Assembly (NCBI RefSeq): GCF_013374095.1
Contig: NZ_AP022672.1
Location: 1,177,501-1,241,500, forward strand
Origin: Sphingomonas sp. HMP6
GTDB lineage: Bacteria > Pseudomonadota > Alphaproteobacteria > Sphingomonadales > Sphingomonadaceae
Direction of reading: 5' to 3'
Length of the DNA: 64,000 nucleotides
Below, piece by piece: positions 1 through 64,000 of the stretch (position 1 is the stretch's first letter; every line of letters begins with the position of its first letter). The notes beneath the pieces are model-generated. The model was not told the DNA's origin and ran no database searches. It saw nothing but the letters and a program-made list of their open reading frames with translations. The translations under genes and the position numbers were made by a program.

Positions 1-1836
1 CGCCATGTCGATCACCCCGCGCACCACGATCCGGTCGCGTGGGCTACCGGTGATGTCCTGCGCCAGTTTCTTGTCGATCTTGAGGTAGTCGAGCGGCAGC
101 GCCTTCAGATAGGCAAGGCTCGAATAGCCTGTCCCGAAATCGTCGATCGCGATCCGGCATCCGGCACCACGCAGCACCGACAACAGCGCAGACGCGATGC
201 CCAAATCCTCGATCAGCCCGCTTTCCGTTATCTCCAGCGTCAGCCGGTTGCGCGGGAAGCCGCTTGCATCGACGCGGTCGAGAAACAGATCGGCGAAGCC
301 GGGCCGCGCGATGTCGGCGGCGGTCAGATTGAGCGCAAGCCGCAGCCCCGACAACGCCGCGGGCCAGCCCGCGGCCTGCGCCAACACGAGCTTCTGGATA
401 TGGTCGGACAGCCCGATTTCGAGATCAGCACGTGCGGCAGCGGCAAACAGCGTTTCCGCGCCGATTGACCCCAATACGCCATGTTCCCACCGCGCCAGCG
501 CCTCGACCCCGACGATCGCGCCGCTGGAGGCGGAGACTTGCGGCTGGAACAAGATACCGATCTCGCCTCGCTCCATCGCATGGTTGAGGTCCACGGCGAG
601 CCGGTCGATCGCGGCGTTGCTGCTGTCGGCTGCACCATTGGCGACGCGCATCGTGGCGCTATCCGAATCGCGCGCCTCGGCCAGCGCCTCGCTCGCCCGG
701 CGCAGCAGCGAAGCGGCTGAATCGGCGGGCAACGCCTCGGCAAGACCGATGCGACAGCCGAGCACTGCAATCGATTCGCCCGTCACGAATGGCCGCGCCA
801 GTTCCCCGACGATCCGTTCGAGCGCGAGATCGATTCGCGCGCGCGCGGCCGCCGCAGCGACAACGAAGGTCGACCCGCTCATCCGTGCGATCAAGGCGTC
901 CCGACCAAGCACCTCGTGGACGACATCACCGACGCGCTTCTGCGCTGATCGCAGCAGGGAATCACCGGCGGCGCGGCCATATGCCGTGTTGACCATATCG
1001 AACCGGTTTAGCGCGATCAGCATAGCGTGCAGCGGCGCGTCGCCACCGACCTCTAGCCGCCGCGTCAACCATCGCCGGGCGCTTCCGGCATCCCGCGCGC
1101 CAGCCAGCGCCTCGCGCATTTCGGCGGCGGGCTCGGGGGCACTGCCCAGCGGTTCGATCACGGCATCGATCCGCTGCTCGGCCAAATCGAGCTGAAGATG
1201 CTGCACGACGCGGCCGATGCCGGTCGCATCGTGCGCAAAGGCCGTGGCGGGCCGGGCCTGCGACATGCGTCGCAATGCCCCCACAGCGACCGAACGATCA
1301 CCCGCATCGAGCCGCCGCAGCAATGTGCGCACGCCGAGTTCCTCCGCGACGCCAAGCAGCGCCGCGAGGCCCGGCGTCAGAACCAAATCACGGGTCGTCA
1401 GGTCAAAGCGCCACCCAAGCGGCGCGAACACCGGCCCGGTCTGCCATTCGCGCGCCATGCGGTCCGCATGGCGCGCGGCAAAGCGCAGCGCCTGTAGCAG
1501 TTCGGAATCGCTGAACGGGCTCGCGAGAAAATGCGTGGCGCCAGCATCGTACAGCGCGGCAATCGTTGCGGTCTCGCCGCGCGACACCAAAGCAAGCAAA
1601 GCGCCGCCATTCGCTTCGATTGCACCGCCCAGCAGCGTCGCCGCCGTCAGCCCGTCGGCGGGCGCACCGCGCGCATCAATCACGGCGACCGCCGCCCCGC
1701 TGGAGAGGAAGCGCCGCTCGGCACCGCCGACGCGGCGTGCGGCGACGACTTGCCACCCTGCCCCGGCGGCGAGCGATGCGAGTTCATCGCGTTGTCGGAA
1801 CGACAGGATGAACAGCGGAGCGGGCGCAGTCGTCAT
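1..1836 (-). CDS. Degenerate-GGDEF / EAL domain cyclic-di-GMP signalling protein (3' end beyond window)
   Basis: Reading down from an ATG at 1836 the frame stays open to the window edge (612 codons), so the C-terminus is missing. The first ~120 residues resemble a receiver-like fold; a PAS-like stretch follows. Residues ~235-370 form a GGDEF-type domain whose signature is SGSTF (~319-323), so diguanylate cyclase activity is unlikely. From ~385 an EAL domain follows, with VEALARW (~444-450), NLT, EITESG and DDFGTGYSSLAYLK (~564-577), the residues expected of an active c-di-GMP phosphodiesterase. Inference: a phosphodiesterase with a regulatory pseudo-GGDEF module. It diverges from moaA with about 90 bp between the starts. 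The EAL assignment is firm; the N-terminal receiver/PAS reading is tentative. Confidence 0.88.
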   Translation of the reverse strand, partial: MTTAPAPLFILSFRQRDELASLAAGAGWQVVAARRVGGAERRFLSSGAAVAVIDARGAPADGLTAATLLGGAIEANGGALLALVSRGETATIAALYDAGATHFLASPFSDSELLQALRFAARHADRMAREWQTGPVFAPLGWRFDLTTRDLVLTPGLAALLGVAEELGVRTLLRRLDAGDRSVAVGALRRMSQARPATAFAHDATGIGRVVQHLQLDLAEQRIDAVIEPLGSAPEPAAEMREALAGARDAGSARRWLTRRLEVGGDAPLHAMLIALNRFDMVNTAYGRAAGDSLLRSAQKRVGDVVHEVLGRDALIARMSGSTFVVAAAAARARIDLALERIVGELARPFVTGESIAVLGCRIGLAEALPADSAASLLRRASEALAEARDSDSATMRVANGAADSSNAAIDRLAVDLNHAMERGEIGILFQPQVSASSGAIVGVEALARWEHGVLGSIGAETLFAAAARADLEIGLSDHIQKLVLAQAAGWPAALSGLRLALNLTAADIARPGFADLFLDRVDASGFPRNRLTLEITESGLIEDLGIASALLSVLRGAGCRIAIDDFGTGYSSLAYLKALPLDYLKIDKKLAQDITGSPRDRIVVRGVIDMA

Positions 1837-1925
1837 AACCGGACCCTAATGCGGGATGGCGGGTTAAAGAAGAGGCACGCAATCGCCCTTGTTCCCGCTC
1901 CTCCGAAGGCTTAGCTCAAACCAAC

Positions 1926-2933
1926 ATGCACATCGGCCCTGCCCCCACGGACACTTTGATCGACCGTCACGGGCGCACCATCAGTTATTTGCGGATTTCG
2001 GTCACCGATCGCTGCGATTTGCGCTGCCGTTATTGCATGGCGGAACAGATGACGTTCCTGCCCAAGGCGGCAGTGCTGAGCCTCGAAGAAATCGCGATCA
2101 TCGCCGAACATTTCATCGCCCGCGGTATCACCAAGATCCGCCTGAGCGGGGGCGAACCGCTGGTGCGGCGCGATGTCGGGGAGCTTATCAAGCGGCTCGG
2201 ACGGCATGTCGGGGCCGGACTCGATGAGCTGACCATGACGACCAACGGCAATGCGCTGGCGGAACACGCTCCGGCGCTGGTTGCCGCCGGGATGCGCCGG
2301 ATCAACGTCAGTCTGGACAGTCTCGATCCCGATACCTTCCGTTACATCACCCGCCACGGCGATGTCTCGCGCGTGATCGGCGGCGTCCGTGCGGCGCGCG
2401 ACGCCGGGCTGGCGGTCAAGATCAACATGGTCGCGTTGAAGGGTCTCAACGATCGGGAAATCGCGCCGATGCTGCGCTGGTGCGTTGCGGAAGGGCTGGA
2501 CCTCACACTGATCGAGACGATGCCGCTCGGCCAGATCGACGAGGATCGCACCGACCGATTCGTGCCCCTGCCCGCGGTGTTCGACGCTCTGTCGCGCGAC
2601 TTCACCCTCGCGCGCGATTCGCATCGCAGCGGCGGCCCGGCGCGCTATTGGCGGGTGGATGGCAGCGCCACGCGGCTCGGCCTCATTTCGCCGCTCACCG
2701 GGAATTTCTGCGACACCTGCAACCGCGTTCGATTGACCACCGAGGGCGTGCTGTACACCTGCCTCGGCCATGACGATCAAGTCGATCTGAAGGCGATCCT
2801 GCGCGGCGAAGGCGTGGCCGGGCTCGACGCAGCCATCGACGCGGCAATGCTAAGCAAGCCGGCGCGGCATGATTTCGACATCGATGCCGCCGCCCCCGCC
2901 GTCGCGCGCCATATGAGCGTCACCGGCGGATGA
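1926..2933 (+). CDS. moaA: GTP 3',8-cyclase MoaA (molybdenum cofactor biosynthesis)
   Basis: Radical-SAM enzyme of the first step of molybdopterin synthesis, rearranging GTP to 3',8-cyclo-7,8-dihydro-GTP. The N-terminal cluster motif is C-x3-C-x2-C (C30, C34, C37 in DRCDLRCRYC). The second 4Fe-4S site near residue 261 is C-x2-C-x13-C (CDTCNRVRL...YTC). The protein ends in the conserved Gly-Gly. At 335 aa it has the normal family length. Its stop overlaps the nadK start (ATGA), so the two genes are translationally coupled, although no pathway link is obvious. Confidence 0.96.
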   Translation: MHIGPAPTDTLIDRHGRTISYLRISVTDRCDLRCRYCMAEQMTFLPKAAVLSLEEIAIIAEHFIARGITKIRLSGGEPLVRRDVGELIKRLGRHVGAGLDELTMTTNGNALAEHAPALVAAGMRRINVSLDSLDPDTFRYITRHGDVSRVIGGVRAARDAGLAVKINMVALKGLNDREIAPMLRWCVAEGLDLTLIETMPLGQIDEDRTDRFVPLPAVFDALSRDFTLARDSHRSGGPARYWRVDGSATRLGLISPLTGNFCDTCNRVRLTTEGVLYTCLGHDDQVDLKAILRGEGVAGLDAAIDAAMLSKPARHDFDIDAAAPAVARHMSVTGG

Positions 2934-3709
2934 GCGTGCCGCAGCGCCGCGCGCTCGTCGCCTCCCCCACCCCGCCCGCACAGGCGGCGGCGGCGGCGCT
3001 CGCCGATGCGCATGACTGGGTCGCACCGGAGGATGCCGAGCTGATCGTCGCGCTCGGCGGCGACGGCTTCATGCTGCAGACGCTCCACGCCATGCTCGAA
3101 CGCCGCAAACCCGTCGTGCCGGTGTTCGGGATGAACCTCGGCACCGTCGGCTTCCTGATGAACGAATGGCGCGCGCATGGGCTCGACATGCGACTGGAGC
3201 GCGCCAAGTTGTTCAAGGTCGTACCGCTGGCAATGACCGCGACGACGGTGGCGGGCGAAACCTTCGCACTTCCCGCGATCAACGAGGTCTCGCTGCTGCG
3301 CGAAACGCGCCAGACCGCCAATCTGGAGGTCACCGTCAACGATCGCGTCGTCCTTCCGGAACTGGCGTGCGACGGTATCCTGGTGGCGACGCCGGCGGGC
3401 TCGACTGCCTACAACCTTTCGGCACAGGGGCCGATCCTGCCGCTCGGATCGAACATGCTGGCGCTCACCCCGATCAGCCCGTTCCGTCCGCGGCGCTGGC
3501 GCGGCGCGATCCTGCCCGACAAGGCGCGGATTCGGCTGCGCGTGCTCGATCCCGCCAAGCGCCCGGTCAGCGCGGTCGCCGATCAGCGCGAAATCCGTGA
3601 TGTCGCTTTGGTGGAGATCGTGATCGAGCGCACGCGTGAGTTGACGCTGCTGTTCGATCCCGAGCATGCGCTCGACGACCGCATCACGATGGAGCAGTTC
3701 GTCGCATGA
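2930..3709 (+). CDS. nadK: NAD kinase
   Basis: ATP-dependent phosphorylation of NAD+ to NADP+ in the cytoplasm. The GGDG motif lies at residues 43-46 (LIVALGGDGFMLQT), followed by NLGTVGFLMN, the NE motif in INEVSLLRE, and DGILVATPAGSTAYNLSAQG, all family hallmarks. Length (259 aa) matches the short proteobacterial NadK type. It starts inside the end of moaA (ATGA). A tRNA-Asn lies 22 bp downstream on the other strand. Confidence 0.95.
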   Translation: MSVPQRRALVASPTPPAQAAAAALADAHDWVAPEDAELIVALGGDGFMLQTLHAMLERRKPVVPVFGMNLGTVGFLMNEWRAHGLDMRLERAKLFKVVPLAMTATTVAGETFALPAINEVSLLRETRQTANLEVTVNDRVVLPELACDGILVATPAGSTAYNLSAQGPILPLGSNMLALTPISPFRPRRWRGAILPDKARIRLRVLDPAKRPVSAVADQREIRDVALVEIVIERTRELTLLFDPEHALDDRITMEQFVA

Positions 3710-3731
3710 TAGCGCTATACGATTGCGCCGC

Positions 3732-3806
3732 TGGCTCCCCGAGTTGGATTCGAACCAACGACCAAGTGATTAACAGTCACCTACTCTACCGCTGAGCTAT
3801 CGGGGA
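3732..3806 (-). tRNA. tRNA-Asn (GTT)
   Basis: On the minus strand a full cloverleaf folds: acceptor TCCCCGA/TCGGGGA with discriminator G, anticodon loop CTGTTAA (anticodon GTT), T-loop TTCGAAT, and an encoded CCA. Length is 75 nt including CCA. Confidence 0.95.
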
Positions 3807-4045
3807 ACATGCGGTGGCGGGGCTATAGCAGCGACTTTCGCGAACGCGCAAGCGCCGTTTTCGCCTTTTCGAAATCAACGCTTTGCCGCTGGAATCGTTC
3901 GCTCCGTCACCTTGGGTTCATCTCAGCGTCGGTAGTATCGTGCGAGCAGATCGCGATAGCCGGAGCCTTGCGCACGATCGTTCGTTCTGCGCTTCATGGG
4001 TTGTCGGCACGGTATGCCGGACAGGCCGAGTCATTGGAGACTGAA

Positions 4046-4672
4046 ATGCCGATACCTTCCCCTTCAATCCGCAAGTCGCTGGCAGTGGCGCTCGGTGCGG
4101 CGACGCTACTGACCTCGGCCTGCGCGACCGAATCGACCTATCGACCCGCGGTCGGTCGCGGCTTCGAACGCTCGGGCTACAGCGATCGCCAGATCGAGGA
4201 GAACCGCTTCATGGTCAGCTTTTCGGGCAACAGCTACACCTCACGCGAGACGGTCGAGAAATACCTGCTGTACCGCGCCGCCGAACTCACCGTGCAGCGC
4301 GGCTATGATTATTTCGTGTTCGCCGACCGCAACGTCGATCGCCGTTCGCGCACCTATTCCACGCCAGGGCTCGGCGGTGGTTTCGGCGGCGCCGGCTTCG
4401 GGGGCGGCTTCGGATATGGCGGGGGCTTCGGTGGCGGGTATTGGGGTCCGAGCTGGCGCTATCGTGGCGCTGGCTTCGGCTGGCGGAGCTGGGACCCGTT
4501 CTTCGGCGATCCCTTCTTCGACCGCGGCATGAATATCGATACGATCGATAAATATGAGGCGACTGCCGAGCTTATCGTCGGGCGCGGCCCCAAGCCCAAG
4601 GATAACATCCGCGCCTTCGACGCGCGCGACGTGATCAAGAACCTAGGGCCGGCGATCGTTCTGCCGAAATAA
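4046..4672 (+). CDS. CC0125/CC1285-family glycine-rich lipoprotein
   Basis: A 208-aa envelope protein. The chosen ATG at 4046 gives a clean lipoprotein signal: basic start (SIRKSLAVALG), hydrophobic core, and lipobox LTSAC. The open frame extends upstream to 3809, but that part has no signal-peptide character and begins almost at the tRNA. The mature part has the family block around GFERSGYSDRQIEENRF and YLLYRAAELTVQRGYDYF. A Gly/Phe-rich segment (GGGFGGAGFGGGFGYGGG) follows, then a C-terminal domain. Function is unknown; an outer-membrane location is inferred from the lipobox. Confidence 0.85.
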   Translation: MPIPSPSIRKSLAVALGAATLLTSACATESTYRPAVGRGFERSGYSDRQIEENRFMVSFSGNSYTSRETVEKYLLYRAAELTVQRGYDYFVFADRNVDRRSRTYSTPGLGGGFGGAGFGGGFGYGGGFGGGYWGPSWRYRGAGFGWRSWDPFFGDPFFDRGMNIDTIDKYEATAELIVGRGPKPKDNIRAFDARDVIKNLGPAIVLPK

Positions 4673-4688
4673 ACCGGCACCGGCGCTC

Positions 4689-4727
4689 AAAAAAAAAGGC
4701 CCCGCGCGATGAGCGCGGGGCCTTTTT
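4689..4727. terminator. Bidirectional intrinsic terminator between the lipoprotein gene and secA
   Basis: A perfect 10-bp stem (GGCCCCGCGC / GCGCGGGGCC) with loop GATGA is flanked by a run of nine A on the left and five T on the right. It can therefore end both the lipoprotein transcript and the convergent secA transcript. Confidence 0.92.
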
Positions 4728-4731
4728 GCTG

Positions 4732-7464
4732 TCACACTGCGCCGTGGCAGTGCTTGTATTTGCGCCCCGATCCACATGGGCACGGCGAGTTGCGGCTGAC
4801 CGTGCCTGACCATTCCGCCGGATCCTGCCCGATCTCGCTGCCATCGGGCTGCGGGATCGACAAGGGTGGCAAGCGTGTGGTGATCAGGCCGCTGCCGCCA
4901 TCGCGATCATAGGTGTCGTCGTCGCCGGTGAACGGGTCGAAGTGCGATGTGATGAAGTCGGGCAGACTGGGAAGCGCAGGGGCCTCCTCGATCTGGAACT
5001 GCGCGAAGGAGATCGTGCGCGTCACATCCTCGCGAATATTGGTCAGCATCCGCTCGAACAGCGAAAACGCCTCCTGCTTATATTCGTTGATCGGCGTCTT
5101 CTGCGCATAGGCGCGCAGGTGAACGACCTGGCGCAGCGCATCGAGTGTCGCAAGATGCTCCTTCCAATGATGGTCGAGGTTCTGCAGCAGGATCGACTTT
5201 TCGACCCGGATCCAGGTTTCGGGATCGAGCGAGGCGGCCTTCTCGGCCATCATCTCGTCGGCCATCTTCTGGACGCGCTCCTCGATGATCTCGGGATCGA
5301 TCGCCTCTTCCTCCAGCCACGCCTCGATTTGCGGCTCGATATTGAGCATCTCGGCGAGCCCGGCTTTCATCCCGGCAATGTCCCACTGCTCGGGATAGGT
5401 GCCCGGCGGGCACGCGCCACCGACGATCGTGTTGACCGTCTCGGCGCGCATATCCTCGACCACGTCGCCAACGGTATCGGCATCCATGATGTCGGCGCGC
5501 TGCTCGTAGATCACCTTGCGCTGATCGTTCATCACGTCATCATATTCGACGACCTGCTTGCGAATGTCGTAGTTGCGCGCCTCGACTTTTTTCTGTGCGG
5601 TCTCGATCGCCTTGGACAGCCACTTGCTGCCGATCGCCTCGCCATCGCCAATGTTCGAGCGCATCATCTTGGCAAACAGCGTGTCCGGCCCGAAAATGCG
5701 CAACAGGTCGTCGTCGAGGCTGAGGTAGAAACGCGAGAGGCCCGGATCGCCCTGGCGGCCCGAGCGACCGCGCAGCTGGTTATCGATGCGGCGGCTCTCA
5801 TGTCGCTCGGTACCCAGCACGAACAACCCGCCGGCGGCGAGCACTTCGGCCTTTTCGGCCGCGATCTGCGCCTTGATCCGGGCGACCTCGGCATCGCGCT
5901 CGGGCCCCTCGGGCATCGCCGAAAGCTCGTCTTCGACCATGAATTCGAGATTGCCGCCAAGCTGAATGTCGGTGCCGCGCCCAGCCATGTTGGTCGCGAT
6001 CGTCACCACGCTCTTGCGCCCCGCCTGCGCGACGATATGCGCCTCGCGTTCGTGCTGGCGCGCGTTGAGCACCTCATGCTTGACGCCTTCCTTGACGAGG
6101 AATTCGCTCAGCAATTCCGACTTTTCGATCGACACCGTACCGACCAGCACTGGCTGGCCGAGATCGGCGTGATGCTTGATCTTCTTGGCGATGGCAGCAA
6201 ACTTGTCGGCGGTGTCCTTGTAGAATTCGTCTTCCTCATCGACGCGCTTAACGCCGACATTGGTCGGGATCGTCACCACGTTCATCTTGTAGATGTCGTA
6301 GAATTCCGCCGCCTCGGTCGCCGCAGTACCGGTCATGCCGCTGAGCTTGGGGTACATGCGGAAATAGTTCTGGAAGGTGATGGAGGCCATCGTCTGGTTC
6401 TCGGGCTCGATCTCGACGCCCTCCTTCGCCTCGACCGCCTGGTGCAGGCCATCGGACCAGCGCCGCCCGTCCATCATGCGGCCGGTAAATTCATCGATGA
6501 TGATGACCTTGCCGTCCTTGACGATATAGTCGGTATCGGCCCGAAACATCATGTTCGCGCGCAGCGCTTGGTTCAGGTGATGCACGACCTGGGTATTTTC
6601 GAAATCGTACAGGTTCGCGCCCTCGAGCAGCCCGGCCGCCTCGAGCATACGCTCGACCTTTTCGGTGCCATCCTCGGTCAGGATGATCGACTTCTGCTTC
6701 TCGTCCTTCTCGTAATCGATCGGGCTCAACTCCTTCACGACCAGATCGACCGAGCGATACAGGTCGGACTTGTCGTCGGTCGGGCCGGAAATGATCAATG
6801 GCGTGCGGGCTTCGTCGATCAGCACCGAATCGACTTCGTCGACGATCGCCATCGCGAACGGCCGCTGCACCATCGATTCGCGATCATATTTCATATTGTC
6901 GCGCAGATAATCGAAGCCGAACTCGTTGTTCGTGCCGTAGGTAATGTCGGCATGATACGCGTCACGGCGCTGCTGGTCCGACAGGTTTGGCACGATCACG
7001 CCGACCGTCATGCCGAGGAAGGTATAGACCTGCCCCATCCACCCGGCATCGCGTGCGGCGAGATAATCGTTCACGGTGATGACGTGGACGCCCTTGCCCG
7101 GCAGCGCGTTGAGATAGACCGCCAGCGTCGCCACCAGCGTCTTGCCCTCGCCCGTGCGCATCTCGGCGATCTCGCCACGGTGAAGCACGATCCCGCCGAC
7201 CATCTGCACATCGTAATGCCGCTGGCCGAGCACGCGCTTGGCGGCCTCGCGCACCGTCGCGAACGCCTCGGGCAGCAGATCGTCGAGCGTCTCGCCCGCC
7301 TCCAGCCGCGCGCGGAACTTCATGGTCTGCGCGGCGAGATCAGCGTCCGACATGGCCTGCAGCGACGGTTCGAACCCGCCGACCTTGTCGACAATCGATC
7401 CGAGCGATTTGACGTACCGGTCGTTCGACGACCCGAAAAGCGTTTTGGCAATGCCGCCGAGCAT
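4732..7464 (-). CDS. secA: Preprotein translocase ATPase SecA
   Basis: Motor ATPase that pushes unfolded preproteins through SecYEG. It is 910 aa long, normal for the family. Walker A is at residues 105-109 ([13 protein letters not shown]), and the DEAD-like Walker B lies in [21 protein letters not shown]. The second helicase half has [10 protein letters not shown] and [13 protein letters not shown]. The C-terminus carries the zinc/SecB-binding motif C-x-C-x8-C-H (C895, C897, C906, H907). AGGAAA precedes the start at suitable distance. Confidence 0.98.
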
Positions 7465-7550
7465 AGAGATTTCCTGAAATGAAGGGAGGTGGCCCGCGCG
7501 GCGCGCGGTGCCGAAAAATATGGTGAGGCAGCGCGATCAGCGCCGCAGGA

Positions 7551-7814
7551 TCAAACCCGCAGGCGACCCAGATACAACGGCACGCGCGTTGCCGCGGGTG
7601 CAGGCAGATTCGATACCAGCGCGAACACCCGCTGCACACCAAAGGCTCCGAGCAGATGGACATGCGCGCGCGCCATCGGTGCGGCGGTTGCGACACGCTG
7701 CCGAATCGCGGTCGCAAGTGCCGACTGCTGCACGACCGCGGCAAGCGGACGCGCACCGACGCTTACGCCGGTCAGCGTCGAAAAAAGCGCGGAAAGAACG
7801 AGTAACCAGTTCAT
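7551..7814 (-). CDS. Small hypothetical membrane-anchored or secreted protein
   Basis: An 87-aa protein with a hydrophobic N-terminus (NWLLVLSALFSTLTGVSVGARP), then an Ala/Val-rich tail with several basic residues. The frame is open further upstream to 8042, but that extension crosses the island boundary and has no protein-like character, so the internal ATG is preferred. It lies 86 bp upstream of secA on the same strand. No family is recognised by motif; small proteins of this composition are common beside secA in sphingomonads (from memory). Function unknown. Confidence 0.6.
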   Translation of the reverse strand: MNWLLVLSALFSTLTGVSVGARPLAAVVQQSALATAIRQRVATAAPMARAHVHLLGAFGVQRVFALVSNLPAPAATRVPLYLGRLRV

Positions 7815-7924
7815 CGTGTGCCGCGCATGTAAGCGTTCGCCAGCGTAACGTCCATGACGAACTGTGGTTGCGGCCACGCGGGAGCCAGGCCCCGACGGTA
7901 CGAAGACCGGAAATTTTGGAAAGA

Positions 7925-7947
7925 TGGTGGAGCCGAGGGGGATCGAA
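7925..7947 (-). repeat. Island attachment site, distal copy (tRNA-Ala 3' remnant)
   Basis: Twenty-three bases starting TGGTGGAGCCGAGG and ending GATCGAA match 22012-22034 exactly. On the minus strand this is the T-loop, the 3' T-stem strand, the acceptor strand and CCA of tRNA-Ala, with no tRNA body attached. The match stops abruptly on both sides, as expected of a recombined core. Confidence 0.88.
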
Positions 7948-8055
7948 AACCCGGTCCATAACCATTGGAAAACAAAGACTTTTTCTTTTCGCCTGTTACC
8001 GTTGCTATAGGTGGATGTAACACGTGCTCCGCAATGAATCAAATCGGATGGTAGA

Positions 8056-9210
8056 CTATGCTGAGAAGCTAGACATGGCGTCGGGTGGCTCTTCTGTCAG
8101 ATCAATGTGGGAGAGAAGTTCGTTGATAGTATCGATGCGATACTGAATCATACGAACCATCATCGGAGACCGAGCGTCAAAGTATTTCCAATGAAATAGA
8201 CCGGCTTTATCGATGAACTCAGTCTCGCAGATCATGTAGTCTCTGAACTTATCGCGAGCCGCCTTCCAACCCTCAGCGCTATTAGGGTCGGTCCAGTCCC
8301 AAATCCTAATTGCCCTGTCGGCAACCTCATCTAAGCGGTTAAGTTCATTTTGAAGCCTCGTCACATTTCCTACGGGATATCCTTCTTTGGTCATAAGGTT
8401 GGGAAACAAACTTGGAGCATGGGCCGTAAATGCGGCCTCCACGCCCCTCATAACTGAGGCCACGATTAGACCGTTCGCTAATGCTAACTTTGGGTCCCAT
8501 GAGTCTCTAGCATTAGGGTGGCCCATAGACTCAAGACCGATCTCGTGAACGAGCTGGTTCCTGAATGTGAATATGCTATCTAACACAGCGATCTGATCGC
8601 CTTGCACCCAGCATACCGTTGACCCTTCGGCTGTTCCGGTGAGCCATTCTTTGAGAGAAAATGGAAAGCCCAGCTCTTTAAATACTCTGCCAATTACCGA
8701 AAAGTATGACTCGGTGGTACTAACCTTTACGCTCGCGCCGACTAACTGAATAACCGAAGCCTTTTTCTCCACGGCCTGGACAATGACTTTGTCGCTTATT
8801 GTCCCCTTAATGTCATCGATACGGATGCTAGAAGGGTTGTAGGACAGCATATCCACTAAGCGAGATTTTGCATGCCATTCCAGACACGTTACGAATCCCA
8901 CCGCGTAGTATGAGAATATCTCAGATCCGTACCACGGAGACCAACGCCGTTCTTCAGGGGTACTATCTTCGACGGTTTTACGAAGAGATATCAGATCATC
9001 TAGGAGCACATCTAACCGTTGCTCGGCCATGTAAGCGTTCAGGTAGTCGAGGGACGGATCACTATACCTGAGGGCAAAACTGATGAGCGGATGAGGCTGA
9101 CTTGCGTTCAATTTCGACGTCCAAACTTGAGGTATCCGGCTCCCCGACATACACCAATCTGCCAACGACCAAAAAATGATATTGGTTTTTGAGAGGGCAA
9201 GTCCGACCAA
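8056..9210 (-). CDS. HEPN-like domain protein of unknown function
   Basis: A 384-aa protein encoded by DNA visibly richer in A+T than everything around it. It has no signal peptide or clear membrane segment. Residues 217-222 read RNQLVH within FTFRNQLVHEIG, an R-x4-H motif with Asn after Arg, the catalytic signature of HEPN ribonucleases. The surrounding sequence is helical and aromatic-rich. A second helical part (FVTCLEWHAKSRLVDML, ~107-122) could belong to the same fold. The start is uncertain: TTG at 9210 gives the longest form, ATG at 9150 or 9030 are alternatives, and none has a strong ribosome site. HEPN proteins often act in abortive-infection or toxin-antitoxin roles; that role here is inference. 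The gene lies 108 bp inside the distal att site, with no antitoxin-like partner next to it. Confidence 0.6.
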   Translation of the reverse strand: MVGLALSKTNIIFWSLADWCMSGSRIPQVWTSKLNASQPHPLISFALRYSDPSLDYLNAYMAEQRLDVLLDDLISLRKTVEDSTPEERRWSPWYGSEIFSYYAVGFVTCLEWHAKSRLVDMLSYNPSSIRIDDIKGTISDKVIVQAVEKKASVIQLVGASVKVSTTESYFSVIGRVFKELGFPFSLKEWLTGTAEGSTVCWVQGDQIAVLDSIFTFRNQLVHEIGLESMGHPNARDSWDPKLALANGLIVASVMRGVEAAFTAHAPSLFPNLMTKEGYPVGNVTRLQNELNRLDEVADRAIRIWDWTDPNSAEGWKAARDKFRDYMICETEFIDKAGLFHWKYFDARSPMMVRMIQYRIDTINELLSHIDLTEEPPDAMSSFSA

Positions 9211-9237
9211 AATAGCGGGCGTTCTCCCCCGTAGCCC

Positions 9238-9420
9238 CTAGCCCCACAACTTTAAGACCGCTGTCGGCAGGCCAACCCAAACGAGTGCACCGCTCGCAGC
9301 GGCCCCGGCGACGATCCGGGCCACGGGGCTGCGCACGACTGCAAGACCCGCAGCAAGCCTCGGATAGCCCGCGTCGATCAACGCCAACGTCTGCAACGTC
9401 TCAGCTTCCCATCGTGTCAT
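9238..9420 (-). CDS. Small hypothetical membrane protein
   Basis: About 60 aa, starting at an ATG preceded by GGAGG at about 8 nt. That ribosome site favours this start over an ATG further upstream at 9477. The N-terminus (TRWEAETLQTLALIDAGYPR) looks amphipathic. The C-terminal half (IVAGAAASGALVWVGLPTAVL) could form one membrane segment. It reads in the same direction as the HEPN-like gene, ending 27 bp before that gene's longest start, so the two could be cotranscribed. No family recognised. Confidence 0.5.
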   Translation of the reverse strand: MTRWEAETLQTLALIDAGYPRLAAGLAVVRSPVARIVAGAAASGALVWVGLPTAVLKLWG

Positions 9421-9583
9421 CGAGATAACCTCCGCTCGCGCATCTAATAGCATCATGGCATTAGCCCGAGAGAACAAAACAAGACCACGATCAATTCAGC
9501 CCCTTGTCCACAACCCCCTAACGAACGTTTGACAATCTTGGACATGCGCCTAAATGGGCTGCTCACCACACGGAGCAAGCCCA

Positions 9584-10339
9584 GTGCGCACCATCAATTA
9601 TTACCGTGTCTCCACTGCCAAGCAGGGGCGGAGCGGCTTGGGTGAAGCAGCACAGCGTGCCGCAATCGAGGCGTTTTGTGCAGAACGCGGATGCGAACAG
9701 GTTGCCGAGTACGTCGAGGTTGAAAGCGGAAAGCGGGATGACCGACCGGAGCTTATCAAGGCGTTGCAGCATGCGAAGGTCACCGGGGCGACACTCATCA
9801 TCGCCAAGCTCGACCGCCTTAGCCGCAACCTCGCGTTCCTCGCCACTCTACAGGACGCTGGCACCAAGTTCATCGCGGCGGACATGCCGGAGGCCAATGA
9901 GGTCACCATTCACATCATGGCGGTAATCGCACAGGCGGAGCGGAAAGCAATTAGCCGCCGCACGAAGGAAGCACTTGCCGCTGCCAAAGCCCGAGGCACC
10001 AAGTTGGGCAATCCCGATGGTGCAGCAGCCTTTGGGGGAAGCCGTAAGATGCGGGCAGAACGTCCACAGCAGGCTAACCGGGCTGCACAGATCGCGGCAC
10101 GCTCGGGCGGCAACGTCGCTGCGGTCGAAGCGATCAAGGCGAAGTCAGCAGCATTCGCAGCCGATGTTGCTCCTATCGTCGCTGCGATACGTGCCGATGG
10201 GCATAGTAGCTTGAGAGCCATTGCCGCCGAACTAAACGCTCGCGGGATCATGACCGCACGCGGGGGCAAATGGGGTCCTCAGTCCGTGAGCGATATAATT
10301 GGCGCTGGCCAGATCGCGGGGCACAACCACGCCGCCTGA
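9584..10339 (+). CDS. Serine recombinase (resolvase/invertase family)
   Basis: Small serine recombinase, about 251 aa. The nucleophile is the Ser in YYRVSTAKQ near the N-terminus; GLGEAAQRAAIEAFC, IIAKLDRLSRNLAFL, and the long helix around EAKRALAEAK-type sequence (ISRRTKEALAAAKARGTKLG) follow in family order. The C-terminus (LRAIAAELNARGIMTARGG.WGPQSVSDII) is the helix-turn-helix recombinase tail. GTG at 9584 is chosen because GGAG lies 8 nt upstream; an ATG at 9554 would add 10 residues. It may serve inversion or resolution of the island. No inverted target sites were recognised next to it. Confidence 0.88.
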   Translation: MRTINYYRVSTAKQGRSGLGEAAQRAAIEAFCAERGCEQVAEYVEVESGKRDDRPELIKALQHAKVTGATLIIAKLDRLSRNLAFLATLQDAGTKFIAADMPEANEVTIHIMAVIAQAERKAISRRTKEALAAAKARGTKLGNPDGAAAFGGSRKMRAERPQQANRAAQIAARSGGNVAAVEAIKAKSAAFAADVAPIVAAIRADGHSSLRAIAAELNARGIMTARGGKWGPQSVSDIIGAGQIAGHNHAA

Positions 10340-10919
10340 GGCCGCAACTGCGCTGCCTGAAAGGCCGAAGACGCGATGATGCCCGGATCGCCACCAATGC
10401 GCTCACGGGGCTTGTGCCGGGGCTGGCGGGCATGCGGACTCCACGAGAGTGCCCCGGGGATGCCGCGCGGGGCCGCAGGGACCACCGGGCACGTTCTGAT
10501 ACCGTCTCCCACAGGGAAACAGGCGTAGTCCGTTCAGGATCGCATCAGGGCTGCGCGATAAAACCGAACCATGCCCGATCTAACTGCGACACTAACGGGG
10601 TTGAGCAAGTAGAATGCAGTTTCGCCAACCCTTCTGGCAAGGCCGGTTACATTAAACGCATATCTATTTGTGGACCGAAGGCGGGATGAGCCCATCTATA
10701 CCTTCGATCGGGATACCCAAGTAGAATATGAACTAGGAAACCATAATAGGAAGCCTAGGTAGCGAACTCGTGACACCGACCCACTATAATCAGCCGGACA
10801 CCCAAATAAGCACAAGGCGGTGCCGATAAATCACTCCGTCTGAGAGCCATCTCTATCCATCTTTGGGACTCAATATAACCGTCCGTCAATCGTTCAACCA
10901 ATGTCAACCCGGAGAAATA
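10340..10919. other. Gene-poor stretch inside the island
   Basis: About 580 bp after the serine recombinase with no convincing gene in any frame; the open frames crossing it have no protein-like composition. The second half is visibly A+T richer. It ends in GGAGA, the ribosome site of the next gene, so the last part is probably promoter and leader DNA. No tRNA, hairpin terminator or repeat was recognised. Confidence 0.5.
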
Positions 10920-11177
10920 ATGCCGACTCTTACCGTGACGACCGATCTTATCGAAAGCCAGCAGGCCGCAACTTACTTCACCAATGCCGACAGACGCGTG
11001 ATGATCGGCCTCAGGGCTACACTCGAAATGCTGCGGCTTCCTGTCCCTGAATATGCTCGCCGGAAGGCAACTGGGGTTACCCCGGCGAAAGCTGCCCTAG
11101 AGGCGTATAACCGGGACAATCCCCCGACACCCTCAACCGTGCTGGCAGATCGCAAACCCAATTCAGCCACAGCCTGA
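10920..11177 (+). CDS. Hypothetical protein, first gene of the island operon
   Basis: An 85-aa protein starting at an ATG with GGAGA 4-8 nt upstream; an upstream ATG at 10863 lacks such a site. It is soluble and mostly helical in composition (SQQAATYFTNADRRVMIGLRAT), with a Pro/Ser-rich tail. No family recognised. It heads a run of same-strand genes: the next begins ~47 bp later, and the following pairs overlap by 4 bases, pointing to one transcript. Confidence 0.6.
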   Translation: MPTLTVTTDLIESQQAATYFTNADRRVMIGLRATLEMLRLPVPEYARRKATGVTPAKAALEAYNRDNPPTPSTVLADRKPNSATA

Positions 11178-11224
11178 CAGCCCTACCGGCTTAACCGCAT
11201 TCCCATCTGAAAAGGACTGACGAG

Positions 11225-11752
11225 ATAACTACCTTACGCGATACCCCAAACGACCTACGCCGTAATGCTGCGGAAATTGAGCAAGCCCGGTCTGATATTA
11301 CCCAGCTAGAGCGCCTCACTAATGCCCGTGCCCGCCTGATCGAACTCCTTGCTGAGCATGACCGGCTGACACGGAAACATCAATCCGAGGTCGCCGCACG
11401 GGCCAAACTCGATGCCAATGCTCGGTTTACCGGCCTGTCCGGCATCGTCGTCGTTGATAAAACACCAGATGAGCAAGCGCTTCGGTCTAGCTATGAGATC
11501 ACCTATATCGCTCTCACCTATGACATGTTTTCGAACAAGTCCTTGCCTGCATCGAACACCATTGTCGGCTTTGACAGCCTGCCGTCGAACGTGCTGGCGT
11601 ACCTTATCGAGCGTCATCCGGACCAGATTCCCGACAAGATCATGCGGCTTGCGCCTAACCCTGCCGATGCCTTCAATCGGTTCTTTGTGGGCTTAGCTCG
11701 TGGTCACCTGACCGCATCCAATCATGACGTTTCCCCGGTGCGTGGAGCATGA
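11225..11752 (+). CDS. Hypothetical coiled-coil protein with apparent ATA start
   Basis: The frame is open for 175 codons, but its first ATG is at 11525, in mid-protein. AAAGGA at 11211-11216 is a good ribosome site, and the codon 8 nt beyond it is ATA, after which the sequence reads TTLRDTPNDLRRNAAEIEQA. The likely reading is an ATA start, or an ATG lost by a single base change. Residues ~10-65 are a charged heptad-like helix (RSDITQLERLTNARARLIELL), probably coiled coil, followed by a globular part. The stop overlaps the next gene (ATGA). Family unknown. Confidence 0.5.
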   Translation: MTTLRDTPNDLRRNAAEIEQARSDITQLERLTNARARLIELLAEHDRLTRKHQSEVAARAKLDANARFTGLSGIVVVDKTPDEQALRSSYEITYIALTYDMFSNKSLPASNTIVGFDSLPSNVLAYLIERHPDQIPDKIMRLAPNPADAFNRFFVGLARGHLTASNHDVSPVRGA

Positions 11753-12319
11753 GCAACAGGACGTTGGCGGGGCTACGCCGAACGGCCCCGGTAGAAGACC
11801 GGTATTCCCCGGTTTTCTCTCAGCGGGCTAATCAGATGCAGCGTCCCAGCCACACCCGCTACATCACCGTGAAACTACGCCCTCAGTCGCTCGACGAGTT
11901 ACGGACTGTGTGCGGGCAATACGGGGATGCGGCGGTACGTGAAGCATCTTGGGGTGCCGTGTCTGGGTTCCTGATGGGCATGTCCCCGGAAGTGCAACTT
12001 TCGAACAGCGTGGCGGTCGCCGTTGGGGCAATCAATTTGTGTCGCAATGCTGATCGCGCTCGGGGTTACCCCAGTCTGTCTGGCAAGCCACAGCCAAACG
12101 AACTGCCTAGCCTTTCGCCGGAATTGCAGGCGGAGGCAGTGCGGGTAGCCAACGAAACGGTCGAGGATTGGAAGCAGGTGGGAAGCCCTCACCTGCTGAT
12201 TCCGACGAAGTCGCCCCCCGTTTCCGAGATGATCGCGCCCCCTGATTCCGAGATGATGTCGCCCCCCGGAAGCGGGGCCTTGTCGGCAATGATCGTTGTT
12301 GTTTCGTTCGGTGCTTACG

Positions 12320-13060
12320 TCAAGCGATCTGGCTGGTTTTCGCACGCCGCATGCTATCGCCATCGAGGTCGAGCCGATGGGCGTTGTGGACGAGGCGATC
12401 GAGGATCGCGTCGGCATAGGTCGGATCCGCGATCACCTGATGCCAACTGGCGATGGGCAGCTGGCTGGTAACGATCGTCGAGCGCCGCCCGTAGCGTTCT
12501 TCGAGGATCTCGAGCAGATCGTGGCGCGCGAGTGCGTCGAGCGGCTCCAGGCCCCAGTCGTCGAGGATGAGTAGCTGCACGCCGCCGAGCTTTCGCAGCA
12601 AGCGTTCGTGACGACCATCCCCGCGGGCAAGCGCGAGGCTGGTGAACAGCTTGGGGACGCGCTGATAGAGCACCGAGCGATCGTCGCGGCAGGCCTTGTG
12701 ACCAAGCGCGCAGGCAAGCCAGCTCTTACCGACCCCGGTGGGTCCGGTGATGACCAGATTGTCGTGGGCGGCGATCCAGTCGCCGACCACGAGCTTCACG
12801 ACCAGCGCGCGGTCGAGCCCGCGGGGTTTGCGATAATCGATGTCCTCGGGCGAGGCCTGATGGCGCAGCTTGGCGAACCGCAGCCTGGCGGCAAGCTTGC
12901 GATCGTGACGGACGCCCCATTCGCGATCGAGGAGGAGTGCCAGCCATTCGGGATGGGTAAGCCGATCCGCTTCGGCATTGGTGGCAAGTTCGTCGAACGC
13001 CCTGGCCATACCGGCCAGGCCCATTTCGTTCAGCCGATCAAGCGTCGGATGTGCGAGCAT
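12320..13060 (-). CDS. istB: IS21-family helper ATPase IstB
   Basis: A 246-aa AAA+ ATPase, the transposition helper of IS21 elements. Walker A is GPTGVGKSW, Walker B LLILDDWGLEPL. The C-terminus has TIVTSQLPIASWHQVI and LDRLVHNAHRLDLDGDSMR. ATG at 13060 is preceded by AAAGGAACACGACG; longer upstream frames overlap istA and are not protein-like. It lies directly downstream of istA. Confidence 0.92.
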   Translation of the reverse strand: MLAHPTLDRLNEMGLAGMARAFDELATNAEADRLTHPEWLALLLDREWGVRHDRKLAARLRFAKLRHQASPEDIDYRKPRGLDRALVVKLVVGDWIAAHDNLVITGPTGVGKSWLACALGHKACRDDRSVLYQRVPKLFTSLALARGDGRHERLLRKLGGVQLLILDDWGLEPLDALARHDLLEILEERYGRRSTIVTSQLPIASWHQVIADPTYADAILDRLVHNAHRLDLDGDSMRRAKTSQIA

Positions 13061-13073
13061 CGTCGTGTTCCTT

Positions 13074-14624
13074 TCAGTGATAATAGCGTGAGCCCCGGAT
13101 GTTGGGATGATCGACCGGCGGGCTCTCAACCGGAGGCGATGACGGGATCTGGTCGAGGTTCTTGTCGAGGATCGATCTGACCGAGCCGTAGGTGAGCGCA
13201 CCGATATCGAGCGCGCGCGAACAAGCCGCTTCGATCCGCTTGGCACCGAAGCTGCGCGTCATGCGCATGATGCCCATACAGGCCCGGAAGCCCTGCTCGG
13301 GATGGCGCCGTTCAACGAGGATCTTCTCGCACAGCAATGCCGTACATGGCCCGATCGCGGTCGCATCGCGCGCGATCCGCTCTACTGTCCAGTCGGCAAA
13401 GCGCCGGTGCGACGAGGGCATATGCTCCGGGATCGTGGTATGGCGGCCATTGCCCGAGCCGCGCATGTGCGCGGCGATCCGCTCGCCCTTGTGGAACAGC
13501 TCGATGGTCGCCGCGGTGATCCGCGCTTCGATCGGCTCGCGTGCGAAGCGGTATGGGACGGAGTAATAATGCCGCTCGATCTCGACGTGATAATCGAGTC
13601 CTGCGCGCCTGCGCCGCCATTCGGCGTAGACATAGGGCTCGGCTGGCAGCGGCTTCAGCGCGGGCCGGTCGATCTCTTCGAACAACTGACGACGCGTCTG
13701 CCCAACCCGGCGCAGCACGCGCCGATCGTTCAACTCGGCAAGCAACCCGGCGATCGCGGCGTTCAGTTCGGCCAGGCTGTAGAAGATCCGACGCCGAAGG
13801 CGTCCGAACAGCCAGCGCTCGACGATCAGCACGGCAGCTTCGACCTTTGCCTTATCGCGCGGGCGGCGCGGCCGCGTCGGCAGCACCGTGCTGTAGTAAT
13901 GCGCCGCCATCTCGGCATAGCTGCGGTTGACCTGCGGATCGTAAAGACAAGCCTTGATCACCGCGACCTTCGCATTGTCGGGCACGAACAGCGCCGGCGC
14001 ACCGCCGAACATTGCGAGCGCGCGCGTGTGCGCCGCCAGCCAGTCGGGCAGCGTCTCGGTCCAGCTTCCCTCGGCATAGGTCAGGCTGGACGCCCCCAGC
14101 ACCGCCACGAAGATATGCGCGTCACGCACTTCGCCCGTCAGTCGGTCGATCACCACCGCGATCTTGTCGCCCGCATAATCGACGAACAGCTTGTCACCCG
14201 GCGCATGGTTCTGACGCATCGTAACCGGCAGCTTCATCGCCCAGCCGCGATACAGGTCGCAGAATCGGCTGTAGCGATAGCCGGTCGGATGCTCGGCGAT
14301 ATACTCGTCCCACAACACCTGCAGCGTGACATGCTTGCGCTTCAGCTCGCGATGAACTTGCGCCCAGTCGGGTTCGGGACAGCGGCGGTGGCCGGTCTTC
14401 TTGCCCGCATCGCGGTAGAGTGATGCCTCCAGCGCAGCATCGCCGAGCGTCTCGTCCAGCGGCCATCTCAGTCCCGCATCCGCGACACGCTTCAAGGTCG
14501 CCCGCACCGTCGAGGGCACCGCACCCACGCGCAGCGATATCGCCTTGTATCCCAGCTCCTGTTCGAACCGGTATCTCATCATCTCGCGGACACGTCGCAT
14601 ACTCACCCTTCCCGCCGGCATCAT
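13074..14624 (-). CDS. istA: IS21-family transposase IstA
   Basis: A 516-aa DDE transposase. The N-terminal helix-turn-helix lies in GYKAISLRVGAVPSTVRATL. The catalytic core has D in LFVDYAGDK, D in FVPDNAKVAV and E in KAKVEAAVLIVERW, in family order. The C-terminal part has the beta-barrel segment RAGLDYHVEIERHYYSVPY. An alternative start (MRRVREMMRYRF) lies 8 codons downstream of the first ATG. It is apparently intact. Confidence 0.93.
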   Translation of the reverse strand: MMPAGRVSMRRVREMMRYRFEQELGYKAISLRVGAVPSTVRATLKRVADAGLRWPLDETLGDAALEASLYRDAGKKTGHRRCPEPDWAQVHRELKRKHVTLQVLWDEYIAEHPTGYRYSRFCDLYRGWAMKLPVTMRQNHAPGDKLFVDYAGDKIAVVIDRLTGEVRDAHIFVAVLGASSLTYAEGSWTETLPDWLAAHTRALAMFGGAPALFVPDNAKVAVIKACLYDPQVNRSYAEMAAHYYSTVLPTRPRRPRDKAKVEAAVLIVERWLFGRLRRRIFYSLAELNAAIAGLLAELNDRRVLRRVGQTRRQLFEEIDRPALKPLPAEPYVYAEWRRRRAGLDYHVEIERHYYSVPYRFAREPIEARITAATIELFHKGERIAAHMRGSGNGRHTTIPEHMPSSHRRFADWTVERIARDATAIGPCTALLCEKILVERRHPEQGFRACMGIMRMTRSFGAKRIEAACSRALDIGALTYGSVRSILDKNLDQIPSSPPVESPPVDHPNIRGSRYYH

Positions 14625-14695
14625 TCACTCCTTCGGACAGACCCAAAGGAGCGACGATAACCCTGCCGGCGATCCCGGTCCGACCCACCCCGCAA

Positions 14696-14793
14696 GGGGG
14701 CGACATCATCTCGGAATCCGGGGGCGACTATTTCTCGGAATCCGGGGGCGGCATTATTTCGGAATGAGGGGGCGGCTTGCCTCGGAATCAGCA
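14696..14793. repeat. Four tandem ~24-bp repeats at the istA-proximal end of the first IS21 element
   Basis: Units of the form GGGGGCG[A/G]C..n..TCGGAAT begin at 14696, 14720, 14744 and 14768, spaced exactly 24 bp; the last unit runs to the IS terminus. The opposite end has three inverted counterparts (TTCCGA at 12200, 12222 and 12246). These are probably transposase binding sites. Confidence 0.85.
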
Positions 14794-14879
14794 CCTCACC
14801 TGTTGCGCGCTATCGCCAGCACCCACGAAACTATCGCCGTATATCGGCGGCGGAATCCCAACCCCGAAGGAACCTCGAT

Positions 14880-15545
14880 TTGACGACAATGACGACGAAG
14901 GAGCGCGCTCAGGTGAACGCCGCCCTGTGTATCATCCACGACAACGGACTTAATGCCAGCGCCATCACACAGGCAGCTACCGTCAATATCGCGAGGGGCC
15001 TAGCGCCCGGTGCCGCCTACGGCTTGGCGCTAAACGCCTTCGCAGGGCAACACGCCGATCTAGCGCCGATGCTGTCAAAGGTTACCCGGTTGATCGGCGC
15101 AAGCTCCCCGGAATCCATCGTTACCTATGACCGCGCCCTGACCGAGTACATCGCCACCGGCAATGATGCCGCCATGAACGCCTTAGCCCCGATGATCGCA
15201 GCGGACAGCATGGCGCTCGCTATCCGCGCCGGGGAAATGAAGGCAGGCGACACGGGAGAGGCAGCACTGGGGGCCGTCCCTAGCCCTGCCATGCAGCAAG
15301 CGTTTTCTGATGTCAGCACTACCCCTGAGGAACCTTCCCCGACCGACTCCAATGGGTATCAGCTATCGGCGGTTGCCGGTGCAGGCATGGTTGCAGCAAA
15401 GGCTAATCTTGCGCCTGCCCACTACAGCGGATTTGCCCCCGACGTGTCCGCATTCAACGGCCTTACACTTGAGGCAATGCGGGAAGCGGCACGGGTATCA
15501 GCCGCCGGGCATTCATCCGTGACCCCGGACAGCGGTAGCATCTAG
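14880..15545 (+). CDS. Hypothetical protein, last gene of the island operon
   Basis: A 221-aa, Ala-rich soluble protein. TTG at 14880 is the likely start: AAGGAA lies 7 nt upstream and the codon overlaps the stop of the interrupted upstream gene. ATG at 14889 is an alternative with worse spacing. The first ~130 residues look helical (NAALCIIHDNGLNASAIT, AAYGLALNAFAG). A Pro/Thr/Ser-rich linker (~148-160) and an Ala-rich tail follow. No family recognised. The upstream IS may now separate it from the operon promoter. Confidence 0.6.
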   Translation: MTTMTTKERAQVNAALCIIHDNGLNASAITQAATVNIARGLAPGAAYGLALNAFAGQHADLAPMLSKVTRLIGASSPESIVTYDRALTEYIATGNDAAMNALAPMIAADSMALAIRAGEMKAGDTGEAALGAVPSPAMQQAFSDVSTTPEEPSPTDSNGYQLSAVAGAGMVAAKANLAPAHYSGFAPDVSAFNGLTLEAMREAARVSAAGHSSVTPDSGSI

Positions 15546-15765
15546 GGAAAAGCGGACAGGCAGGAAACGCCCAAAGTCGGTCGTTCCCACGTTGCTCAGG
15601 TTCCCCTTGGGAGATATCGTGCTCGAGTGTTCGATGATCCAGACGAAGAGGCGGATCTGGATGCGGCGGTGACAAAGCAGGCCATCGGAACGCCGGCGGT
15701 GTGCTGAGCGTGGCGGAGTAAAATCCGGCCGTTGGTAAGGTTGCTTCTTTTGGGAGCGGCCGGGG

Positions 15766-17253
15766 ATGTTTGCCGTGGAGAGCTATGCCGCCGTTCGGCG
15801 CTTCGTGTTCGTTGAGGGTCACAGCCGTCGGGAGGCAGCGCGGGTGTTCGGGCTGAACCGGGAGACGGTGGCCAAGATGTGCCGGTTCTCACTGCCGCCG
15901 GGATATACGCGCAAGGAGCCTGCAGCGAAGCCGAAGCTGGGGCCGCTGCTGCCGGTGATCGATGCGATCCTGGAAGCGGACCAGACAGCGCCGGTGAAGC
16001 AGCGGCATACGGCCAAGCGGATCTTCGAACGACTGCGCGACGAGCATGGCTTTGCCGGCGGATATACCGTGGTGAAGGACCATGTTCGGCTCTGCCGGGC
16101 ACGAGGGCGCGAGACGTTCGTGCCGCTGTCACACCCGCCGGGTCATGCGCAGGTGGATTTTGGCGAGGCGGTCGGCGTGATCGGCGGCGTGCGTCAGAAG
16201 ATCCACTTTATGTGCATGGACCTGCCGCAGTCGGATGCCTGCTTTGTGAAGGCCTATCCGCGCGAGACGACGGAGGCGTTCCTCGACGGGCATGTGTCGG
16301 CGTTCGCGTTCTTCGGCGGCGTGCCGCTGTCGATCCTGTACGACAACACGACGATCGCGGTGGCGAAGATCCTGGGCGACGGGAAGCGTGAACGCACGCG
16401 GGCCTTCACCGAGCTGTGCAGCCACTATCTGTTCCGCGATCGCTTCGCACGGCCGGCCAAGGGCAACGACAAGGGCAAGGTCGAAGGGCTGGTCAAGTTC
16501 TCGCGCGCCAACTTCATGGTGCCGGTCCCGCACGCTGCCAGCTTCGACGATCTGAACGCCATGTTGGAAGAGCGCTGCCGCGCTCGACAGCGCGATCGTG
16601 CCGGCCGCCATGCCGAGACGATCAGCGAGCGGCTGGTGGCCGATCGCACAGCGCTGCGGGCGCTGCCAGCGGTGCCGTTGGAGCCCTGCGAGAAGCGCAG
16701 CGGGCGGGTCTCGTCGATGGCGCTCGTGCGCTATCGGACCAACGACTACTCGGTGCCGACCGCCTACGGCTTCCAGGACGTGGTGGTGAAGGGCTTCGTC
16801 GCCGAGGTCGTGATCCTGTGCGGCGGCAAGGAGATCGCTCGCCACCAGCGGTGCTATGGCGAAGGCGTGTTCGTCGCCGACCCGCTCCACTATCTGGCGC
16901 TGATCGAAACCAAGCCCGGCGCGCTCGACCAAGCCGCGGCGTTGCAGGGCTGGGCGTTGCCGGACGTGTTCCAGCACCTGCGACACCTGCTCGAAGCGCG
17001 GATGGGCAACCGGGGCAAGCGTGAGTTTATCCAGGTGCTGCGCCTGCTGGAGGCGCTGCCGCTCGACATCGTCACGGGTGCCGTAACTCACGCGATCCAG
17101 ATCGGCGCGGTCGGGTTCGATGCGATCAAGCTGATCGCGCTGGCGCGCATCGAGCAGCGACCTGCCAGGCTCGACCTGGCGGCGTATCCGCACCTGCCGC
17201 GAACGGCGGTGAAGACGACCTCGGCCGCCGATTATGCGGTGCTGGCGGCATGA
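15766..17253 (+). CDS. istA: IS21-family transposase IstA (second element)
   Basis: A 495-aa DDE transposase. The N-terminal helix-turn-helix is HSRREAARVFGLNRETVAKM. The core has D in GHAQVDFGEAVG, D in SILYDNTTIAV and E in KGNDKGKVEGLVKF. The C-terminal barrel segment is RTNDYSVPTAYGFQDV. It overlaps istB by 4 bases (ATGA). Apparently intact, so this copy may be active. Confidence 0.94.
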   Translation: MFAVESYAAVRRFVFVEGHSRREAARVFGLNRETVAKMCRFSLPPGYTRKEPAAKPKLGPLLPVIDAILEADQTAPVKQRHTAKRIFERLRDEHGFAGGYTVVKDHVRLCRARGRETFVPLSHPPGHAQVDFGEAVGVIGGVRQKIHFMCMDLPQSDACFVKAYPRETTEAFLDGHVSAFAFFGGVPLSILYDNTTIAVAKILGDGKRERTRAFTELCSHYLFRDRFARPAKGNDKGKVEGLVKFSRANFMVPVPHAASFDDLNAMLEERCRARQRDRAGRHAETISERLVADRTALRALPAVPLEPCEKRSGRVSSMALVRYRTNDYSVPTAYGFQDVVVKGFVAEVVILCGGKEIARHQRCYGEGVFVADPLHYLALIETKPGALDQAAALQGWALPDVFQHLRHLLEARMGNRGKREFIQVLRLLEALPLDIVTGAVTHAIQIGAVGFDAIKLIALARIEQRPARLDLAAYPHLPRTAVKTTSAADYAVLAA

Positions 17254-18110
17254 GCGGCGCACCCGATACGATGCCGGTCGGCACGATGAGCGGCACGCCG
17301 CAGGTGCTGCTGGCCCATCACCTCAAGCAGTTGAAGCTGCCCACCGTGCTGCGCGAGTATGACAAGGTGGCCCGCGAGTGCGCGCGCGATGGCACCGACC
17401 ACCCGCGCTATCTGTTGCGGCTTATCGAGCTCGAGTTGATCGATCGCGAACGGCGCACGATCGAGCGGCGCATCCGCGCGGCACGGTTCCCGGCGGTGAA
17501 GAGCTTCGACACGTTCGAGTTTACCGCGATCCCGAGCCTCAACAAGATGCTCGTCCTGGAGCTTGCCCGCTGTGAGTATGTCCTGCGGCGAGAGAACATC
17601 ATCGCGCTGGGCAACAGCGGCACGGGCAAGACGCATGTCGCGCTCGCCCTCGGTCTGGCCGCCTGCCAGAAGGGCTTTACCGTGACGTTCACGACCGCCG
17701 CCGCGCTGGTCAGCCAGCTGCTGGAAGCGCGCGACGAACGGCGCCTGCTGAAGATGCAGCGCGACCTTGCAGCGGTGAAGCTGCTGATCATCGACGAGCT
17801 TGGCTATGTGCCGCTGTCGCCCACGGGCGCCGAGCTGCTGTTCGAGGTGTTCTCCCAAAGGTACGAGCGTGGCTCCACGATCGTCACCTCCAACCTGCCG
17901 TTCGAGGACTGGACCCAGGTGCTCGGCAGCGAGCGGCTCACCGGCGCGCTGCTCGACCGGCTCACTCACCACGTCAGCATCCTGACGATGAACGGCGACA
18001 GCTACCGGCTGAAGCAGTCCGCCGGCCGTCGACGCTCGGCCGCAAGGGCAGAGCAAAACCAGGGCACCGAGATCATCGACCCCGAAACCGGCGAGATCAC
18101 CGACACCTGA
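17250..18110 (+). CDS. istB: IS21-family helper ATPase IstB (second element)
   Basis: A 286-aa AAA+ ATPase. Walker A GNSGTGKTHVALALG, Walker B LLIIDELGYVPLS, sensor stretch GSTIVTSNLPFEDWTQVLG, and the LTHHVSILTMNGDSYRLK tail are all in family order. The first start overlaps the istA stop. ATGs 7 and 12 codons in are possible alternatives. Confidence 0.94.
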   Translation: MSGAPDTMPVGTMSGTPQVLLAHHLKQLKLPTVLREYDKVARECARDGTDHPRYLLRLIELELIDRERRTIERRIRAARFPAVKSFDTFEFTAIPSLNKMLVLELARCEYVLRRENIIALGNSGTGKTHVALALGLAACQKGFTVTFTTAAALVSQLLEARDERRLLKMQRDLAAVKLLIIDELGYVPLSPTGAELLFEVFSQRYERGSTIVTSNLPFEDWTQVLGSERLTGALLDRLTHHVSILTMNGDSYRLKQSAGRRRSAARAEQNQGTEIIDPETGEITDT

Positions 18111-18122
18111 TCGACGACGACA

Positions 18123-18164
18123 ACGATATGAAGAGGGCCCCGATCGGGGCCCTCTTCATATCGT
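18123..18164. repeat. Perfect 42-bp palindrome inside the second IS21 element
   Basis: Each 21-nt arm runs ACGATATGAAGAGGGCCCCG plus A, followed directly by its exact complement with no loop base. It begins 12 bp after the istB stop and lies before the right IS end. No T-run follows on either side, so it may be a hairpin terminator, a protector against read-through, or a protein-binding dyad. Confidence 0.85.
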
Positions 18165-18180
18165 CAGGCCCGCATCAACA

Positions 18181-18642
18181 ATGGCCTGCTTTTACTCCGC
18201 CCCGCTGGCCTGGAATCCGACCGGCGTTGACACGGATCGCCGGTGGTGCGCCAAGCAGCGTGAGCAGGTCATTGCCTACCTGTCCGAGGAAGGCTTCCGC
18301 GCGCCAGCCGTGGGGGATTGGCCCGCGTGGCACGTCACCCCTGTTGTGTCCGTCTGGGCTGTTGAGAGCATTGAGCATCCCGGAGCCGTTGGCTGGTGGG
18401 CTGTTTCCGGCGACTTTCCAACCGATTACATAATCTGTTCGGGAGATCGGAACCCGCGCCAAGCGCTTCGCGACATCGGCGACCGCTGGGGACAAGCCGC
18501 CGCGCGTTGGCTTGACGAGAAGCCTGCGGAAGGCTTCCAGCTACGAAACGCTGCGCACGAGCATGAACTGGCACCATTGCTTGCAACCCGTGCGCAACTG
18601 TTCCTCGACTTCGCAGCCGACGACCGCAATTGGGAGCAATAG
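18181..18642 (+). pseudogene. DUF4826-family protein gene with IS-derived 5' end
   Basis: The body (WCAKQREQVIAYLSEEGF, VGDWPAWHVTPVVSVWAVES, GWWAVSGDFPTDYI) matches the DUF4826 family. The ATG and about the first 17 codons lie in the terminal repeat of the IS21 element. The native 5' end is probably at 15627 (GTG): VFDDPDEEADLDAAV... there joins in frame to DRRWCAKQ after IS removal. The current 153-aa product keeps the whole conserved domain and could still work if transcribed. Its role is unknown; as an island gene it could be cargo. Confidence 0.6.
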
Positions 18643-19229
18643 CCGCCCGTCGGCTTGCCACCACTTTGAGACATACAGGCGACGAGCCGCTAGACGCCTA
18701 TGTTGAGCCCCGGCACCCTGTACATTGCCATACCCGCGACCAATCGATGCAGCGGATACCCATTTCCGTACTCATCCGCAGTGTCGCCGGGGCTGTGCCC
18801 CATGATCTGACGTTGCACACCTTCGATGATGCCAGCACTACGGGCGTAGTGTTTGAAGGTATGGCGGAAGGAATGGAAAACCATGCGCTTATCGGTGATG
18901 CCGCAGGTGGTTCGCATATATGGGCCAAACCACTCACCCCATTTGGCGGACAAGCGCCCGTAGACGTTGGCTTTGAGCATCGGGAATAGGCGAGCGGTAT
19001 TGGCGGCAATCGCTGCCTCTACGAAAGCGATGAAGCCCAATCGCACTAGTTCCGGGTGAAGGGGCACAACGCGCTCACTGTCAGCGTTCTTCAATCGGGT
19101 GTCGGTTTTGGCGTCGTCCTTCCGATCCTCGGTAACGCGAATGAACCAGCCGCGCTGATCGCCCCCATCCGCATCCGGGTAATCCATCTGAGCGACATCA
19201 CCGGGGCGTAGCTGGCCTAGTTCCTCTAG

Positions 19230-20866
19230 CCTGATCTATTCACCGGCAGCGTTTCTCAGCCGATGGGTCAGCGCAGGCGTCGTGTAGCCGCAGGCAGGGC
19301 GCATGGGTCCCAAGCGCCTGTCTCATCGCGGGTTCACAGTTTGGGGCGGAGTTGATGGGCGGGGTTCGTTTGGCGGCCACTGCCGCATCGATCATGGTCC
19401 CGTGGTGCGCAAGTTGAGCGCGATGGATCGGAACAGCGCGGCATCGGGACAGGCGCTTGCGAAGGCGATGCGGATGCGGCTGGTGGTTTCGACGACGCGC
19501 GCGGCGACCTTGAGCAGCCGCAGGCGGATGGTCGCGAACTCGGCGGTGCGGAGCGTGGCGGTTGCGGGCATAGCGTGCCGCACGGCCCACATCAGCCAGT
19601 AGGCGGCGGTGTGAAGGATGAGCCGCATCTGATTGGCGTTGGCCGAGCAGCAGGAGGTTCGGTCGCTCTTCAGCTGCGTTTTATGCAGCTTGATCAAGTT
19701 TTCCGCCTGGCCGCGGGCGCAGTAAAGCGTGTCATAGATCCGTTCAGCGCTGCCCTCGGCAAGCGAGGTGACAACGAGGCGGATGTCGAGGCCGAGGCTG
19801 CTCGCCTCGATGCGAGCAACGACGCGACGTTCGGTATTCCCCCAGGTTTTCGCAGCGTAGCGCGTCTCTGCGTAACGCCTTAGTTCGACCAGTCCCTGCA
19901 ATGCCCGGTCGGTCGCGCAGGCATCGCCTTCCCGAACGATGACGGGATCGGCGTGGAGCGTGCGGTTGCCGGGCAGCCCGAAGATGTAGTCGATTCCGTT
20001 CGCCTCGCACCAGGCCATCGGCTCTGGCCGACCGTAATGACCATCGCCGCGCAGCGTGATCCGGGTATCGGGCCAGTGGCGACGGATACGTCGCACGAGC
20101 CGGCGAACATGGCCGGCGACTTCCTTGCCCGACGGCGTTTTGCCGGTGCGCAGCAGCATCGCAACCGGCCGCCCGGTAGCGGTGTCGTAGACATGGATCG
20201 GCAGGAAGCAGCGCTCGCCGTAGTGGCCGTTCCAGAAAGAGAGCTGCTGCGCGCCGTGTACGACGTCGACGGTATCATCGATGTCGAGCGTCACCGCCGC
20301 AGGTGGCACGGGGTAGCTCGCGCAATAAAGGTCGACCAGCGTACCGGTCAGACGGATCAACTCGCGCGTAGTCGGCGCGTTTTCCCACCGGCTCATCGTC
20401 GGCTGGCTGGCCAGCCCGAACGGATCACCCGGCAGTTTGCCGAGCGCCAGCTTGAACCCTGGATCATGCCGCAGGGCGTCGAGATCATTGGCGTCTTCAT
20501 ACCCACACGAGATCGCGAGCATGCGGGCGCGCAAGATGTCGGCGACCCGGTGGATCACCCGACCCTGATCGCGCGGATCAGCGATGCAGGCGGCGAGCCG
20601 ATCCGCGATCCCCAACCGCCGCTCGGCCTGTGCGAGCAGTAGCACGCCGCCGTCCGACGTCAGCCGACCGCCGTCGAACGCGGCGGTGATTTTTCGACCA
20701 CGAATGGCTGGGAAGGTGAAGGAGAACCCACTATCGTCGGCCATGGCGGTCGTGGCACTTTCTGTCTGGAGCAGAGGGATGGCGTAAGCACCCTTTCTCT
20801 ACTCCAAACCAAAGACTTAGACCACGATCGCCACCACCGATTATCGCTCCCGATGAATAATCCGGG
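19230..20866 (-). mobile_element. IS1380-family insertion sequence
   Basis: Length 1637 bp with imperfect terminal inverted repeats (left CCTGATCTATTCACCGGCAG, right complement CCCGGATTATTCATCGGGAG; 16 of 22 bases match). It is flanked by a 4-bp direct repeat CTAG (19226-19229 and 20867-20870). It carries one transposase on the minus strand and splits the island integrase. Confidence 0.93.
19392..20744 (-). CDS. IS1380-family transposase
   Basis: A 450-aa DDE transposase. It opens with the family pattern FDGGRLTSDGGVLLLAQAER. Catalytic residues are expected at D in VTLDIDDTVD, D in TLRGDGHYGRPE and E in CARGQAENLIKLHK. SQPTMSRWEN and SFWNGHYGERCFLPIHVYD are further family blocks. Full length for the family, and apparently intact. 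Confidence 0.95.
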   Translation of the reverse strand: MADDSGFSFTFPAIRGRKITAAFDGGRLTSDGGVLLLAQAERRLGIADRLAACIADPRDQGRVIHRVADILRARMLAISCGYEDANDLDALRHDPGFKLALGKLPGDPFGLASQPTMSRWENAPTTRELIRLTGTLVDLYCASYPVPPAAVTLDIDDTVDVVHGAQQLSFWNGHYGERCFLPIHVYDTATGRPVAMLLRTGKTPSGKEVAGHVRRLVRRIRRHWPDTRITLRGDGHYGRPEPMAWCEANGIDYIFGLPGNRTLHADPVIVREGDACATDRALQGLVELRRYAETRYAAKTWGNTERRVVARIEASSLGLDIRLVVTSLAEGSAERIYDTLYCARGQAENLIKLHKTQLKSDRTSCCSANANQMRLILHTAAYWLMWAVRHAMPATATLRTAEFATIRLRLLKVAARVVETTSRIRIAFASACPDAALFRSIALNLRTTGP

Positions 20867-22011
20867 CTAGGCGTGCCCCGGTAAATAGCGCGAGTAGCGG
20901 CAACCAGTATGCAGCTTCTCCCTTACCGCCAGCAGGCCGGATGCCCTTGGTATGCACCGGGCCTGAAAATATCTGCCTGAGCGCGGGGAGATCGAACGGC
21001 AAACGTTGGTTGCGTGCCCGGTCCGTGTCCTTGATCGTGATGCCATCCGCCACATTCGCTGAGGTATGGTCGTTGTTGAACGCCCATTGCAGCAGCGTCC
21101 GCAGCCGAGAGAGCTTCATATTGATGTTCGCAGGAGATTGCCCCTCAGCGACCAGCTTGTTCTTGAAGCTCAACACCTGCTTGCGGGTGATTCGATCAAC
21201 AGGGATTTGCCCTTCCCGTTCATAGAACCAACGGGCTACCGCCCTATGGGTATCGATGCCTTTCTGCACCGGCTTTCGCTCTGCGGCCCAAAGGTCAACG
21301 ACGGTGGTATCGAGCATCGTCCCGCCGCCGGTAGCGGCAGCGCCTTCAATGGGAGCCGCATCTGTGTGTTCATTGGTTTGCACTGGGGTAGAGGCAACAA
21401 GTGCGCCCGGAAGGGCTTTCGCGGTTCGAAGCTTTTCCTTCAAGCGGTCCCTATCAAAGTTTACCCCGTCGAGAATATACCGGAAGGCGCGCAAGCCTCT
21501 GGGCATTTCAGCAGTGGACCCCCGCAGCCTGCCTTCTAGAAACGCGATCAAGCGAGCGACATCCTCACGCCGATGATCTTTTTCGGCAATCGCCCGCGAC
21601 TCAACGAGCGCGCTCTCTAGGCCAGCTTCCCACGTCGCGGCTGCCATCGCCTCTGCGCGGGGCGAAAGGGCCTGAGGGACCGCCTGAGGGGTTTGCTGGG
21701 CAGCTTGAGCCTGCTCCCTGGCCGCATCGATCTGAGCGTCTGTCGCGAGGGTGTGGGACGGCACAAGCCGTTTCGCCCTGTCGCGGTCTTTGGTGTGGAG
21801 GGAAAACTTCCACTCGGTGCGCGCCGCCCCGGAGGCTGTTCGGATGAACGGTCGCACTCCATCGGGCACAGCGCGACGGAAATAATAGGTCGAGCCTACC
21901 TTATCGAGATAGTTGCACATGGCCCTTGGCTCCTGTTCCAGATGTAACAGACGCCCGTAAAAAGCCTATGTTTTCCAAGTATCTAGCCAGTTTTCAGTGG
22001 CTTATACAGAT

Positions 22012-22034
22012 TGGTGGAGCCGAGGGGGATCGAA
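22012..22034 (-). repeat. Island attachment site, tRNA-proximal copy
   Basis: The T-loop to CCA end of tRNA-Ala, identical over 23 bases to 7925-7947. The base outside the repeat on the island side differs between the two copies, which fixes the limit of the match. Confidence 0.88.
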
Positions 22035-22087
22035 CCCCTGACCTTTCGCATGCCATGCGAACGCTCTCCCAGCTGAGCTACGGCCCC
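22012..22087 (-). tRNA. tRNA-Ala (GGC), island integration target
   Basis: On the minus strand: acceptor GGGGCCG/CGGCTCC, D-arm GCTC..GAGC, anticodon loop around CATGGCATG (anticodon GGC), T-loop TTCGATC, discriminator A and encoded CCA; 76 nt. Its last 23 nt are duplicated at the far end of the island, so this complete copy includes island-donated sequence. Confidence 0.97.
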
Positions 22088-22197
22088 ATCTCCCGGGTGG
22101 GCGGTCCCGGGCAAGGCGTCGCCCCTACCGAGGCGACGCACCCTTGGCAAGCGGCCTGACTGCCGCTTGCCCTTAAAAATTTCCGATTACGTGCAGA

Positions 22198-22515
22198 TCA
22201 ATGCTCATCTTCGCTGATCGGGGCTTCCACGCCGAGATCATCGTCGCCGCCGAGATCGACCTCGTCGTCGGGCGAGGGCTCCTCGTCTTCACCGGTGTCG
22301 ATATCCTCGTCATCGCCGGCCAGATCGTCGTCCTTCTTGATCAGCTCAGGCTTGGCCTGCTCGAACGGCAGCGGCTGCTTGGACTTCAGAATCGGCTCCG
22401 GCTCCCAATGCGCACCGCAATTGATGCACGTGACGGGATCGTCCTTGCCGAGATCGTAAAAGCGGGTGGCGCATTTCGGGCACGAACGCTTCGTGCCCCA
22501 TTCCGGCTGGATCAT
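22198..22515 (-). CDS. FYDLN/TIGR02300-family acidic zinc-ribbon protein
   Basis: A 105-aa protein. The N-terminal zinc ribbon has CPKC and CINCG pairs (RSCPKCATRFYDLGKDDPVTC), with the FYDL signature between them. The C-terminal half is very acidic (DDDLAGDDEDIDTGEDEEP). The family is conserved in alphaproteobacteria with no settled function. It diverges from aroA. Confidence 0.88.
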   Translation of the reverse strand: MIQPEWGTKRSCPKCATRFYDLGKDDPVTCINCGAHWEPEPILKSKQPLPFEQAKPELIKKDDDLAGDDEDIDTGEDEEPSPDDEVDLGGDDDLGVEAPISEDEH

Positions 22516-22629
22516 ATGCCGTAGACCTCATTGTCAAAGATGGGAGTTTTGCAGACCGTGGTGGTCCTTGGCCAGCAAAGTGGGGCGCGCCTTGCCATAG
22601 CGCAAGCGCACTGTCAAAGCGCCGGGCCA

Positions 22630-23961
22630 ATGGCACACCCCTCCCCTGCACCGCGCACCATCCCTCCCTCCGGTCCTCTCACCGGCCGCGTCCGCGTACC
22701 CGGCGACAAATCGATCAGCCACCGCGCGCTGATGTTCTCGGCGCTCGCGGTCGGCACCAGCCGCATCGAAGGCCTGCTGGAGGGCGAAGACGTCCTCGCC
22801 ACTGCCGCAGCACTACGCGCGATGGGCGCGACGATCGTGCGCGATGCCGACGGCTGGAGCGTCGACGGGGTCGGCGTTGGCGGGTTGCTGCAACCGGCGA
22901 GTGCGCTCGACATGGGCAATTCGGGGACCTCGACCCGGCTGCTGATGGGGCTGGTGGCGAGCCATCCGATCACCGCCACCTTCATCGGGGACGCATCGCT
23001 CTCGAAGCGGCCGATGGGGCGTGTCATCACGCCGCTGTCACAAATGGGCGCGGAGTTCACTGCGAGCCCGGGCGGCCGCTTGCCGCTGATGCTGCGCGGC
23101 CTGTATCCCGCCATTCCGATCACTTACACGCTTCCCGTTGCATCCGCGCAAGTGAAGTCGGCGGTACTGCTTGCCGGGCTCAACACCCCGGGAATCACCA
23201 GCGTGATCGAACCGATCGCCACGCGCGACCATAGCGAGCGGATGCTGCGCGGCTTCGGCGCAACCGTCACGGTCGAGGCCGCAGCGCAGGGCAAGATCAT
23301 CTCGATCACCGGCGAGGCAGACCTCAAGCCGCAGCATATCATTGTGCCGGGCGACCCCTCCTCTGCCGCCTTCCTGGTGGTCGCAGCGACGATCGTGCCG
23401 GGATCGGACGTAGTGGTCGAAAATGTCGGCCTCAACCCGACTCGCGCCGGGCTGTTCACCGCGCTCCGCCTGATGGGCGCGAGCATCGAGGAGCTGGACC
23501 GCCGCGAGGTCGGCGGCGAGCCGGTCGCCGATTTGCGGGTGCGCCACGCCGCACTGTCCGGGATCGAAGTACCGCACGATCTCGCGCCGAGCATGATCGA
23601 CGAATATCCAATCCTGTTCGTGGCCGCTGCTTATGCCACGGGGCGCACGATCGCACGCGGGGCGGAGGAATTGCGCGTCAAGGAATCGGACCGGATCGCC
23701 GCGATGGCCGCCGCGCTGAGCGCGATCGGGGCGCGGGTCGAGGAAGTGGGAGACGGCTTGCTAATCGAGGGCAGCGGCGGCGATCCACTACCCGGCGGCG
23801 CGACGATCGCGACGCTGCTCGATCACCGCATCGCGATGAGCATGAGCGTTGCAGCGCTCAACTGTCGCGCGGACGTGACGCTCGATGATGCCTCGCCCGT
23901 CGCAACCAGCTATCCGGCCTTCTTCGACCAGATCGCACAGCTTCAGGGCGACGCGGCATGA
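22630..23961 (+). CDS. aroA: 3-phosphoshikimate 1-carboxyvinyltransferase (EPSP synthase)
   Basis: Transfers the enolpyruvyl group of PEP to shikimate-3-phosphate in aromatic amino acid synthesis. ATG at 22630 gives 443 aa, the usual length; longer frames upstream are not family-like. Motifs: [40 protein letters not shown], and [14 protein letters not shown] near the C-terminus, i.e. the phosphate and PEP binding Arg/Lys residues. It overlaps the next small gene by 4 bases, in an operon with cmk. Confidence 0.96.
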
Positions 23962-24206
23962 TCGATTCGGCCACCGCCGATATCGCCGGGTTCATCGGCG
24001 CGGTAACGATCCTAAGCGGTTTCGCCTATCAGACGCTGCGCAACGCCGCGCCCGATCGCCTGTCCAACGCGCTCAACTTCATCGGCGCTTCGTTGCTCGC
24101 GCTGTCGCTGATCGTGAACTATAATTTGCCCGCGCTTCTGCTGGAGACAGCGTGGGCGGCAATCGCTTTATTTGGATTGGTACGCACCGTGGTGGCTCGC
24201 CGATGA
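23958..24206 (+). CDS. Small membrane protein between aroA and cmk
   Basis: An 82-aa protein with about three hydrophobic segments ([50 protein letters not shown]) and a basic end. It resembles the CBU_0592-type small membrane proteins. It overlaps aroA by ATGA at its start and cmk by ATGA at its end, so it sits in a translationally coupled operon. Role unknown. Confidence 0.75.
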
Positions 24207-24835
24207 TTATCGCCGTCGATGGCCCCGCCGCATCGGGTAAGGGCACGATCGCACGTGCTCTGGCCCGGCATTATGGCTTGCCGCATCTCGATACCGGCCT
24301 GCTGTACCGCGCGGTCGCGGCAAACGTGCTGCGGCTCGAACTCGACGGCTCGATCGAGGCCGACGCGATTGCCGCCTGCGATTTCGACGATTCGTTGCTG
24401 GAGGATCCGATCCTGCGCAGCGATCCGATCGGCACGCTCGCCTCGGTCGTCTCGGCGCATCCGCTGGTGCGCGCGTCGCTGCTGCAGCGGCAGCGGCGTT
24501 TCGCCAACCAGCCCGGCGGCGCAGTGCTCGACGGACGGGACATCGGCACCGTGATCGCGCCCGACGCCGACGCCAAACTTTTCATCCGCGCAACCCCCAA
24601 CATCCGCGCGAAACGCCGCCACGCGGAGCTGCGCACCGCCGGATCGACGATCAGTATCGACAAGGTGCTCGCCGACATCCGCGCGCGCGATCTACGCGAT
24701 TCGACGCGATCGAGCGCGCCCTTGGTACCGGCGAAGGATTCGGCACTGCTCGACACGAGCTTTCTGTCGATCGAGGCATCGGTCCAGCGCGCGATTGCGA
24801 TCGTGGAGGCTAAACGCACTCCGTCCGGAGCCTAA
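24203..24835 (+). CDS. cmk: Cytidylate kinase
   Basis: Phosphorylates CMP/dCMP with ATP. ATG at 24203 overlaps the preceding stop and puts the P-loop at the expected N-terminus ([17 protein letters not shown]). Further motifs: LDTGLLYRAVA, VLDGRDIGTVIAPDAD and the lid region RHAELR. At 210 aa it is a standard length. The 3' end overlaps a convergent membrane-protein gene by 26 bp. Confidence 0.95.
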   Translation: MIIAVDGPAASGKGTIARALARHYGLPHLDTGLLYRAVAANVLRLELDGSIEADAIAACDFDDSLLEDPILRSDPIGTLASVVSAHPLVRASLLQRQRRFANQPGGAVLDGRDIGTVIAPDADAKLFIRATPNIRAKRRHAELRTAGSTISIDKVLADIRARDLRDSTRSSAPLVPAKDSALLDTSFLSIEASVQRAIAIVEAKRTPSGA

Positions 24836-25196
24836 CGGCCTTTTCGACCGCCCATCCGGCAAACAACAGCCACCCTGGTGAAAGAAGCAAGGCAAAGGCC
24901 CACCCGAAATCCATGTCACCCGGCCGCCAGATCAAGTCACCCGCCAGCCAAGCGCACATCGCCACTTCGAGGCTGCCGACGGTGATCCACGCTTCCGGAC
25001 GGTCATATTTAAGTAGTGCCATGCAGACGAACGGGAAGGAAAAGGCTACGGCAATTGGCACTCCGCCAAACAACACATCGGGCCAATTAGTCCGGGCAGT
25101 ATCGTTAAAAGCTAATGTTATACCAATCAGAAGGGCGGCACCGGTGCATCCAACGATCAGCGCACGCCAAACATGCGGCGCGGAACGATCACGCAC
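24810..25196 (-). CDS. Hypothetical four-segment membrane protein
   Basis: Hydrophobic stretches include ALIVGCTGAALLIGITLAF, VLFGGVPIAVAFSFPFVCM, ITVGSLEVAMCAWLAGDL and WAFALLLSPGWLLFAGWAV. GTG at 25196 overlaps the end of the ParD-like gene and fits coupled translation; an ATG at 25262 lies deep inside that gene and is less likely. The position directly behind an antitoxin-type gene, where a toxin is usual, is notable, but nothing in the sequence shows toxicity. No family recognised. Confidence 0.5.
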   Translation of the reverse strand: MRDRSAPHVWRALIVGCTGAALLIGITLAFNDTARTNWPDVLFGGVPIAVAFSFPFVCMALLKYDRPEAWITVGSLEVAMCAWLAGDLIWRPGDMDFGWAFALLLSPGWLLFAGWAVEKAVRLRTECV

Positions 25197-25386
25197 GATC
25201 GTTGCCACCGGTTTCACCCTCGACGATCGAAGAAGGCTCCACACATGCGAGCTTGTCCGCACGGACCATTTCGCAACGAATCAAGTGACGCACCACATCA
25301 CTTTCATCGAGAAAGAGGCCGGATTGCACTTGTCCGTCCACCCAATGCTGCGCTTCGTCGGGTAAAGAGACTTTCAGGATCGCCAC
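25189..25386 (-). CDS. ParD-like ribbon-helix-helix antitoxin (orphan)
   Basis: A 65-aa protein starting at GTG with AAGGGAG upstream. The N-terminus (AILKVSLPDEAQHWVDGQ) is the ribbon strand and first helix of ParD/CopG proteins. SGLFLDESDVVRHLIR is the second helix region typical of ParD. ParD binds DNA and neutralises the ParE toxin; no ParE-like gene follows. Downstream, overlapping, is a membrane protein instead. Confidence 0.65.
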   Translation of the reverse strand: MAILKVSLPDEAQHWVDGQVQSGLFLDESDVVRHLIRCEMVRADKLACVEPSSIVEGETGGNDRA

Positions 25387-25508
25387 AACAAACTCCCTTG
25401 ATACAGACTGCCATTTTCATTCACCCTGTCAACACAGCGCCTGCTTGCCCCAACGACCTCGTTCCGCTAAGGCGCATGCGTCCAGCGAGCCGTGGTTCGT
25501 GGAGGTCC

Positions 25509-25538
25509 GGCGCGGAAGGTTTCTTCCTGCGCCTTTTT
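25509..25538 (+). terminator. Possible terminator or attenuator upstream of rpsA
   Basis: Imperfect hairpin GGCGC..GAAG..CTTC..GCGCC followed by TTTTT, about 130 bp before the rpsA start and on its strand. It could end cmk read-through or act as a leader element. Confidence 0.4.
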
Positions 25539-25670
25539 CGCTTGACGAAGCCTTCATGAAAAACGTCCCGGATGGATGTCGCATTCGGCACTCGGCCCGT
25601 GCGATAGCATAGGCCAAGACCGCCGGAGACAACCGGCTGGCCGGAACATAGCTTAGGAATACAGGACTTT

Positions 25671-27404
25671 ATGGCCACTCAGCCAAACCCAACCCGCGAC
25701 GATTTTGCCGCGCTTCTCGAAATGACTCTCGGCGGTGCCGACAGCTTCGAAGGCCGCGTCGTCAAGGGCACCGTCACCGCAATCGAAAACGACCTCGCCG
25801 TCATTGACGTCGGCTTGAAGTCGGAAGGCCGCGTGCCGCTGCGCGAATTCGCAATGCCGGGCCAAAAGGCTGACCTCAAGGTCGGTGACGAAGTCGAAGT
25901 GTTCGTCGACCGCGTCGAGAACGTCCACGGCGAAGCGATGCTGTCGCGCGACCGCGCACGCCGCGAAGCCGCTTGGGACACGCTCGAAACCGAATTCGCC
26001 AAGACCGCTCGCGTCGAGGGTGTCATCTTCGGCCGCGTCAAGGGCGGCTTCACCGTCGACCTCAACGGCGCCGTGGCCTTCCTGCCGGGTTCGCAGGTCG
26101 ACATCCGTCCGGTGCGCGACGTCACCCCGCTGATGGACATCCCCCAGCCTTTCCAGATCCTCAAGATGGACCGCAAGCGCGGCAACATCGTCGTGTCGCG
26201 TCGCGCGATCCTCGAAGAAACCCGCGCCGAGCAGCGTTCGGGCCTGATCCTGTCGCTCGCCGAGGGCCAGATCATCGACGGCGTCGTCAAGAACATCACC
26301 GATTACGGTGCGTTCGTTGATCTGGGCGGCATCGACGGCCTGCTGCACGTCACCGATCTGTCGTACAAGCGCGTTGGTCACCCAAGCGAGGTTCTCAACA
26401 TTGGCGATACCGTCAAGGTGCAGATCATCCGCATCAACAAGGACACGCAGCGCATCTCGCTCGGCATGAAGCAGCTCGAGAGCGATCCGTGGGAAGGCGC
26501 ATCCGCCAAGTATCCGGTCGGCGCGAAGCTGTCGGGCCGCGTCACGAACATCACCGAATATGGTGCGTTCGTCGAACTCGAGCCGGGCATCGAAGGCCTG
26601 GTTCACGTGTCCGAAATGTCCTGGACCAAGAAGAACGTCCACCCGGGCAAGATCGTCTCGACCTCGCAGGAAGTCGACGTCGTGGTCATCGAGGTCGATC
26701 CCGACAAGCGCCGCATTTCGCTCGGCCTCAAGCAGGCGATCAGCAACCCGTGGGAGGCCTTCGCCGAAGCGCATCCGATCGGTTCGACCGTCGAAGGCGA
26801 AGTCAAGAATGCGACCGAGTTCGGTCTGTTCATCGGTCTCGACAACGATGTCGATGGCATGGTCCACATGTCCGACATCGCTTGGGGCGTTTCGGGTGAA
26901 GACGCGCTCAACCTGCATCGCAAGGGTGAGGTGGTTCAGGCCATCGTGCTCGACATCGACGCCGAAAAGGAGCGTATCTCGCTTGGCATCAAGCAGCTTG
27001 AGCGGGGCGCTCCGGCGGCTGGCGGCGTTGCGGCCGGCGGCACCACGGCCGCGGCATCAGGCCTCAACAAGAACGCCATCGTCACGGTCACCGTGCTCGA
27101 AGTCCGCGACGCGGGTCTCGAAGTGCAGGTCGGCGACGACGGCGCGACGGGCTTCATCAAGCGCACCGACCTCGGCCGCGATCGCGACGAGCAGCGTCCG
27201 GAGCGGTTCCAGACCGGCCAGAAGTTCGATGCGATGGTCACCGGCTTCGATCGTTCGAAGAAGCCGACCTTCTCGATCAAGGCGATGCAAATCTCCGAAG
27301 AGAAGCAGGCCGTCGCGCAATACGGTTCGTCGGATTCGGGCGCGTCGCTCGGCGACATCCTCGGCGCTGCGCTGAAGGCGCAGGGCTCCGACAGCAAGAA
27401 GTAA
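25671..27404 (+). CDS. rpsA: 30S ribosomal protein S1
   Basis: Binds mRNA to the 30S subunit during initiation. It is 577 aa with six S1 RNA-binding repeats. The typical repeat core recurs: GVVKNITDYGAFVDLGGIDGLLHVTDLSYKR in the third, VTNITEYGAFVELEPG in the fourth, KNATEFGLFIGLDNDV in the fifth. The last repeat is followed by a Ser-rich tail. A strong terminator follows. Confidence 0.97.
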   Translation: MATQPNPTRDDFAALLEMTLGGADSFEGRVVKGTVTAIENDLAVIDVGLKSEGRVPLREFAMPGQKADLKVGDEVEVFVDRVENVHGEAMLSRDRARREAAWDTLETEFAKTARVEGVIFGRVKGGFTVDLNGAVAFLPGSQVDIRPVRDVTPLMDIPQPFQILKMDRKRGNIVVSRRAILEETRAEQRSGLILSLAEGQIIDGVVKNITDYGAFVDLGGIDGLLHVTDLSYKRVGHPSEVLNIGDTVKVQIIRINKDTQRISLGMKQLESDPWEGASAKYPVGAKLSGRVTNITEYGAFVELEPGIEGLVHVSEMSWTKKNVHPGKIVSTSQEVDVVVIEVDPDKRRISLGLKQAISNPWEAFAEAHPIGSTVEGEVKNATEFGLFIGLDNDVDGMVHMSDIAWGVSGEDALNLHRKGEVVQAIVLDIDAEKERISLGIKQLERGAPAAGGVAAGGTTAAASGLNKNAIVTVTVLEVRDAGLEVQVGDDGATGFIKRTDLGRDRDEQRPERFQTGQKFDAMVTGFDRSKKPTFSIKAMQISEEKQAVAQYGSSDSGASLGDILGAALKAQGSDSKK

Positions 27405-27410
27405 GCGGCA

Positions 27411-27455
27411 GGCGAGGCTACTCGTCCAAATTGAGTAGCCTCGCCGCTGTTTTTT
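27411..27455 (+). terminator. Intrinsic terminator of rpsA
   Basis: Perfect 13-bp stem (GGCGAGGCTACTC / GAGTAGCCTCGCC), 9-nt loop, then a run of six T after four bases. It lies 6 bp behind the rpsA stop. Confidence 0.93.
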
Positions 27456-27564
27456 CGTGTCGTTTCGTGCCTATACCCGTAAATGGACTTGAGCTATATT
27501 AAGTCCGAAGTGGCCTTTCCGTTTCAAATCGAGCGGGCGGGCGAGCGGGTAAGGGAATGATGCG

Positions 27565-27843
27565 ATGATCCGTTCGGAACTCGTCCAAATGCTCGCGGCG
27601 GATAATCCGGATTTGTCCCCACGCGACATCGAAGCACTCGTGACCACCTTTTTCGATGAGATTTCCAAACGCCTCGCCGAAGGCGGCCGGGTGGAGTTGC
27701 GTGGCTTCGGGGCATTTTCTACCCGCGCACGCGATGCACGCACCGGACGCAACCCCCGCACCGGCGAATTGGTCGCGGTCGATGCCAAGCGCGTCCCCTA
27801 TTTCAAACCTGGCAAGGAAATGCGCGCTCGTCTTAACGTGTAA
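27565..27843 (+). CDS. ihfB: Integration host factor beta subunit
   Basis: DNA-bending nucleoid protein working as a heterodimer with IHF alpha. 92 aa. [15 protein letters not shown] opens the fold, [13 protein letters not shown] leads into the DNA-binding arm, and RNPRTGE plus [11 protein letters not shown] are the conserved beta-arm and C-terminal motifs. Placement downstream of rpsA is the usual proteobacterial order. Confidence 0.95.
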
Positions 27844-27900
27844 GACGCTGTTTCTTCGACTTGACGTCACGCGCGCGGTGCGCTTGGCAGATCCGCGGAT

Positions 27901-27986
27901 GCGGACGTGGCGAAATTGGTAGACGCACGGGACTTAAAATCCCTCGCCCTTTGGGTGTGCGGGTTCGAGTCCCGCCGTCCGCACCA
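27901..27986 (+). tRNA. tRNA-Leu (TAA)
   Basis: Class II tRNA of 86 nt including encoded CCA: acceptor GCGGACG/CGTCCGC, anticodon stem GGGAC with loop CTTAAAA (anticodon TAA), a long variable arm (CGCCCTTTGGGTGTG) and T-loop TTCGAGT. Confidence 0.97.
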
Positions 27987-28040
27987 CCGCCGCTGCGCTT
28001 GACGGTGGCATAGCGCCGCTCCCGGTGGCAGGATGCAGCA

Positions 28041-29513
28041 ATGATGCGCTGCCGACCGATCTTCCTCCCCGCGCTCGTCGCATCCACCGCGATGTTGCTT
28101 GTGGCCTGCACATCGCGTGCCGATGATGGCCCGATCGTGGTCAGCGCAATCGGCGAATCACCCGCCCTCGCCGATCCGGCGCGCGGCGCGCTCGACACCC
28201 CGACACGGCTGATGCTCGACACGACCGCACAAGGGCTCGTCCGCTTCGATTCGACCGGACAAATCGAACCCGGCATCGCGGAGCGCTGGAGCGTCATCGA
28301 TAACGGCACCAGCTACATCTTCCGGCTGCGCGAGGCCGAATGGAGCGACGGGAAGCCCGTTAGCGCCGCCGACGTCGTAAAAGTCCTCCGCCGCCAGGTC
28401 GCTGCGGGATCACGAAATATCCTGCGGCCGTATTTAAGCGCGATCGACGAGATCGTCGAGATGACGCCAGAGGTGATCGAGATCCGCCTGAAGCGCCCGC
28501 GCCCCGATCTGCTCAAACTGTTCGCCCAACCCGAACTGGCGATCCTGCGCATGACACCCCCCGGCGGCAGCGGACCCTATCGTATCGCGTCGCAGCGTCG
28601 CCGTACCGTCCTGCTCCGCCCGGCGTTCGACCCGGCGCGGAGCCCAGACGACGATGTGGTGGAGCCCTCCCCCGCAGCCGATATCCGCCTGATCGGAGAG
28701 CGCGCTGCGCGTGCGATCGTGCGGTTCGACCGGCGCGAGGCGAATTTGGTGACGGGCGGCACCTTCGCCGATTGGCCGCTGGTCAATCTGACGACGATTG
28801 CGCCGATCAACCGGCGGTTCGATCCCGCCGCCGGCGTATTCGGACTGGCAGTGGTGAACCGCAGCGGTGTGCTCGCCGATGCGGCGAATCGCGCCGCGAT
28901 CGCCCGTTCGATCGACCGTGCGGGGTTCGTCGCGGCCATTTCTCCCGATTGGGAGCCAGCGGCCCGATTGCTCCCCGAACAACTCGATTCGTCCGCGCCG
29001 CCCGCCGTGCCGGCCTGGTCCGCTCCGCCCGCGCCCGGTGAACCCACCCCGCGCGATCGGATTGCGGCGTGGCAGCGTGCGCATCCCGGCAATTTGCGCG
29101 TGCGCATCGCCTTGCCGACCGGGCCGGGTGCAAATCTGCTCTTCGGTTACGTGGGCGCCGCGCTGATCTCGCTCGGCATCACGCCAGAGCGTGTGGCGAT
29201 CGATGCGCCAGCCGATCTCCGCCTGATCGACGCCGTCGCGCCGTATGACAGCGGGCGCTGGTACGTCGCCACCGCGTGCCAAATGTGTAGCGAAGTCGCG
29301 CAAACCGCGATCGACGCGGCGCGCGGTGCCGATTCGGCCCGCCTGCGCGCGCAGCAAATCGCGGCGGCCGATGCGGCGCTCGCCCGCGATGTCGCCTTCA
29401 TCCCGCTCGCCCACCCGCTACGCTGGTCGCTGGTCAGTGTACGATTGCGCGCCTGGACCGGGAACTCGCGCGCGTGGCACCCGTTGAATCATCTGCGCAA
29501 CGACCCCAATTGA
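28041..29513 (+). CDS. Peptide/solute-binding lipoprotein (SBP_bac_5 family)
   Basis: Extracytoplasmic receptor of the oligopeptide ABC-transporter class, 490 aa. The signal peptide ends in the lipobox LLVACTS. DTTAQGLVRFDSTGQIEPGIAERWSV and YIFRLREAEWSDGKPVSAADV are the family signatures. No permease or ATPase genes lie next to it, so it may be a stand-alone receptor or serve distant transport genes. Confidence 0.85.
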   Translation: MMRCRPIFLPALVASTAMLLVACTSRADDGPIVVSAIGESPALADPARGALDTPTRLMLDTTAQGLVRFDSTGQIEPGIAERWSVIDNGTSYIFRLREAEWSDGKPVSAADVVKVLRRQVAAGSRNILRPYLSAIDEIVEMTPEVIEIRLKRPRPDLLKLFAQPELAILRMTPPGGSGPYRIASQRRRTVLLRPAFDPARSPDDDVVEPSPAADIRLIGERAARAIVRFDRREANLVTGGTFADWPLVNLTTIAPINRRFDPAAGVFGLAVVNRSGVLADAANRAAIARSIDRAGFVAAISPDWEPAARLLPEQLDSSAPPAVPAWSAPPAPGEPTPRDRIAAWQRAHPGNLRVRIALPTGPGANLLFGYVGAALISLGITPERVAIDAPADLRLIDAVAPYDSGRWYVATACQMCSEVAQTAIDAARGADSARLRAQQIAAADAALARDVAFIPLAHPLRWSLVSVRLRAWTGNSRAWHPLNHLRNDPN

Positions 29514-29519
29514 GGTGAC

Positions 29520-29954
29520 ATGGCAGATAAAACTACCCGCATGACCGCTCCGCCGTTCGGCGACTTTGCTGCCTCCTATACGGGGCGCGATGCGGCGTCA
29601 GTGCGCAAGCGGATCGAAGCGATGGAGCGATTGCTCGAAGGCCTGTTCGTGATTCCCGGTATCAATCGTCGCGTCGGGCTCGACGTGATACTCAATTTGA
29701 TCCCGGTCGGCGGCGACGCGGCCGGCGCAGCAATGGGCGCATGGATGGTGTGGGAGGCGCGCAATCTCGGCATGTCGAAGGCGCAAATGGCGCGGATGTT
29801 CGGCAATGTGGGGCTGGATTTCGTGCTTGGTCTCGTGCCGTTTATCGGCGCCATCCCCGATTTCTTCTTCCGCTCGAACACGCGCAACCTGCGGATCATC
29901 AAGCGCCACCTCGACAAGCATCACCCCGCTACGGCAGTGATCGAAGCGCGCTGA
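29520..29954 (+). CDS. DUF4112 domain protein
   Basis: A 144-aa protein with the DUF4112 core: LDVILNLIPVGGDAAGAAMG and VGLDFVLGLVPFIGAIPDFFFRSN, two hydrophobic hairpin-like segments, followed by a basic end (NLRIIKRHLDKHH). Probably membrane associated; function unknown. It begins 6 bp behind the solute-binding protein gene, likely the same transcript, and ends 3 bp from the convergent RNase T2 gene. Confidence 0.85.
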   Translation: MADKTTRMTAPPFGDFAASYTGRDAASVRKRIEAMERLLEGLFVIPGINRRVGLDVILNLIPVGGDAAGAAMGAWMVWEARNLGMSKAQMARMFGNVGLDFVLGLVPFIGAIPDFFFRSNTRNLRIIKRHLDKHHPATAVIEAR

Positions 29955-29957
29955 CGA

Positions 29958-30686
29958 TCAGCGGCGCCCGCGCCAGATCTTGAGACTGGCATTAGCGGCC
30001 AATCCACCTGAATTGGCCTCGCAGCGGGCGTAGGCGAAGGTCTTGTCGAGGCACAGCCACAGTTCGTCGAGCCAGCCCTTGCGGTTGGCGGTCACGCGCA
30101 CTGCATTGGCAGGGACGCCCGGGTTAGATGCAGCGAAGGCCGCGGCGAATTGCCCGGCGTTTAACGGCTTGCGCGACAGCGCGTTCATGTCGGGATAGCG
30201 CAACTTGCCGTACAGGCCGGTCGAGCGCGCAAAATAATCGGTCGGCGTGGTCTGCATACAGGTGCCGTGCTTGGCCCATTCGTGTTGCAGGAGCTGCGCC
30301 GACGGGGTCGCGCATAGGTTCCGCTTGATCACTGCGGGCGGGAGCAGCGGCGTCGCGGCGCAATATTGCGGCCACTCCTTGCCGACGCCATCGGGCCATA
30401 GCCCATGCAGCGTGAAGCCGAAGCGATTGCTGCTTTGACACTGAAACCGCGCCGAAGCATCGCGCGCGTTATTGTGGCAATATTGCGGGGCCCAAGTCAG
30501 CGCGAGCGTATAGCCGGTGATCGGACGCACCCGCTGCGGTTGGCTGGCAGACGCAAGATCGGGGCGCGGGGTCGGCACGGTCGAGGGCACCGTGCATTGA
30601 TAACTTTGCGCCGCCGCCACACCCGGCAGCGCGATCAGCGCTGCCCCCGCGATCCCCAACATCGTCCGCATCGCCCAGCCCCTCAA
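29958..30686 (-). CDS. Ribonuclease T2 family protein (secreted)
   Basis: Endoribonuclease of the T2 fold, 242 aa, with a Sec signal peptide (MLGIAGAALIALPGVAAAQS). Both active-site blocks are present: FTLHGLWPDG (first His) and HEWAKHGTCM (His, Glu, Lys, His), plus WAPQYCHNN. Paired Cys suggest periplasmic disulfides. Its start overlaps the nadC stop, so it is probably translated from the nadA-nadC message. A periplasmic role in RNA scavenging is inference. Confidence 0.92.
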   Translation of the reverse strand: MRGWAMRTMLGIAGAALIALPGVAAAQSYQCTVPSTVPTPRPDLASASQPQRVRPITGYTLALTWAPQYCHNNARDASARFQCQSSNRFGFTLHGLWPDGVGKEWPQYCAATPLLPPAVIKRNLCATPSAQLLQHEWAKHGTCMQTTPTDYFARSTGLYGKLRYPDMNALSRKPLNAGQFAAAFAASNPGVPANAVRVTANRKGWLDELWLCLDKTFAYARCEANSGGLAANASLKIWRGRR

Positions 30687-31528
30687 AGTGTCGCGAAATC
30701 CAGCCCGATATCGGCCGCCGGAGCCGACTGCGTCAAGCGCCCGACGCTGACATAGGTAACCCCTGTCTCGGCAATCGCGCGGATCGTGTCGAGCCGCACC
30801 CCGCCCGAGGCCTCGGTCGGCACGCGCCCGCCGACAAGTCGCACCGCCTCGCGCAACGTCGGCGGGTCCATATTGTCGAGCAGCAGATGCGTCGCCCCCG
30901 CCGCCAGCGCGGGTTCGATCTGGTCGATCGAATCGACCTCGACGATGATCCGCTCAATCCCCGCCGCGACCGCGCGCGCCACCGCCGGACCGACCCCGCC
31001 TGCGACTGCGACATGATTGTCCTTGATCATCGCCGCATCCCACAGCCCCATGCGATGATTGGTCGCGCCGCCCATCCGCGTGGCATATTTCTCCAGCGCG
31101 CGGAGTCCGGGGATTGTCTTGCGCGTATCGAGCAATGTGGCACCTGTGCCCGCAATCGCATCCACATAGCTCCGCGTCATCGTCGCGATGCCGGAGAGAT
31201 GCTGCACCGTGTTCAGCGCTGATCGTTCGGCGGTCAGCATCGCGCGGGCTAGACCGTGCAGCCGCAGCAGATCGGTCCCGGCGGACACGCTCTGCCCATC
31301 CTCGACCAGTTGCTCGATCACCACATCGGGATCGAGCGCGCGAAAGAACGCCTCGGCGATCGGCAGCCCTGCAACGACGATCGCATCGCGGCTGTCCATC
31401 GTGCCAGTAAAGCGTGCCTCCGCCGGAATGACGGCCGCGGAGGTGATGTCGCCGCCGGGGCCGAGGTCTTCGGCGAGGGTTGAGGCGACGAAGGCGGGGA
31501 GGTCGAAACGGTCGAGGGTAAAGGTCAC
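30683..31528 (-). CDS. nadC: Nicotinate-nucleotide pyrophosphorylase (quinolinate phosphoribosyltransferase)
   Basis: Converts quinolinate and PRPP to nicotinate mononucleotide in de novo NAD synthesis. 281 aa. Motifs: EDLGPGGDITSAAVIP at the N-terminus, LNTVQHLSGIATMTR, LLDTRKTIPGLRALEKYA and GGATNHRMGLWDAAMIKDNH (substrate phosphate binding), then EVDSIDQ and LLLDNM. It starts 4 bp behind nadA. Confidence 0.96.
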   Translation of the reverse strand: MTFTLDRFDLPAFVASTLAEDLGPGGDITSAAVIPAEARFTGTMDSRDAIVVAGLPIAEAFFRALDPDVVIEQLVEDGQSVSAGTDLLRLHGLARAMLTAERSALNTVQHLSGIATMTRSYVDAIAGTGATLLDTRKTIPGLRALEKYATRMGGATNHRMGLWDAAMIKDNHVAVAGGVGPAVARAVAAGIERIIVEVDSIDQIEPALAAGATHLLLDNMDPPTLREAVRLVGGRVPTEASGGVRLDTIRAIAETGVTYVSVGRLTQSAPAADIGLDFATL

Positions 31529-31532
31529 CGTC

Positions 31533-32543
31533 TCAATCCCCCGTAACCCGCACCGGCCCCAGATCGCCCATCCCCACTGTCCCGCTCGCCATCGCGAGCA
31601 TCGCGTCGAGGCTCTTCTTCGCTTGCAGGCGCAGGCCCTCTTCGATCTCGATCCGCGGCGTCAGGTCGCGCAGCGCTACGTAGAGCTTCTCGAGCGTATT
31701 CAGCGCCATGTACGGGCAGATGTTGCAGTTGCAATTGCCGTCCGCGCCCGGCGCGCCGATGAAGTTCTTGAGCGGCGCGGCCTTGTGCATTTGGTGGATG
31801 ATATGCGGCTCGGTTGCTACGATCAGCGTGTCGCCGGGCATCTGATCGGCATAGGCCAGGATGCCGCTGGTCGATCCGACATAATCGGCATGGTCGAGAA
31901 TGTAGGGCGGGCATTCCGGGTGCGCAGCGATCGGCGCGCCGGGATATTGCAGCTGCAGCTTGAGCAATTCGGTTTCGCTGAAGCGTTCGTGCACAATGCA
32001 CACCCCCGGCCACAGCAGCATCTCGCGCCCGGTCTTGCGCACCAGATAGCCGCCGAGGTTCTTGTCCGGCCCGAAGATGATCGGCTGGTCGAGCGGAATC
32101 TGGCTGAGGATCTTCTCGGCCGACGACGAGGTCACGATCACGTCGGACAGCGCCTTCACCTCAGTCGAGCAATTGATGTAGGTCAGCGCGATGTGATCGG
32201 GGTGCGCCGCACGGAACGCAGCGAATTTGTCTGGCGGGCAACTGTCCTCAAGCGAACAGCCCGCATCCATGTCGGGCAGCACGACGATCTTGTCGGGCGA
32301 CAGAATCTTCGCCGTCTCGGCCATGAAGCGCACGCCGCAGAAGGCGATGACATCGGCATCGGTCGCCGCCGCCTTTTTCGACAGATCGAGACTGTCACCG
32401 ACGAAATCGGCGAGATCCTGAATCTCGGGCTTCTGGTAGTAATGCGCCAGGATCACGGCATTGCGCTCCTCGCGCAGCCGATCGATCTCAGCGCGCAGGT
32501 CCAGCCCGGTCAGGCTCCCGCCGATACCACCACGTGCGTCCAT
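31533..32543 (-). CDS. nadA: Quinolinate synthase NadA
   Basis: 4Fe-4S enzyme condensing iminoaspartate with dihydroxyacetone phosphate to quinolinate. 336 aa. Cluster Cys are expected in NCSTEVKA, in the ICPYMALN block ([11 protein letters not shown]) and in [26 protein letters not shown] and [13 protein letters not shown] are family signatures. It is upstream of nadC; no nadB is in this window, so the iminoaspartate source lies elsewhere. Confidence 0.96.
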
Positions 32544-32594
32544 CTTGCTGCTCCCGCGTATCCGCGTGTCACATGGACGCGGGCGCGCCCACGA

Positions 32595-33392
32595 TCAAGG
32601 GTGCGGTGCGAGCGGCGGGAATGGCGGGAAGGCGAGCGGCGCTACCGCAGCCCCGGGCGAACCCGCCGTCGCCGCCTGATAGAGCACGACACCGATCGAA
32701 CTTTGGCTCAGGGATTCGACCAGCAGCAGCGTCACCAATACGATTGTCCCAATTCCCCAGCCCCAGGCCGGATGAACGCGCCCGGTTCGGCGCAAATCGG
32801 CGATCACGCCGATCACCGGGAAAATCATCACCGCCGCGAAGGTCGCCTCATACGCCCAAGGAATGAGCAATGGCAGCGGGAGCAATCGCCCGTAAGCTGG
32901 CCCCATCAGGATCGCCATGCCGCAAAAGTGCAGCCGCCGGTGCCAGTCGGTCTGCCGCCGCAGCACGATCGCCGCGACCGACAGGCCGGCGAAGGAAAAG
33001 ATCGAAACCGGGTCGAGGATCAGAAATTGCAGCGGCGTGAAGAAGAACGGCGTGCGCGCCTCCCGCACCATCGCCAACGTGACCGCGCAGCCGAGAACGC
33101 ACATCGCCACGATCCACCCTGCCGCGATCCAGCCAAGCCGCCGGTGCAGCGCGATCGATCCGCGCGCGACCAGCGCGTTCTGGGCCACATAGATCGCAAC
33201 CCAGCCCATGAAGACGATAGCATGGGCGTGAACCAGCGGCGGCGATGCGGCGAAGCTCGACCGCCCCATCGCGAGTTGCAGCGAAAAGCCTGCCACGATG
33301 ACCAGGGCCATCGCGATCGCGCTCCACAGGAAAAAACTGTCGCCGCGCACGCCCTCTGCGCTTGGTGCTGCCACTGTCGCCACTGTCGCCAT
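32595..33392 (-). CDS. Hypothetical multi-pass membrane protein
   Basis: About 265 aa with six to seven hydrophobic segments. His-containing helices (LVHAHAIVFMGWVAIY, ALHRRLGWIAAGWIV, DWHRRLHFCGMAILMG) recall heme- or metal-binding membrane proteins, but no family is assigned. ATG at 33392 is preferred because a G-rich site (GGGGGGGCGAAC) precedes it; an upstream ATG at 33413 and longer frames overlap the divergent transporter region. The tail is Pro/Ala-rich. Confidence 0.65.
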   Translation of the reverse strand: MATVATVAAPSAEGVRGDSFFLWSAIAMALVIVAGFSLQLAMGRSSFAASPPLVHAHAIVFMGWVAIYVAQNALVARGSIALHRRLGWIAAGWIVAMCVLGCAVTLAMVREARTPFFFTPLQFLILDPVSIFSFAGLSVAAIVLRRQTDWHRRLHFCGMAILMGPAYGRLLPLPLLIPWAYEATFAAVMIFPVIGVIADLRRTGRVHPAWGWGIGTIVLVTLLLVESLSQSSIGVVLYQAATAGSPGAAVAPLAFPPFPPLAPHP

Positions 33393-33516
33393 GTTCGCCC
33401 CCCCGACCGTCATGTTCGACGCAGACTGTAGCGGAAAAACGCTTGCGAAACAATTCGCGGTTGCCCGACGGGACCTGCGCTTGCCAGCCGTCGGAGGCCG
33501 TGCAAACTTGCAGACG

Positions 33517-34878
33517 ATGGCCACGCTCCCCTTGACGCATCCCGCCGCAGCGGCCGCCGATGTGTGGGGCCAACCGCGCGGGTTGTGGGTGCTTGCCGGG
33601 ACCGAACTGTGGGACCGCATCTCGTTCCACGGGATGCAGGCGCTGTTAGTGCTGTATATGGTCGGCGCGCTGTTGCTGCCGGGGCATGTCGAGCATGTCG
33701 CAGGTTTTGCAGGCTTCCGCCGCCTCGTCGAGGGCGTTACCGGGCCGCTATCGGTGCAGGCGCTGGCCGCCCAGACCTTCGGCCTGTATGTGGGGCTGAT
33801 CTATTTCACGCCGGTGATCGGCGGCTGGATCGGGGACCGGCTGACCGGGCGGCGGTTCGCGGTGTCGCTCGGCGCGCTGCTGATGACCGCAGGGCATTTC
33901 GCACTGGCGTTCGACGTTACCTTCCTGCTGGCGCTGCTGCTGCTGATCCTCGGCGCGGGGCTGTTGCGCGGCAACCTCAGCGCGCAGGTCAAATCGCTCT
34001 ACGCAGATGGCGACCGGCGCGAGGCGGATGCCTTCCAGCTTTATTATGTCGCGATCAACCTGGGCGCATTCATCGCGCCGATCATTACCGGTGCGCTGGC
34101 CGCGCTCTACGGCTGGCACACCGGCTTCGGCTTTGCGGGCTTCGGGATGCTGATCGGGCTGATCGTCTATCTGATCGGTCAGCGCCACTTACCGCCGGAC
34201 ACGGCGCGCGCCGCGGTGGTTGAGCACGCGCCGCTAACTGGCAGCGATTGGTCGCGGATCGGCGGACTGGCGATCGTCTTCCCGGTGCAGATCTGTTTCT
34301 GGATCGCGCAGAGCCAAGTGTGGAACGTCTACAATCTGTGGGTGCGCGATCATCTGAACCTGCGCGTCGGCGGGTTCACCCTGCCGGTCCCGTGGTTGCA
34401 GGCGCTCGACGGCGTCGCCCCGATCCTGGTGATGCCCGCTTTCCTCGCCCTGTGGCGTTGGCAAGCGAAGCGCGGCGCGGAGCCCGACGACATCGCCAAG
34501 CTGGCGATCGGCTGCGCGATCTTCGCGCTCGGCACCGCCTGGCTTGCCGCCGCGCCGTACGTCTCGGGCGCAGATGGCCGCGCGCCGCTGCTATGGGCGG
34601 TGGCGTTCCACCTCATCTCGAACATCGGCTGGCTCTATTTCACGCCGATTTCGCTGGCGCTCTATGCGACCAAATCCCCCCCGTCGCTGCGTGGCACGTT
34701 AGTCGGGATCAACTATCTATCGACCTTCTTCGCCAGCATTATCAGCGGGCGCCTGGGCGGCTTTTACGAAACGATGGACCCGGCGCGCTTCTGGCTGATG
34801 CACGCCGCGATCGTCGGCGGCGGCGGCCTGGTGCTGGCGTTGCTGGCACGCCCTTTGCGCAAGCTGTTCGCCGCCTGA
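33517..34878 (+). CDS. POT-family proton-dependent peptide transporter
   Basis: Inner-membrane MFS transporter of di/tripeptides, 453 aa from the ATG at 33517. GTELWDRISFHGMQALLVLYM matches the POT helix-1 proton-coupling signature. FTPVIGGWIGDRLTGRR is the loop motif between helices 2 and 3. AFQLYYVAINLGAFIAPIITG is the PTR2 signature. Extended upstream frames overlap the divergent gene and are not transporter-like. Confidence 0.9.
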   Translation: MATLPLTHPAAAAADVWGQPRGLWVLAGTELWDRISFHGMQALLVLYMVGALLLPGHVEHVAGFAGFRRLVEGVTGPLSVQALAAQTFGLYVGLIYFTPVIGGWIGDRLTGRRFAVSLGALLMTAGHFALAFDVTFLLALLLLILGAGLLRGNLSAQVKSLYADGDRREADAFQLYYVAINLGAFIAPIITGALAALYGWHTGFGFAGFGMLIGLIVYLIGQRHLPPDTARAAVVEHAPLTGSDWSRIGGLAIVFPVQICFWIAQSQVWNVYNLWVRDHLNLRVGGFTLPVPWLQALDGVAPILVMPAFLALWRWQAKRGAEPDDIAKLAIGCAIFALGTAWLAAAPYVSGADGRAPLLWAVAFHLISNIGWLYFTPISLALYATKSPPSLRGTLVGINYLSTFFASIISGRLGGFYETMDPARFWLMHAAIVGGGGLVLALLARPLRKLFAA

Positions 34879-34882
34879 TCGG

Positions 34883-35587
34883 TCAACTGCCGGTGCCGAG
34901 CACTTCGGAGATCGACCGGGTCGTGTCCCACCGCTCGCCATCGCTCTTGCGCTCGAACGGGAAGCTGATCGCAACCTCGACACCGTCCTGCTGCGCCGCA
35001 GCCAGCGCACCTTTCAACAGCGACGAAAGGGCGCGTCGCGCACTTTCGCGTGCCTCGGCGAGATGTTCGGGCTTGCGGCCTTCGGTTTGCGCATTGGCCT
35101 GCGCCTTCGTCGAAATCGTCCGGGCCAGCGCCACCTCAGCCCCACGCGTCACCCAAACGCCGCTCGTTTGATTGATCGTCATCCGGCTTTCATCGACATT
35201 GGCCTGCGCGACGGTTACGTCCGGGATCTCTACCGCAAGCCGGCGACGGCGTTCGTCCCACTGGTACTTTCGCGGGCCGAGCGCGCCCAGATCGACGAAA
35301 TAATCGACCGTGAAGGGCACTTTGACCACCTTTGCCGAGGTCAGCCACCCGCCCATCCGCACATCGCGCGCAGTCACCTGTTCGGTGCCCGACAAGGTCG
35401 CGACCTTCAGCGCGCTGGTTTTCGTAAACGTCGTCTCAACGATCCGGTCGATCGCCTCGCGATCGTCATTCTGTTCGACCACATAATCGTTGCGATAGCG
35501 GTCATAGCCCAGCTTGATCGCGAAGAGCGCGGCGATCAGCAGTGCGACCGCAACCGCGATCTTTATCGGCGACCGGTCAGCCGTCAT
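34883..35587 (-). CDS. DUF4230 domain protein with N-terminal membrane anchor
   Basis: A 234-aa protein from the ATG at 35587, which overlaps the stop of the upstream hydrolase gene. One N-terminal membrane helix (IKIAVAVALLIAALFAIKLGY) is followed by a periplasmic-type domain of the DUF4230 kind (FTVDYFVDLGALGPRKYQWDE) and a helical C-terminus (EHLAEARESARRALSSLLKG). Function unknown. Confidence 0.8.
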   Translation of the reverse strand: MTADRSPIKIAVAVALLIAALFAIKLGYDRYRNDYVVEQNDDREAIDRIVETTFTKTSALKVATLSGTEQVTARDVRMGGWLTSAKVVKVPFTVDYFVDLGALGPRKYQWDERRRRLAVEIPDVTVAQANVDESRMTINQTSGVWVTRGAEVALARTISTKAQANAQTEGRKPEHLAEARESARRALSSLLKGALAAAQQDGVEVAISFPFERKSDGERWDTTRSISEVLGTGS

Positions 35588-36462
35588 GCCGGCTCCGCCG
35601 CGGGTCGCCATAGCGCGGCGTCGTCCGTCACCAGATAGCGGTCGCGCAAGTCGATCAGATGCGCCAGCACCGATCGCTCTGCCGCCGGGAACAGCCGCGG
35701 GTCGAGCCCGACATACATGCGCGCGACCATGTCGGGGATCGTTGCGGGCGCGCCGCGCAGCAGGCGCAAAATCTGTCCCTCGCGCTGCTTGCGATGGCCG
35801 AGCATCCCCCGCACCAGCCGCTGCGGACTTTCCACCGGATCGCCATGCGCCGGATAATAGATCCGGTCGGTGCGGTGCATCAGCTTCTCAAGGCTCGCCA
35901 TATAGGCTGCCATGTCGCCGTCGGGCGGAGAGACGATGCTGGTCGACCAGCCCATCACATGATCACCGGTGAAGAGCGCGCCCGCCTCGTCCTGCGCTTC
36001 TGGCAGAGCAAAGGCGAGGTGGTTGGAGGTATGGCCAGGCGTCGCCAGCGCAGTCAGCGTCCAACCTTCGCCGCTGACGCTTTCGCCCTCCGCCAGCACC
36101 CGGTCCGGCGCGTAATCACGGTCGAATGACGCATCCGATCGAAGCCCGGCGTCATCGAGGGCAAGCGGCGCGCAGCCCACGATCGGCGCGCCGGTCGCTT
36201 GGGCAAGCGGGCGCGATCCGGGGCTGTGGTCGCGGTGCGTATGCGTGATCAGGATCGCGCGGACCGGGCGTCCGCCAATCGCGGCGACCAGCGCATCGAT
36301 ATGGCCGGGGGTGTCGGGACCGGGGTCGATCACTGCCAGATCGGTCGTTCCGATCAGATGCACTTGCGTGCCGGTATGGGTGAAAGGCGACGGGTTGGGC
36401 GCCAGAACGCGCGACACAAGCGGTTCGAGCTGCTCGGGGACGCCGGGGAGTTGCTCGCTCAT
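35584..36462 (-). CDS. Metallo-beta-lactamase-fold hydrolase (LACTB2/glyoxalase II-like)
   Basis: About 292 aa from the ATG at 36462. The zinc motif H-x-H-x-D-H is in ILITHTHRDHSPGSRPLA. TLTALATPGHTSNHLAF and FTGDHVMGWSTSIVSPPDGD supply the later metal ligands. The C-terminal winged-helix-like part (GMLGHRKQREGQILRLL) is typical of the LACTB2-like subgroup. Substrate unknown. It is coupled to the DUF4230 gene. Confidence 0.88.
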   Translation of the reverse strand: MSEQLPGVPEQLEPLVSRVLAPNPSPFTHTGTQVHLIGTTDLAVIDPGPDTPGHIDALVAAIGGRPVRAILITHTHRDHSPGSRPLAQATGAPIVGCAPLALDDAGLRSDASFDRDYAPDRVLAEGESVSGEGWTLTALATPGHTSNHLAFALPEAQDEAGALFTGDHVMGWSTSIVSPPDGDMAAYMASLEKLMHRTDRIYYPAHGDPVESPQRLVRGMLGHRKQREGQILRLLRGAPATIPDMVARMYVGLDPRLFPAAERSVLAHLIDLRDRYLVTDDAALWRPAAEPA

Positions 36463-36551
36463 GCCCTGCGAAATGGCGGGTCGGGCGGGCCTTGGCAAGG
36501 GCAACCCCTCCCCCCGGCGTATCCGGAGGGAGGGATCGTTGGGTTTGAGTC

Positions 36552-38246
36552 CTATCGCACCCGCGCCAGATCGCTTTCGACTTCCTTGATTGCGGTGTCG
36601 ATACCCTCCAGTGCGTGCTTGCGTGCTTCCGTGCTCATGTCGGTGTCACTCAGCATCCGGGCACGCGCGGCGCGCAGGCCGCTCAGTGCATGGGCATAAG
36701 CGTCGCGCTCGATATTCGCGCTGTTTGCGGCGATCACGGCGCCTTTGTTGGCCGCAGCGGCAATGCGATCGTTACAGATGATGATGCGCTGCCCGCCCGA
36801 AAACTGCTCCTTGATTACCATCTTGCCGCCCTTTCCAAGTGGGCCACAGTTCCGCGAAGAGATTTGCGGCATCGGCGGCATGGCGGGCATTGGCGGTAAA
36901 GCGCGCATCGGAGGTAAGGCGCGCATCGGCGGTACGGGCGCGATCTCCCCGACGACGGTATAGCTGCCGTCGCGGTTGAGCTTCACGTACCGGCCGTAAC
37001 GGACGATGCGCTTGCCGTCCTTGGTCACCGTCACCGTCGTCGTCATGGCGCGGGCCTCACCCGGCGCGCGAGCGGACGTTTCAGGCAGGGTTGGCGTTTC
37101 GGGCGTCTCCGGGGTCTCAGGCATCGCGGGCGACACGTCTGACGGCGGCAGCGGCGGCCCTGGTCTCAGCGGCACGTCCGGCTCGGTCTGGGCAGGGGTC
37201 AGCGGTCCTGCCACAGCGGGCGGAGCAAACGGCGCAGCCGCGCTTTGATCAAGGCTGGCAAGATCGACGCCGGTCGCATCTTCGACCGTGCTGCGGACCT
37301 TGGCGGCGGCGACAGTGCCCGAAGCCGTCAGGACCAGCCCGGCGGCGACGCACAGGCTCAGCACCCCTGCCCCGGCGACCAGCCGCGTGCGCGACGTTCT
37401 TGTGGTGGTCAGCATCCTTAGTCTCCCTTTCAGATCGTCGATGGTGTGGAGGTGGCACGTCGCGGAAACCGTTCCGCCCAGAAATGTCGGGTGCGCGGCC
37501 TTCAGGATCGCGCAGGCATAACTGTGGCGGCGCATCGGGTTCATCCCCGCCAGCACGCGCGCATCGGTGGCGATTTCCTGGTCGGCGCGGAAAGCGCGAA
37601 AAGCCCGCCATGCCACCGGGTTGAACCAGTGCAGCGCCAGCACGACCAGGGCGATCCAGTTCGCGATCAAATCGCCGCGCGCGTGATGGCCAAGCTCATG
37701 CGCCAGCGCCAGATCGCGCTCTTCCGGCTCGTAGCGTTCGGCGAAATCGCGCGGGAAGGCGACGTAACGCCGCCAAACCCCGAAGGCGAGCGGGCCGGTG
37801 GCCGCTTCGGTCTCGATGATATGCACGTCATCCGCCGTGTCGTGCGTGCTCGCCCGGTCGAGCAAGCGGCGGCAGAAGCGGTGGTGGGCAAGCGTGTGCC
37901 AGCCGACGAACGCGACCGCCCCCGCAATCCACAGCCCCGCCAGCACCTGGCCAAGCAGCGGCCCCAAGATCGGCCCCATTGTTGTCAAAGTCGGCGCAGC
38001 GGTTTCCGCGATGGGGGTGACGAACAACACCGTGACTTGCTCGGTCGCACGCTGCACCGGCGCGACGGCAGCGGCCTGCCACCAATCGGCCGGAAGCGGC
38101 GGCAACAACAACCGCAGCACGGGCAGCAGCCACAGCGCATAAGCGATCTGTGCGCCGAACGCTTTCGGCACGGGACCGCGCAGCAGCAGCACCGCAACCA
38201 TCAACACGGTTGAGGCGAGCAGCGCCTCGACCAGCCAACCGATCAC
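36552..38246 (-). CDS. BlaR1/MecR1-type M56 membrane metallopeptidase
   Basis: A 564-aa protein. The N-terminal part has membrane helices (WLVEALLASTVLMVAVLLL, VLAGLWIAGAVAFVGWHTL). The zinc protease motif HELGH is at 183-187 in DLALAHELGHHARGD. Another helix precedes WFNPVAWRAFRAFRADQEIATDARV. After a further helix (~285-310) the periplasmic part is low-complexity, with repeated PPMRALPPMRALPPMPAMPP, and ends in a helical charged tail; no beta-lactam sensor domain is seen. It is coupled to the BlaI-type repressor (ATGA). Family knowledge: such proteases release the repressor after an envelope signal. Confidence 0.9.
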   Translation of the reverse strand: MIGWLVEALLASTVLMVAVLLLRGPVPKAFGAQIAYALWLLPVLRLLLPPLPADWWQAAAVAPVQRATEQVTVLFVTPIAETAAPTLTTMGPILGPLLGQVLAGLWIAGAVAFVGWHTLAHHRFCRRLLDRASTHDTADDVHIIETEAATGPLAFGVWRRYVAFPRDFAERYEPEERDLALAHELGHHARGDLIANWIALVVLALHWFNPVAWRAFRAFRADQEIATDARVLAGMNPMRRHSYACAILKAAHPTFLGGTVSATCHLHTIDDLKGRLRMLTTTRTSRTRLVAGAGVLSLCVAAGLVLTASGTVAAAKVRSTVEDATGVDLASLDQSAAAPFAPPAVAGPLTPAQTEPDVPLRPGPPLPPSDVSPAMPETPETPETPTLPETSARAPGEARAMTTTVTVTKDGKRIVRYGRYVKLNRDGSYTVVGEIAPVPPMRALPPMRALPPMPAMPPMPQISSRNCGPLGKGGKMVIKEQFSGGQRIIICNDRIAAAANKGAVIAANSANIERDAYAHALSGLRAARARMLSDTDMSTEARKHALEGIDTAIKEVESDLARVR

Positions 38247-38611
38247 GACTTCAACCCCTTTAGCAACGCCTCGATCTCGGAAATGTCCTGCGCGGTCAGC
38301 GCGTCGCGCTCGGCCAGATGCGCGACCAGAGGGGTTAGCCGCCCCCCGAACAGCCGGTCCATCATCTTGCGCGATTCGCCCGCGACATAGTCCTCGCGCT
38401 GTACAAGCGGACGATAGCGATAGCGCCGCCCGTCCTCCTCATGCGCGATCACCGCCTTGGCGAGCAGCCGCCCGAGCAGCGTCTTGACCGTATTCGCGGA
38501 CCAGTCGCGCTCCGCCGGGATCCGCTCGGCGACGTCCTGCGCGGTGAGCGGGCTTTCGTCCCATAACACTTCCATCACCGCATGTTCTGCGTCGCTGATG
38601 CGTTCGGCCAT
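38243..38611 (-). CDS. BlaI/MecI/CopY-family transcriptional repressor
   Basis: A 122-aa winged-helix repressor from the ATG at 38611 (SDAEHAVMEVLWDESPLTAQ, SANTVKTLLGRLLAKAVI, HEEDGRRYRYRPLV). The C-terminal helix (LVAHLAERDALTAQDISEIEALLKGL) is the dimerisation part. A longer frame to 38830 would cover the operator region. Two TAC-N4-GTA dyads lie directly upstream, so autoregulation of this pair is likely. Confidence 0.92.
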   Translation of the reverse strand: MAERISDAEHAVMEVLWDESPLTAQDVAERIPAERDWSANTVKTLLGRLLAKAVIAHEEDGRRYRYRPLVQREDYVAGESRKMMDRLFGGRLTPLVAHLAERDALTAQDISEIEALLKGLKS

Positions 38612-38629
38612 GAGTCGCTCTCCGTAATG

Positions 38630-38664
38630 ACTACGGCTGTAATCGTACCGTTTACGTCTGTAGT
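38630..38664. promoter_or_regulatory. Two BlaI-type operator dyads
   Basis: ACTAC-GGCT-GTAAT (38630-38643) and TTTAC-GTCT-GTAGT (38651-38664) both fit the TAC-N4-GTA core recognised by BlaI/MecI/CopY proteins. Their centres are 21 bp apart, two helical turns, so two dimers would bind the same face. They lie 19-53 bp upstream of the repressor start and 63-97 bp upstream of the divergent SMP-30 gene. Confidence 0.7.
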
Positions 38665-38726
38665 CAAGAGGCCGCTTTGGGAGCGGGCGCGCTTCCGATA
38701 CGCTGTCGGAAAAAGAGGAGTAGGAT

Positions 38727-39656
38727 GTGACTTTCGAGACCTTAGCCAGCGGCCTGCGCTTTCCAGAGGGACCTGTGGCGATGCCCGATGGCAGCGTGAT
38801 CCTCGTCGAAATCGCCGCCGGTCGCATCACCCGCGTCCGCCCAGACGGATCGACCGAGACCGTCGCCGAACCCGGCGGCGGCCCGAACGGGCTGGCAATC
38901 GGCCCGGACGGAAAGCTCTATTGCTGCAACAATGGTGGCTTCAATTACATTGATCACCCGGCCGGCCTGCTCATCCCGCACGGCCAGGCCGACGATTATT
39001 CGGGCGGACGGATCGAACGGATCGATCTGGCCACCGGCGCGGTCGAGGTGCTCTACAAGGACGGCGATTTCGGCTGCGTGCTGCGCGGCCCGAACGATAT
39101 CGTGTTCGATGCGCATGGCGGCTTCTGGTTCACCGACCATGGCAAGAACCGCGACCGTGAGCGTGACATCACCGGCATCTTCTATGCAAAGGCCGATGGT
39201 AGCCATCTGGAAGAAGTCGTCTTTCCCAGCGAGAACCCCAACGGCATCGGCCTCTCCCCCGATGGCAAGCGGCTCTACGCGGCGGAGACCTATACCTGCC
39301 GCCTGATGGCATTCGACGTGACCACGCCGGGCAAAGTCGATCAAACCCCTGGCCTCGCCGGTACCGGCATTCCACTCTATCGCCCCGCCGGCTACAAATT
39401 CTTCGATTCACTCGGGGTCGAGGCGTGCGGCAACATCTGCGTCGCAACGATCGGCGAGAGCGGCATCTCGGTCATTTCGCCCGCCGGGGCGTTGATCGAG
39501 TTCATCGCCACCCCCGATCCCTTCACCACCAACATCTGCTGGGGCGGGCCGGACTTGCGCACCGCCTACATCACGCTGTCGGGCACCGGACGCCTGATCA
39601 GCATGGAATGGCCGCGCCCGGGCTTGGCGCTGGCCTATTGCGCGCGCGCGCGCTAG
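38727..39656 (+). CDS. SMP-30/gluconolactonase-family lactonase
   Basis: A 309-aa six-bladed propeller. GTG start, with GAGGAG 8 nt upstream. Family residues: the metal Glu in LRFPEGPVA, GGPNGLAIGPDGKLY, RGPNDIVFDAHGGFWFTDHG and NPNGIGLSPDGKRLYAAET (metal Asn and Asp). Hydrolyses sugar lactones or related esters; the exact substrate is unknown. It shares an upstream region with the BlaI-type operators and may be co-controlled. Confidence 0.88.
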   Translation: MTFETLASGLRFPEGPVAMPDGSVILVEIAAGRITRVRPDGSTETVAEPGGGPNGLAIGPDGKLYCCNNGGFNYIDHPAGLLIPHGQADDYSGGRIERIDLATGAVEVLYKDGDFGCVLRGPNDIVFDAHGGFWFTDHGKNRDRERDITGIFYAKADGSHLEEVVFPSENPNGIGLSPDGKRLYAAETYTCRLMAFDVTTPGKVDQTPGLAGTGIPLYRPAGYKFFDSLGVEACGNICVATIGESGISVISPAGALIEFIATPDPFTTNICWGGPDLRTAYITLSGTGRLISMEWPRPGLALAYCARAR

Positions 39657-39665
39657 GCCGTCGGA

Positions 39666-40358
39666 ATGATAAGAACCGGCGAACGACATCTGGTCCAGCG
39701 TATCGGCTGGCTGCGCGCAAGCGTACTCGGCGCAAATGATGGAATCGTCTCGACCGCCAGCCTGATAGTCGGGGTCGCTGCCGCCGCGCAGAGCCAGAAC
39801 GCAATCCTCCTCACCGGCGTCGCCGGGCTGGTCGCAGGCGCAATGTCGATGGCGGCGGGCGAATATGTTTCGGTCAGCTCGCAGGCCGATACCGAGGCGG
39901 CCGACCGTGCGCGCGAAGCGGCCGAGCTGGCCGATGACCCCAAGGCCGAAACGCACGAACTCGCCGCAATCTATCGTCAGCGCGGGCTGGACCGCGCGCT
40001 CGCTCTGCAAGTTGCCGAGCAATTGATGGCGCATGATGCGCTTGGCGCGCACATGCGCGACGAACTTGGCATCCACGAAGCGATGGTCGCGCGGCCGGTG
40101 CAGGCGGCGCTCGCATCGGCGGCAAGCTTCGCCGTCGGTGCGATCCTGCCCGTGCTGATGGCCTTCCTGTTCCGCGGCACCGCGTTGATCGAGGCGGTCG
40201 TGGTGGCGACGCTGGTGCTGCTGGCGGTGCTGGGCGCGGTCGGCTCGCAGATCGGCGGGGCGAATATCTGGCGCGGCGCGATCCGCGTCCTGTTCTGGGG
40301 GGCGCTGGCGATGGCGGTGACGGCCGGCATTGGTCACCTTTTCGGCGCAAATATTTGA
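39666..40358 (+). CDS. VIT1/CCC1-family metal transporter
   Basis: A 230-aa membrane protein. LRASVLGANDGIVSTASLIVG is the first helix signature of VIT1/CCC1 proteins, and GAMSMAAGEYVSVSSQAD the second. A cytoplasmic helical segment rich in Glu/Asp/His follows (EAADRAREAAELADD, HELAAIY), then three C-terminal helices. Iron or manganese export is inferred from the family. Confidence 0.9.
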   Translation: MIRTGERHLVQRIGWLRASVLGANDGIVSTASLIVGVAAAAQSQNAILLTGVAGLVAGAMSMAAGEYVSVSSQADTEAADRAREAAELADDPKAETHELAAIYRQRGLDRALALQVAEQLMAHDALGAHMRDELGIHEAMVARPVQAALASAASFAVGAILPVLMAFLFRGTALIEAVVVATLVLLAVLGAVGSQIGGANIWRGAIRVLFWGALAMAVTAGIGHLFGANI

Positions 40359-40457
40359 CCCAAGGCCGGTGTTGGTCGGGGTCTCCTTGACCGGCCACCC
40401 CTCCCCGCCCTAATCGGCGCGCACATCCGCCAAGCACCTTCGACCGGGGACCCACCG

Positions 40458-41159
40458 ATGCGCAAACTCTATCCCGATGCCGCCGCTGCTCTCGACGGGC
40501 TGCTCCATGATGGGATGACGATCTGCGCGGGCGGCTTCGGGCTGTGCGGCATTCCCGAGCGGCTGATCGACGCGATCCGAGATGCCGGGACCAAGGATCT
40601 GACGATCGCCAGCAACAATGCCGGCATCGACGGCGAAGGCCTCGGCAAGCTGTTGCGCACGCGTCAGGTCAAGAAGATGATCTCCTCGTACGTCGGTGAG
40701 AATAAGGAATTCGAGCGGCAATATCTGGCGGGCGAGCTCGAGGTGGAATTCTGTCCGCAAGGCACGCTCGCCGAGCGCTGCCGCGCCGGCGGTGCCGGTA
40801 TCCCCGGTTTCTACACCAAGACCGGCGTCGGCACACAAGTCGCCGAGGGCAAGGAAGTGAAGGTCTTCGACGGCGAGGAGTTCATCCTCGAACGCGGCAT
40901 CCGCGCCGACCTCGCCATTATCAAGGGCTGGAAGGCGGACGAAAGCGGCAACCTCATCTTCCGCAAGACCGCGCGCAATTTCAATCAGCCGATGGCGACG
41001 GCCGGTCGGATTTGCGTGGCCGAGGTCGAGGAAGTGGTGCCGGTCGGCAGCCTCGACCCCGACTGCATTCACCTGCCGGGTATTTATGTGAAGCGCATGA
41101 TCATCGGCGCGCCATACGACAAGAAGATCGAGTTTCGCACGGTGCGCGAGGCGGCGTGA
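40458..41159 (+). CDS. scoA: 3-oxoacid CoA-transferase subunit A
   Basis: A 233-aa alpha subunit of a succinyl-CoA:3-ketoacid (or 3-oxoadipate) CoA-transferase. Signatures: [35 protein letters not shown] and [24 protein letters not shown]. It works with the beta subunit encoded 1.4 kb downstream; two unrelated genes sit between them. Substrate choice cannot be told from sequence alone. Confidence 0.93.
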
Positions 41160-42178
41160 TGGGCGCGGCGGGCTGCGCTGCTTCTGCTCCCCTCCCGCGT
41201 GCGGGAGGGGCTGGGGGAGGGCATGTCCAGCGCTCCGTCGCTCAAACATCCCCTCCCCTAACCCCTCCCGCACGCGGGAGGGGAACGGTTGCGCTCATCG
41301 CGCTCGCACTGTCATCTTGTGCGGCGGGACCACGGACCGAAGTTCGACATGCTGGCGACGTGGCGCCTATCGAGCATGGCGGATGGATACCCCCAGCCCC
41401 AGCCATCCCCACCGGCATCCAATATCTCTACGGCTCGGGCGAAGCCGCAGCCGCTTCGCAGCAGACGTGGCGGAGCATCGTCTCTTACGTCGCGCGCCAA
41501 GTGGCGACGCCGCCGCAAGACTCGGTCGTCCTCGCCCCGGATGCGACGCTCGCCGCGCCGAAATGGGTGCCCTGCGGCTCCAAGCCAAAGGCGGTCGTGT
41601 TCGACGTGGACGAGACGGTGCTGCTCAACACCGGCTTCGAATATGACGAAGCGCTCCACCCCGGCCGCAGCTATGACGAGAAGCGCTGGCAGGCTTGGGA
41701 ACGGAGCGGCGGCACAAGGGTGCTCCCGACGCCCGGATCGGTCCGCGCGCTCGGCGTGATCCGGCAGATGGGCGTTACCGTTATGTTCAACACCAACCGC
41801 TCCTCCGCCAATGCCGACACGACACGCGCCGCGATCGAGGGTGCCGGTCTCGGCCCCGCGGTTCACGGCGAGACGCTCTATCTCTCGGGCGACGACGCGA
41901 TGGGCAGCAAGAAGGACGGCCGCCGCGCGACGATCGCCGCGAACTATTGCGTCGTTGCGATGGGCGGCGATCAACTCGGCGATTTCAGCGATCTGTTCAA
42001 CGCCGGCCTCACCCCTGCGGCGCGGCGGGCTGCGGTGCTCACCGAACCGCTGATCACCGTGTTCGGTGCGGGCTGGTTCACGCTGCCCAACCCGGCCTAT
42101 GGCACCGCGCTGAAGGGCGGCGTGGACGACATCTTCGCCCCCGCCCAGCGTTGGAATTCGACGGAGCCGACACCGTGA
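41159..42178 (+). CDS. HAD-superfamily acid phosphatase, lipoprotein (class C, e(P4)-like)
   Basis: A 339-aa protein. The nucleophile motif is KAVVFDVDETVLLNTGFEYD; VMFNTNRSS and the Lys/Asp motifs further on complete the HAD set. The lipobox is ALIALALSSCAAG, but the part before it is encoded by a GC-rich palindromic repeat pair, so the N-terminus has a ~45-residue Pro/Gly/Ala-rich extension. The only in-frame start near the signal is ATG 41159, overlapping the scoA stop. Family members dephosphorylate nucleotides in the envelope. Whether the odd N-terminus is still exported is uncertain. Confidence 0.8.
   Translation: MGAAGCAASAPLPRAGGAGGGHVQRSVAQTSPPLTPPARGRGTVALIALALSSCAAGPRTEVRHAGDVAPIEHGGWIPPAPAIPTGIQYLYGSGEAAAASQQTWRSIVSYVARQVATPPQDSVVLAPDATLAAPKWVPCGSKPKAVVFDVDETVLLNTGFEYDEALHPGRSYDEKRWQAWERSGGTRVLPTPGSVRALGVIRQMGVTVMFNTNRSSANADTTRAAIEGAGLGPAVHGETLYLSGDDAMGSKKDGRRATIAANYCVVAMGGDQLGDFSDLFNAGLTPAARRAAVLTEPLITVFGAGWFTLPNPAYGTALKGGVDDIFAPAQRWNSTEPTP
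41189..41283. repeat. REP-like palindromic pair inside a coding region
   Basis: Two hairpins (CCCCTCCCGC / GCGGGAGGGG, loops GT and AC) form arms of a larger inverted repeat of ~37 bp per arm with a 20-bp centre. It lies within the 5' coding part of the acid phosphatase gene and is read through without a stop. Confidence 0.85.
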
Positions 42179-42528
42179 AGAAGAAGCCGATCCCGATCGA
42201 TCTGCAGCGCTATGCCGGTATGCTCGGCGGTGCGCGCGAGTTTCTGCGCGTCTGGGCGATCAAGGATGGCCCGACCACCTGCTTCATCAACCCCGTGCCG
42301 ATCGGTGCCGATCCGATGGCGCTCGGCATCGCTTTGGTCGATGTCGTCCGCCACGGCGCACGCGCGTATGCCCAGGCGACCGGCATTACCGAAGCCGAGG
42401 CCGAAGCCCGGATCTGGGAAGGCCTCGACGCCGAACGCGGTAACCCGACCGACCCCGGCCATGAGCTCGATCCTGATGACGCCGAGGATGGCATCATCAG
42501 CTACTTACCGAACAAGGATATCCACTAA
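42175..42528 (+). CDS. DUF5076 domain protein
   Basis: A 117-aa protein starting at GTG, which overlaps the phosphatase stop (GTGA). [39 protein letters not shown] and [13 protein letters not shown] match DUF5076. Soluble; function unknown. Its stop overlaps the start of scoB (TAATG). Confidence 0.8.
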
Positions 42529-43163
42529 TGGCTTGGACCCGCGACGAAATGGCGGCGCGCGCCGCGCGTGAGCTGCAGGACGGTTTCTATGTGAACCTCG
42601 GCATCGGTATTCCGACGCTGGTTGCCAACCACATTCCGCCGGGCGTCGAGGTCACGCTCCAATCGGAAAACGGGATGCTCGGCATCGGGCCGTTTCCGCT
42701 GGCCGGCGAAGAGGATCCCGATCTCATCAATGCGGGCAAGCAGACGATCAGCGAACTCCCGCAGACGGCCTATTTCTCCAGCGCCGACAGCTTCGCGATG
42801 ATCCGCGGCGGGCATATCGATCTGACCGTGCTCGGCGCGATGGAAGTCGCCGAGAATGGCGACATCGCGAACTGGATGATCCCGGGCAAAATGATCAAGG
42901 GCATGGGCGGCGCGATGGATCTGGTCGCGGGCGTCAAGAAGATCATCGTCGTGATGGAGCACACCAGCAAGAATGGCGACCCCAAGTTTATCCCGGCCTG
43001 CACGCTGCCGCTGACGGGCAAGAACGTCGTCGATATGATCATCACCGATCTGGCGGTGTTCCAGCGCCCCGACCACGCATCACCGTTCCACTTGGTCGAG
43101 ATGGCCCCCGGCGTCACCGCCGACGAAATCGCCGCTAAGACGACCGCGAAGTATCTCGCTTGA
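42528..43163 (+). CDS. scoB: 3-oxoacid CoA-transferase subunit B
   Basis: A 211-aa beta subunit. The active-site Glu is in [31 protein letters not shown] and [28 protein letters not shown] are family signatures. It pairs with the subunit A encoded upstream. Translationally coupled on both sides. Confidence 0.94.
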
Positions 43164-44059
43164 CGCGCCGCATCGTCGTCGCCCTCGTCCTGTTGTTGAT
43201 GGTGAGCATGGGGTCCGCTGTGGCGCTCACATCGCCGCCGGGGTTGCTCAGCTTCCTCGACAAGGCGATGGGCGGCGGCACTGGGGTGGAGCGCGTCGGT
43301 AAGGGTCTGGGGTTCGGAGGCCACGGCCAGACGCTCGACGTATGGCGTCCGGTCGGTCCGGCGGAGAAGCGCCCGGTGCTGATCTTCTGGTATGGCGGCG
43401 GCTGGGCCGAGGGCAACCGCCGCGCCTACGGTTTCGCCGCGCGCGCCTTCGCCAAGGCAGGGTTCGTGGTCGTGGTGCCGGATTACCGCAAGGTGCCGCA
43501 AATCCGCTTCCCGGCGATGCTGCAGGACGGTGCCGACGCGGTGAAATGGACCCGCGACCACATCGCAGACTTCGGCGGTGACCCGACACGGATCGCCCTG
43601 TCCGGGCATTCGGCGGGTGCCTATACCGTCGCGATGCTGACGCTCGACCAACGCTGGCTGAAGGCGGTCGGGGTCGATCCGCGGATCGTGAAGGCCGCCG
43701 CCCCCTTGTGCGGGCCCTATGATTTCTACCCCTGGACCTCGGACCGCGCCCGCGCGGCGTTCCAGGGCGCTGCCGATCCGGCGATGACCCAGCCGATCAC
43801 CTTCGCCCGCGCCGATGCGCCACCGATGCTGCTGGTGACCGGCACCGCCGACACGACCGTGCGCCCGCGTAATGCGATCCGGCTTGCGGCGCGGTTGAAG
43901 GCATTGGGTGCGCCGGTCGACGTGAAGAATTATCCGGGCCAGACGCACGAAGGGATTGCGATGGCGCTTTCGGTGCCGTTCCGCGCGCGCGCGCCGGTGC
44001 TGGCGGACAGCGTGGCGTTCCTCAAGGAAAAGCTCGCGCAAGCGCCCGCTGCGCAATAA
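43160..44059 (+). CDS. Alpha/beta-hydrolase (carboxylesterase/lipase type)
   Basis: A 299-aa esterase starting at TTG that overlaps the scoB stop. An N-terminal hydrophobic segment ([19 protein letters not shown]) is a signal peptide or anchor. The oxyanion motif is [10 protein letters not shown]; the nucleophile elbow is [15 protein letters not shown] (G-x-S-x-G). Asp and His are expected in [10 protein letters not shown] and QTHEGIAMA. Substrate unknown. Confidence 0.88.
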
Positions 44060-44108
44060 ACGACCCTCCCACCCTTGCGGCGACGCATCTTTCGGTTAAA
44101 GCGCGCGC

Positions 44109-45557
44109 ATGGCCAGCCATCCGCGCACACTTTACGAAAAAATCTGGGACGATCACGTCGTCGAACGGCGCGACGATGGGACGTGCCTGATCTTTATCGA
44201 CCGGCACCTTGTCCACGAAGTGACCAGCCCACAGGCATTTTCGGGGTTGCGCGCCAATGGCCGCGCGGTGCGCCGCCCGGATCTGACGCTCGCGGTGCCC
44301 GACCATAATTTGCCGACCACGCCGCGGCGCGACGCCGCGGGCAATCGCGTGCCGATCGCCGATGCCGAAAGCGCCGCACAACTCGACGCGCTGGAACGCA
44401 ATACGCACGACTTCGGCATCGACTATATCGACTCGGCCGCGCCCGAACAGGGCATCGTCCATGTCGTCGGGCCCGAGCAGGGCTTCACCCTGCCCGGCAC
44501 GACGCTGGTGTGCGGCGACAGCCATACCTCGGCGCACGGCGCGCTCGGCGCGCTCGCCTTCGGCATCGGGACGAGCGAGGTCGAGCATGTGCTCGCCACG
44601 CAGACGCTGCTGCTCACCCCGTCCAAGACGATGGAAGTGCGCGTCGACGGCACCCTCGGCTTTGGGGTCAGCCCGAAGGACGTGATCCTGGCGATCATCG
44701 GGCGGATCGGGACGGCAGGCGGCACCGGCCATGTCATCGAATATACCGGATCGATCATTCGCGCGATGTCGATCGAGGGGCGGCTGACGATCGCCAACAT
44801 GTCGATAGAGGGTGGCGCGCGCGCCGGTCTGGTCGCGCCGGACGAGGCGACCTTCGCCTATCTGAAGGGCCGCCCGATGACGCCGAAGGGCCAGGATTGG
44901 GATCAAGCGCTCGCCTATTGGCGCACGCTGCCGAGCGACCCGAACGCGCGCTACGACGCGCTGGTGAAACTCGACGCGACCGACATCGCGCCGCAGCTCA
45001 CCTGGGGCACCAGCCCCGAGGATGTCGTGCCGATTACCGGCGTCGTGCCGCATCCCGACAGCTTCGCCGACCCGGCCAAGCGCGACGCGGCACGCAAATC
45101 GCTCGCCTATATGGGCCTCACGCCCGGCATGGCGATGCAGGATGTCGGCGTCGACTATGTCTTCATCGGTAGCTGCACCAACAGCCGGATCGAGGATCTG
45201 CGCGCTGCCGCCGCCGTCGCGAAGGGTCGCCATGTCGCGGATGGCCTGCACGCGCTGGTCGTCCCCGGCTCGGGCCTGGTCAAACGCCAGGCCGAGGCCG
45301 AGGGGCTCGACCGGATCTTCATCGCCGCCGGATTCGACTGGCGCGAGCCGGGCTGCTCGATGTGCCTGGCGATGAACCCGGACAAGGTGCCGCCGGGCAA
45401 ACGCTGCGCGTCCACGTCGAATCGCAATTTCGTCGGGCGGCAAGGGCCGGGTGCGCGGACGCATCTGGTGTCGCCCGCCATGGCGGCGGCAGCGGCGGTG
45501 ACCGGGCGGCTGAGCGACGTGCGCGATCTGATGCTGCGCCCTGGGGGGGATGGTTGA
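44109..45557 (+). CDS. leuC: 3-isopropylmalate dehydratase large subunit
   Basis: Aconitase-family enzyme of leucine synthesis, 482 aa. Cluster ligands: first Cys in [16 protein letters not shown], the other two in [37 protein letters not shown] and [26 protein letters not shown] are signatures. It works with LeuD, encoded 1 kb downstream. Confidence 0.97.
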
Positions 45558-45664
45558 TGAAGCGCGTTCTGATTCTGCTGATGGTCGGTACCGTGTTGAG
45601 CGGCATCGCCGCGTATGCCGCGACCGCCAATTCCCGCCCGATTGGCGCGACCACCGCCAAATAA
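45557..45664 (+). CDS. Tiny hydrophobic peptide between leuC and the lactonase-like gene
   Basis: A 35-codon frame whose ATG overlaps the leuC stop (TGATG). It encodes a basic start, one hydrophobic helix (VLILLMVGTVLSGIAAYAA) and a short polar tail: an export signal or single membrane helix. The coupling and composition make it a plausible small membrane protein, but no family is recognised. Confidence 0.5.
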   Translation: MKRVLILLMVGTVLSGIAAYAATANSRPIGATTAK

Positions 45665-45719
45665 GCATGGGCGCGCGCGAGGTGCTCGGGTATCACGCGG
45701 CGATCCTGGAGACACCCTC

Positions 45720-46553
45720 ATGAAAAAACTGCTGTTCGCGACCGTCGCTGCAACCGTCCTGATGGCCCAGACCGCCGCGCCGACAGCGCCCGCGCCGGTC
45801 AAACTGATGCGGCTCGATTGCGGCACCGTGGCCGCGAACAATCTCGATCAATTCTCCGACACGCGCGCGTATGTCGGGCAGAGCAAGCGGCTGACATCGA
45901 GCTGCTATCTGATCAAGCATGGCGACGCGTACATGCTGTGGGACACCGGCCTGCCCGCCGCGATGAAGGGCAAGCCGATCGACCCCAAGGCGCCGATGGA
46001 CGCGACCGTCACCGCCACGATCGTCGAGCAACTCGCAGCAGTCGGGGTGAAGCCCGAGCAAATTTCGAAGATCGGCATCAGCCATTATCATTTCGACCAT
46101 ATCGGTCAGGCCGCCGCTTTCCCCGGTGCGACGCTGCTGATCGGCAGGGGCGATTTCGATGCGTTGAAGGCCGGAGCGCCCGGCACCAGCAAGGTTCCGC
46201 TCGCGCCGTGGATCGACGGCACGGCCAAGTCGGACCCGGTCAGCGGCGACAAGGATGTGTTCGGCGATGGCAGCGTGACGATGCTCGATTTGCCGGGGCA
46301 CACGCCGGGTCATCATGGCCTGCTCGTCCATCTCGCGGGCAAGGGCAATGTGCTGCTGACCGGCGATGTCGCGCATTTCCAGGAGAATTATGACAGCGAC
46401 GGCGTGCCCGGCTTCAACACCAACCGCGCCGACAGCATCGCCGCGATCGAACGCTTCAAGGGATTGGCCAGGAATTTGAAAGCGACCGTCATCATCCAGC
46501 ACGACCCGCGCGATATCGCCAAGCTGCCCTCCTTCCCGAATTGGGCCGAATGA
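45720..46553 (+). CDS. Metallo-beta-lactamase-fold hydrolase, N-acyl homoserine lactonase-like
   Basis: A 277-aa secreted enzyme: signal peptide [20 protein letters not shown], then the metal motif H-x-H-x-D-H in [17 protein letters not shown], later ligands in [13 protein letters not shown] and LLTGDVAHF. The layout, including the [18 protein letters not shown] block, matches lactonases of the AHL type. Quorum quenching is possible but not shown. It sits between leuC and leuD, ending in the start of leuD (ATGATGG). Confidence 0.85.
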
Positions 46554-47182
46554 TGGAACCGGTCACCCAAGTCTCCGGCAAGGCCTATCCGTGGGGCCAG
46601 AAGAACGTCGACACCGACGTCATCATCCCCGCGCATTGGCTCAAGACGATCACACGCGAGGGGCTCGGCAAGGGCGCGTTCGAGACGGTGCGCGCCGATC
46701 CGGCCAACATCTTCGACGATCCGCGCTATGCCGGATCACCGATCCTGATCGCAGGCGACAATTTCGGTTGCGGGTCGAGCCGTGAACATGCCGCCTGGGC
46801 GCTCGGCGACATGGGGATCAAGGCCGTGATCGCGCCGAGCTTTTCCGACATCTTTTCGGGCAACGCCTTCAAGAACGGGATCGTCACCGTCGTGCTGCCG
46901 CAAGAAGCGATCGACCGGCTGCTGGAGGTCGCGCAGGACCAGCCGATCAGCGTCGATCTCGAGACGATGACCGTCACCACCCCGTTTCAGGACCGCTTCA
47001 CCTTCGAACTCGACGCATTCCGTCGCCAATGCCTGATGGAAGGGCTGGACGAGATCGGTCTGACACTGGCAAGGGATACCCAGATTTCGAAATACGAAGC
47101 CGGGGTAGCGACACACCGGCCGTGGATAAGCGGAGAACAGGCACATGCGGGCACTTCTGTCGAAAGCAGCGGGCGGACCTGA
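46553..47182 (+). CDS. leuD: 3-isopropylmalate dehydratase small subunit
   Basis: Completes the isopropylmalate isomerase with LeuC. About 209 aa. [20 protein letters not shown] is the standard start; an ATG one codon earlier is equally placed. [16 protein letters not shown] and [18 protein letters not shown] are the signatures. The tail after KYEAG is longer than usual and overlaps the next gene by 38 bp. Confidence 0.95.
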
Positions 47183-48146
47183 AACTCTAGTTCTGGATGA
47201 GCTGCCCGATCCGGTGGCGGGGCCAGGCCAGGTCGTCGTCGCGGTCAAGGCGTGCTCGATCAACTATCCCGACGTGCTGATCATCGAGGACAGATACCAG
47301 TTCAAGCCGCCGCGGCCGTTCGCACCGGGCAGCGAGATTTCGGGTGTGATCGAGAGCGTCGGTGACGGCGTGACCGACTGGGCCGTCGGCGACCGCGTGA
47401 TCGCGACGACGGGATCGGGCGGGCTGGTCGAGAAGATCGCCCTCCCCGCCGCCGCTTTGTTCAAGCTGCCCGAGGGGCGCACCTTCGCCGAGGGCTCGGC
47501 GCTGCTGCTGACCTATGGCACGACGATCCACGCCTTGCTCGACCGCGGGCATCTCGCCGAGGGGCAGACCTTGCTGGTGCTCGGGGCTGCGGGCGGCGTT
47601 GGCCTCGCCGCGATCGAACTCGGCAAGGCGTTCGGCGCGCGCGTCGTCGCCGCCGTCTCGTCCGAGGAAAAAGCGCAGGCCGCGCGCGACGCCGGGGCCG
47701 ACGACACAATCGTCTACGCCCGCGCCCCGTTCGACAAGGACCAGTCCAAGGCGCTCGCCGAGCAATTCAAAGCGGCGGGCGGCAAGACGGGGTACGACGT
47801 GATCTACGATCCGGTCGGCGGCGATTATGCCGAACCGGCGCTGCGCTCGATCGGATGGGAGGGGCGCTACCTCGTCGTCGGCTTCCCGGCCGGCATCCCG
47901 CGCCTGCCGCTCAATTTGACGTTGCTGAAGTCGTGCGACGTGTGCGGCGTGTTCTGGGGTGCGTTTGCCGCACGCGACTCGGAGGCGAACCGCGCGCACA
48001 TCGACCGCCTGTTCCGCCTGTGGAAAGACGGCAAGATCGCCCCGCGCGTCACCGAGACGTTTGCGTTCGAGGATGGCGGCAAGGCGATCGCCAAGATGGC
48101 GGCGCGGGGCGCAATCGGGAAACTGGTGGTGGAAGTGGCGGCGTAG
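47145..48146 (+). CDS. NADPH:quinone oxidoreductase (zinc-independent MDR family)
   Basis: A 333-aa medium-chain reductase. The N-terminal catalytic domain has [20 protein letters not shown] and [16 protein letters not shown] without the zinc-ligand set. The nucleotide-binding motif is [20 protein letters not shown]. Substrate unknown. It starts inside the end of leuD, so it is probably cotranscribed. Confidence 0.9.
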
Positions 48147-48484
48147 CGCTGTTCCGGGCAGTCGCGAGAAGTCCCTCGAAAGTCGCGCAAACGACGGTTG
48201 ATGCACGGCGTCGATGCCTATTATTGTGGCAAAATTCGCGAAGGTCGCAACATCTACGCCCTTTCCAGGTGTGCACATCGGAGAAAAAATCGACGGTTGG
48301 AAAGGGCGGGTGCCGAGACTGACATGACCGCCGTGCGTAGGACAGGCGGCATTTCCGTGGTTAATGGAAAGCGAACATTCACACCGACTTGTTGGAGCGC
48401 TTTGCTTAACGCGTGCGGCCCGCGTCGCAAAGAATTGCAGGCCGTCGCCGCCGTATTATGGGTCACCTTTGTCTCGCAGAAACG
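48147..48484. other. Intergenic stretch between the oxidoreductase and response regulator genes
   Basis: Two genes converge here. I see no convincing coding frame, tRNA or strong hairpin terminator. Composition becomes more A+T rich toward the response regulator gene. Confidence 0.5.
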
Positions 48485-48883
48485 TCAACGTCGGTAAAGT
48501 TCAAGACCAAGCGGCGTTGGCGGTAACGGCAATCCTTCGATGACCGCCTCCGCAATTTTAATGGCGCCTGCCAGAGCTTTGTCAGTACACGGCTTCGGCA
48601 AACAGCCGAGTGCAAGATCGGGTCTTGGTCCTCCTGGTGGGTTGCCGGTAAAAAATATGCAGAGGACCCCGCTCTTTTGAAGTTCGGCAGCCGCGTCGAG
48701 CCCGGAAGCGCCATTTGCCAGCTGCATATCGAAAAATGCGAGTTGTGGATGCGTACTCTGGGACTGATGTACCGCCGAAACTACATCATCCGCAATGCCT
48801 ACGACTTCATGGCCCATTATCTCTAGCAAAATCTTTAGAGCCGTGGCCACGATAAACTCGTCTTCGACAAGCAAGATCTTCAT
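48485..48883 (-). CDS. Single-domain response regulator
   Basis: A 132-aa receiver domain (KILLVEDEFIVATALKILLE) with acidic pocket Glu/Asp near the start, phospho-acceptor Asp in LAFFDMQLANGASG, Thr in IFFTGN and Lys in CLPKPCT. No output domain, so it signals by protein contact or phosphotransfer. It follows the sensor kinase gene with a 1-base overlap (TAATG). Confidence 0.9.
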   Translation of the reverse strand: MKILLVEDEFIVATALKILLEIMGHEVVGIADDVVSAVHQSQSTHPQLAFFDMQLANGASGLDAAAELQKSGVLCIFFTGNPPGGPRPDLALGCLPKPCTDKALAGAIKIAEAVIEGLPLPPTPLGLELYRR

Positions 48884-50322
48884 TACATCGCGTCCTTTTG
48901 GTCAGCTGACTGAGGATAGGCCGGCACCGTCAAGACGACTTCTGTCCCAGAGCAATCGCTGTGGATGACTAGTTTGCCGCGCATCTGAGATACGAGGCCT
49001 TCGAGAATTTGGCTTCCCATGCCAGGCTTTTTCTCGGCCGTTGACGCAGCAATGCCAGGGCCGTTGTCCCTGATCAACAGCGTCATCTCGTCGCTAGTGT
49101 TAACGGCCGAAACCGTTAACTTCGGATTGTCCGAACCCAGACCGTACTTCAATGCGTTGGTCACGATCTCGTTAAAAACCAGAACGAGCGGACTCGCTTG
49201 CCGAATATTTATCATAAAATCACCAGAGAAGCACAATTCCAATTCTACGTCGCTTCTTCCTGCCGAGGCAATCAAATCATGTATAATTTCTTCAAGAGCA
49301 TTTTTCAAATCGACATTTTCGTGAGTTCCACTTTTATAAAGAAGGTGATGAACACGAGCGATCAAGTTAATTTTATCTCGGGCGGCCATGACGGCCGAGC
49401 AGGCTTCGCTGTTAACAATCTTTGATGCCTCTATCAGCAGAAATGAATTAACGAGCTGAAGGCTATTCTTAACACGATGGTTTACCTCATAGAGAAGTAG
49501 TTCCTTGGCGTGCAGCGCTTCTTTTAAGGCTATTCGGTTTCTATGCTGCTCGTCGATGTCAATTAAGGCGGCGACTCCGCCGGTGACAATTCCTCTGACG
49601 TCCTTCACGGGCCGTGCCAAGATCCGGGTCCATGTTTTAGAGCCATCCCCGCGCTGATATTGAATATCGATGCTAGGGTTCTCCTCCCCGCGAAGCATCA
49701 TCGCGACGAACGGATACTCGGTCGCGTCTACGCGTGAACCATCTTCGTTAAAGGATACCCATTCGCTATAGCTTTGGATGTTAGGTAAGTCGCGTATAGG
49801 ATGCCCTAGCAGCTGCTCGACATACTTGTTCCCTCCCACAATATTGCCAGAGGGGAACTCAGCCATGATCAGGCCAAGGGGTACTGTTTCAACGATAGTA
49901 TTAAGCTGCGCCTCCTGATCCGTGAGGCGGTCAACAGCTCTTGCTGCAACCTCAATGATGGCAATGTCCACACCGATAATAAAGCCGAACAAGCATAGTC
50001 CGACAATTGCATTAAAGCTAATAGAGAACGGTACCGCTGGGTCAACAAACCAGTACCAGGCCGACAGAACGGATAGCGCTGCGCAGAACGCACCCGCACG
50101 AGAACCAGCCAAAAACGCAGATATTACGACTGCAGGAATGAATGTGATGAATGGAAATTGAGGGATCGCCGCGTCGAGCGAGAAGCGAAGAGCGAGCGCG
50201 GGTATGAACGCAACAAAGCCGACGCCATAACCGAGCGCCGCGTTGGACCGGAGAACGGAATACCTCGACAGCAGGCTCTGCGGTGACTGACTGCCGCGTG
50301 AAAAAGCACTACCGGTCATCAC
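48883..50322 (-). CDS. Sensor histidine kinase (DUF4118-like membrane domain, PAS, HisKA_2)
   Basis: A 479-aa kinase. The N-terminus has four membrane helices of the DUF4118 type (FIPALALRFSLDAAIPQFPF, AVVISAFLAGSRAGAFCAAL). A PAS domain follows (~140-275, TIVETVPLGLIMAEFPSGN). The phospho-His is in LLYEVNHRVKNSLQLVNSF, the HisKA_2 type of alphaproteobacterial stress and light kinases. ATP-lid motifs are NEIVTNALKYG and IRDNGPGI. The base composition is more A+T rich than the flanks. The input signal is unknown. Confidence 0.9.
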   Translation of the reverse strand: MMTGSAFSRGSQSPQSLLSRYSVLRSNAALGYGVGFVAFIPALALRFSLDAAIPQFPFITFIPAVVISAFLAGSRAGAFCAALSVLSAWYWFVDPAVPFSISFNAIVGLCLFGFIIGVDIAIIEVAARAVDRLTDQEAQLNTIVETVPLGLIMAEFPSGNIVGGNKYVEQLLGHPIRDLPNIQSYSEWVSFNEDGSRVDATEYPFVAMMLRGEENPSIDIQYQRGDGSKTWTRILARPVKDVRGIVTGGVAALIDIDEQHRNRIALKEALHAKELLLYEVNHRVKNSLQLVNSFLLIEASKIVNSEACSAVMAARDKINLIARVHHLLYKSGTHENVDLKNALEEIIHDLIASAGRSDVELELCFSGDFMINIRQASPLVLVFNEIVTNALKYGLGSDNPKLTVSAVNTSDEMTLLIRDNGPGIAASTAEKKPGMGSQILEGLVSQMRGKLVIHSDCSGTEVVLTVPAYPQSADQKDAM

Positions 50323-50635
50323 AGATCATATAGCCCCCCTTCGGGGGCATTGGACCCAGCTAGGATCGCTGTCAAGCAAGGGTGAGGCGACCTGTTGGAG
50401 CTGTCTCGTCGGTCTCAATCGCCACGCCTGCCATGCCGGATTTAGCCGTATCAGACGTGTGCCCCGCTTCATCAATGACTTCAACATGATCGGGCTCGAT
50501 CGACACAGTCCAACATACTTCGGGCTTTCGGCATTCGCTCCGTTTTCGTAACCAGCCGGACAGGCATGGTACCCGATCGTCAGAGACTAAGCCGTGGCGT
50601 CGGTGGCCGCGAAGGGGCGAAACCGCTCGTCCCCA
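50323..50635. other. Intergenic stretch between the sensor kinase and mntH
   Basis: Contains a short hairpin (GCCCCC TTC GGGGGC, about 50334-50349) just upstream of the kinase start, with no T-run. Otherwise I see no gene; the open frames here have no protein-like composition. Confidence 0.5.
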
Positions 50636-52081
50636 TTAGCCAGCTTCTGCTTGGCCCTGCCCCCGCCACCCGAACCGCACCCACACCGCGAACCCAAGCA
50701 TCGCCGCCACGCCCGCACAAACCCAAACCGGCCCGATCGTCTCCCACAGCAAATACACGTTGAGCCCCGCGATCACCGTGCAGATCGCGTAGCCCAGCAG
50801 CTTCACCCACCACGGATTGGCATAGTCCCCCATCCGCAGCCGTGAGCTCGTCACCATCATCAGCGGGAAGATCGCGAAGGGGAGCTGCATCGACAGCACG
50901 ACCTGGCTGATCACCAGCAACTCAACGGTATCCTTGCCGCCGGTCGCGGAGATCACCACCAATGCCGGCACGATCGCAATACCGCGCGTTACCAGTCGCC
51001 GCAGCCACGGCGCGATGCGGATGCGCAGGAAGCCCTCCATCACGATCTGCCCGGCGAGCGTGCCGGTGATCGTGCTCGACTGGCCCGAGGCGAGCAGCGC
51101 GACCGCAAACGCCGTCGCCGCGACACCGCCGAGTGCGGGGCGTAGCAGTTCGTGCGCCTGGCGGAGATCATCGACCACCACGCCGCTGCGATAGAATACG
51201 GCGGCGGCCAGCACCAGGATCGCCGCATTGACGAAGAAAGCCGCCCCCAGCGCCAGCACGGTATCGACCGTGTTGAAGGCGAGTGCCGCCTTGACGTCAC
51301 GCTTGCCCTTGCCGAACGCGCGGGTCTGCACGATCGAGGAATGGAGATACAGATTGTGCGGCATCACCGTCGCGCCGAGGATGCCGAGCGAGATCAGCAG
51401 CGCTGCGGTATTCGGGATGTTCGGTGAGATCGCCCCCAGCGCGACTGCGCTCCAATCGGGCTTGGCCAGCCAGATCGTATAGGCGAAGCACGCCGCGATC
51501 GTCGCGACCAGCGTCATCACCACCGCCTCGATCTTGCGAAAGCCCCAATTGATCAGCATCAGCAGGATCAGCACATCGACGCCGGTGATGATGACACCCC
51601 AGACGAGGGGAATGCCCAGCAACAGGTTGAGCGCCACCGCCGAGCCGACCACCTCCGCCAGATCGCACGCGATGATCGCGATCTCGCAGAGCAGCCACAA
51701 AGCGATCGCGACGGGCCTTGGGTAATAATCGCGGCACGATTGCGCGAGGTCACGCCCGGTGACGATGCCGAGCCGCGCGCAGAGGATCTGGAGGAAGATC
51801 GCCATCAGGTTCGACGCGAGAATCACCCACAGCAGCGCGTAGCCGAACTGGCTGCCGCCGGCGAGATCGGTCCCCCAATTGCCCGGGTCCATATAGCCGA
51901 CCGAAACCATGAAGCCCGGCCCGGCGAAGCCCAGCCACTGCCGCCAGCGCGAGCGCTTGGCGTCGCCCGTTTCCCACACCTTCAGCGTGCGGTGCGCCTC
52001 GGGCAGCGAGCGCACGAGATCGGCCGCATCGCTGCGGCGGAGAAGGCGATTGCGCGCAGGTCGGTCGGGCACTGTCGCCAT
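50636..52081 (-). CDS. mntH: NRAMP-family manganese/divalent metal transporter
   Basis: Proton-coupled Mn2+/Fe2+ importer, about 481 aa from the ATG at 52081 (a longer frame to 52153 adds unlikely sequence). The metal-site motif DPGN is in SVGYMDPGNWGTDLAGGSQ. The second, MPHN, is in GILGATVMPHNLYLHSSIV. The usual transport segment (LARLGIVTGRDLAQ type) and eleven or so helices are present. Confidence 0.92.
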   Translation of the reverse strand: MATVPDRPARNRLLRRSDAADLVRSLPEAHRTLKVWETGDAKRSRWRQWLGFAGPGFMVSVGYMDPGNWGTDLAGGSQFGYALLWVILASNLMAIFLQILCARLGIVTGRDLAQSCRDYYPRPVAIALWLLCEIAIIACDLAEVVGSAVALNLLLGIPLVWGVIITGVDVLILLMLINWGFRKIEAVVMTLVATIAACFAYTIWLAKPDWSAVALGAISPNIPNTAALLISLGILGATVMPHNLYLHSSIVQTRAFGKGKRDVKAALAFNTVDTVLALGAAFFVNAAILVLAAAVFYRSGVVVDDLRQAHELLRPALGGVAATAFAVALLASGQSSTITGTLAGQIVMEGFLRIRIAPWLRRLVTRGIAIVPALVVISATGGKDTVELLVISQVVLSMQLPFAIFPLMMVTSSRLRMGDYANPWWVKLLGYAICTVIAGLNVYLLWETIGPVWVCAGVAAMLGFAVWVRFGWRGQGQAEAG

Positions 52082-52271
52082 GCTTGCGGTAACATCCCAA
52101 ATCGCTACTCGATCCGCCGCTATAACGGCTCGCGACAATTCAGCTACGCTCAACCAAGCGTTTCGGATGGTGCAGGATTGGTTTTGCGCGACAGGCGCAC
52201 TGGGCGTTGCGTAGCCGGTCGCGCGCGCTTATCTCAGGCGCGACAATCGAATTGCCCCAGGGGACCGTTAC

Positions 52272-52595
52272 ATGAGCACCTTCGACGATCGCGAGCGCGC
52301 CTTCGAAACCAAATTCGCCCGCGACGAGGAAGTGGCGTTCCGCATCACCGCGCGGCGCAACCGGCTGCTCGGGCAATGGGCGGCGGGTTTGATGAGCCTC
52401 ACCAAGGAAGAAGCCGACGCCTATGCCACCGCCGTCGTCCAGGCCGATTTCGAGGAAGCCGGTGACGAGGACGTGATTCGCAAGCTGGTCAGTGACTTGA
52501 CTGCCGCCAGCGTGACGATCGACGAAGCCGCGATTCGCCGCGCGATCGAGGAGCAGACGGTCGAGGCGCGCCGCCAATTGATGAGCTCCGAATAA
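52272..52595 (+). CDS. ATP synthase zeta-type inhibitor (DUF1476)
   Basis: A 107-aa helical protein: FDDRERAFETKFARDEEVAF is the signature start, followed by RITARRNRLLGQWAAGLM. In alphaproteobacteria this family binds and inhibits F1-ATPase rotation. It overlaps the BolA gene by one base. Confidence 0.92.
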   Translation: MSTFDDRERAFETKFARDEEVAFRITARRNRLLGQWAAGLMSLTKEEADAYATAVVQADFEEAGDEDVIRKLVSDLTAASVTIDEAAIRRAIEEQTVEARRQLMSSE

Positions 52596-52831
52596 TGCCG
52601 ATGGCAGGCGATGAAATCGTCGCGCTGATCGTGGCGGGCATCCCCGATGCAACGGTCGAGATGACCGATCTGGCGGGCGACGGCGACCATTGGGCGGCGC
52701 GCGTCACCGCCGAGAGCTTTCGGGGAATGCCCCGGCTGAAACAACAACGCGCGGTCTATGCCGCGCTTGGCGACCGGATGGGCGGCGTACTCCACGCGCT
52801 GCAACTGTCCACCGCCGTACCGCAGGAGTGA
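52595..52831 (+). CDS. BolA-family protein
   Basis: A 78-aa protein with the BolA fold: [29 protein letters not shown], then the [14 protein letters not shown] helix. Such proteins pair with CGFS glutaredoxins in iron-sulfur and iron handling, and the next gene is that partner. Confidence 0.9.
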
Positions 52832-52835
52832 AGAG

Positions 52836-53171
52836 ATGAGCACCGATCCAGACCAGGTCCGTATCGCCGAATTGGTCGGCAAGAGCGACGTTTTGCTGTT
52901 CATGAAGGGCAGCCCGCTGTTCCCGCAATGCGGTTTTTCGAGCCGTGCGATTGCGATCCTCAATCATCTTGGCGCGGAGTTCGACAGCGTCGACGTGTTG
53001 CAGGACCAGGGCGTGCGCCAGGGGATCAAGCAATTCTCCGACTGGCCGACCATTCCGCAGCTCTATGTGAAGGGCGAATTCGTCGGCGGATCGGACATCA
53101 TGATGGAGATGTACGAGAGCGGTGAGCTGGCGACGTTACTGGAAGAGCAAGGCGTCAAGACCGGGAATTGA
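52836..53171 (+). CDS. grxD: Grx4-type monothiol glutaredoxin
   Basis: A 111-aa glutaredoxin with the monothiol CGFS site in [15 protein letters not shown], the cis-Pro motif in [19 protein letters not shown] and [14 protein letters not shown]. It binds a bridging 2Fe-2S cluster and works with BolA. GAAGAG precedes the start, 4 bp behind bolA. Confidence 0.95.
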
Positions 53172-53179
53172 GCTCTTCA

Positions 53180-53257
53180 GTGCTCCGGCGGAGGCCGGAG
53201 CGCTGGGTTACCAAGGACAGCGCGCGTTTCCCAGGGCTCCGGCCTGCGCCGGAGCAC
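53180..53257. repeat. Palindromic repeat pair, first
   Basis: Inverted hairpin elements with identical outer arms GTGCTCCGGC / GCCGGAGCAC, each an internal hairpin (CTCCGGC..GCCGGAG), separated by ~30 bp. Part of a ~480-bp intergenic stretch (53172-53651) in which I see no gene. Confidence 0.8.
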
Positions 53258-53473
53258 CGCTTATGCTTTGGAATATCGAAAAGCCGGGTCGGGCGGGCCT
53301 GCGCGAGACTGAAAGCGCTGGCCCGCCCTGCTGAAGCGGTTACCGCTCGGCGTGACTTGAGTTTTGCATCCCGCGTGCCAGTTTTGGTGAAGCGCGGATT
53401 TCGGCGAGGTTGAGTGGTTAACGCGCCGCGCCGTCGCGGCGCTTTGTAAGAAATTCCGACGTTTCACGCCTAT

Positions 53474-53585
53474 CGCTCCACCCCGGCGGAAGCCGGGGCC
53501 CAGTTACGCAGCTTCAGTAGGTGAGCTCTGTCCCCGACAGCATCCACCTCCGCGACTGGGCACCGGCCTCCGCCGGGGTGGAGCG
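53474..53585. repeat. Palindromic repeat pair, second
   Basis: Arms CGCTCCACCCCGGCGG and CCGCCGGGGTGGAGCG are exact complements, continuing imperfectly inward (GGGCCCAGTTACGCAG versus its counterpart), with a ~36-bp centre. Same intergenic region as the previous pair but a different sequence class. Confidence 0.8.
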
Positions 53586-53651
53586 AGGGGAAGGTGGAGG
53601 GCAAGGGTTGACGCTACCCAAGCCCCGCATCCCCCGCTAGAAACCGAGGCC

Positions 53652-55313
53652 ATGACCACCTCCCCCCTTCCCCGCACCGGCGGGCGTATCCTCGTCGATC
53701 AGCTTGTCGCGCAGGGCTGCGACCGGATCTTCACCGTCCCCGGCGAAAGCTTCCTCGCGGTGCTCGACGCGCTGCACGACACGCCCGAAATCGATCTGGT
53801 GGTGTGTCGGCAGGAAGGCGGGGTCGGCTTCATGGCGTGCGCCGATGGCGCGCTGACCGGGCGGCCCGGCGTGGCGTTCGTCACACGCGGGCCGGGCGCG
53901 ACCAATGCGAGCATAGGCGTCCACGTCGCGATGCAGGACAGCCAGCCGATGGTGCTGTTCATCGGCGATGTCGATCGCGGCACGAAGGACCGCGAGGCGT
54001 TTCAGGAAATCGATTTCCCCGCGATGTTCGGTCCCATCGCCAAATGGGCCGCCAAGATCGACGACGCCCGCCGCATCCCCGAATATATCGCCCGCGCCTG
54101 GAACGTCGCGATGAGCGGACGGCCGGGGCCGGTCGTGCTGGCGCTGCCCGAGGATATGCTGCTGGACGAGGTTGTGGCGGTGGATCGGCCGCGGGTGGAG
54201 CGGGTCGTAATCGATACCGATGTCGTCGAGTGGCTAGAAGCAGAACGCCTTATCAATGAGGCGAAAGCGCCCGTCGCGATTATCGGGGGAGCCGGATGGA
54301 CTTCTGAAACAGCAGAATATGCGGCAAAGGCGGCGAGCGATCGTGGATTGCCCGTGATTGCGGCCTTCCGTCGTCAGGATGCAGTCCCGAACGATTGTAC
54401 TACATATGCCGGCAATCTTGGATATGGACCCAATCCTCGACTAGTCGAGCGCGTTCGCAGTGCCGATGTCGTTCTGGTGATTGGTGCGCGCCTCGGAGAG
54501 GCGACCACCGACGGCTACACGCTCATCACGCCCGAGCACCCCGGTCAGACCCTCATTCACGTCCACCCTGACCCGACAGAACTCAATAGCGCGTATCGTG
54601 CGGATATCGCCATCTGCAGCGATGTCACGCAGTTTTGTAAGGGCTTGGAACTCGGTACGACCGAGACCCGAAGCCACGAGGGCGGCGCGGCTGCCCATGC
54701 CGAATACCTCGCCTGGTCCACCCCCGCCCCGCGCGAGGGCGTTACCCTCGACCTCGGGCTCTGCGTAGCCGCGATGCGCGGGCAGCTTCCCGCCGACAGT
54801 ATCATCTGCAACGGCGCGGGCAATTATTCGGGCTGGTGGCACCGCTACTGGCGCTACGGCGGTTATGGCACGCAACTCGCCCCCACCGCAGGCGCGATGG
54901 GCTACGGCGTCCCCGCCGCCACCGCTGCCGCGCTCCGCCACCCGGATCGCACCGTCGTCGCGCTCGCGGGGGACGGGTGTTTCCTGATGAACGGGCAGGA
55001 ACTCGCCACCGCCGTCGCGCACGGCGCGAACATGCTGGTGCTGGTGATCGACAATAGCGGCTACGGCACGATCCGCATGCACCAGGAACGCGAATATCCG
55101 GGCCGGATCAGCGGCACGCGGTTGCAGAACCCGGATTTCGCCGCGCTCGGCCGCGCCTATGGCTGCTGGGCCGAGACGGTCGAGACGACCGCCGACTTCG
55201 CCCCGGCGCTCGCGCGCGCTATGGCCGAACCGGGCGTACGGTTGCTCCATCTCAAGACCGACATCGAGGTGATCACCGCTGGGACCACCATCAGCCAGAT
55301 CCGCGGCGCGTGA
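53652..55313 (+). CDS. Thiamine diphosphate-dependent enzyme (acetolactate synthase-like)
   Basis: A 553-aa TPP enzyme of the acetohydroxyacid synthase/benzoylformate class. The N-terminal Glu is in RIFTVPGESFLAVLDAL; the TPP motif G-D-G...N is in VVALAGDGCFLMNGQEL..NN-type context (VIDNSGYGTIRM). It is a single gene with no small subunit nearby. Its middle (about 54220-54490) uses a visibly different, more A+T rich codon pattern from both ends. Substrate unknown. Confidence 0.85.
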   Translation: MTTSPLPRTGGRILVDQLVAQGCDRIFTVPGESFLAVLDALHDTPEIDLVVCRQEGGVGFMACADGALTGRPGVAFVTRGPGATNASIGVHVAMQDSQPMVLFIGDVDRGTKDREAFQEIDFPAMFGPIAKWAAKIDDARRIPEYIARAWNVAMSGRPGPVVLALPEDMLLDEVVAVDRPRVERVVIDTDVVEWLEAERLINEAKAPVAIIGGAGWTSETAEYAAKAASDRGLPVIAAFRRQDAVPNDCTTYAGNLGYGPNPRLVERVRSADVVLVIGARLGEATTDGYTLITPEHPGQTLIHVHPDPTELNSAYRADIAICSDVTQFCKGLELGTTETRSHEGGAAAHAEYLAWSTPAPREGVTLDLGLCVAAMRGQLPADSIICNGAGNYSGWWHRYWRYGGYGTQLAPTAGAMGYGVPAATAAALRHPDRTVVALAGDGCFLMNGQELATAVAHGANMLVLVIDNSGYGTIRMHQEREYPGRISGTRLQNPDFAALGRAYGCWAETVETTADFAPALARAMAEPGVRLLHLKTDIEVITAGTTISQIRGA

Positions 55314-55458
55314 TCGCATTATTGCGAAGTATTGCGCGGCGAACCTAAAGTGTTTCTATTGCAGTTTGGCGTGCAATAGCCGCGCGCGTTAATTTTACTT
55401 CAGCAGGGCCCGTGATAGGCGAAGGGACAGTATTCGGCCCTTCTATTTCGAGCGTGTA

Positions 55459-56205
55459 GTGCCCCAACCAATCACTTCGTCCTATCTGGCCAGGTTAAAG
55501 CAAGGTCTTGCCGGTCGATCGCCCGCGCAATTGGGGCAAGCGGCGGTGAAGACCGGCCTTGCGCTGATGAAGCGTGTGACCCCGGCCGCACGCGCGGCGA
55601 CGCGGGCGGATCAGGCGTTCGACCGGCAATGGGGCACCGATACCAGCCGCCAGATCGGCATGAACGCGCTCGATTTTCCGGTAACCCTGAAAAACGACAG
55701 CTTCCATTATCAGGCAAGTGGTGCCCATGTTCTCGATGAGGCCGTCGCGCTCGCCGGGATCGACCCCGCGGATTACGCCTTCATTGATTATGGCTGCGGC
55801 AAAGGCCGCGTTGTGCTGCTCGCTGCCGCCAAGCCGTTCGCGCGTGCGATCGGAGTCGAATATTCGGCGCTGCTGACGGACATCGCAGAGGCCAACAGCA
55901 CCATCTTCGTGCAGCGCGGCGGGGCAAAGGTGCTACCCGAATTCTGGCAGGGGAACGCCGCGGATTATGCACCGCCTGCAGGCGCGCTGTTTTGCTATCT
56001 CTACAATTCGTTCGGGGCGGCGATTCTGCGCGGCTGTTTGGACCGGCTGGAGGCGGCGAAGGCACAAGACCCGTCGCGCCCGATCCTGCTCGCGTATATC
56101 AACCCGCAATTCGGCGACGCCGTCTCGGCCAGACCGACCTGGCGCGAGCGTACCGCAGCAAACGATATTTGCCTGTTCGAATGCGTGGTGCGGTTCGACC
56201 CATGA
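55459..56205 (+). CDS. Class I SAM-dependent methyltransferase
   Basis: A 248-aa protein from GTG. SAM motif I is FIDYGCGKGRVVLLAAAK; the acidic residue of motif II is in AIGVEYSALLTDIAEAN; PPAGALFCYLYNSFGAAIL lies at motif IV. The first ~60 residues form a helical lead. Substrate unknown. A terminator follows at once. Confidence 0.85.
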   Translation: MPQPITSSYLARLKQGLAGRSPAQLGQAAVKTGLALMKRVTPAARAATRADQAFDRQWGTDTSRQIGMNALDFPVTLKNDSFHYQASGAHVLDEAVALAGIDPADYAFIDYGCGKGRVVLLAAAKPFARAIGVEYSALLTDIAEANSTIFVQRGGAKVLPEFWQGNAADYAPPAGALFCYLYNSFGAAILRGCLDRLEAAKAQDPSRPILLAYINPQFGDAVSARPTWRERTAANDICLFECVVRFDP

Positions 56206-56209
56206 AAAA

Positions 56210-56238
56210 GGCCGTCCCGGTTGCCCGGGACGGCCCTT
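56210..56238. terminator. Intrinsic terminator between the methyltransferase and csbD-type gene
   Basis: Perfect 11-bp stem GGCCGTCCCGG / CCGGGACGGCC with loop TTGC. AAAAA lies on the left and CTTTCT on the right, so it can serve both convergent genes. Confidence 0.88.
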
Positions 56239-56257
56239 TCTAACCAGGTCGGTCGGC

Positions 56258-56428
56258 TCAGATATCGTCGCCGAGCGCGCCCTTGACCTTGCCAGCAGTC
56301 TGCTGGGCCTTGCCCTTCAGTTCCTGCGCGGCACCGTCCGCCTGCGTGTCAGGATTGTCGCTGTGCTGCTTGGCCTTGCCAACCGCTTCGTTGACGTTGC
56401 CTTTGATCTTGTCGACGAGTTCACCCAT
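56258..56428 (-). CDS. CsbD-family stress-associated protein
   Basis: A 56-aa charged protein: GELVDKIKGNVNEAVGKAKQ and ELKGKAQQTAGKVKGALGD are the paired CsbD repeats. AAAGGA lies 9 nt before the ATG at 56428; a longer frame to 56482 lacks this. The family is induced by stress in several bacteria; function unclear. Confidence 0.9.
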   Translation of the reverse strand: MGELVDKIKGNVNEAVGKAKQHSDNPDTQADGAAQELKGKAQQTAGKVKGALGDDI

Positions 56429-56524
56429 GGAAAATATCCTTTCGGTTCCGAGCGATACCGCGATCCGGTATCTCCTACTCATGGGATAAAGAACGGTCGA
56501 AAGACCAAGCGGTTCCGCGAGCCT

Positions 56525-57298
56525 TTACGGCGCGACTTTCTTCAGGAAGGACAGCACCGGCAGCCAGTTGGTCTCCGCACCCTTGGGGTCCTTGGCGGCG
56601 ATGAGCGTCGACGAGCCATGAACCCCGTCGGTCGGTACGTAGCGCGTTACGAGACCCGGCGGCAGCGCACCTGAAACCGCCTTGGCCGCTGCCACTTCCT
56701 CGGCATCGGGGGCAGAGGTCAGGTACACCGACACCGTAAGGCGCGCCGCGGCGGCTTCGACCAAATGCTTTTCAGCGAAATACTCACCGGGAGAAAAGGC
56801 CAGCACACCCTTGATCTTGAACGTATTTTTGGCTGCGATCGGGAACACCAGCGCCGCGGAATAGCTGCTGCCCCAGACGATCAAGGGCACATTTTGCACA
56901 CTTGCCCAATCGACCGCTGCCTGCAGATCCTGCGCGGCGTCGAGATAGTCGGGCTTGCCGGTGACATGCCCGGCGGTTTCATTGGGGCCATACAGCCCCC
57001 CGCCCGCGCGCTGATCGATCGCCAGCGCGGTGTAGCCTGCCGCCACCAGCCGCGGTGCGATCGTCGCATATTCATCTTTGCTCGATCCGGCCTGGTGGAA
57101 CAGCAGGATTACCGCCTTGGTGCGCTCGGCCGGGTAAAGCCGGGCATAGACGGTTACGCCGTCCTGCGCTTTCAGCGTCAACGCGCGCGACGGCGCGACG
57201 AACGGCGCCGCGGGATTTTGGACCGGCGCGGCCCCGTCGCAGCCGGAGACGGCAGCCACAGCAAGAAACAAAGCGAGCGCGCGGGAAAGGTGCATCAT
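56525..57298 (-). CDS. Alpha/beta-hydrolase lipoprotein (dienelactone hydrolase-like)
   Basis: A 257-aa envelope hydrolase. Signal peptide with lipobox AAVSGCDG. ILLFHQAGSSKDEYA supplies the oxyanion part, VWGSSYSAALVFP the nucleophile (G-x-S-x-S variant), and the final His is expected in DGVHGSSTLI. Substrate unknown. Confidence 0.82.
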   Translation of the reverse strand: MMHLSRALALFLAVAAVSGCDGAAPVQNPAAPFVAPSRALTLKAQDGVTVYARLYPAERTKAVILLFHQAGSSKDEYATIAPRLVAAGYTALAIDQRAGGGLYGPNETAGHVTGKPDYLDAAQDLQAAVDWASVQNVPLIVWGSSYSAALVFPIAAKNTFKIKGVLAFSPGEYFAEKHLVEAAAARLTVSVYLTSAPDAEEVAAAKAVSGALPPGLVTRYVPTDGVHGSSTLIAAKDPKGAETNWLPVLSFLKKVAP

Positions 57299-57341
57299 CC
57301 CTCCTGTTCGGCCCAGCGGGGCCGCCGGTTACGCGCGGCGC

Positions 57342-58136
57342 TCAGATCAGTCCGGCGAGCGGGCTCGACGGATCGGCGTACATCCGCCGCCCCATTCTAC
57401 CCGCCAGATACGCGAGGCGTCCGGCTTCGACCCCAGCCTTCATCGCGGCGGCCATCATCACCGGGTCCTTGGCCTCGGCAATGGCAGTGTTCATCAGCAC
57501 GCCGTCGCAGCCAAGCTCCATCGCCTGCGCGGCCTCCGACGCGGTGCCGACGCCGGCGTCGACCAACACCGGCACCTTCGCGCCCTCGACGATCAGACGA
57601 ATCGTCACGCGGTTCTGAATGCCGAGGCCCGAGCCGATCGGCGCGCCGAGCGGCATGATCGCGACCGCACCGACATTCTCCAGCCGCTTCGCCGCGATCG
57701 GATCATCGACGCAGTAAACCATCGGCAGGAAGCCTTCCTTGGCGAGGATTTCGGTCGCGCGCAGCGTCTCGACCATGTCGGGGTAGAGCGTGCGCGCCTC
57801 ACCCAGCACTTCGAGCTTCACCAAATCCCAGCCGCCCGCCTCGCGCGCCAGGCGCAACGTGCGAATCGCCGATTCGGCATCGAAACATCCGGCGGTATTG
57901 GGCAGATAGGTGACCTTCTTGGGATCGATGAAATCGGTCAGCATCGGCGCATTGCGGTCCGACACGTTGACGCGGCGCACCGCGACGGTGACGATCTCGG
58001 CACCCGATGCCTCCAGCGCGGCGGCGTTCTGCGCGAAATCCTTATATTTTCCGGTGCCGACAATGAGGCGCGAGCGAAACGTGCGGCCCGCAACGGTCCA
58101 GGTGTCGGCGGCAACGATCGGGGTGGCGATATTCAT
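57342..58136 (-). CDS. thiG: Thiazole synthase
   Basis: Forms the thiazole phosphate of thiamin from deoxyxylulose phosphate, dehydroglycine and ThiS thiocarboxylate. 264 aa. The Schiff-base Lys is in [38 protein letters not shown] and [31 protein letters not shown] are the phosphate-binding signatures. Downstream of thiS, with a palindromic repeat between them. Confidence 0.96.
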
Positions 58137-58159
58137 TTGAAATTCCAGCTTAAACTTTG

Positions 58160-58234
58160 TGTTCCTGCGAAGGCAGGAACCCTGGCCGCGAGTGCGACGC
58201 CCGCAATCCTACGCTCCTGCCGTCGCAGGAGCAC
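58160..58234. repeat. Palindromic repeat pair between thiS and thiG
   Basis: Hairpins GTTCCTGC-GAAG-GCAGGAAC (58161-58180) and GCTCCTGC-CGTC-GCAGGAGC (58213-58232) in opposite orientation, 32 bp apart. In the message they would form stems between the thiS and thiG reading frames. Confidence 0.75.
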
Positions 58235-58240
58235 AGCGTG

Positions 58241-58459
58241 TCAGCCGCCGCCGACGAAATGCACGATCTCGATCTGGTCGCCGTCCTCGACCATCACTTG
58301 ACCCAGCGTGGAGCGCGGCACGACCGACAGATTGCGCTCGACCGCGACCTTTTCGGGCGCGAGGCCGAGATCGGCTGCAAGGTCGGCCAGGCTCATGCCC
58401 GAGCGAACGCGGCGGTGCTCGCCATTGACCTGGATCGAGAGGGTTCCGTCGGTGTGCAA
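58241..58459 (-). CDS. thiS: Sulfur carrier protein ThiS
   Basis: Ubiquitin-like sulfur donor, 72 aa. No ATG fits; TTG at 58459 is chosen because AAAGG lies 7 nt upstream and the length then matches the family. SIQVNGEHRRVRSGMSLADL, VAVERNLSVVPRS and the C-terminal QIEIVHFVGGG (Gly-Gly tail) are family features. Confidence 0.85.
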   Translation of the reverse strand: MHTDGTLSIQVNGEHRRVRSGMSLADLAADLGLAPEKVAVERNLSVVPRSTLGQVMVEDGDQIEIVHFVGGG

Positions 58460-58490
58460 CTGCTGACCTTTCCTGCGCGCCCCCACCTGC

Positions 58491-58560
58491 CGTTCGCTTC
58501 GAGCGAAGTCGAGAAGCCAGTCCGAGCGGCCTGTGTCTCGACTTCGCTCGACACGAGCGG
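58491..58560. repeat. Palindromic repeat upstream of thiS
   Basis: Inverted arms built on TTCGAGCGAAGTCGAGA and TCTCGACTTCGCTCGA, with a ~30-bp centre. It lies between the divergent thiS and aroQ starts, just before the thiS ribosome site. Confidence 0.75.
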
Positions 58561-58620
58561 ATAAGGTGACCAAACGCGATATAGGCGCGGGCGGATACCC
58601 CGCAACCAAAAGCGAGCGAG

Positions 58621-59067
58621 ATGACCCAAACGATCCCAGATACGATCTTCGTCCTCAACGGCCCGAACCTCAATCTGCTCGGCACGCGCGAGCCGGAGAT
58701 TTACGGCCACGATACGCTCGACGACATTGCCGGTCAGCTAGAGGATCGCGCGCGCGAACTCGGCTTCGGCATCGACCTGCGGCAATCGAATCACGAAGGC
58801 CATCTGATCGACTGGCTACACGAGGCGCAGGCGCTGCCCGCCAAGGCGGTGATCCTCAACGCCGGGGCCTACACCCACACCTCGATCGCGCTGTACGATG
58901 CATGTCGGGCGATCTGCACGCCGGTCATCGAAGTGCACCTGTCGAACCCGCACGCGCGCGAGGCCTTTCGCCACGTCAGCCGTATCTCCCCCGTCGCGCA
59001 CGGTTCGATCAGCGGTTTTGGCGCGCTTTCCTATCTGCTGGCGCTTGAAGCCGCCGCGCGACTCTGA
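58621..59067 (+). CDS. aroQ: 3-dehydroquinate dehydratase, type II
   Basis: Shikimate pathway dehydratase, 148 aa. [17 protein letters not shown] supplies the catalytic Arg and Tyr; [46 protein letters not shown] and [13 protein letters not shown] complete the site. It precedes accB-accC, as in many proteobacteria. Confidence 0.97.
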
Positions 59068-59103
59068 CAGGACGGACGCCGAATAAGGGGAGTTTAGGGT
59101 CGC

Positions 59104-59583
59104 ATGGCCGAAGACAAACATCAGGACGCAATGCGGATCGACGTCGATCTGGTGCGCCAACTCGCACAATTGCTCGACGATACCAGCCTGACCGAAATCG
59201 AGGTCGAGGATGGCGGGCGCAAAATCCGCATCGCGCGCAAGGCCGCTGCGGTCGCGCAGGCGGTGCAATATGCCCCCGCGCCGGTCGCCGCGCCGATGGT
59301 CGCACCGACCGAACTCGGCGCGCCGCCACCCGCCGCTGCACCCTCCGCTGCCAATGCAGTGAAATCGCCGATGGTCGGCACCGCCTATCTGTCGCCGAAC
59401 CCGGAGGCCAAGGTGTTCGTGAACGTCGGCGACACCGTCGCGGCGGGCGATACGTTGCTGATCGTCGAGGCGATGAAGGTGATGAACCCGATCCTCGCGC
59501 CCAATGCCGGTGTCGTGAAGATGGTTCTGGTCACCAGCGGCCAGCCGGTCGAATTCGACCAACCGCTGGTTGTCGTAGAGTAA
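59104..59583 (+). CDS. accB: Biotin carboxyl carrier protein of acetyl-CoA carboxylase
   Basis: A 159-aa carrier. An N-terminal helical part ([20 protein letters not shown]), an Ala/Pro-rich hinge (~60-90), and the biotinyl domain with the target Lys in [11 protein letters not shown]. The protein ends [12 protein letters not shown], as expected. The next gene is accC. Confidence 0.96.
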
Positions 59584-59584
59584 T

Positions 59585-60937
59585 ATGGCCGAGATCAAAA
59601 AGCTCCTGATCGCCAATCGCGGCGAGATCGCGCTGCGCATCCACCGCGCGTGCCATGAAATGGGCATCCAGACGGTCGCGGTGCATTCGACGGCCGATAG
59701 CGATGCGATGCACGTGCGGCTCGCCGATCAGGCGATCTGCATCGGGCCGCCATCGGCGACCGAGAGCTACCTCAACATCCCCAACATCATCTCGGCCGCC
59801 GAGATTTCGGGCGCCGATGCGATCCATCCCGGCTACGGTTTCCTGAGCGAAAACGCCAAATTCGCCGAGATCGTCGAAGCGCACGATATCATCTTCGTCG
59901 GGCCGAAGCCCGAACATATCCGCACGATGGGCGACAAGATCGAGGCGAAGCGGAGCGCCGGCGCGCTCGGCCTGCCGCTGGTGCCGGGGTCGGCTGGGCC
60001 GATCAGCGATATCACCGAAGCCAAGGCGATCGCCGCTGAGGCGGGCTATCCCGTCATCATCAAGGCGGCATCGGGCGGCGGCGGGCGCGGCATGAAGGTC
60101 TGCACATCTGAGGCCGACCTCGAGACGCAGATGCAGCAAGCCGGGAGCGAGGCCAAAGCCGCGTTCGGCGATGCGACGGTCTATCTCGAAAAGTACCTCG
60201 GCAACCCGCGCCATATCGAATTCCAGGTGTTCGGCGACGGCCAGGGCAATGCGATCCATCTCGGCGAGCGCGACTGCTCGCTCCAGCGTCGGCACCAGAA
60301 GGTGCTGGAGGAGGCCCCCTCGCCCGTGCTGGGCGAGGAAGACCGCGCGCGGATGGGCGGCATCTGCGCCAAGGCGATGGCCGACATGGGCTATCGCGGC
60401 GCGGGGACGATCGAATTCCTGTGGGAAAATGGCGAGTTCTTCTTCATCGAGATGAACACGCGCCTGCAAGTCGAGCATCCCGTGACCGAGGCGATCACCG
60501 GGCTCGATCTGGTGCGCGAGCAGATCCGCATCGCCGAGGGGCATCCGCTGACGCTGCGGCAGGAAGACGTGCAGTTCCGCGGCCATGCGATCGAATGCCG
60601 CATCAACGCCGAGGACCCGCGCACCTTCGCCCCCTCGCCCGGCTTGGTGAAGCAATTCCACGCGCCCGGCGGGATGAATGTGCGCGTCGATAGCGGGCTG
60701 TACGCCGGCTACCGCGTGCCGCCTTATTACGATTCGATGATCGCAAAGCTGATCGTTTACGGCACCACCCGCCAGGGCGCGATCCGGCGGTTGCGCCGTG
60801 CGCTGGAGGAATTCGTGATCGATGGCATGAAGACCACGATCCCGCTGCATCAAGCCTTGATCGAGGATCCCGACTTCCTCGCCGGGAACTATACGATCAA
60901 ATGGCTCGAGGAATGGCTGGCGCGGCAGGAGGATTGA
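59585..60937 (+). CDS. accC: Biotin carboxylase of acetyl-CoA carboxylase
   Basis: ATP-grasp enzyme carboxylating biotin on AccB. 450 aa. [19 protein letters not shown] opens the protein; the Gly-rich loop is [39 protein letters not shown] is the catalytic signature. It starts one base after the accB stop. Confidence 0.97.
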
Positions 60938-60939
60938 GC

Positions 60940-61887
60940 GTGCTGCGCGTCCTTGGCTATATCGTGCTCGGCCTGATCGCGATCCTCGTCATCGCATTCC
61001 TGTGGTTGCGCACGCCCGATACCGATCCCGCCGCGATGCGCGCGAAATACGGCACGCCGCCGTCACAATTCGTCGATCTGGGCGGCGGGTTGACGGTGCA
61101 TCTGCGCGACACCGGTCCGCGCGATGCGCCGGCGCTGGTGCTGGTCCACGGATCGAACGCGTCGCTCCAGACGTGGGAGCCCTGGGCGGACCGGCTCGGC
61201 AAGACCTACCGCATCATCCGCATGGACTTGCCCGGCCACGGCCTGACCGGGGCCAGCCCGACGCGGGATTACAGCGCAGCCGCCTATGTCGGCGTCGTCG
61301 AGCGGATCCGCGCGAAGCTCGGCATTGATCATATCGTACTGGCTGGCAATTCGATGGGCGGCGGGGTGGCGTGGCATTATGCGCTGGCCCACCCTGATCA
61401 TGTCCGCGCGCTCGTGCTGATCGATTCGGTCGGCCAGCCTGAGCCCGGCAATGGCAAGGCACCGCTCGCCTTTCGCATCGCGCGCGTACCGGTGCTGCGC
61501 AACGTCGCCGCGCAAATCACCCCGCGCCGCATGATCGCCGACAGTCTGCCCGGCGTGTTCGGCAATCCCAAGCTCGCCGATGCCGCGATGGTCGATCGCT
61601 ATTGGGAATTGCTCCGCTACCCCGGCAACCGCGAAGCCACGCTCGACCGCTTCGCGCGTCCCTCCGACCGGGCGACCGACGCGCAATTGGCATCGTTGAA
61701 ACTGCCGGTGCTGATCCTGTGGGGCGAGAAGGACCAGCTCATCCCTGTATCGTCCGGGCAGTGGCTCCACGCCCGCATCCCGGGCAGCCGCCTGATCGTC
61801 TATCCCGGCGTCGGCCATCTGCCGATGGAGGAACACCCCGACCAGAGCGCAGCGGATCTGAAGGCTTTCGTGGATGCGCTTCGATGA
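60940..61887 (+). CDS. Alpha/beta-hydrolase with N-terminal membrane anchor
   Basis: A 315-aa protein from GTG 60940, which has AGGAGGA at proper distance; TTG two codons earlier overlaps the accC stop but sits too close to that site. One membrane helix (YIVLGLIAILVIAFLWL) is followed by a hydrolase fold: VLVHGSNASLQTW, nucleophile in LAGNSMGGGVAWHYAL, Asp in WGEKDQLIPV and His in GVGHLPMEEHP. Substrate unknown. Confidence 0.87.
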   Translation: MLRVLGYIVLGLIAILVIAFLWLRTPDTDPAAMRAKYGTPPSQFVDLGGGLTVHLRDTGPRDAPALVLVHGSNASLQTWEPWADRLGKTYRIIRMDLPGHGLTGASPTRDYSAAAYVGVVERIRAKLGIDHIVLAGNSMGGGVAWHYALAHPDHVRALVLIDSVGQPEPGNGKAPLAFRIARVPVLRNVAAQITPRRMIADSLPGVFGNPKLADAAMVDRYWELLRYPGNREATLDRFARPSDRATDAQLASLKLPVLILWGEKDQLIPVSSGQWLHARIPGSRLIVYPGVGHLPMEEHPDQSAADLKAFVDALR

Positions 61888-62240
61888 AGGCAACGATCTG
61901 GCATAACCCGGCCTGTGGGACGTCGCGCTCGGCACTGGCGATCCTGCGCGAGACGCCGGGCGTCGACATCAAGGTCATCGAGTATCTCAAGACGCCACCG
62001 ACGCGCGAGATGCTGGCTGCGCTGTACGCCCGCGCCGGGATCACCGCGCGCGCAGGTCTGCGTACCCGCAACAGCCCGGCGGCCGAGCTTTGCGCCGAAC
62101 TCGCGCTGAAGGACGCCAGCGACTCTGCGATCCTCGACGCGATGATGCAGCATCCCGCCCTGATCGAACGACCGCTGGTCGAAACCGAAATGGGCGTCCG
62201 CTTGTGCCGCCCGGCAGAAAAGGTGCGCGAGATTCTCTAG
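61884..62240 (+). CDS. arsC: ArsC-family (glutaredoxin-coupled) arsenate reductase-like protein
   Basis: A 118-aa thioredoxin-fold protein. The catalytic Cys is in IWHNPACGTSRSAL; EYLKTPPTREML is the family signature and ERPLVETEMGVRLCRP holds the later Arg. No other ars gene is nearby, so arsenate as substrate is inferred; YffB/Spx-type members look similar. Start overlaps the previous stop (ATGA). Confidence 0.85.
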   Translation: MKATIWHNPACGTSRSALAILRETPGVDIKVIEYLKTPPTREMLAALYARAGITARAGLRTRNSPAAELCAELALKDASDSAILDAMMQHPALIERPLVETEMGVRLCRPAEKVREIL

Positions 62241-62281
62241 ACGGGCGTGACGAAGCGTAACCACCCCGCTAAAGCCGCGGC

Positions 62282-64000
62282 ATGACCGAAATCACGCCTG
62301 AGATCGTCGCCCAGCACGGGCTTTCCCCGGAAGAATATGAGCGTGTCCTGCACGCGCTGGGCCGCGAGCCCAATCTGACCGAGCTGGGTATCTTCTCGGT
62401 CATGTGGTCCGAACATTGCAGCTATAAATCCAGCCGTATCCATTTGAAAAAGCTGCCAACCACTGGCCCGCAAGTGATTTGTGGCCCCGGCGAGAATGCC
62501 GGTGTGATCGACATTGGCGACGGTCAGGCGGCGATCTTCAAGATGGAGAGCCACAACCATCCGTCGTACATCGAGCCGTATCAGGGTGCCGCAACCGGCG
62601 TCGGCGGCATTTTGCGCGACGTCTTCACGATGGGCGCGCGCCCGATCGCCAACCTCAACGCACTGCGTTTCGGGCGGCCCGACCATCCCAAGATGCGCCA
62701 TCTGATCGCGGGCGTCGTCCACGGCATCGGCGGGTACGGCAATTGCGTCGGCGTGCCGACCGTTGGCGGCGAGGTGAATTTCCACCCGGCCTATGACGGC
62801 AACATCCTGGTCAATGCGATGACAGTCGGCATCGCGCAGCAGGACAAGATCTTCTATTCGGCCGCGTCGGGCATCGGCAATTCGATCGTCTATGTCGGCT
62901 CCAAGACTGGGCGCGACGGCATCCACGGCGCGACGATGGCCTCGGCCGATTTTGGCGAAGATTCCGAATCGAAACGCCCGACGGTGCAGGTCGGCGACCC
63001 GTTCACCGAGAAATTGCTGATCGAGGCGTGCCTCGAACTGATGGCATCCGACGCGATCGTCGCGATTCAGGATATGGGCGCGGCCGGCCTCACCTCATCG
63101 GCAGTCGAGATGGCGAGCAAGGGCGGCGTCGGGATCGAACTCAACATGAACGCCGTGCCACAGCGCGAAACCGGCATGACGCCGTATGAAATGATGCTGA
63201 GCGAAAGCCAGGAGCGGATGCTCATGGTCCTCAAGCCCGGCCGCGAGGATTTCGCCGAAGCGATCTTCCGCAAATGGGAACTCGATTTCGCGGTCATCGG
63301 GACGGTGACAGAAACCGGTCATATGGTCCTGAAATTCAACGGCGAAACCGTGTGCGATATCCCGCTTGCGCCGCTCGCGGATGAAGCGCCGCTCTACGAT
63401 CGCCCTTCCGCGAGCAAGGAAGAGTATCAGGCGTGGGCCAAGGTTCCGCCGCTCGGCGAAATTCCCGAAGCGAGCGACATCGCCGGCGATCTGCTCACCC
63501 TGATGGCCTCGCCCGACATCGCCTCGCGCCGCTGGATCTGGGAGCAATATGACACGCAAGTCGGCGCCGACACGATCCAGCGCCCCGGTGGCGACGCCGC
63601 CGTCGTGCGCGTCCACGGCACCCAAAAGGGGCTCGCAATGAGCACCGATTGCACCCCGCGCTATTGCTATGCCGATCCCTATGAAGGCGGCAAGCAAGCG
63701 ATCGCCGAATGCTATCGCAACCTCTCGGCGGTCGGCGCGATGCCGCTTGCCGTCACCAACTGCCTCAACTTCGCCAACCCGCAACGGCCCGAGATCATGG
63801 CGCAGATCACCGGTTGCCTCGACGGCATGGGCGATGCGTGCCGCGCGCTCGATTTCCCGATCGTGTCGGGTAACGTCTCGCTCTACAATGAGAGCAAGGC
63901 GACCGGCGGCGGTTCGGCGATCCTGCCCACCCCCGCGATCGGCGGGGTCGGCCTGCTGCCGGATTGGTCCAAGTCCGCGACGATCGCATTCAAGAGCACA
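62282..64000 (+). CDS. purL: Phosphoribosylformylglycinamidine synthase subunit PurL (3' end beyond window)
   Basis: FGAM synthase large component of purine synthesis, 573 codons visible and the frame open at the edge. [77 protein letters not shown] and [15 protein letters not shown] match the small PurL type in order. Confidence 0.97.

Follow-up and report, generated by a model that had tools for sequence, protein, structure and literature searches.

We infer, with moderate confidence, that a 14,087-bp island in the genome of Sphingomonas sp. HMP6 represents a compact integrative element that has become immobilised, and that the family to which it belongs consists of phage satellites, or satellite-like elements, with T7-like helpers such as Sphingomonas phage Scott. 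The island lies in a 64,000-nt stretch of DNA, hereafter the window, whose features are collected in Table 1.

The island is inserted at the 3' end of a tRNA-Ala gene

The island is bounded by two identical 23-mers (TGGTGGAGCCGAGGGGGATCGAA), with identity ending at 23 bp on either side. These were the only two copies in the whole 3.64-Mb genome when up to two mismatches were permitted, and only about 1e-7 exact matches of this length would be expected by chance, confirming the exact target duplication proposed in an earlier sequence-only reading of this DNA. ARAGORN identified one complete tRNA-Ala(GGC), and an Rfam search over positions 6000-24000 revealed no second tRNA, in agreement with that reading's description of the distal copy as lacking a tRNA body. 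The adjoining integrase gene starts at 21920, and the gap to the tRNA is 91 bp rather than the 92 given in that reading.

In a relative, G024, 11,588 bp lie between the same 23-bp repeats, and another genome, G018, contains the base-exact empty site of the G024 element, in which the flank (89.8% identical over 8.2 kb) runs straight into tRNA-Ala. The same repeat accompanies related genes in G199, and the att-adjacent sequence of our island is similar to that of its relatives at both ends. The repeats of G024 and the empty site of G018 support the proposed insertion by a tyrosine integrase. The sequence shows that the island entered at the 3' end of tRNA-Ala(GGC), where it left a 23-bp repeat.

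Table 1. Features of the island and its surroundings, in window coordinates.
Feature	Coordinates	Strand	Evidence
Left chromosomal flank, rearrangement junction	7820..7924		MAFFT of secA upstream regions; secA-argJ adjacency broken
Distal att (last 23 nt of tRNA-Ala)	7925..7947	-	Exact repeat
Element left arm, alike in other members	7948..8022		blastn of 7924-8022 against G024, 75%; arms compared side by side
Cargo gene, HEPN-type protein (R-x4-H, RNQLVH)	8056..9210	-	Conserved motif in homologues
F06, small serine recombinase/resolvase	9554..10339	+	PF00239 1.3e-27; family in 18/22 elements
F04, core gene, function not assigned	10863..11177	+	60% over 65 aa to G024 gene; 20/22 elements; alignment
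F03, core gene, function not assigned	11276..11752	+	Open frame; no ATG/GTG/TTG before conserved part
F01, core gene, 5' part only	11749..12193	+	Cut by IS21
IS21-family element 12194-14793	12187..14800		7-bp duplications CCTCACC; istB 12320-13246 (-), istA 13074-14624 (-)
F02, signature core gene, function not assigned	14880..15545	+	88% to S. psychrolutea, 49% to G024; 21/22 elements
Second IS21-family element, ends approximate	15661..18206	+	istA 15766-17253, istB 17250-18110; NF033546, NF038214 (NCBIfam); TIR-like arms
DUF4826 gene, accessory	18181..18642	+	PF16108 3.2e-19
Integrase, C-terminal piece	18690..19229	-	70% to G024 integrase residues 348-519; 91% DNA identity to S. psychrolutea up to 19229
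IS1380-family element 19230-20866, splits integrase	19226..20870	-	4-bp duplications CTAG; transposase 19392-20744; NF033539 1.1e-123
Integrase, N-terminal piece (DUF6538 + SAM-like)	20867..21920	-	PF20172 1.6e-12; 50% to G024 integrase
Proximal att, inside tRNA-Ala	22012..22034	-	Exact repeat
Complete tRNA-Ala(GGC), target	22012..22087	-	ARAGORN, Rfam

Insertion sequences interrupt the window copy

Nearly half of the island consists of three insertion sequences, which the sequence-only reading did not notice; the ends of the second IS21-family element are approximate, and we found no convincing target duplication around this one. Such a share would suit a mere composite of insertion sequences with an incidental 23-bp repeat, a reading that we find scarcely credible, as it is contradicted by the shared repeat and related genes of G024 and G199 and by the exact empty site in G018. 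Without its three insertion sequences the element would measure ~7.3 kb, the second IS21 being subtracted arithmetically.

The integrase gene is present near the tRNA, as the sequence-only reading had it, but in two pieces around the IS1380-family element, a split that this reading overlooked. By its N-terminal domain the integrase is of the DUF6538 type. We found no intact integrase beside the tRNA in the window copy, and all 21 of the 21 other family integrases form a single long frame. Because its integrase is interrupted, the window copy is probably immobile.

The leftmost gene was taken from its first possible start, and its homologues begin ~33 residues further in. Pfam, NCBIfam and PADLOC searches with this ORF gave no match. 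HEPN proteins contain a conserved R-x4-6-H motif, with which residues R217 and H222 of the predicted protein agree; together with L220 and E223, these are invariant in 20 aligned sequences (the query and 19 of 91 matches). One homologue carries the source name RiboL-PSP-HEPN.

The left flank is a rearrangement junction

The sequence-only reading predicted an empty site in relatives running from 7924 straight into 22012. We searched 295 genomes of the genus with a 376-bp joined-flank query, scoring two candidates per genome and keeping the best E value of each. Among the matches listed, the full flank was matched in the HMP6 genome only (next best E 1e-36), and the 294 other Sphingomonas genomes yielded no join of the whole flank to tRNA-Ala, so this prediction was not borne out. 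Nor was any of 30 tRNA-Ala flanks (6.3-19.9 kb) similar to window positions 1-7924 at 1e-10.

The arrangement of the secA side indicates that this flank is a rearrangement junction, a second point that the sequence-only reading overlooked. In all seven relatives examined, secA lies beside argJ (within ~1-6 kb); the two are ~0.49 Mb apart in the HMP6 genome. Sequence belonging to the secA side can be traced to ~7820, which puts the junction no more than ~105 bp from the att. The longest partial joins beside tRNA-Ala were weak, covering 55 bp of flank in G295, 32 bp in G067 and 19 bp in G147, and the 10 kb beyond them held short, weak similarity only, with neither secA nor a core gene found. Positions 7870-7924 may be flank that adjoined the tRNA of old. 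The data do not support one simple inversion as the source of the junction, because the DNA that adjoins argJ in HMP6 sits ~100-160 kb away from tRNA-Ala in both G031 and G033.

The island belongs to a family with a largely fixed gene order

Related elements are present in 23 of 295 Sphingomonas genomes and in other genera, and gene content and order identify the window island as one member of this family. The family order is a left cargo slot, a serine resolvase, F04-F03-F01-F02, a convergent integrase and the tRNA. The window copy follows it (F06-F04-F03-F01-F02-integrase-tRNA), with F01 truncated and F03 without any of the usual start codons. Across 22 elements, the integrase (F00) was present in all, F02 in 21, F01, F03 and F04 in 20 each, and F06 in 18. 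At 21 of 24 loci the integrase adjoins a tRNA. Of the 21 tRNA-anchored loci, 14 are bounded by exact repeats of 17-24 bp, with five of the remaining seven cut by contig ends, and exact repeats of 14-32 bp were found at seven of ten further loci. Rfam searches of six relatives returned tRNAs only. Named isolates host members of the family, for example Sphingomonas sp. Leaf34.

Bounded elements fall into a small class (15 elements of 6,825-7,897 bp; mean 7,302, sd 246) and a large class (six elements of 10.7-14.8 kb). The content of the cargo slot varies, and some members carry genes of defence type there (OLD/GajA-like, TIR effector, AbiJ-like or DUF2806). Among cargo-slot ORFs outside the window, 12 of 19 scanned had no Pfam match and six of ten had no PADLOC match. 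The slot is a marked place in which to seek new phage-defence genes. F02 had no match in plasmids. Among the matches listed in a search of the open-licence PMC literature, nothing was recognised as this sphingomonad family.

Larger members carry a T7-like inner-core gene

All six large bounded elements have one gene for a T7-like inner-core (ejection) protein, which none of the 15 small bounded members has, nor does the window copy. The G024 internal virion protein matches phrog_3883 (1.5e-100), and genes like it (F30) occur in seven elements; a phrog_342-like gene occurs in two others (1294 aa in element L228, 6.6e-214). In T7 naming, we take the two to be of the gp15 type and the gp16 type. 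Both find their best match in phage Scott (F30 to gp26, 33.6%; the L228 protein to gp25, 43.2%), a complete phage of the Autographiviridae (NC_048029, 43,077 bp) in which no integrase was found among 49 of 51 annotated features. Each element with an inner-core gene holds only one of the two types, and these occupy different positions.

Other traces of phage were sparse. When 16 Scott proteins were compared with the element loci, only gp20, gp25 and gp26 matched, and the capsid, portal and terminase proteins did not; the loci hold no complete virion gene set, as expected of a phage satellite. PHROGs searches with 10 + 10 ORFs of five elements showed further similarity of the gp20-like ORF in L158, to a major tail family (2.2e-6) and to an Ig-domain structural family (0.001). 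F01, F02 and F03, as in L174, had no acceptable match among 50,697 phage records (one match at E=1 for F01), a search of IMG/VR gave no match for F02, nor for the inner-core protein, and a complete 7.3-kb member had no DNA similarity to any phage record.

The kinship of the internal virion proteins with phage Scott, and the resolvase, F03 and integrase matches of L223, each in two pieces, would be compatible with an origin as temperate T7-like prophages that decayed but retained their integrase and ejection genes. We consider this improbable: order and size are similar across many species and several genera, one close pair of F30-type genes has a dN/dS of 0.036, none of the 16 Scott proteins beyond the three named matched the loci, and F01-F03 were not found in phage records. 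A stronger contender, still unlikely in our judgement, is an ordinary tRNA-borne integrative element (a genomic island or integrative mobilisable element) that has no phage helper and acquired internal virion genes as chance cargo. The lack of any packaging sign in phage records, IMG/VR and the DNA comparison speaks for it, as does the missing phage gene in every small bounded member; against it stand the narrow size class, the two distinct inner-core genes at different positions, and the domain scans of element ORFs, which found neither a relaxase nor another mobilisation domain among the ORFs covered.

The motif CCCACTCTACGACCTG recurs in phage Scott, and that it is a promoter of this phage is a guess. 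Three patterns of it gave 4, 8 and 8 matches in 22 elements, of which 1, 4 and 4 fell in one F01 coding stretch. The patterns were chosen post hoc and gave a mixed result. Outside this stretch, only one exceeded 100 Markov shuffles (4 matches, in L160, L223, L228 and L229, versus a mean of 0.57 and a maximum of 2); the counts of the other two were reached by 55 and 5 of the 100. A comparison with 20 plain shuffles likewise gave no clear link.

A model for the element and comparison with known systems

Under the satellite reading that we favour, the element would leave the chromosome through its integrase when a phage infects, enter particles of this helper phage, and integrate again at the same tRNA in the recipient, with the serine resolvase cutting multimers down to monomers. 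Where a member encodes it, the inner-core protein would join the helper virion and alter DNA ejection, and the cargo slot would repay the host with phage defence. The window copy, with integrase and F01 interrupted and F03 lacking any of the usual start codons, would be past the mobile stage.

A more specific idea, possible but doubtful, is that the larger members supply helper particles with an ejection protein of their own (gp15 type or gp16 type) and so alter the DNA injection step, not capsid size or packaging, and that members of ~7.3 kb may be carried in a 43-kb head as concatemers of six units, which the serine recombinase would resolve after entry. That six times 7.3 kb comes close to the 43.1-kb Scott genome is no more than arithmetic, to which members of the large class do not conform. 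Known phage satellites act by taking control of capsid size, of packaging or of replication; if the idea is true, DNA injection would join the steps that parasitism or defence can exploit, and a compact tRNA-borne family would have taken up a T7-like ejection protein more than once and little else of the virion. The idea is directly testable because the size class is narrow, the gene set defined, the empty and occupied site exact, and host isolates named.

Tycheposons and VEIMEs, both marine, are small integrative elements that use tRNA sites and have been proposed as phage satellites. The sphingomonad elements are likewise small, integrative and placed at tRNA sites; the hosts differ. PICI, cfPICI, P4-like elements and PLE bear an integrase, often with defence cargo; in contrast, general domain models revealed no primase, capsid or terminase gene among the sphingomonad element ORFs scanned. 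Tycheposons, VEIMEs, PICI, cfPICI, P4-like elements and PLE are all named in PMC11389934.

Phage-inducible chromosomal minimalist islands (PICMI) of Vibrionaceae, in the passages of PMC10803314 that describe them, are 6.1 kb long, with few genes, their own integrase and 17-bp direct repeats; they integrate beside fis, encode AlpA and a primase, are without capsid-remodelling genes, and shield their hosts from competing phages. PICMI are packaged as a concatemer by a virulent phage; packaging and induction of the sphingomonad elements are putative. In place of the fis site and the integrase, AlpA and primase core, the latter have tRNA sites, with no primase domain in the ORFs scanned. As far as those passages allow comparison, the sphingomonad elements resemble PICMI in their small size, few genes, own integrase, short direct repeats and lack of capsid-remodelling genes. 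What sets them apart is integration at tRNA genes, a serine resolvase, a different set of four further core genes, and the T7-like ejection protein that some members encode.

Ends and contents of the island

The sequence-only reading had described an exact duplication of the tRNA end, and its account was accurate: both 23-bp copies (att; 7925-7947 and 22012-22034) are identical and end at precisely these bases. The window contains just one complete tRNA-Ala(GGC), and the 23-mer, even when as many as 2 mismatches are allowed, occurs at only these 2 sites in the genome (3.64 Mb; ~1e-7 exact occurrences expected by chance).

Besides a HEPN-type gene and a small serine recombinase gene, the island holds a series of short genes without assigned function, two IS21-family elements, one IS1380 and one integrase, whose N-terminal and C-terminal pieces correspond to residues 3-352 and 348-519 of the uninterrupted integrase found in G024, a genome of the same genus. 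Subtracting the IS elements (2,607, 1,641 and ~2,500 bp) from the 14,087 bp of the island leaves ~7.3 kb.

Features of the island and one locus elsewhere in the window
Feature	Position	Remarks
HEPN-type gene, 384 aa	8056-9210	in low-GC DNA
Small serine recombinase	9554-10339	
First IS21	12194-14793	7-bp duplication; interrupts F01, a core gene without assigned function
Second IS21	near 15661-18206	target duplication sought, none convincing
Palindrome, perfect, arms of 21 bp	18123-18164	directly 3' of the istB of the second IS21; terminator-like
IS1380	19230-20866	CTAG flanking both ends; interrupts integrase
Low-GC spot	48485-50322	two genes, which we take to encode a response regulator with a receiver domain and a protein resembling sensor kinases

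The empty site

An empty site exact to the base, of the kind that the sequence-only reading had asked for, was found for a relative of the island but not for the island itself. G024 carries an identical 23-bp copy 11,588 bp from its own tRNA-Ala(GGC), and its left flank (8,163 bp) is 89.8% identical to that of G018, where the flank joins tRNA-Ala without a gap. For the island, a match joining its whole left flank to tRNA-Ala was found in no other genus genome (n = 295 including this one), and positions 1-7924 of the window showed no similarity at 1e-10 to 30 tRNA-Ala flanks of 6.3-19.9 kb. Partial joins of the flank to tRNA-Ala were seen in G295 (55 bp, 83% over the entire match), G067 (32 bp) and G147 (19 bp), and the ends of the island, compared side by side with no score, are similar to those of its relatives.

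In 7/7 relatives examined closely secA adjoins argJ; in this genome the two lie ~0.49 Mb apart, with the argJ side at G000:C1:691600-692810. Sequence of the secA side can be traced to ~7820, some 105 bp short of att, and the secA/argJ break coincides with the left end of the island (7820-7924). Among the 30 tRNA-Ala flanks, G024 included, a single backbone is common to 5, starting ~0.1 to 13 kb off; this varied distance suggests that the tRNA-Ala site often receives insertions. A tandem pair of tRNA-Ala(GGC) 3' ends spaced 152 bp apart was observed in L121 (G025:C171).

A family of tRNA-anchored elements

A profile of the core gene F02, built from the island and G024 and run on the 295 genus genomes, identified 24 loci in 23 genomes, counting this one. 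An integrase of the same family adjoins a tRNA gene at 21 of these loci (the window and 20 more); L166 and L167 end at contig ends, the L167 genome having its integrase on a separate contig (L179), and L180 is a weak match from which other core genes are absent. Across 22 elements, a count that takes in L179 with the integrase as its sole core gene, we found the integrase in 22, F02 in 21, F01, F03 and F04 in 20 each and a serine resolvase in 18. Core genes recur beside other tRNA-Ala copies, where the sequence-only reading had proposed to search, tRNA-Ala(GGC) being the target of 12/22 elements, followed by Leu(CAG) (7), Ala(CGC) (2) and Thr(TGT) (1). The integrase tree, shown without support values, groups mostly but incompletely by target. 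Exact repeats (minimum 12 bp) were present at 14/21 tRNA-anchored loci; five of the seven others reach contig ends, and L161 and L170 do not.

F02 was also found in 10/397 sampled genomes of the same taxonomic family (7/96 genera), Sphingomonadaceae according to the named records, and in 10/396 of the order, where one of the 10 is a weak match outside the family; the two samples overlap in genomes. Eleven more loci, 10 from 9 genomes of other genera and one from a Sphingorhabdus record, keep the gene order, with losses, and adjoin tRNAs for Tyr, Leu, Thr, Ser, Ala and Val; the contig of L220 has no tRNA, and the core of L229 is inverted. Exact repeats (minimum 14 bp) occur at 7/10 further loci, one being just 14 bp long. 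A record named Bacillus sp. 2B10 (L195) holds one Sphingomonas-type element, and is probably wrongly labelled or contaminated.

The left slot, which holds cargo, varies in content: OLD/GajA-like (G199), TIR effector (L175), AbiJ-like (L227), DUF2806 (G024), acyltransferase (L174), DUF2971 (L169) and, in the window, HEPN-type. Outside the window, 12/19 slot ORFs had no Pfam match at 0.01, and 6/10 slot ORFs scanned with PADLOC had no match. In the 7-kb elements the stretch that separates resolvase from F04, 0.7-1.0 kb long, shows partial DNA conservation (L174:7510-8400, L176:11730-12543, L168:11751-12435 and others), with long inverted repeats in some, and is a candidate origin, packaging site or RNA.

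Size classes and phage-type genes

Bounded elements form a small class (n = 15; 6,825-7,897 bp, mean 7,302, sd 246) and a large class (n = 6; 10,715-14,764 bp). One T7-like inner-core gene each was found in 6/6 large and 0/15 small elements. The first kind of inner-core gene, F30, as scanned in G024, matches PHROG 3883 at 1.5e-100 and gp26 of the T7-like Sphingomonas phage Scott at 33.6%; homologues in L158, L160, L161, L170, L220 and L223 vary in site from element to element. A second inner-core kind (L228, L229) matches Scott gp25, the L228 protein at 43.2% and PHROG 342 at 6.6e-214, and L158 has an additional gp20-like gene. Beyond gp20, gp25 and gp26, the 16 Scott proteins used as queries, capsid and terminase among them, had no matches in the loci. 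The only close F30 pair (G024/G199) has a dN/dS of 0.036; the other 9 pairs, with dS >1.1, are scarcely informative. In the integrase tree the island's N-terminal piece falls with F30-bearing members; F30 was found neither in the island nor in its closest relative, S. psychrolutea, where the contig is cut.

For a 12-base motif recurrent in Scott, all four matches outside F01 fall in L160, L223, L228 and L229, a weak and post hoc observation; these are large elements, each with an inner-core gene.

Relation to known satellites

No sign of packaging was seen, which counts against the proposal that these elements are phage satellites of T7-like helper phages: F01-F03 had no acceptable match in phage records, F02 had none in IMG/VR, and DNA similarity to phages was absent from the one 7.3-kb member compared. 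Among the literature matches listed, we found no description of the family. The nearest described working model is PICMI (PMC10803314), whose site and core genes are unlike those of this family. Because of these differences we assign the family to no named family and term it satellite-like.
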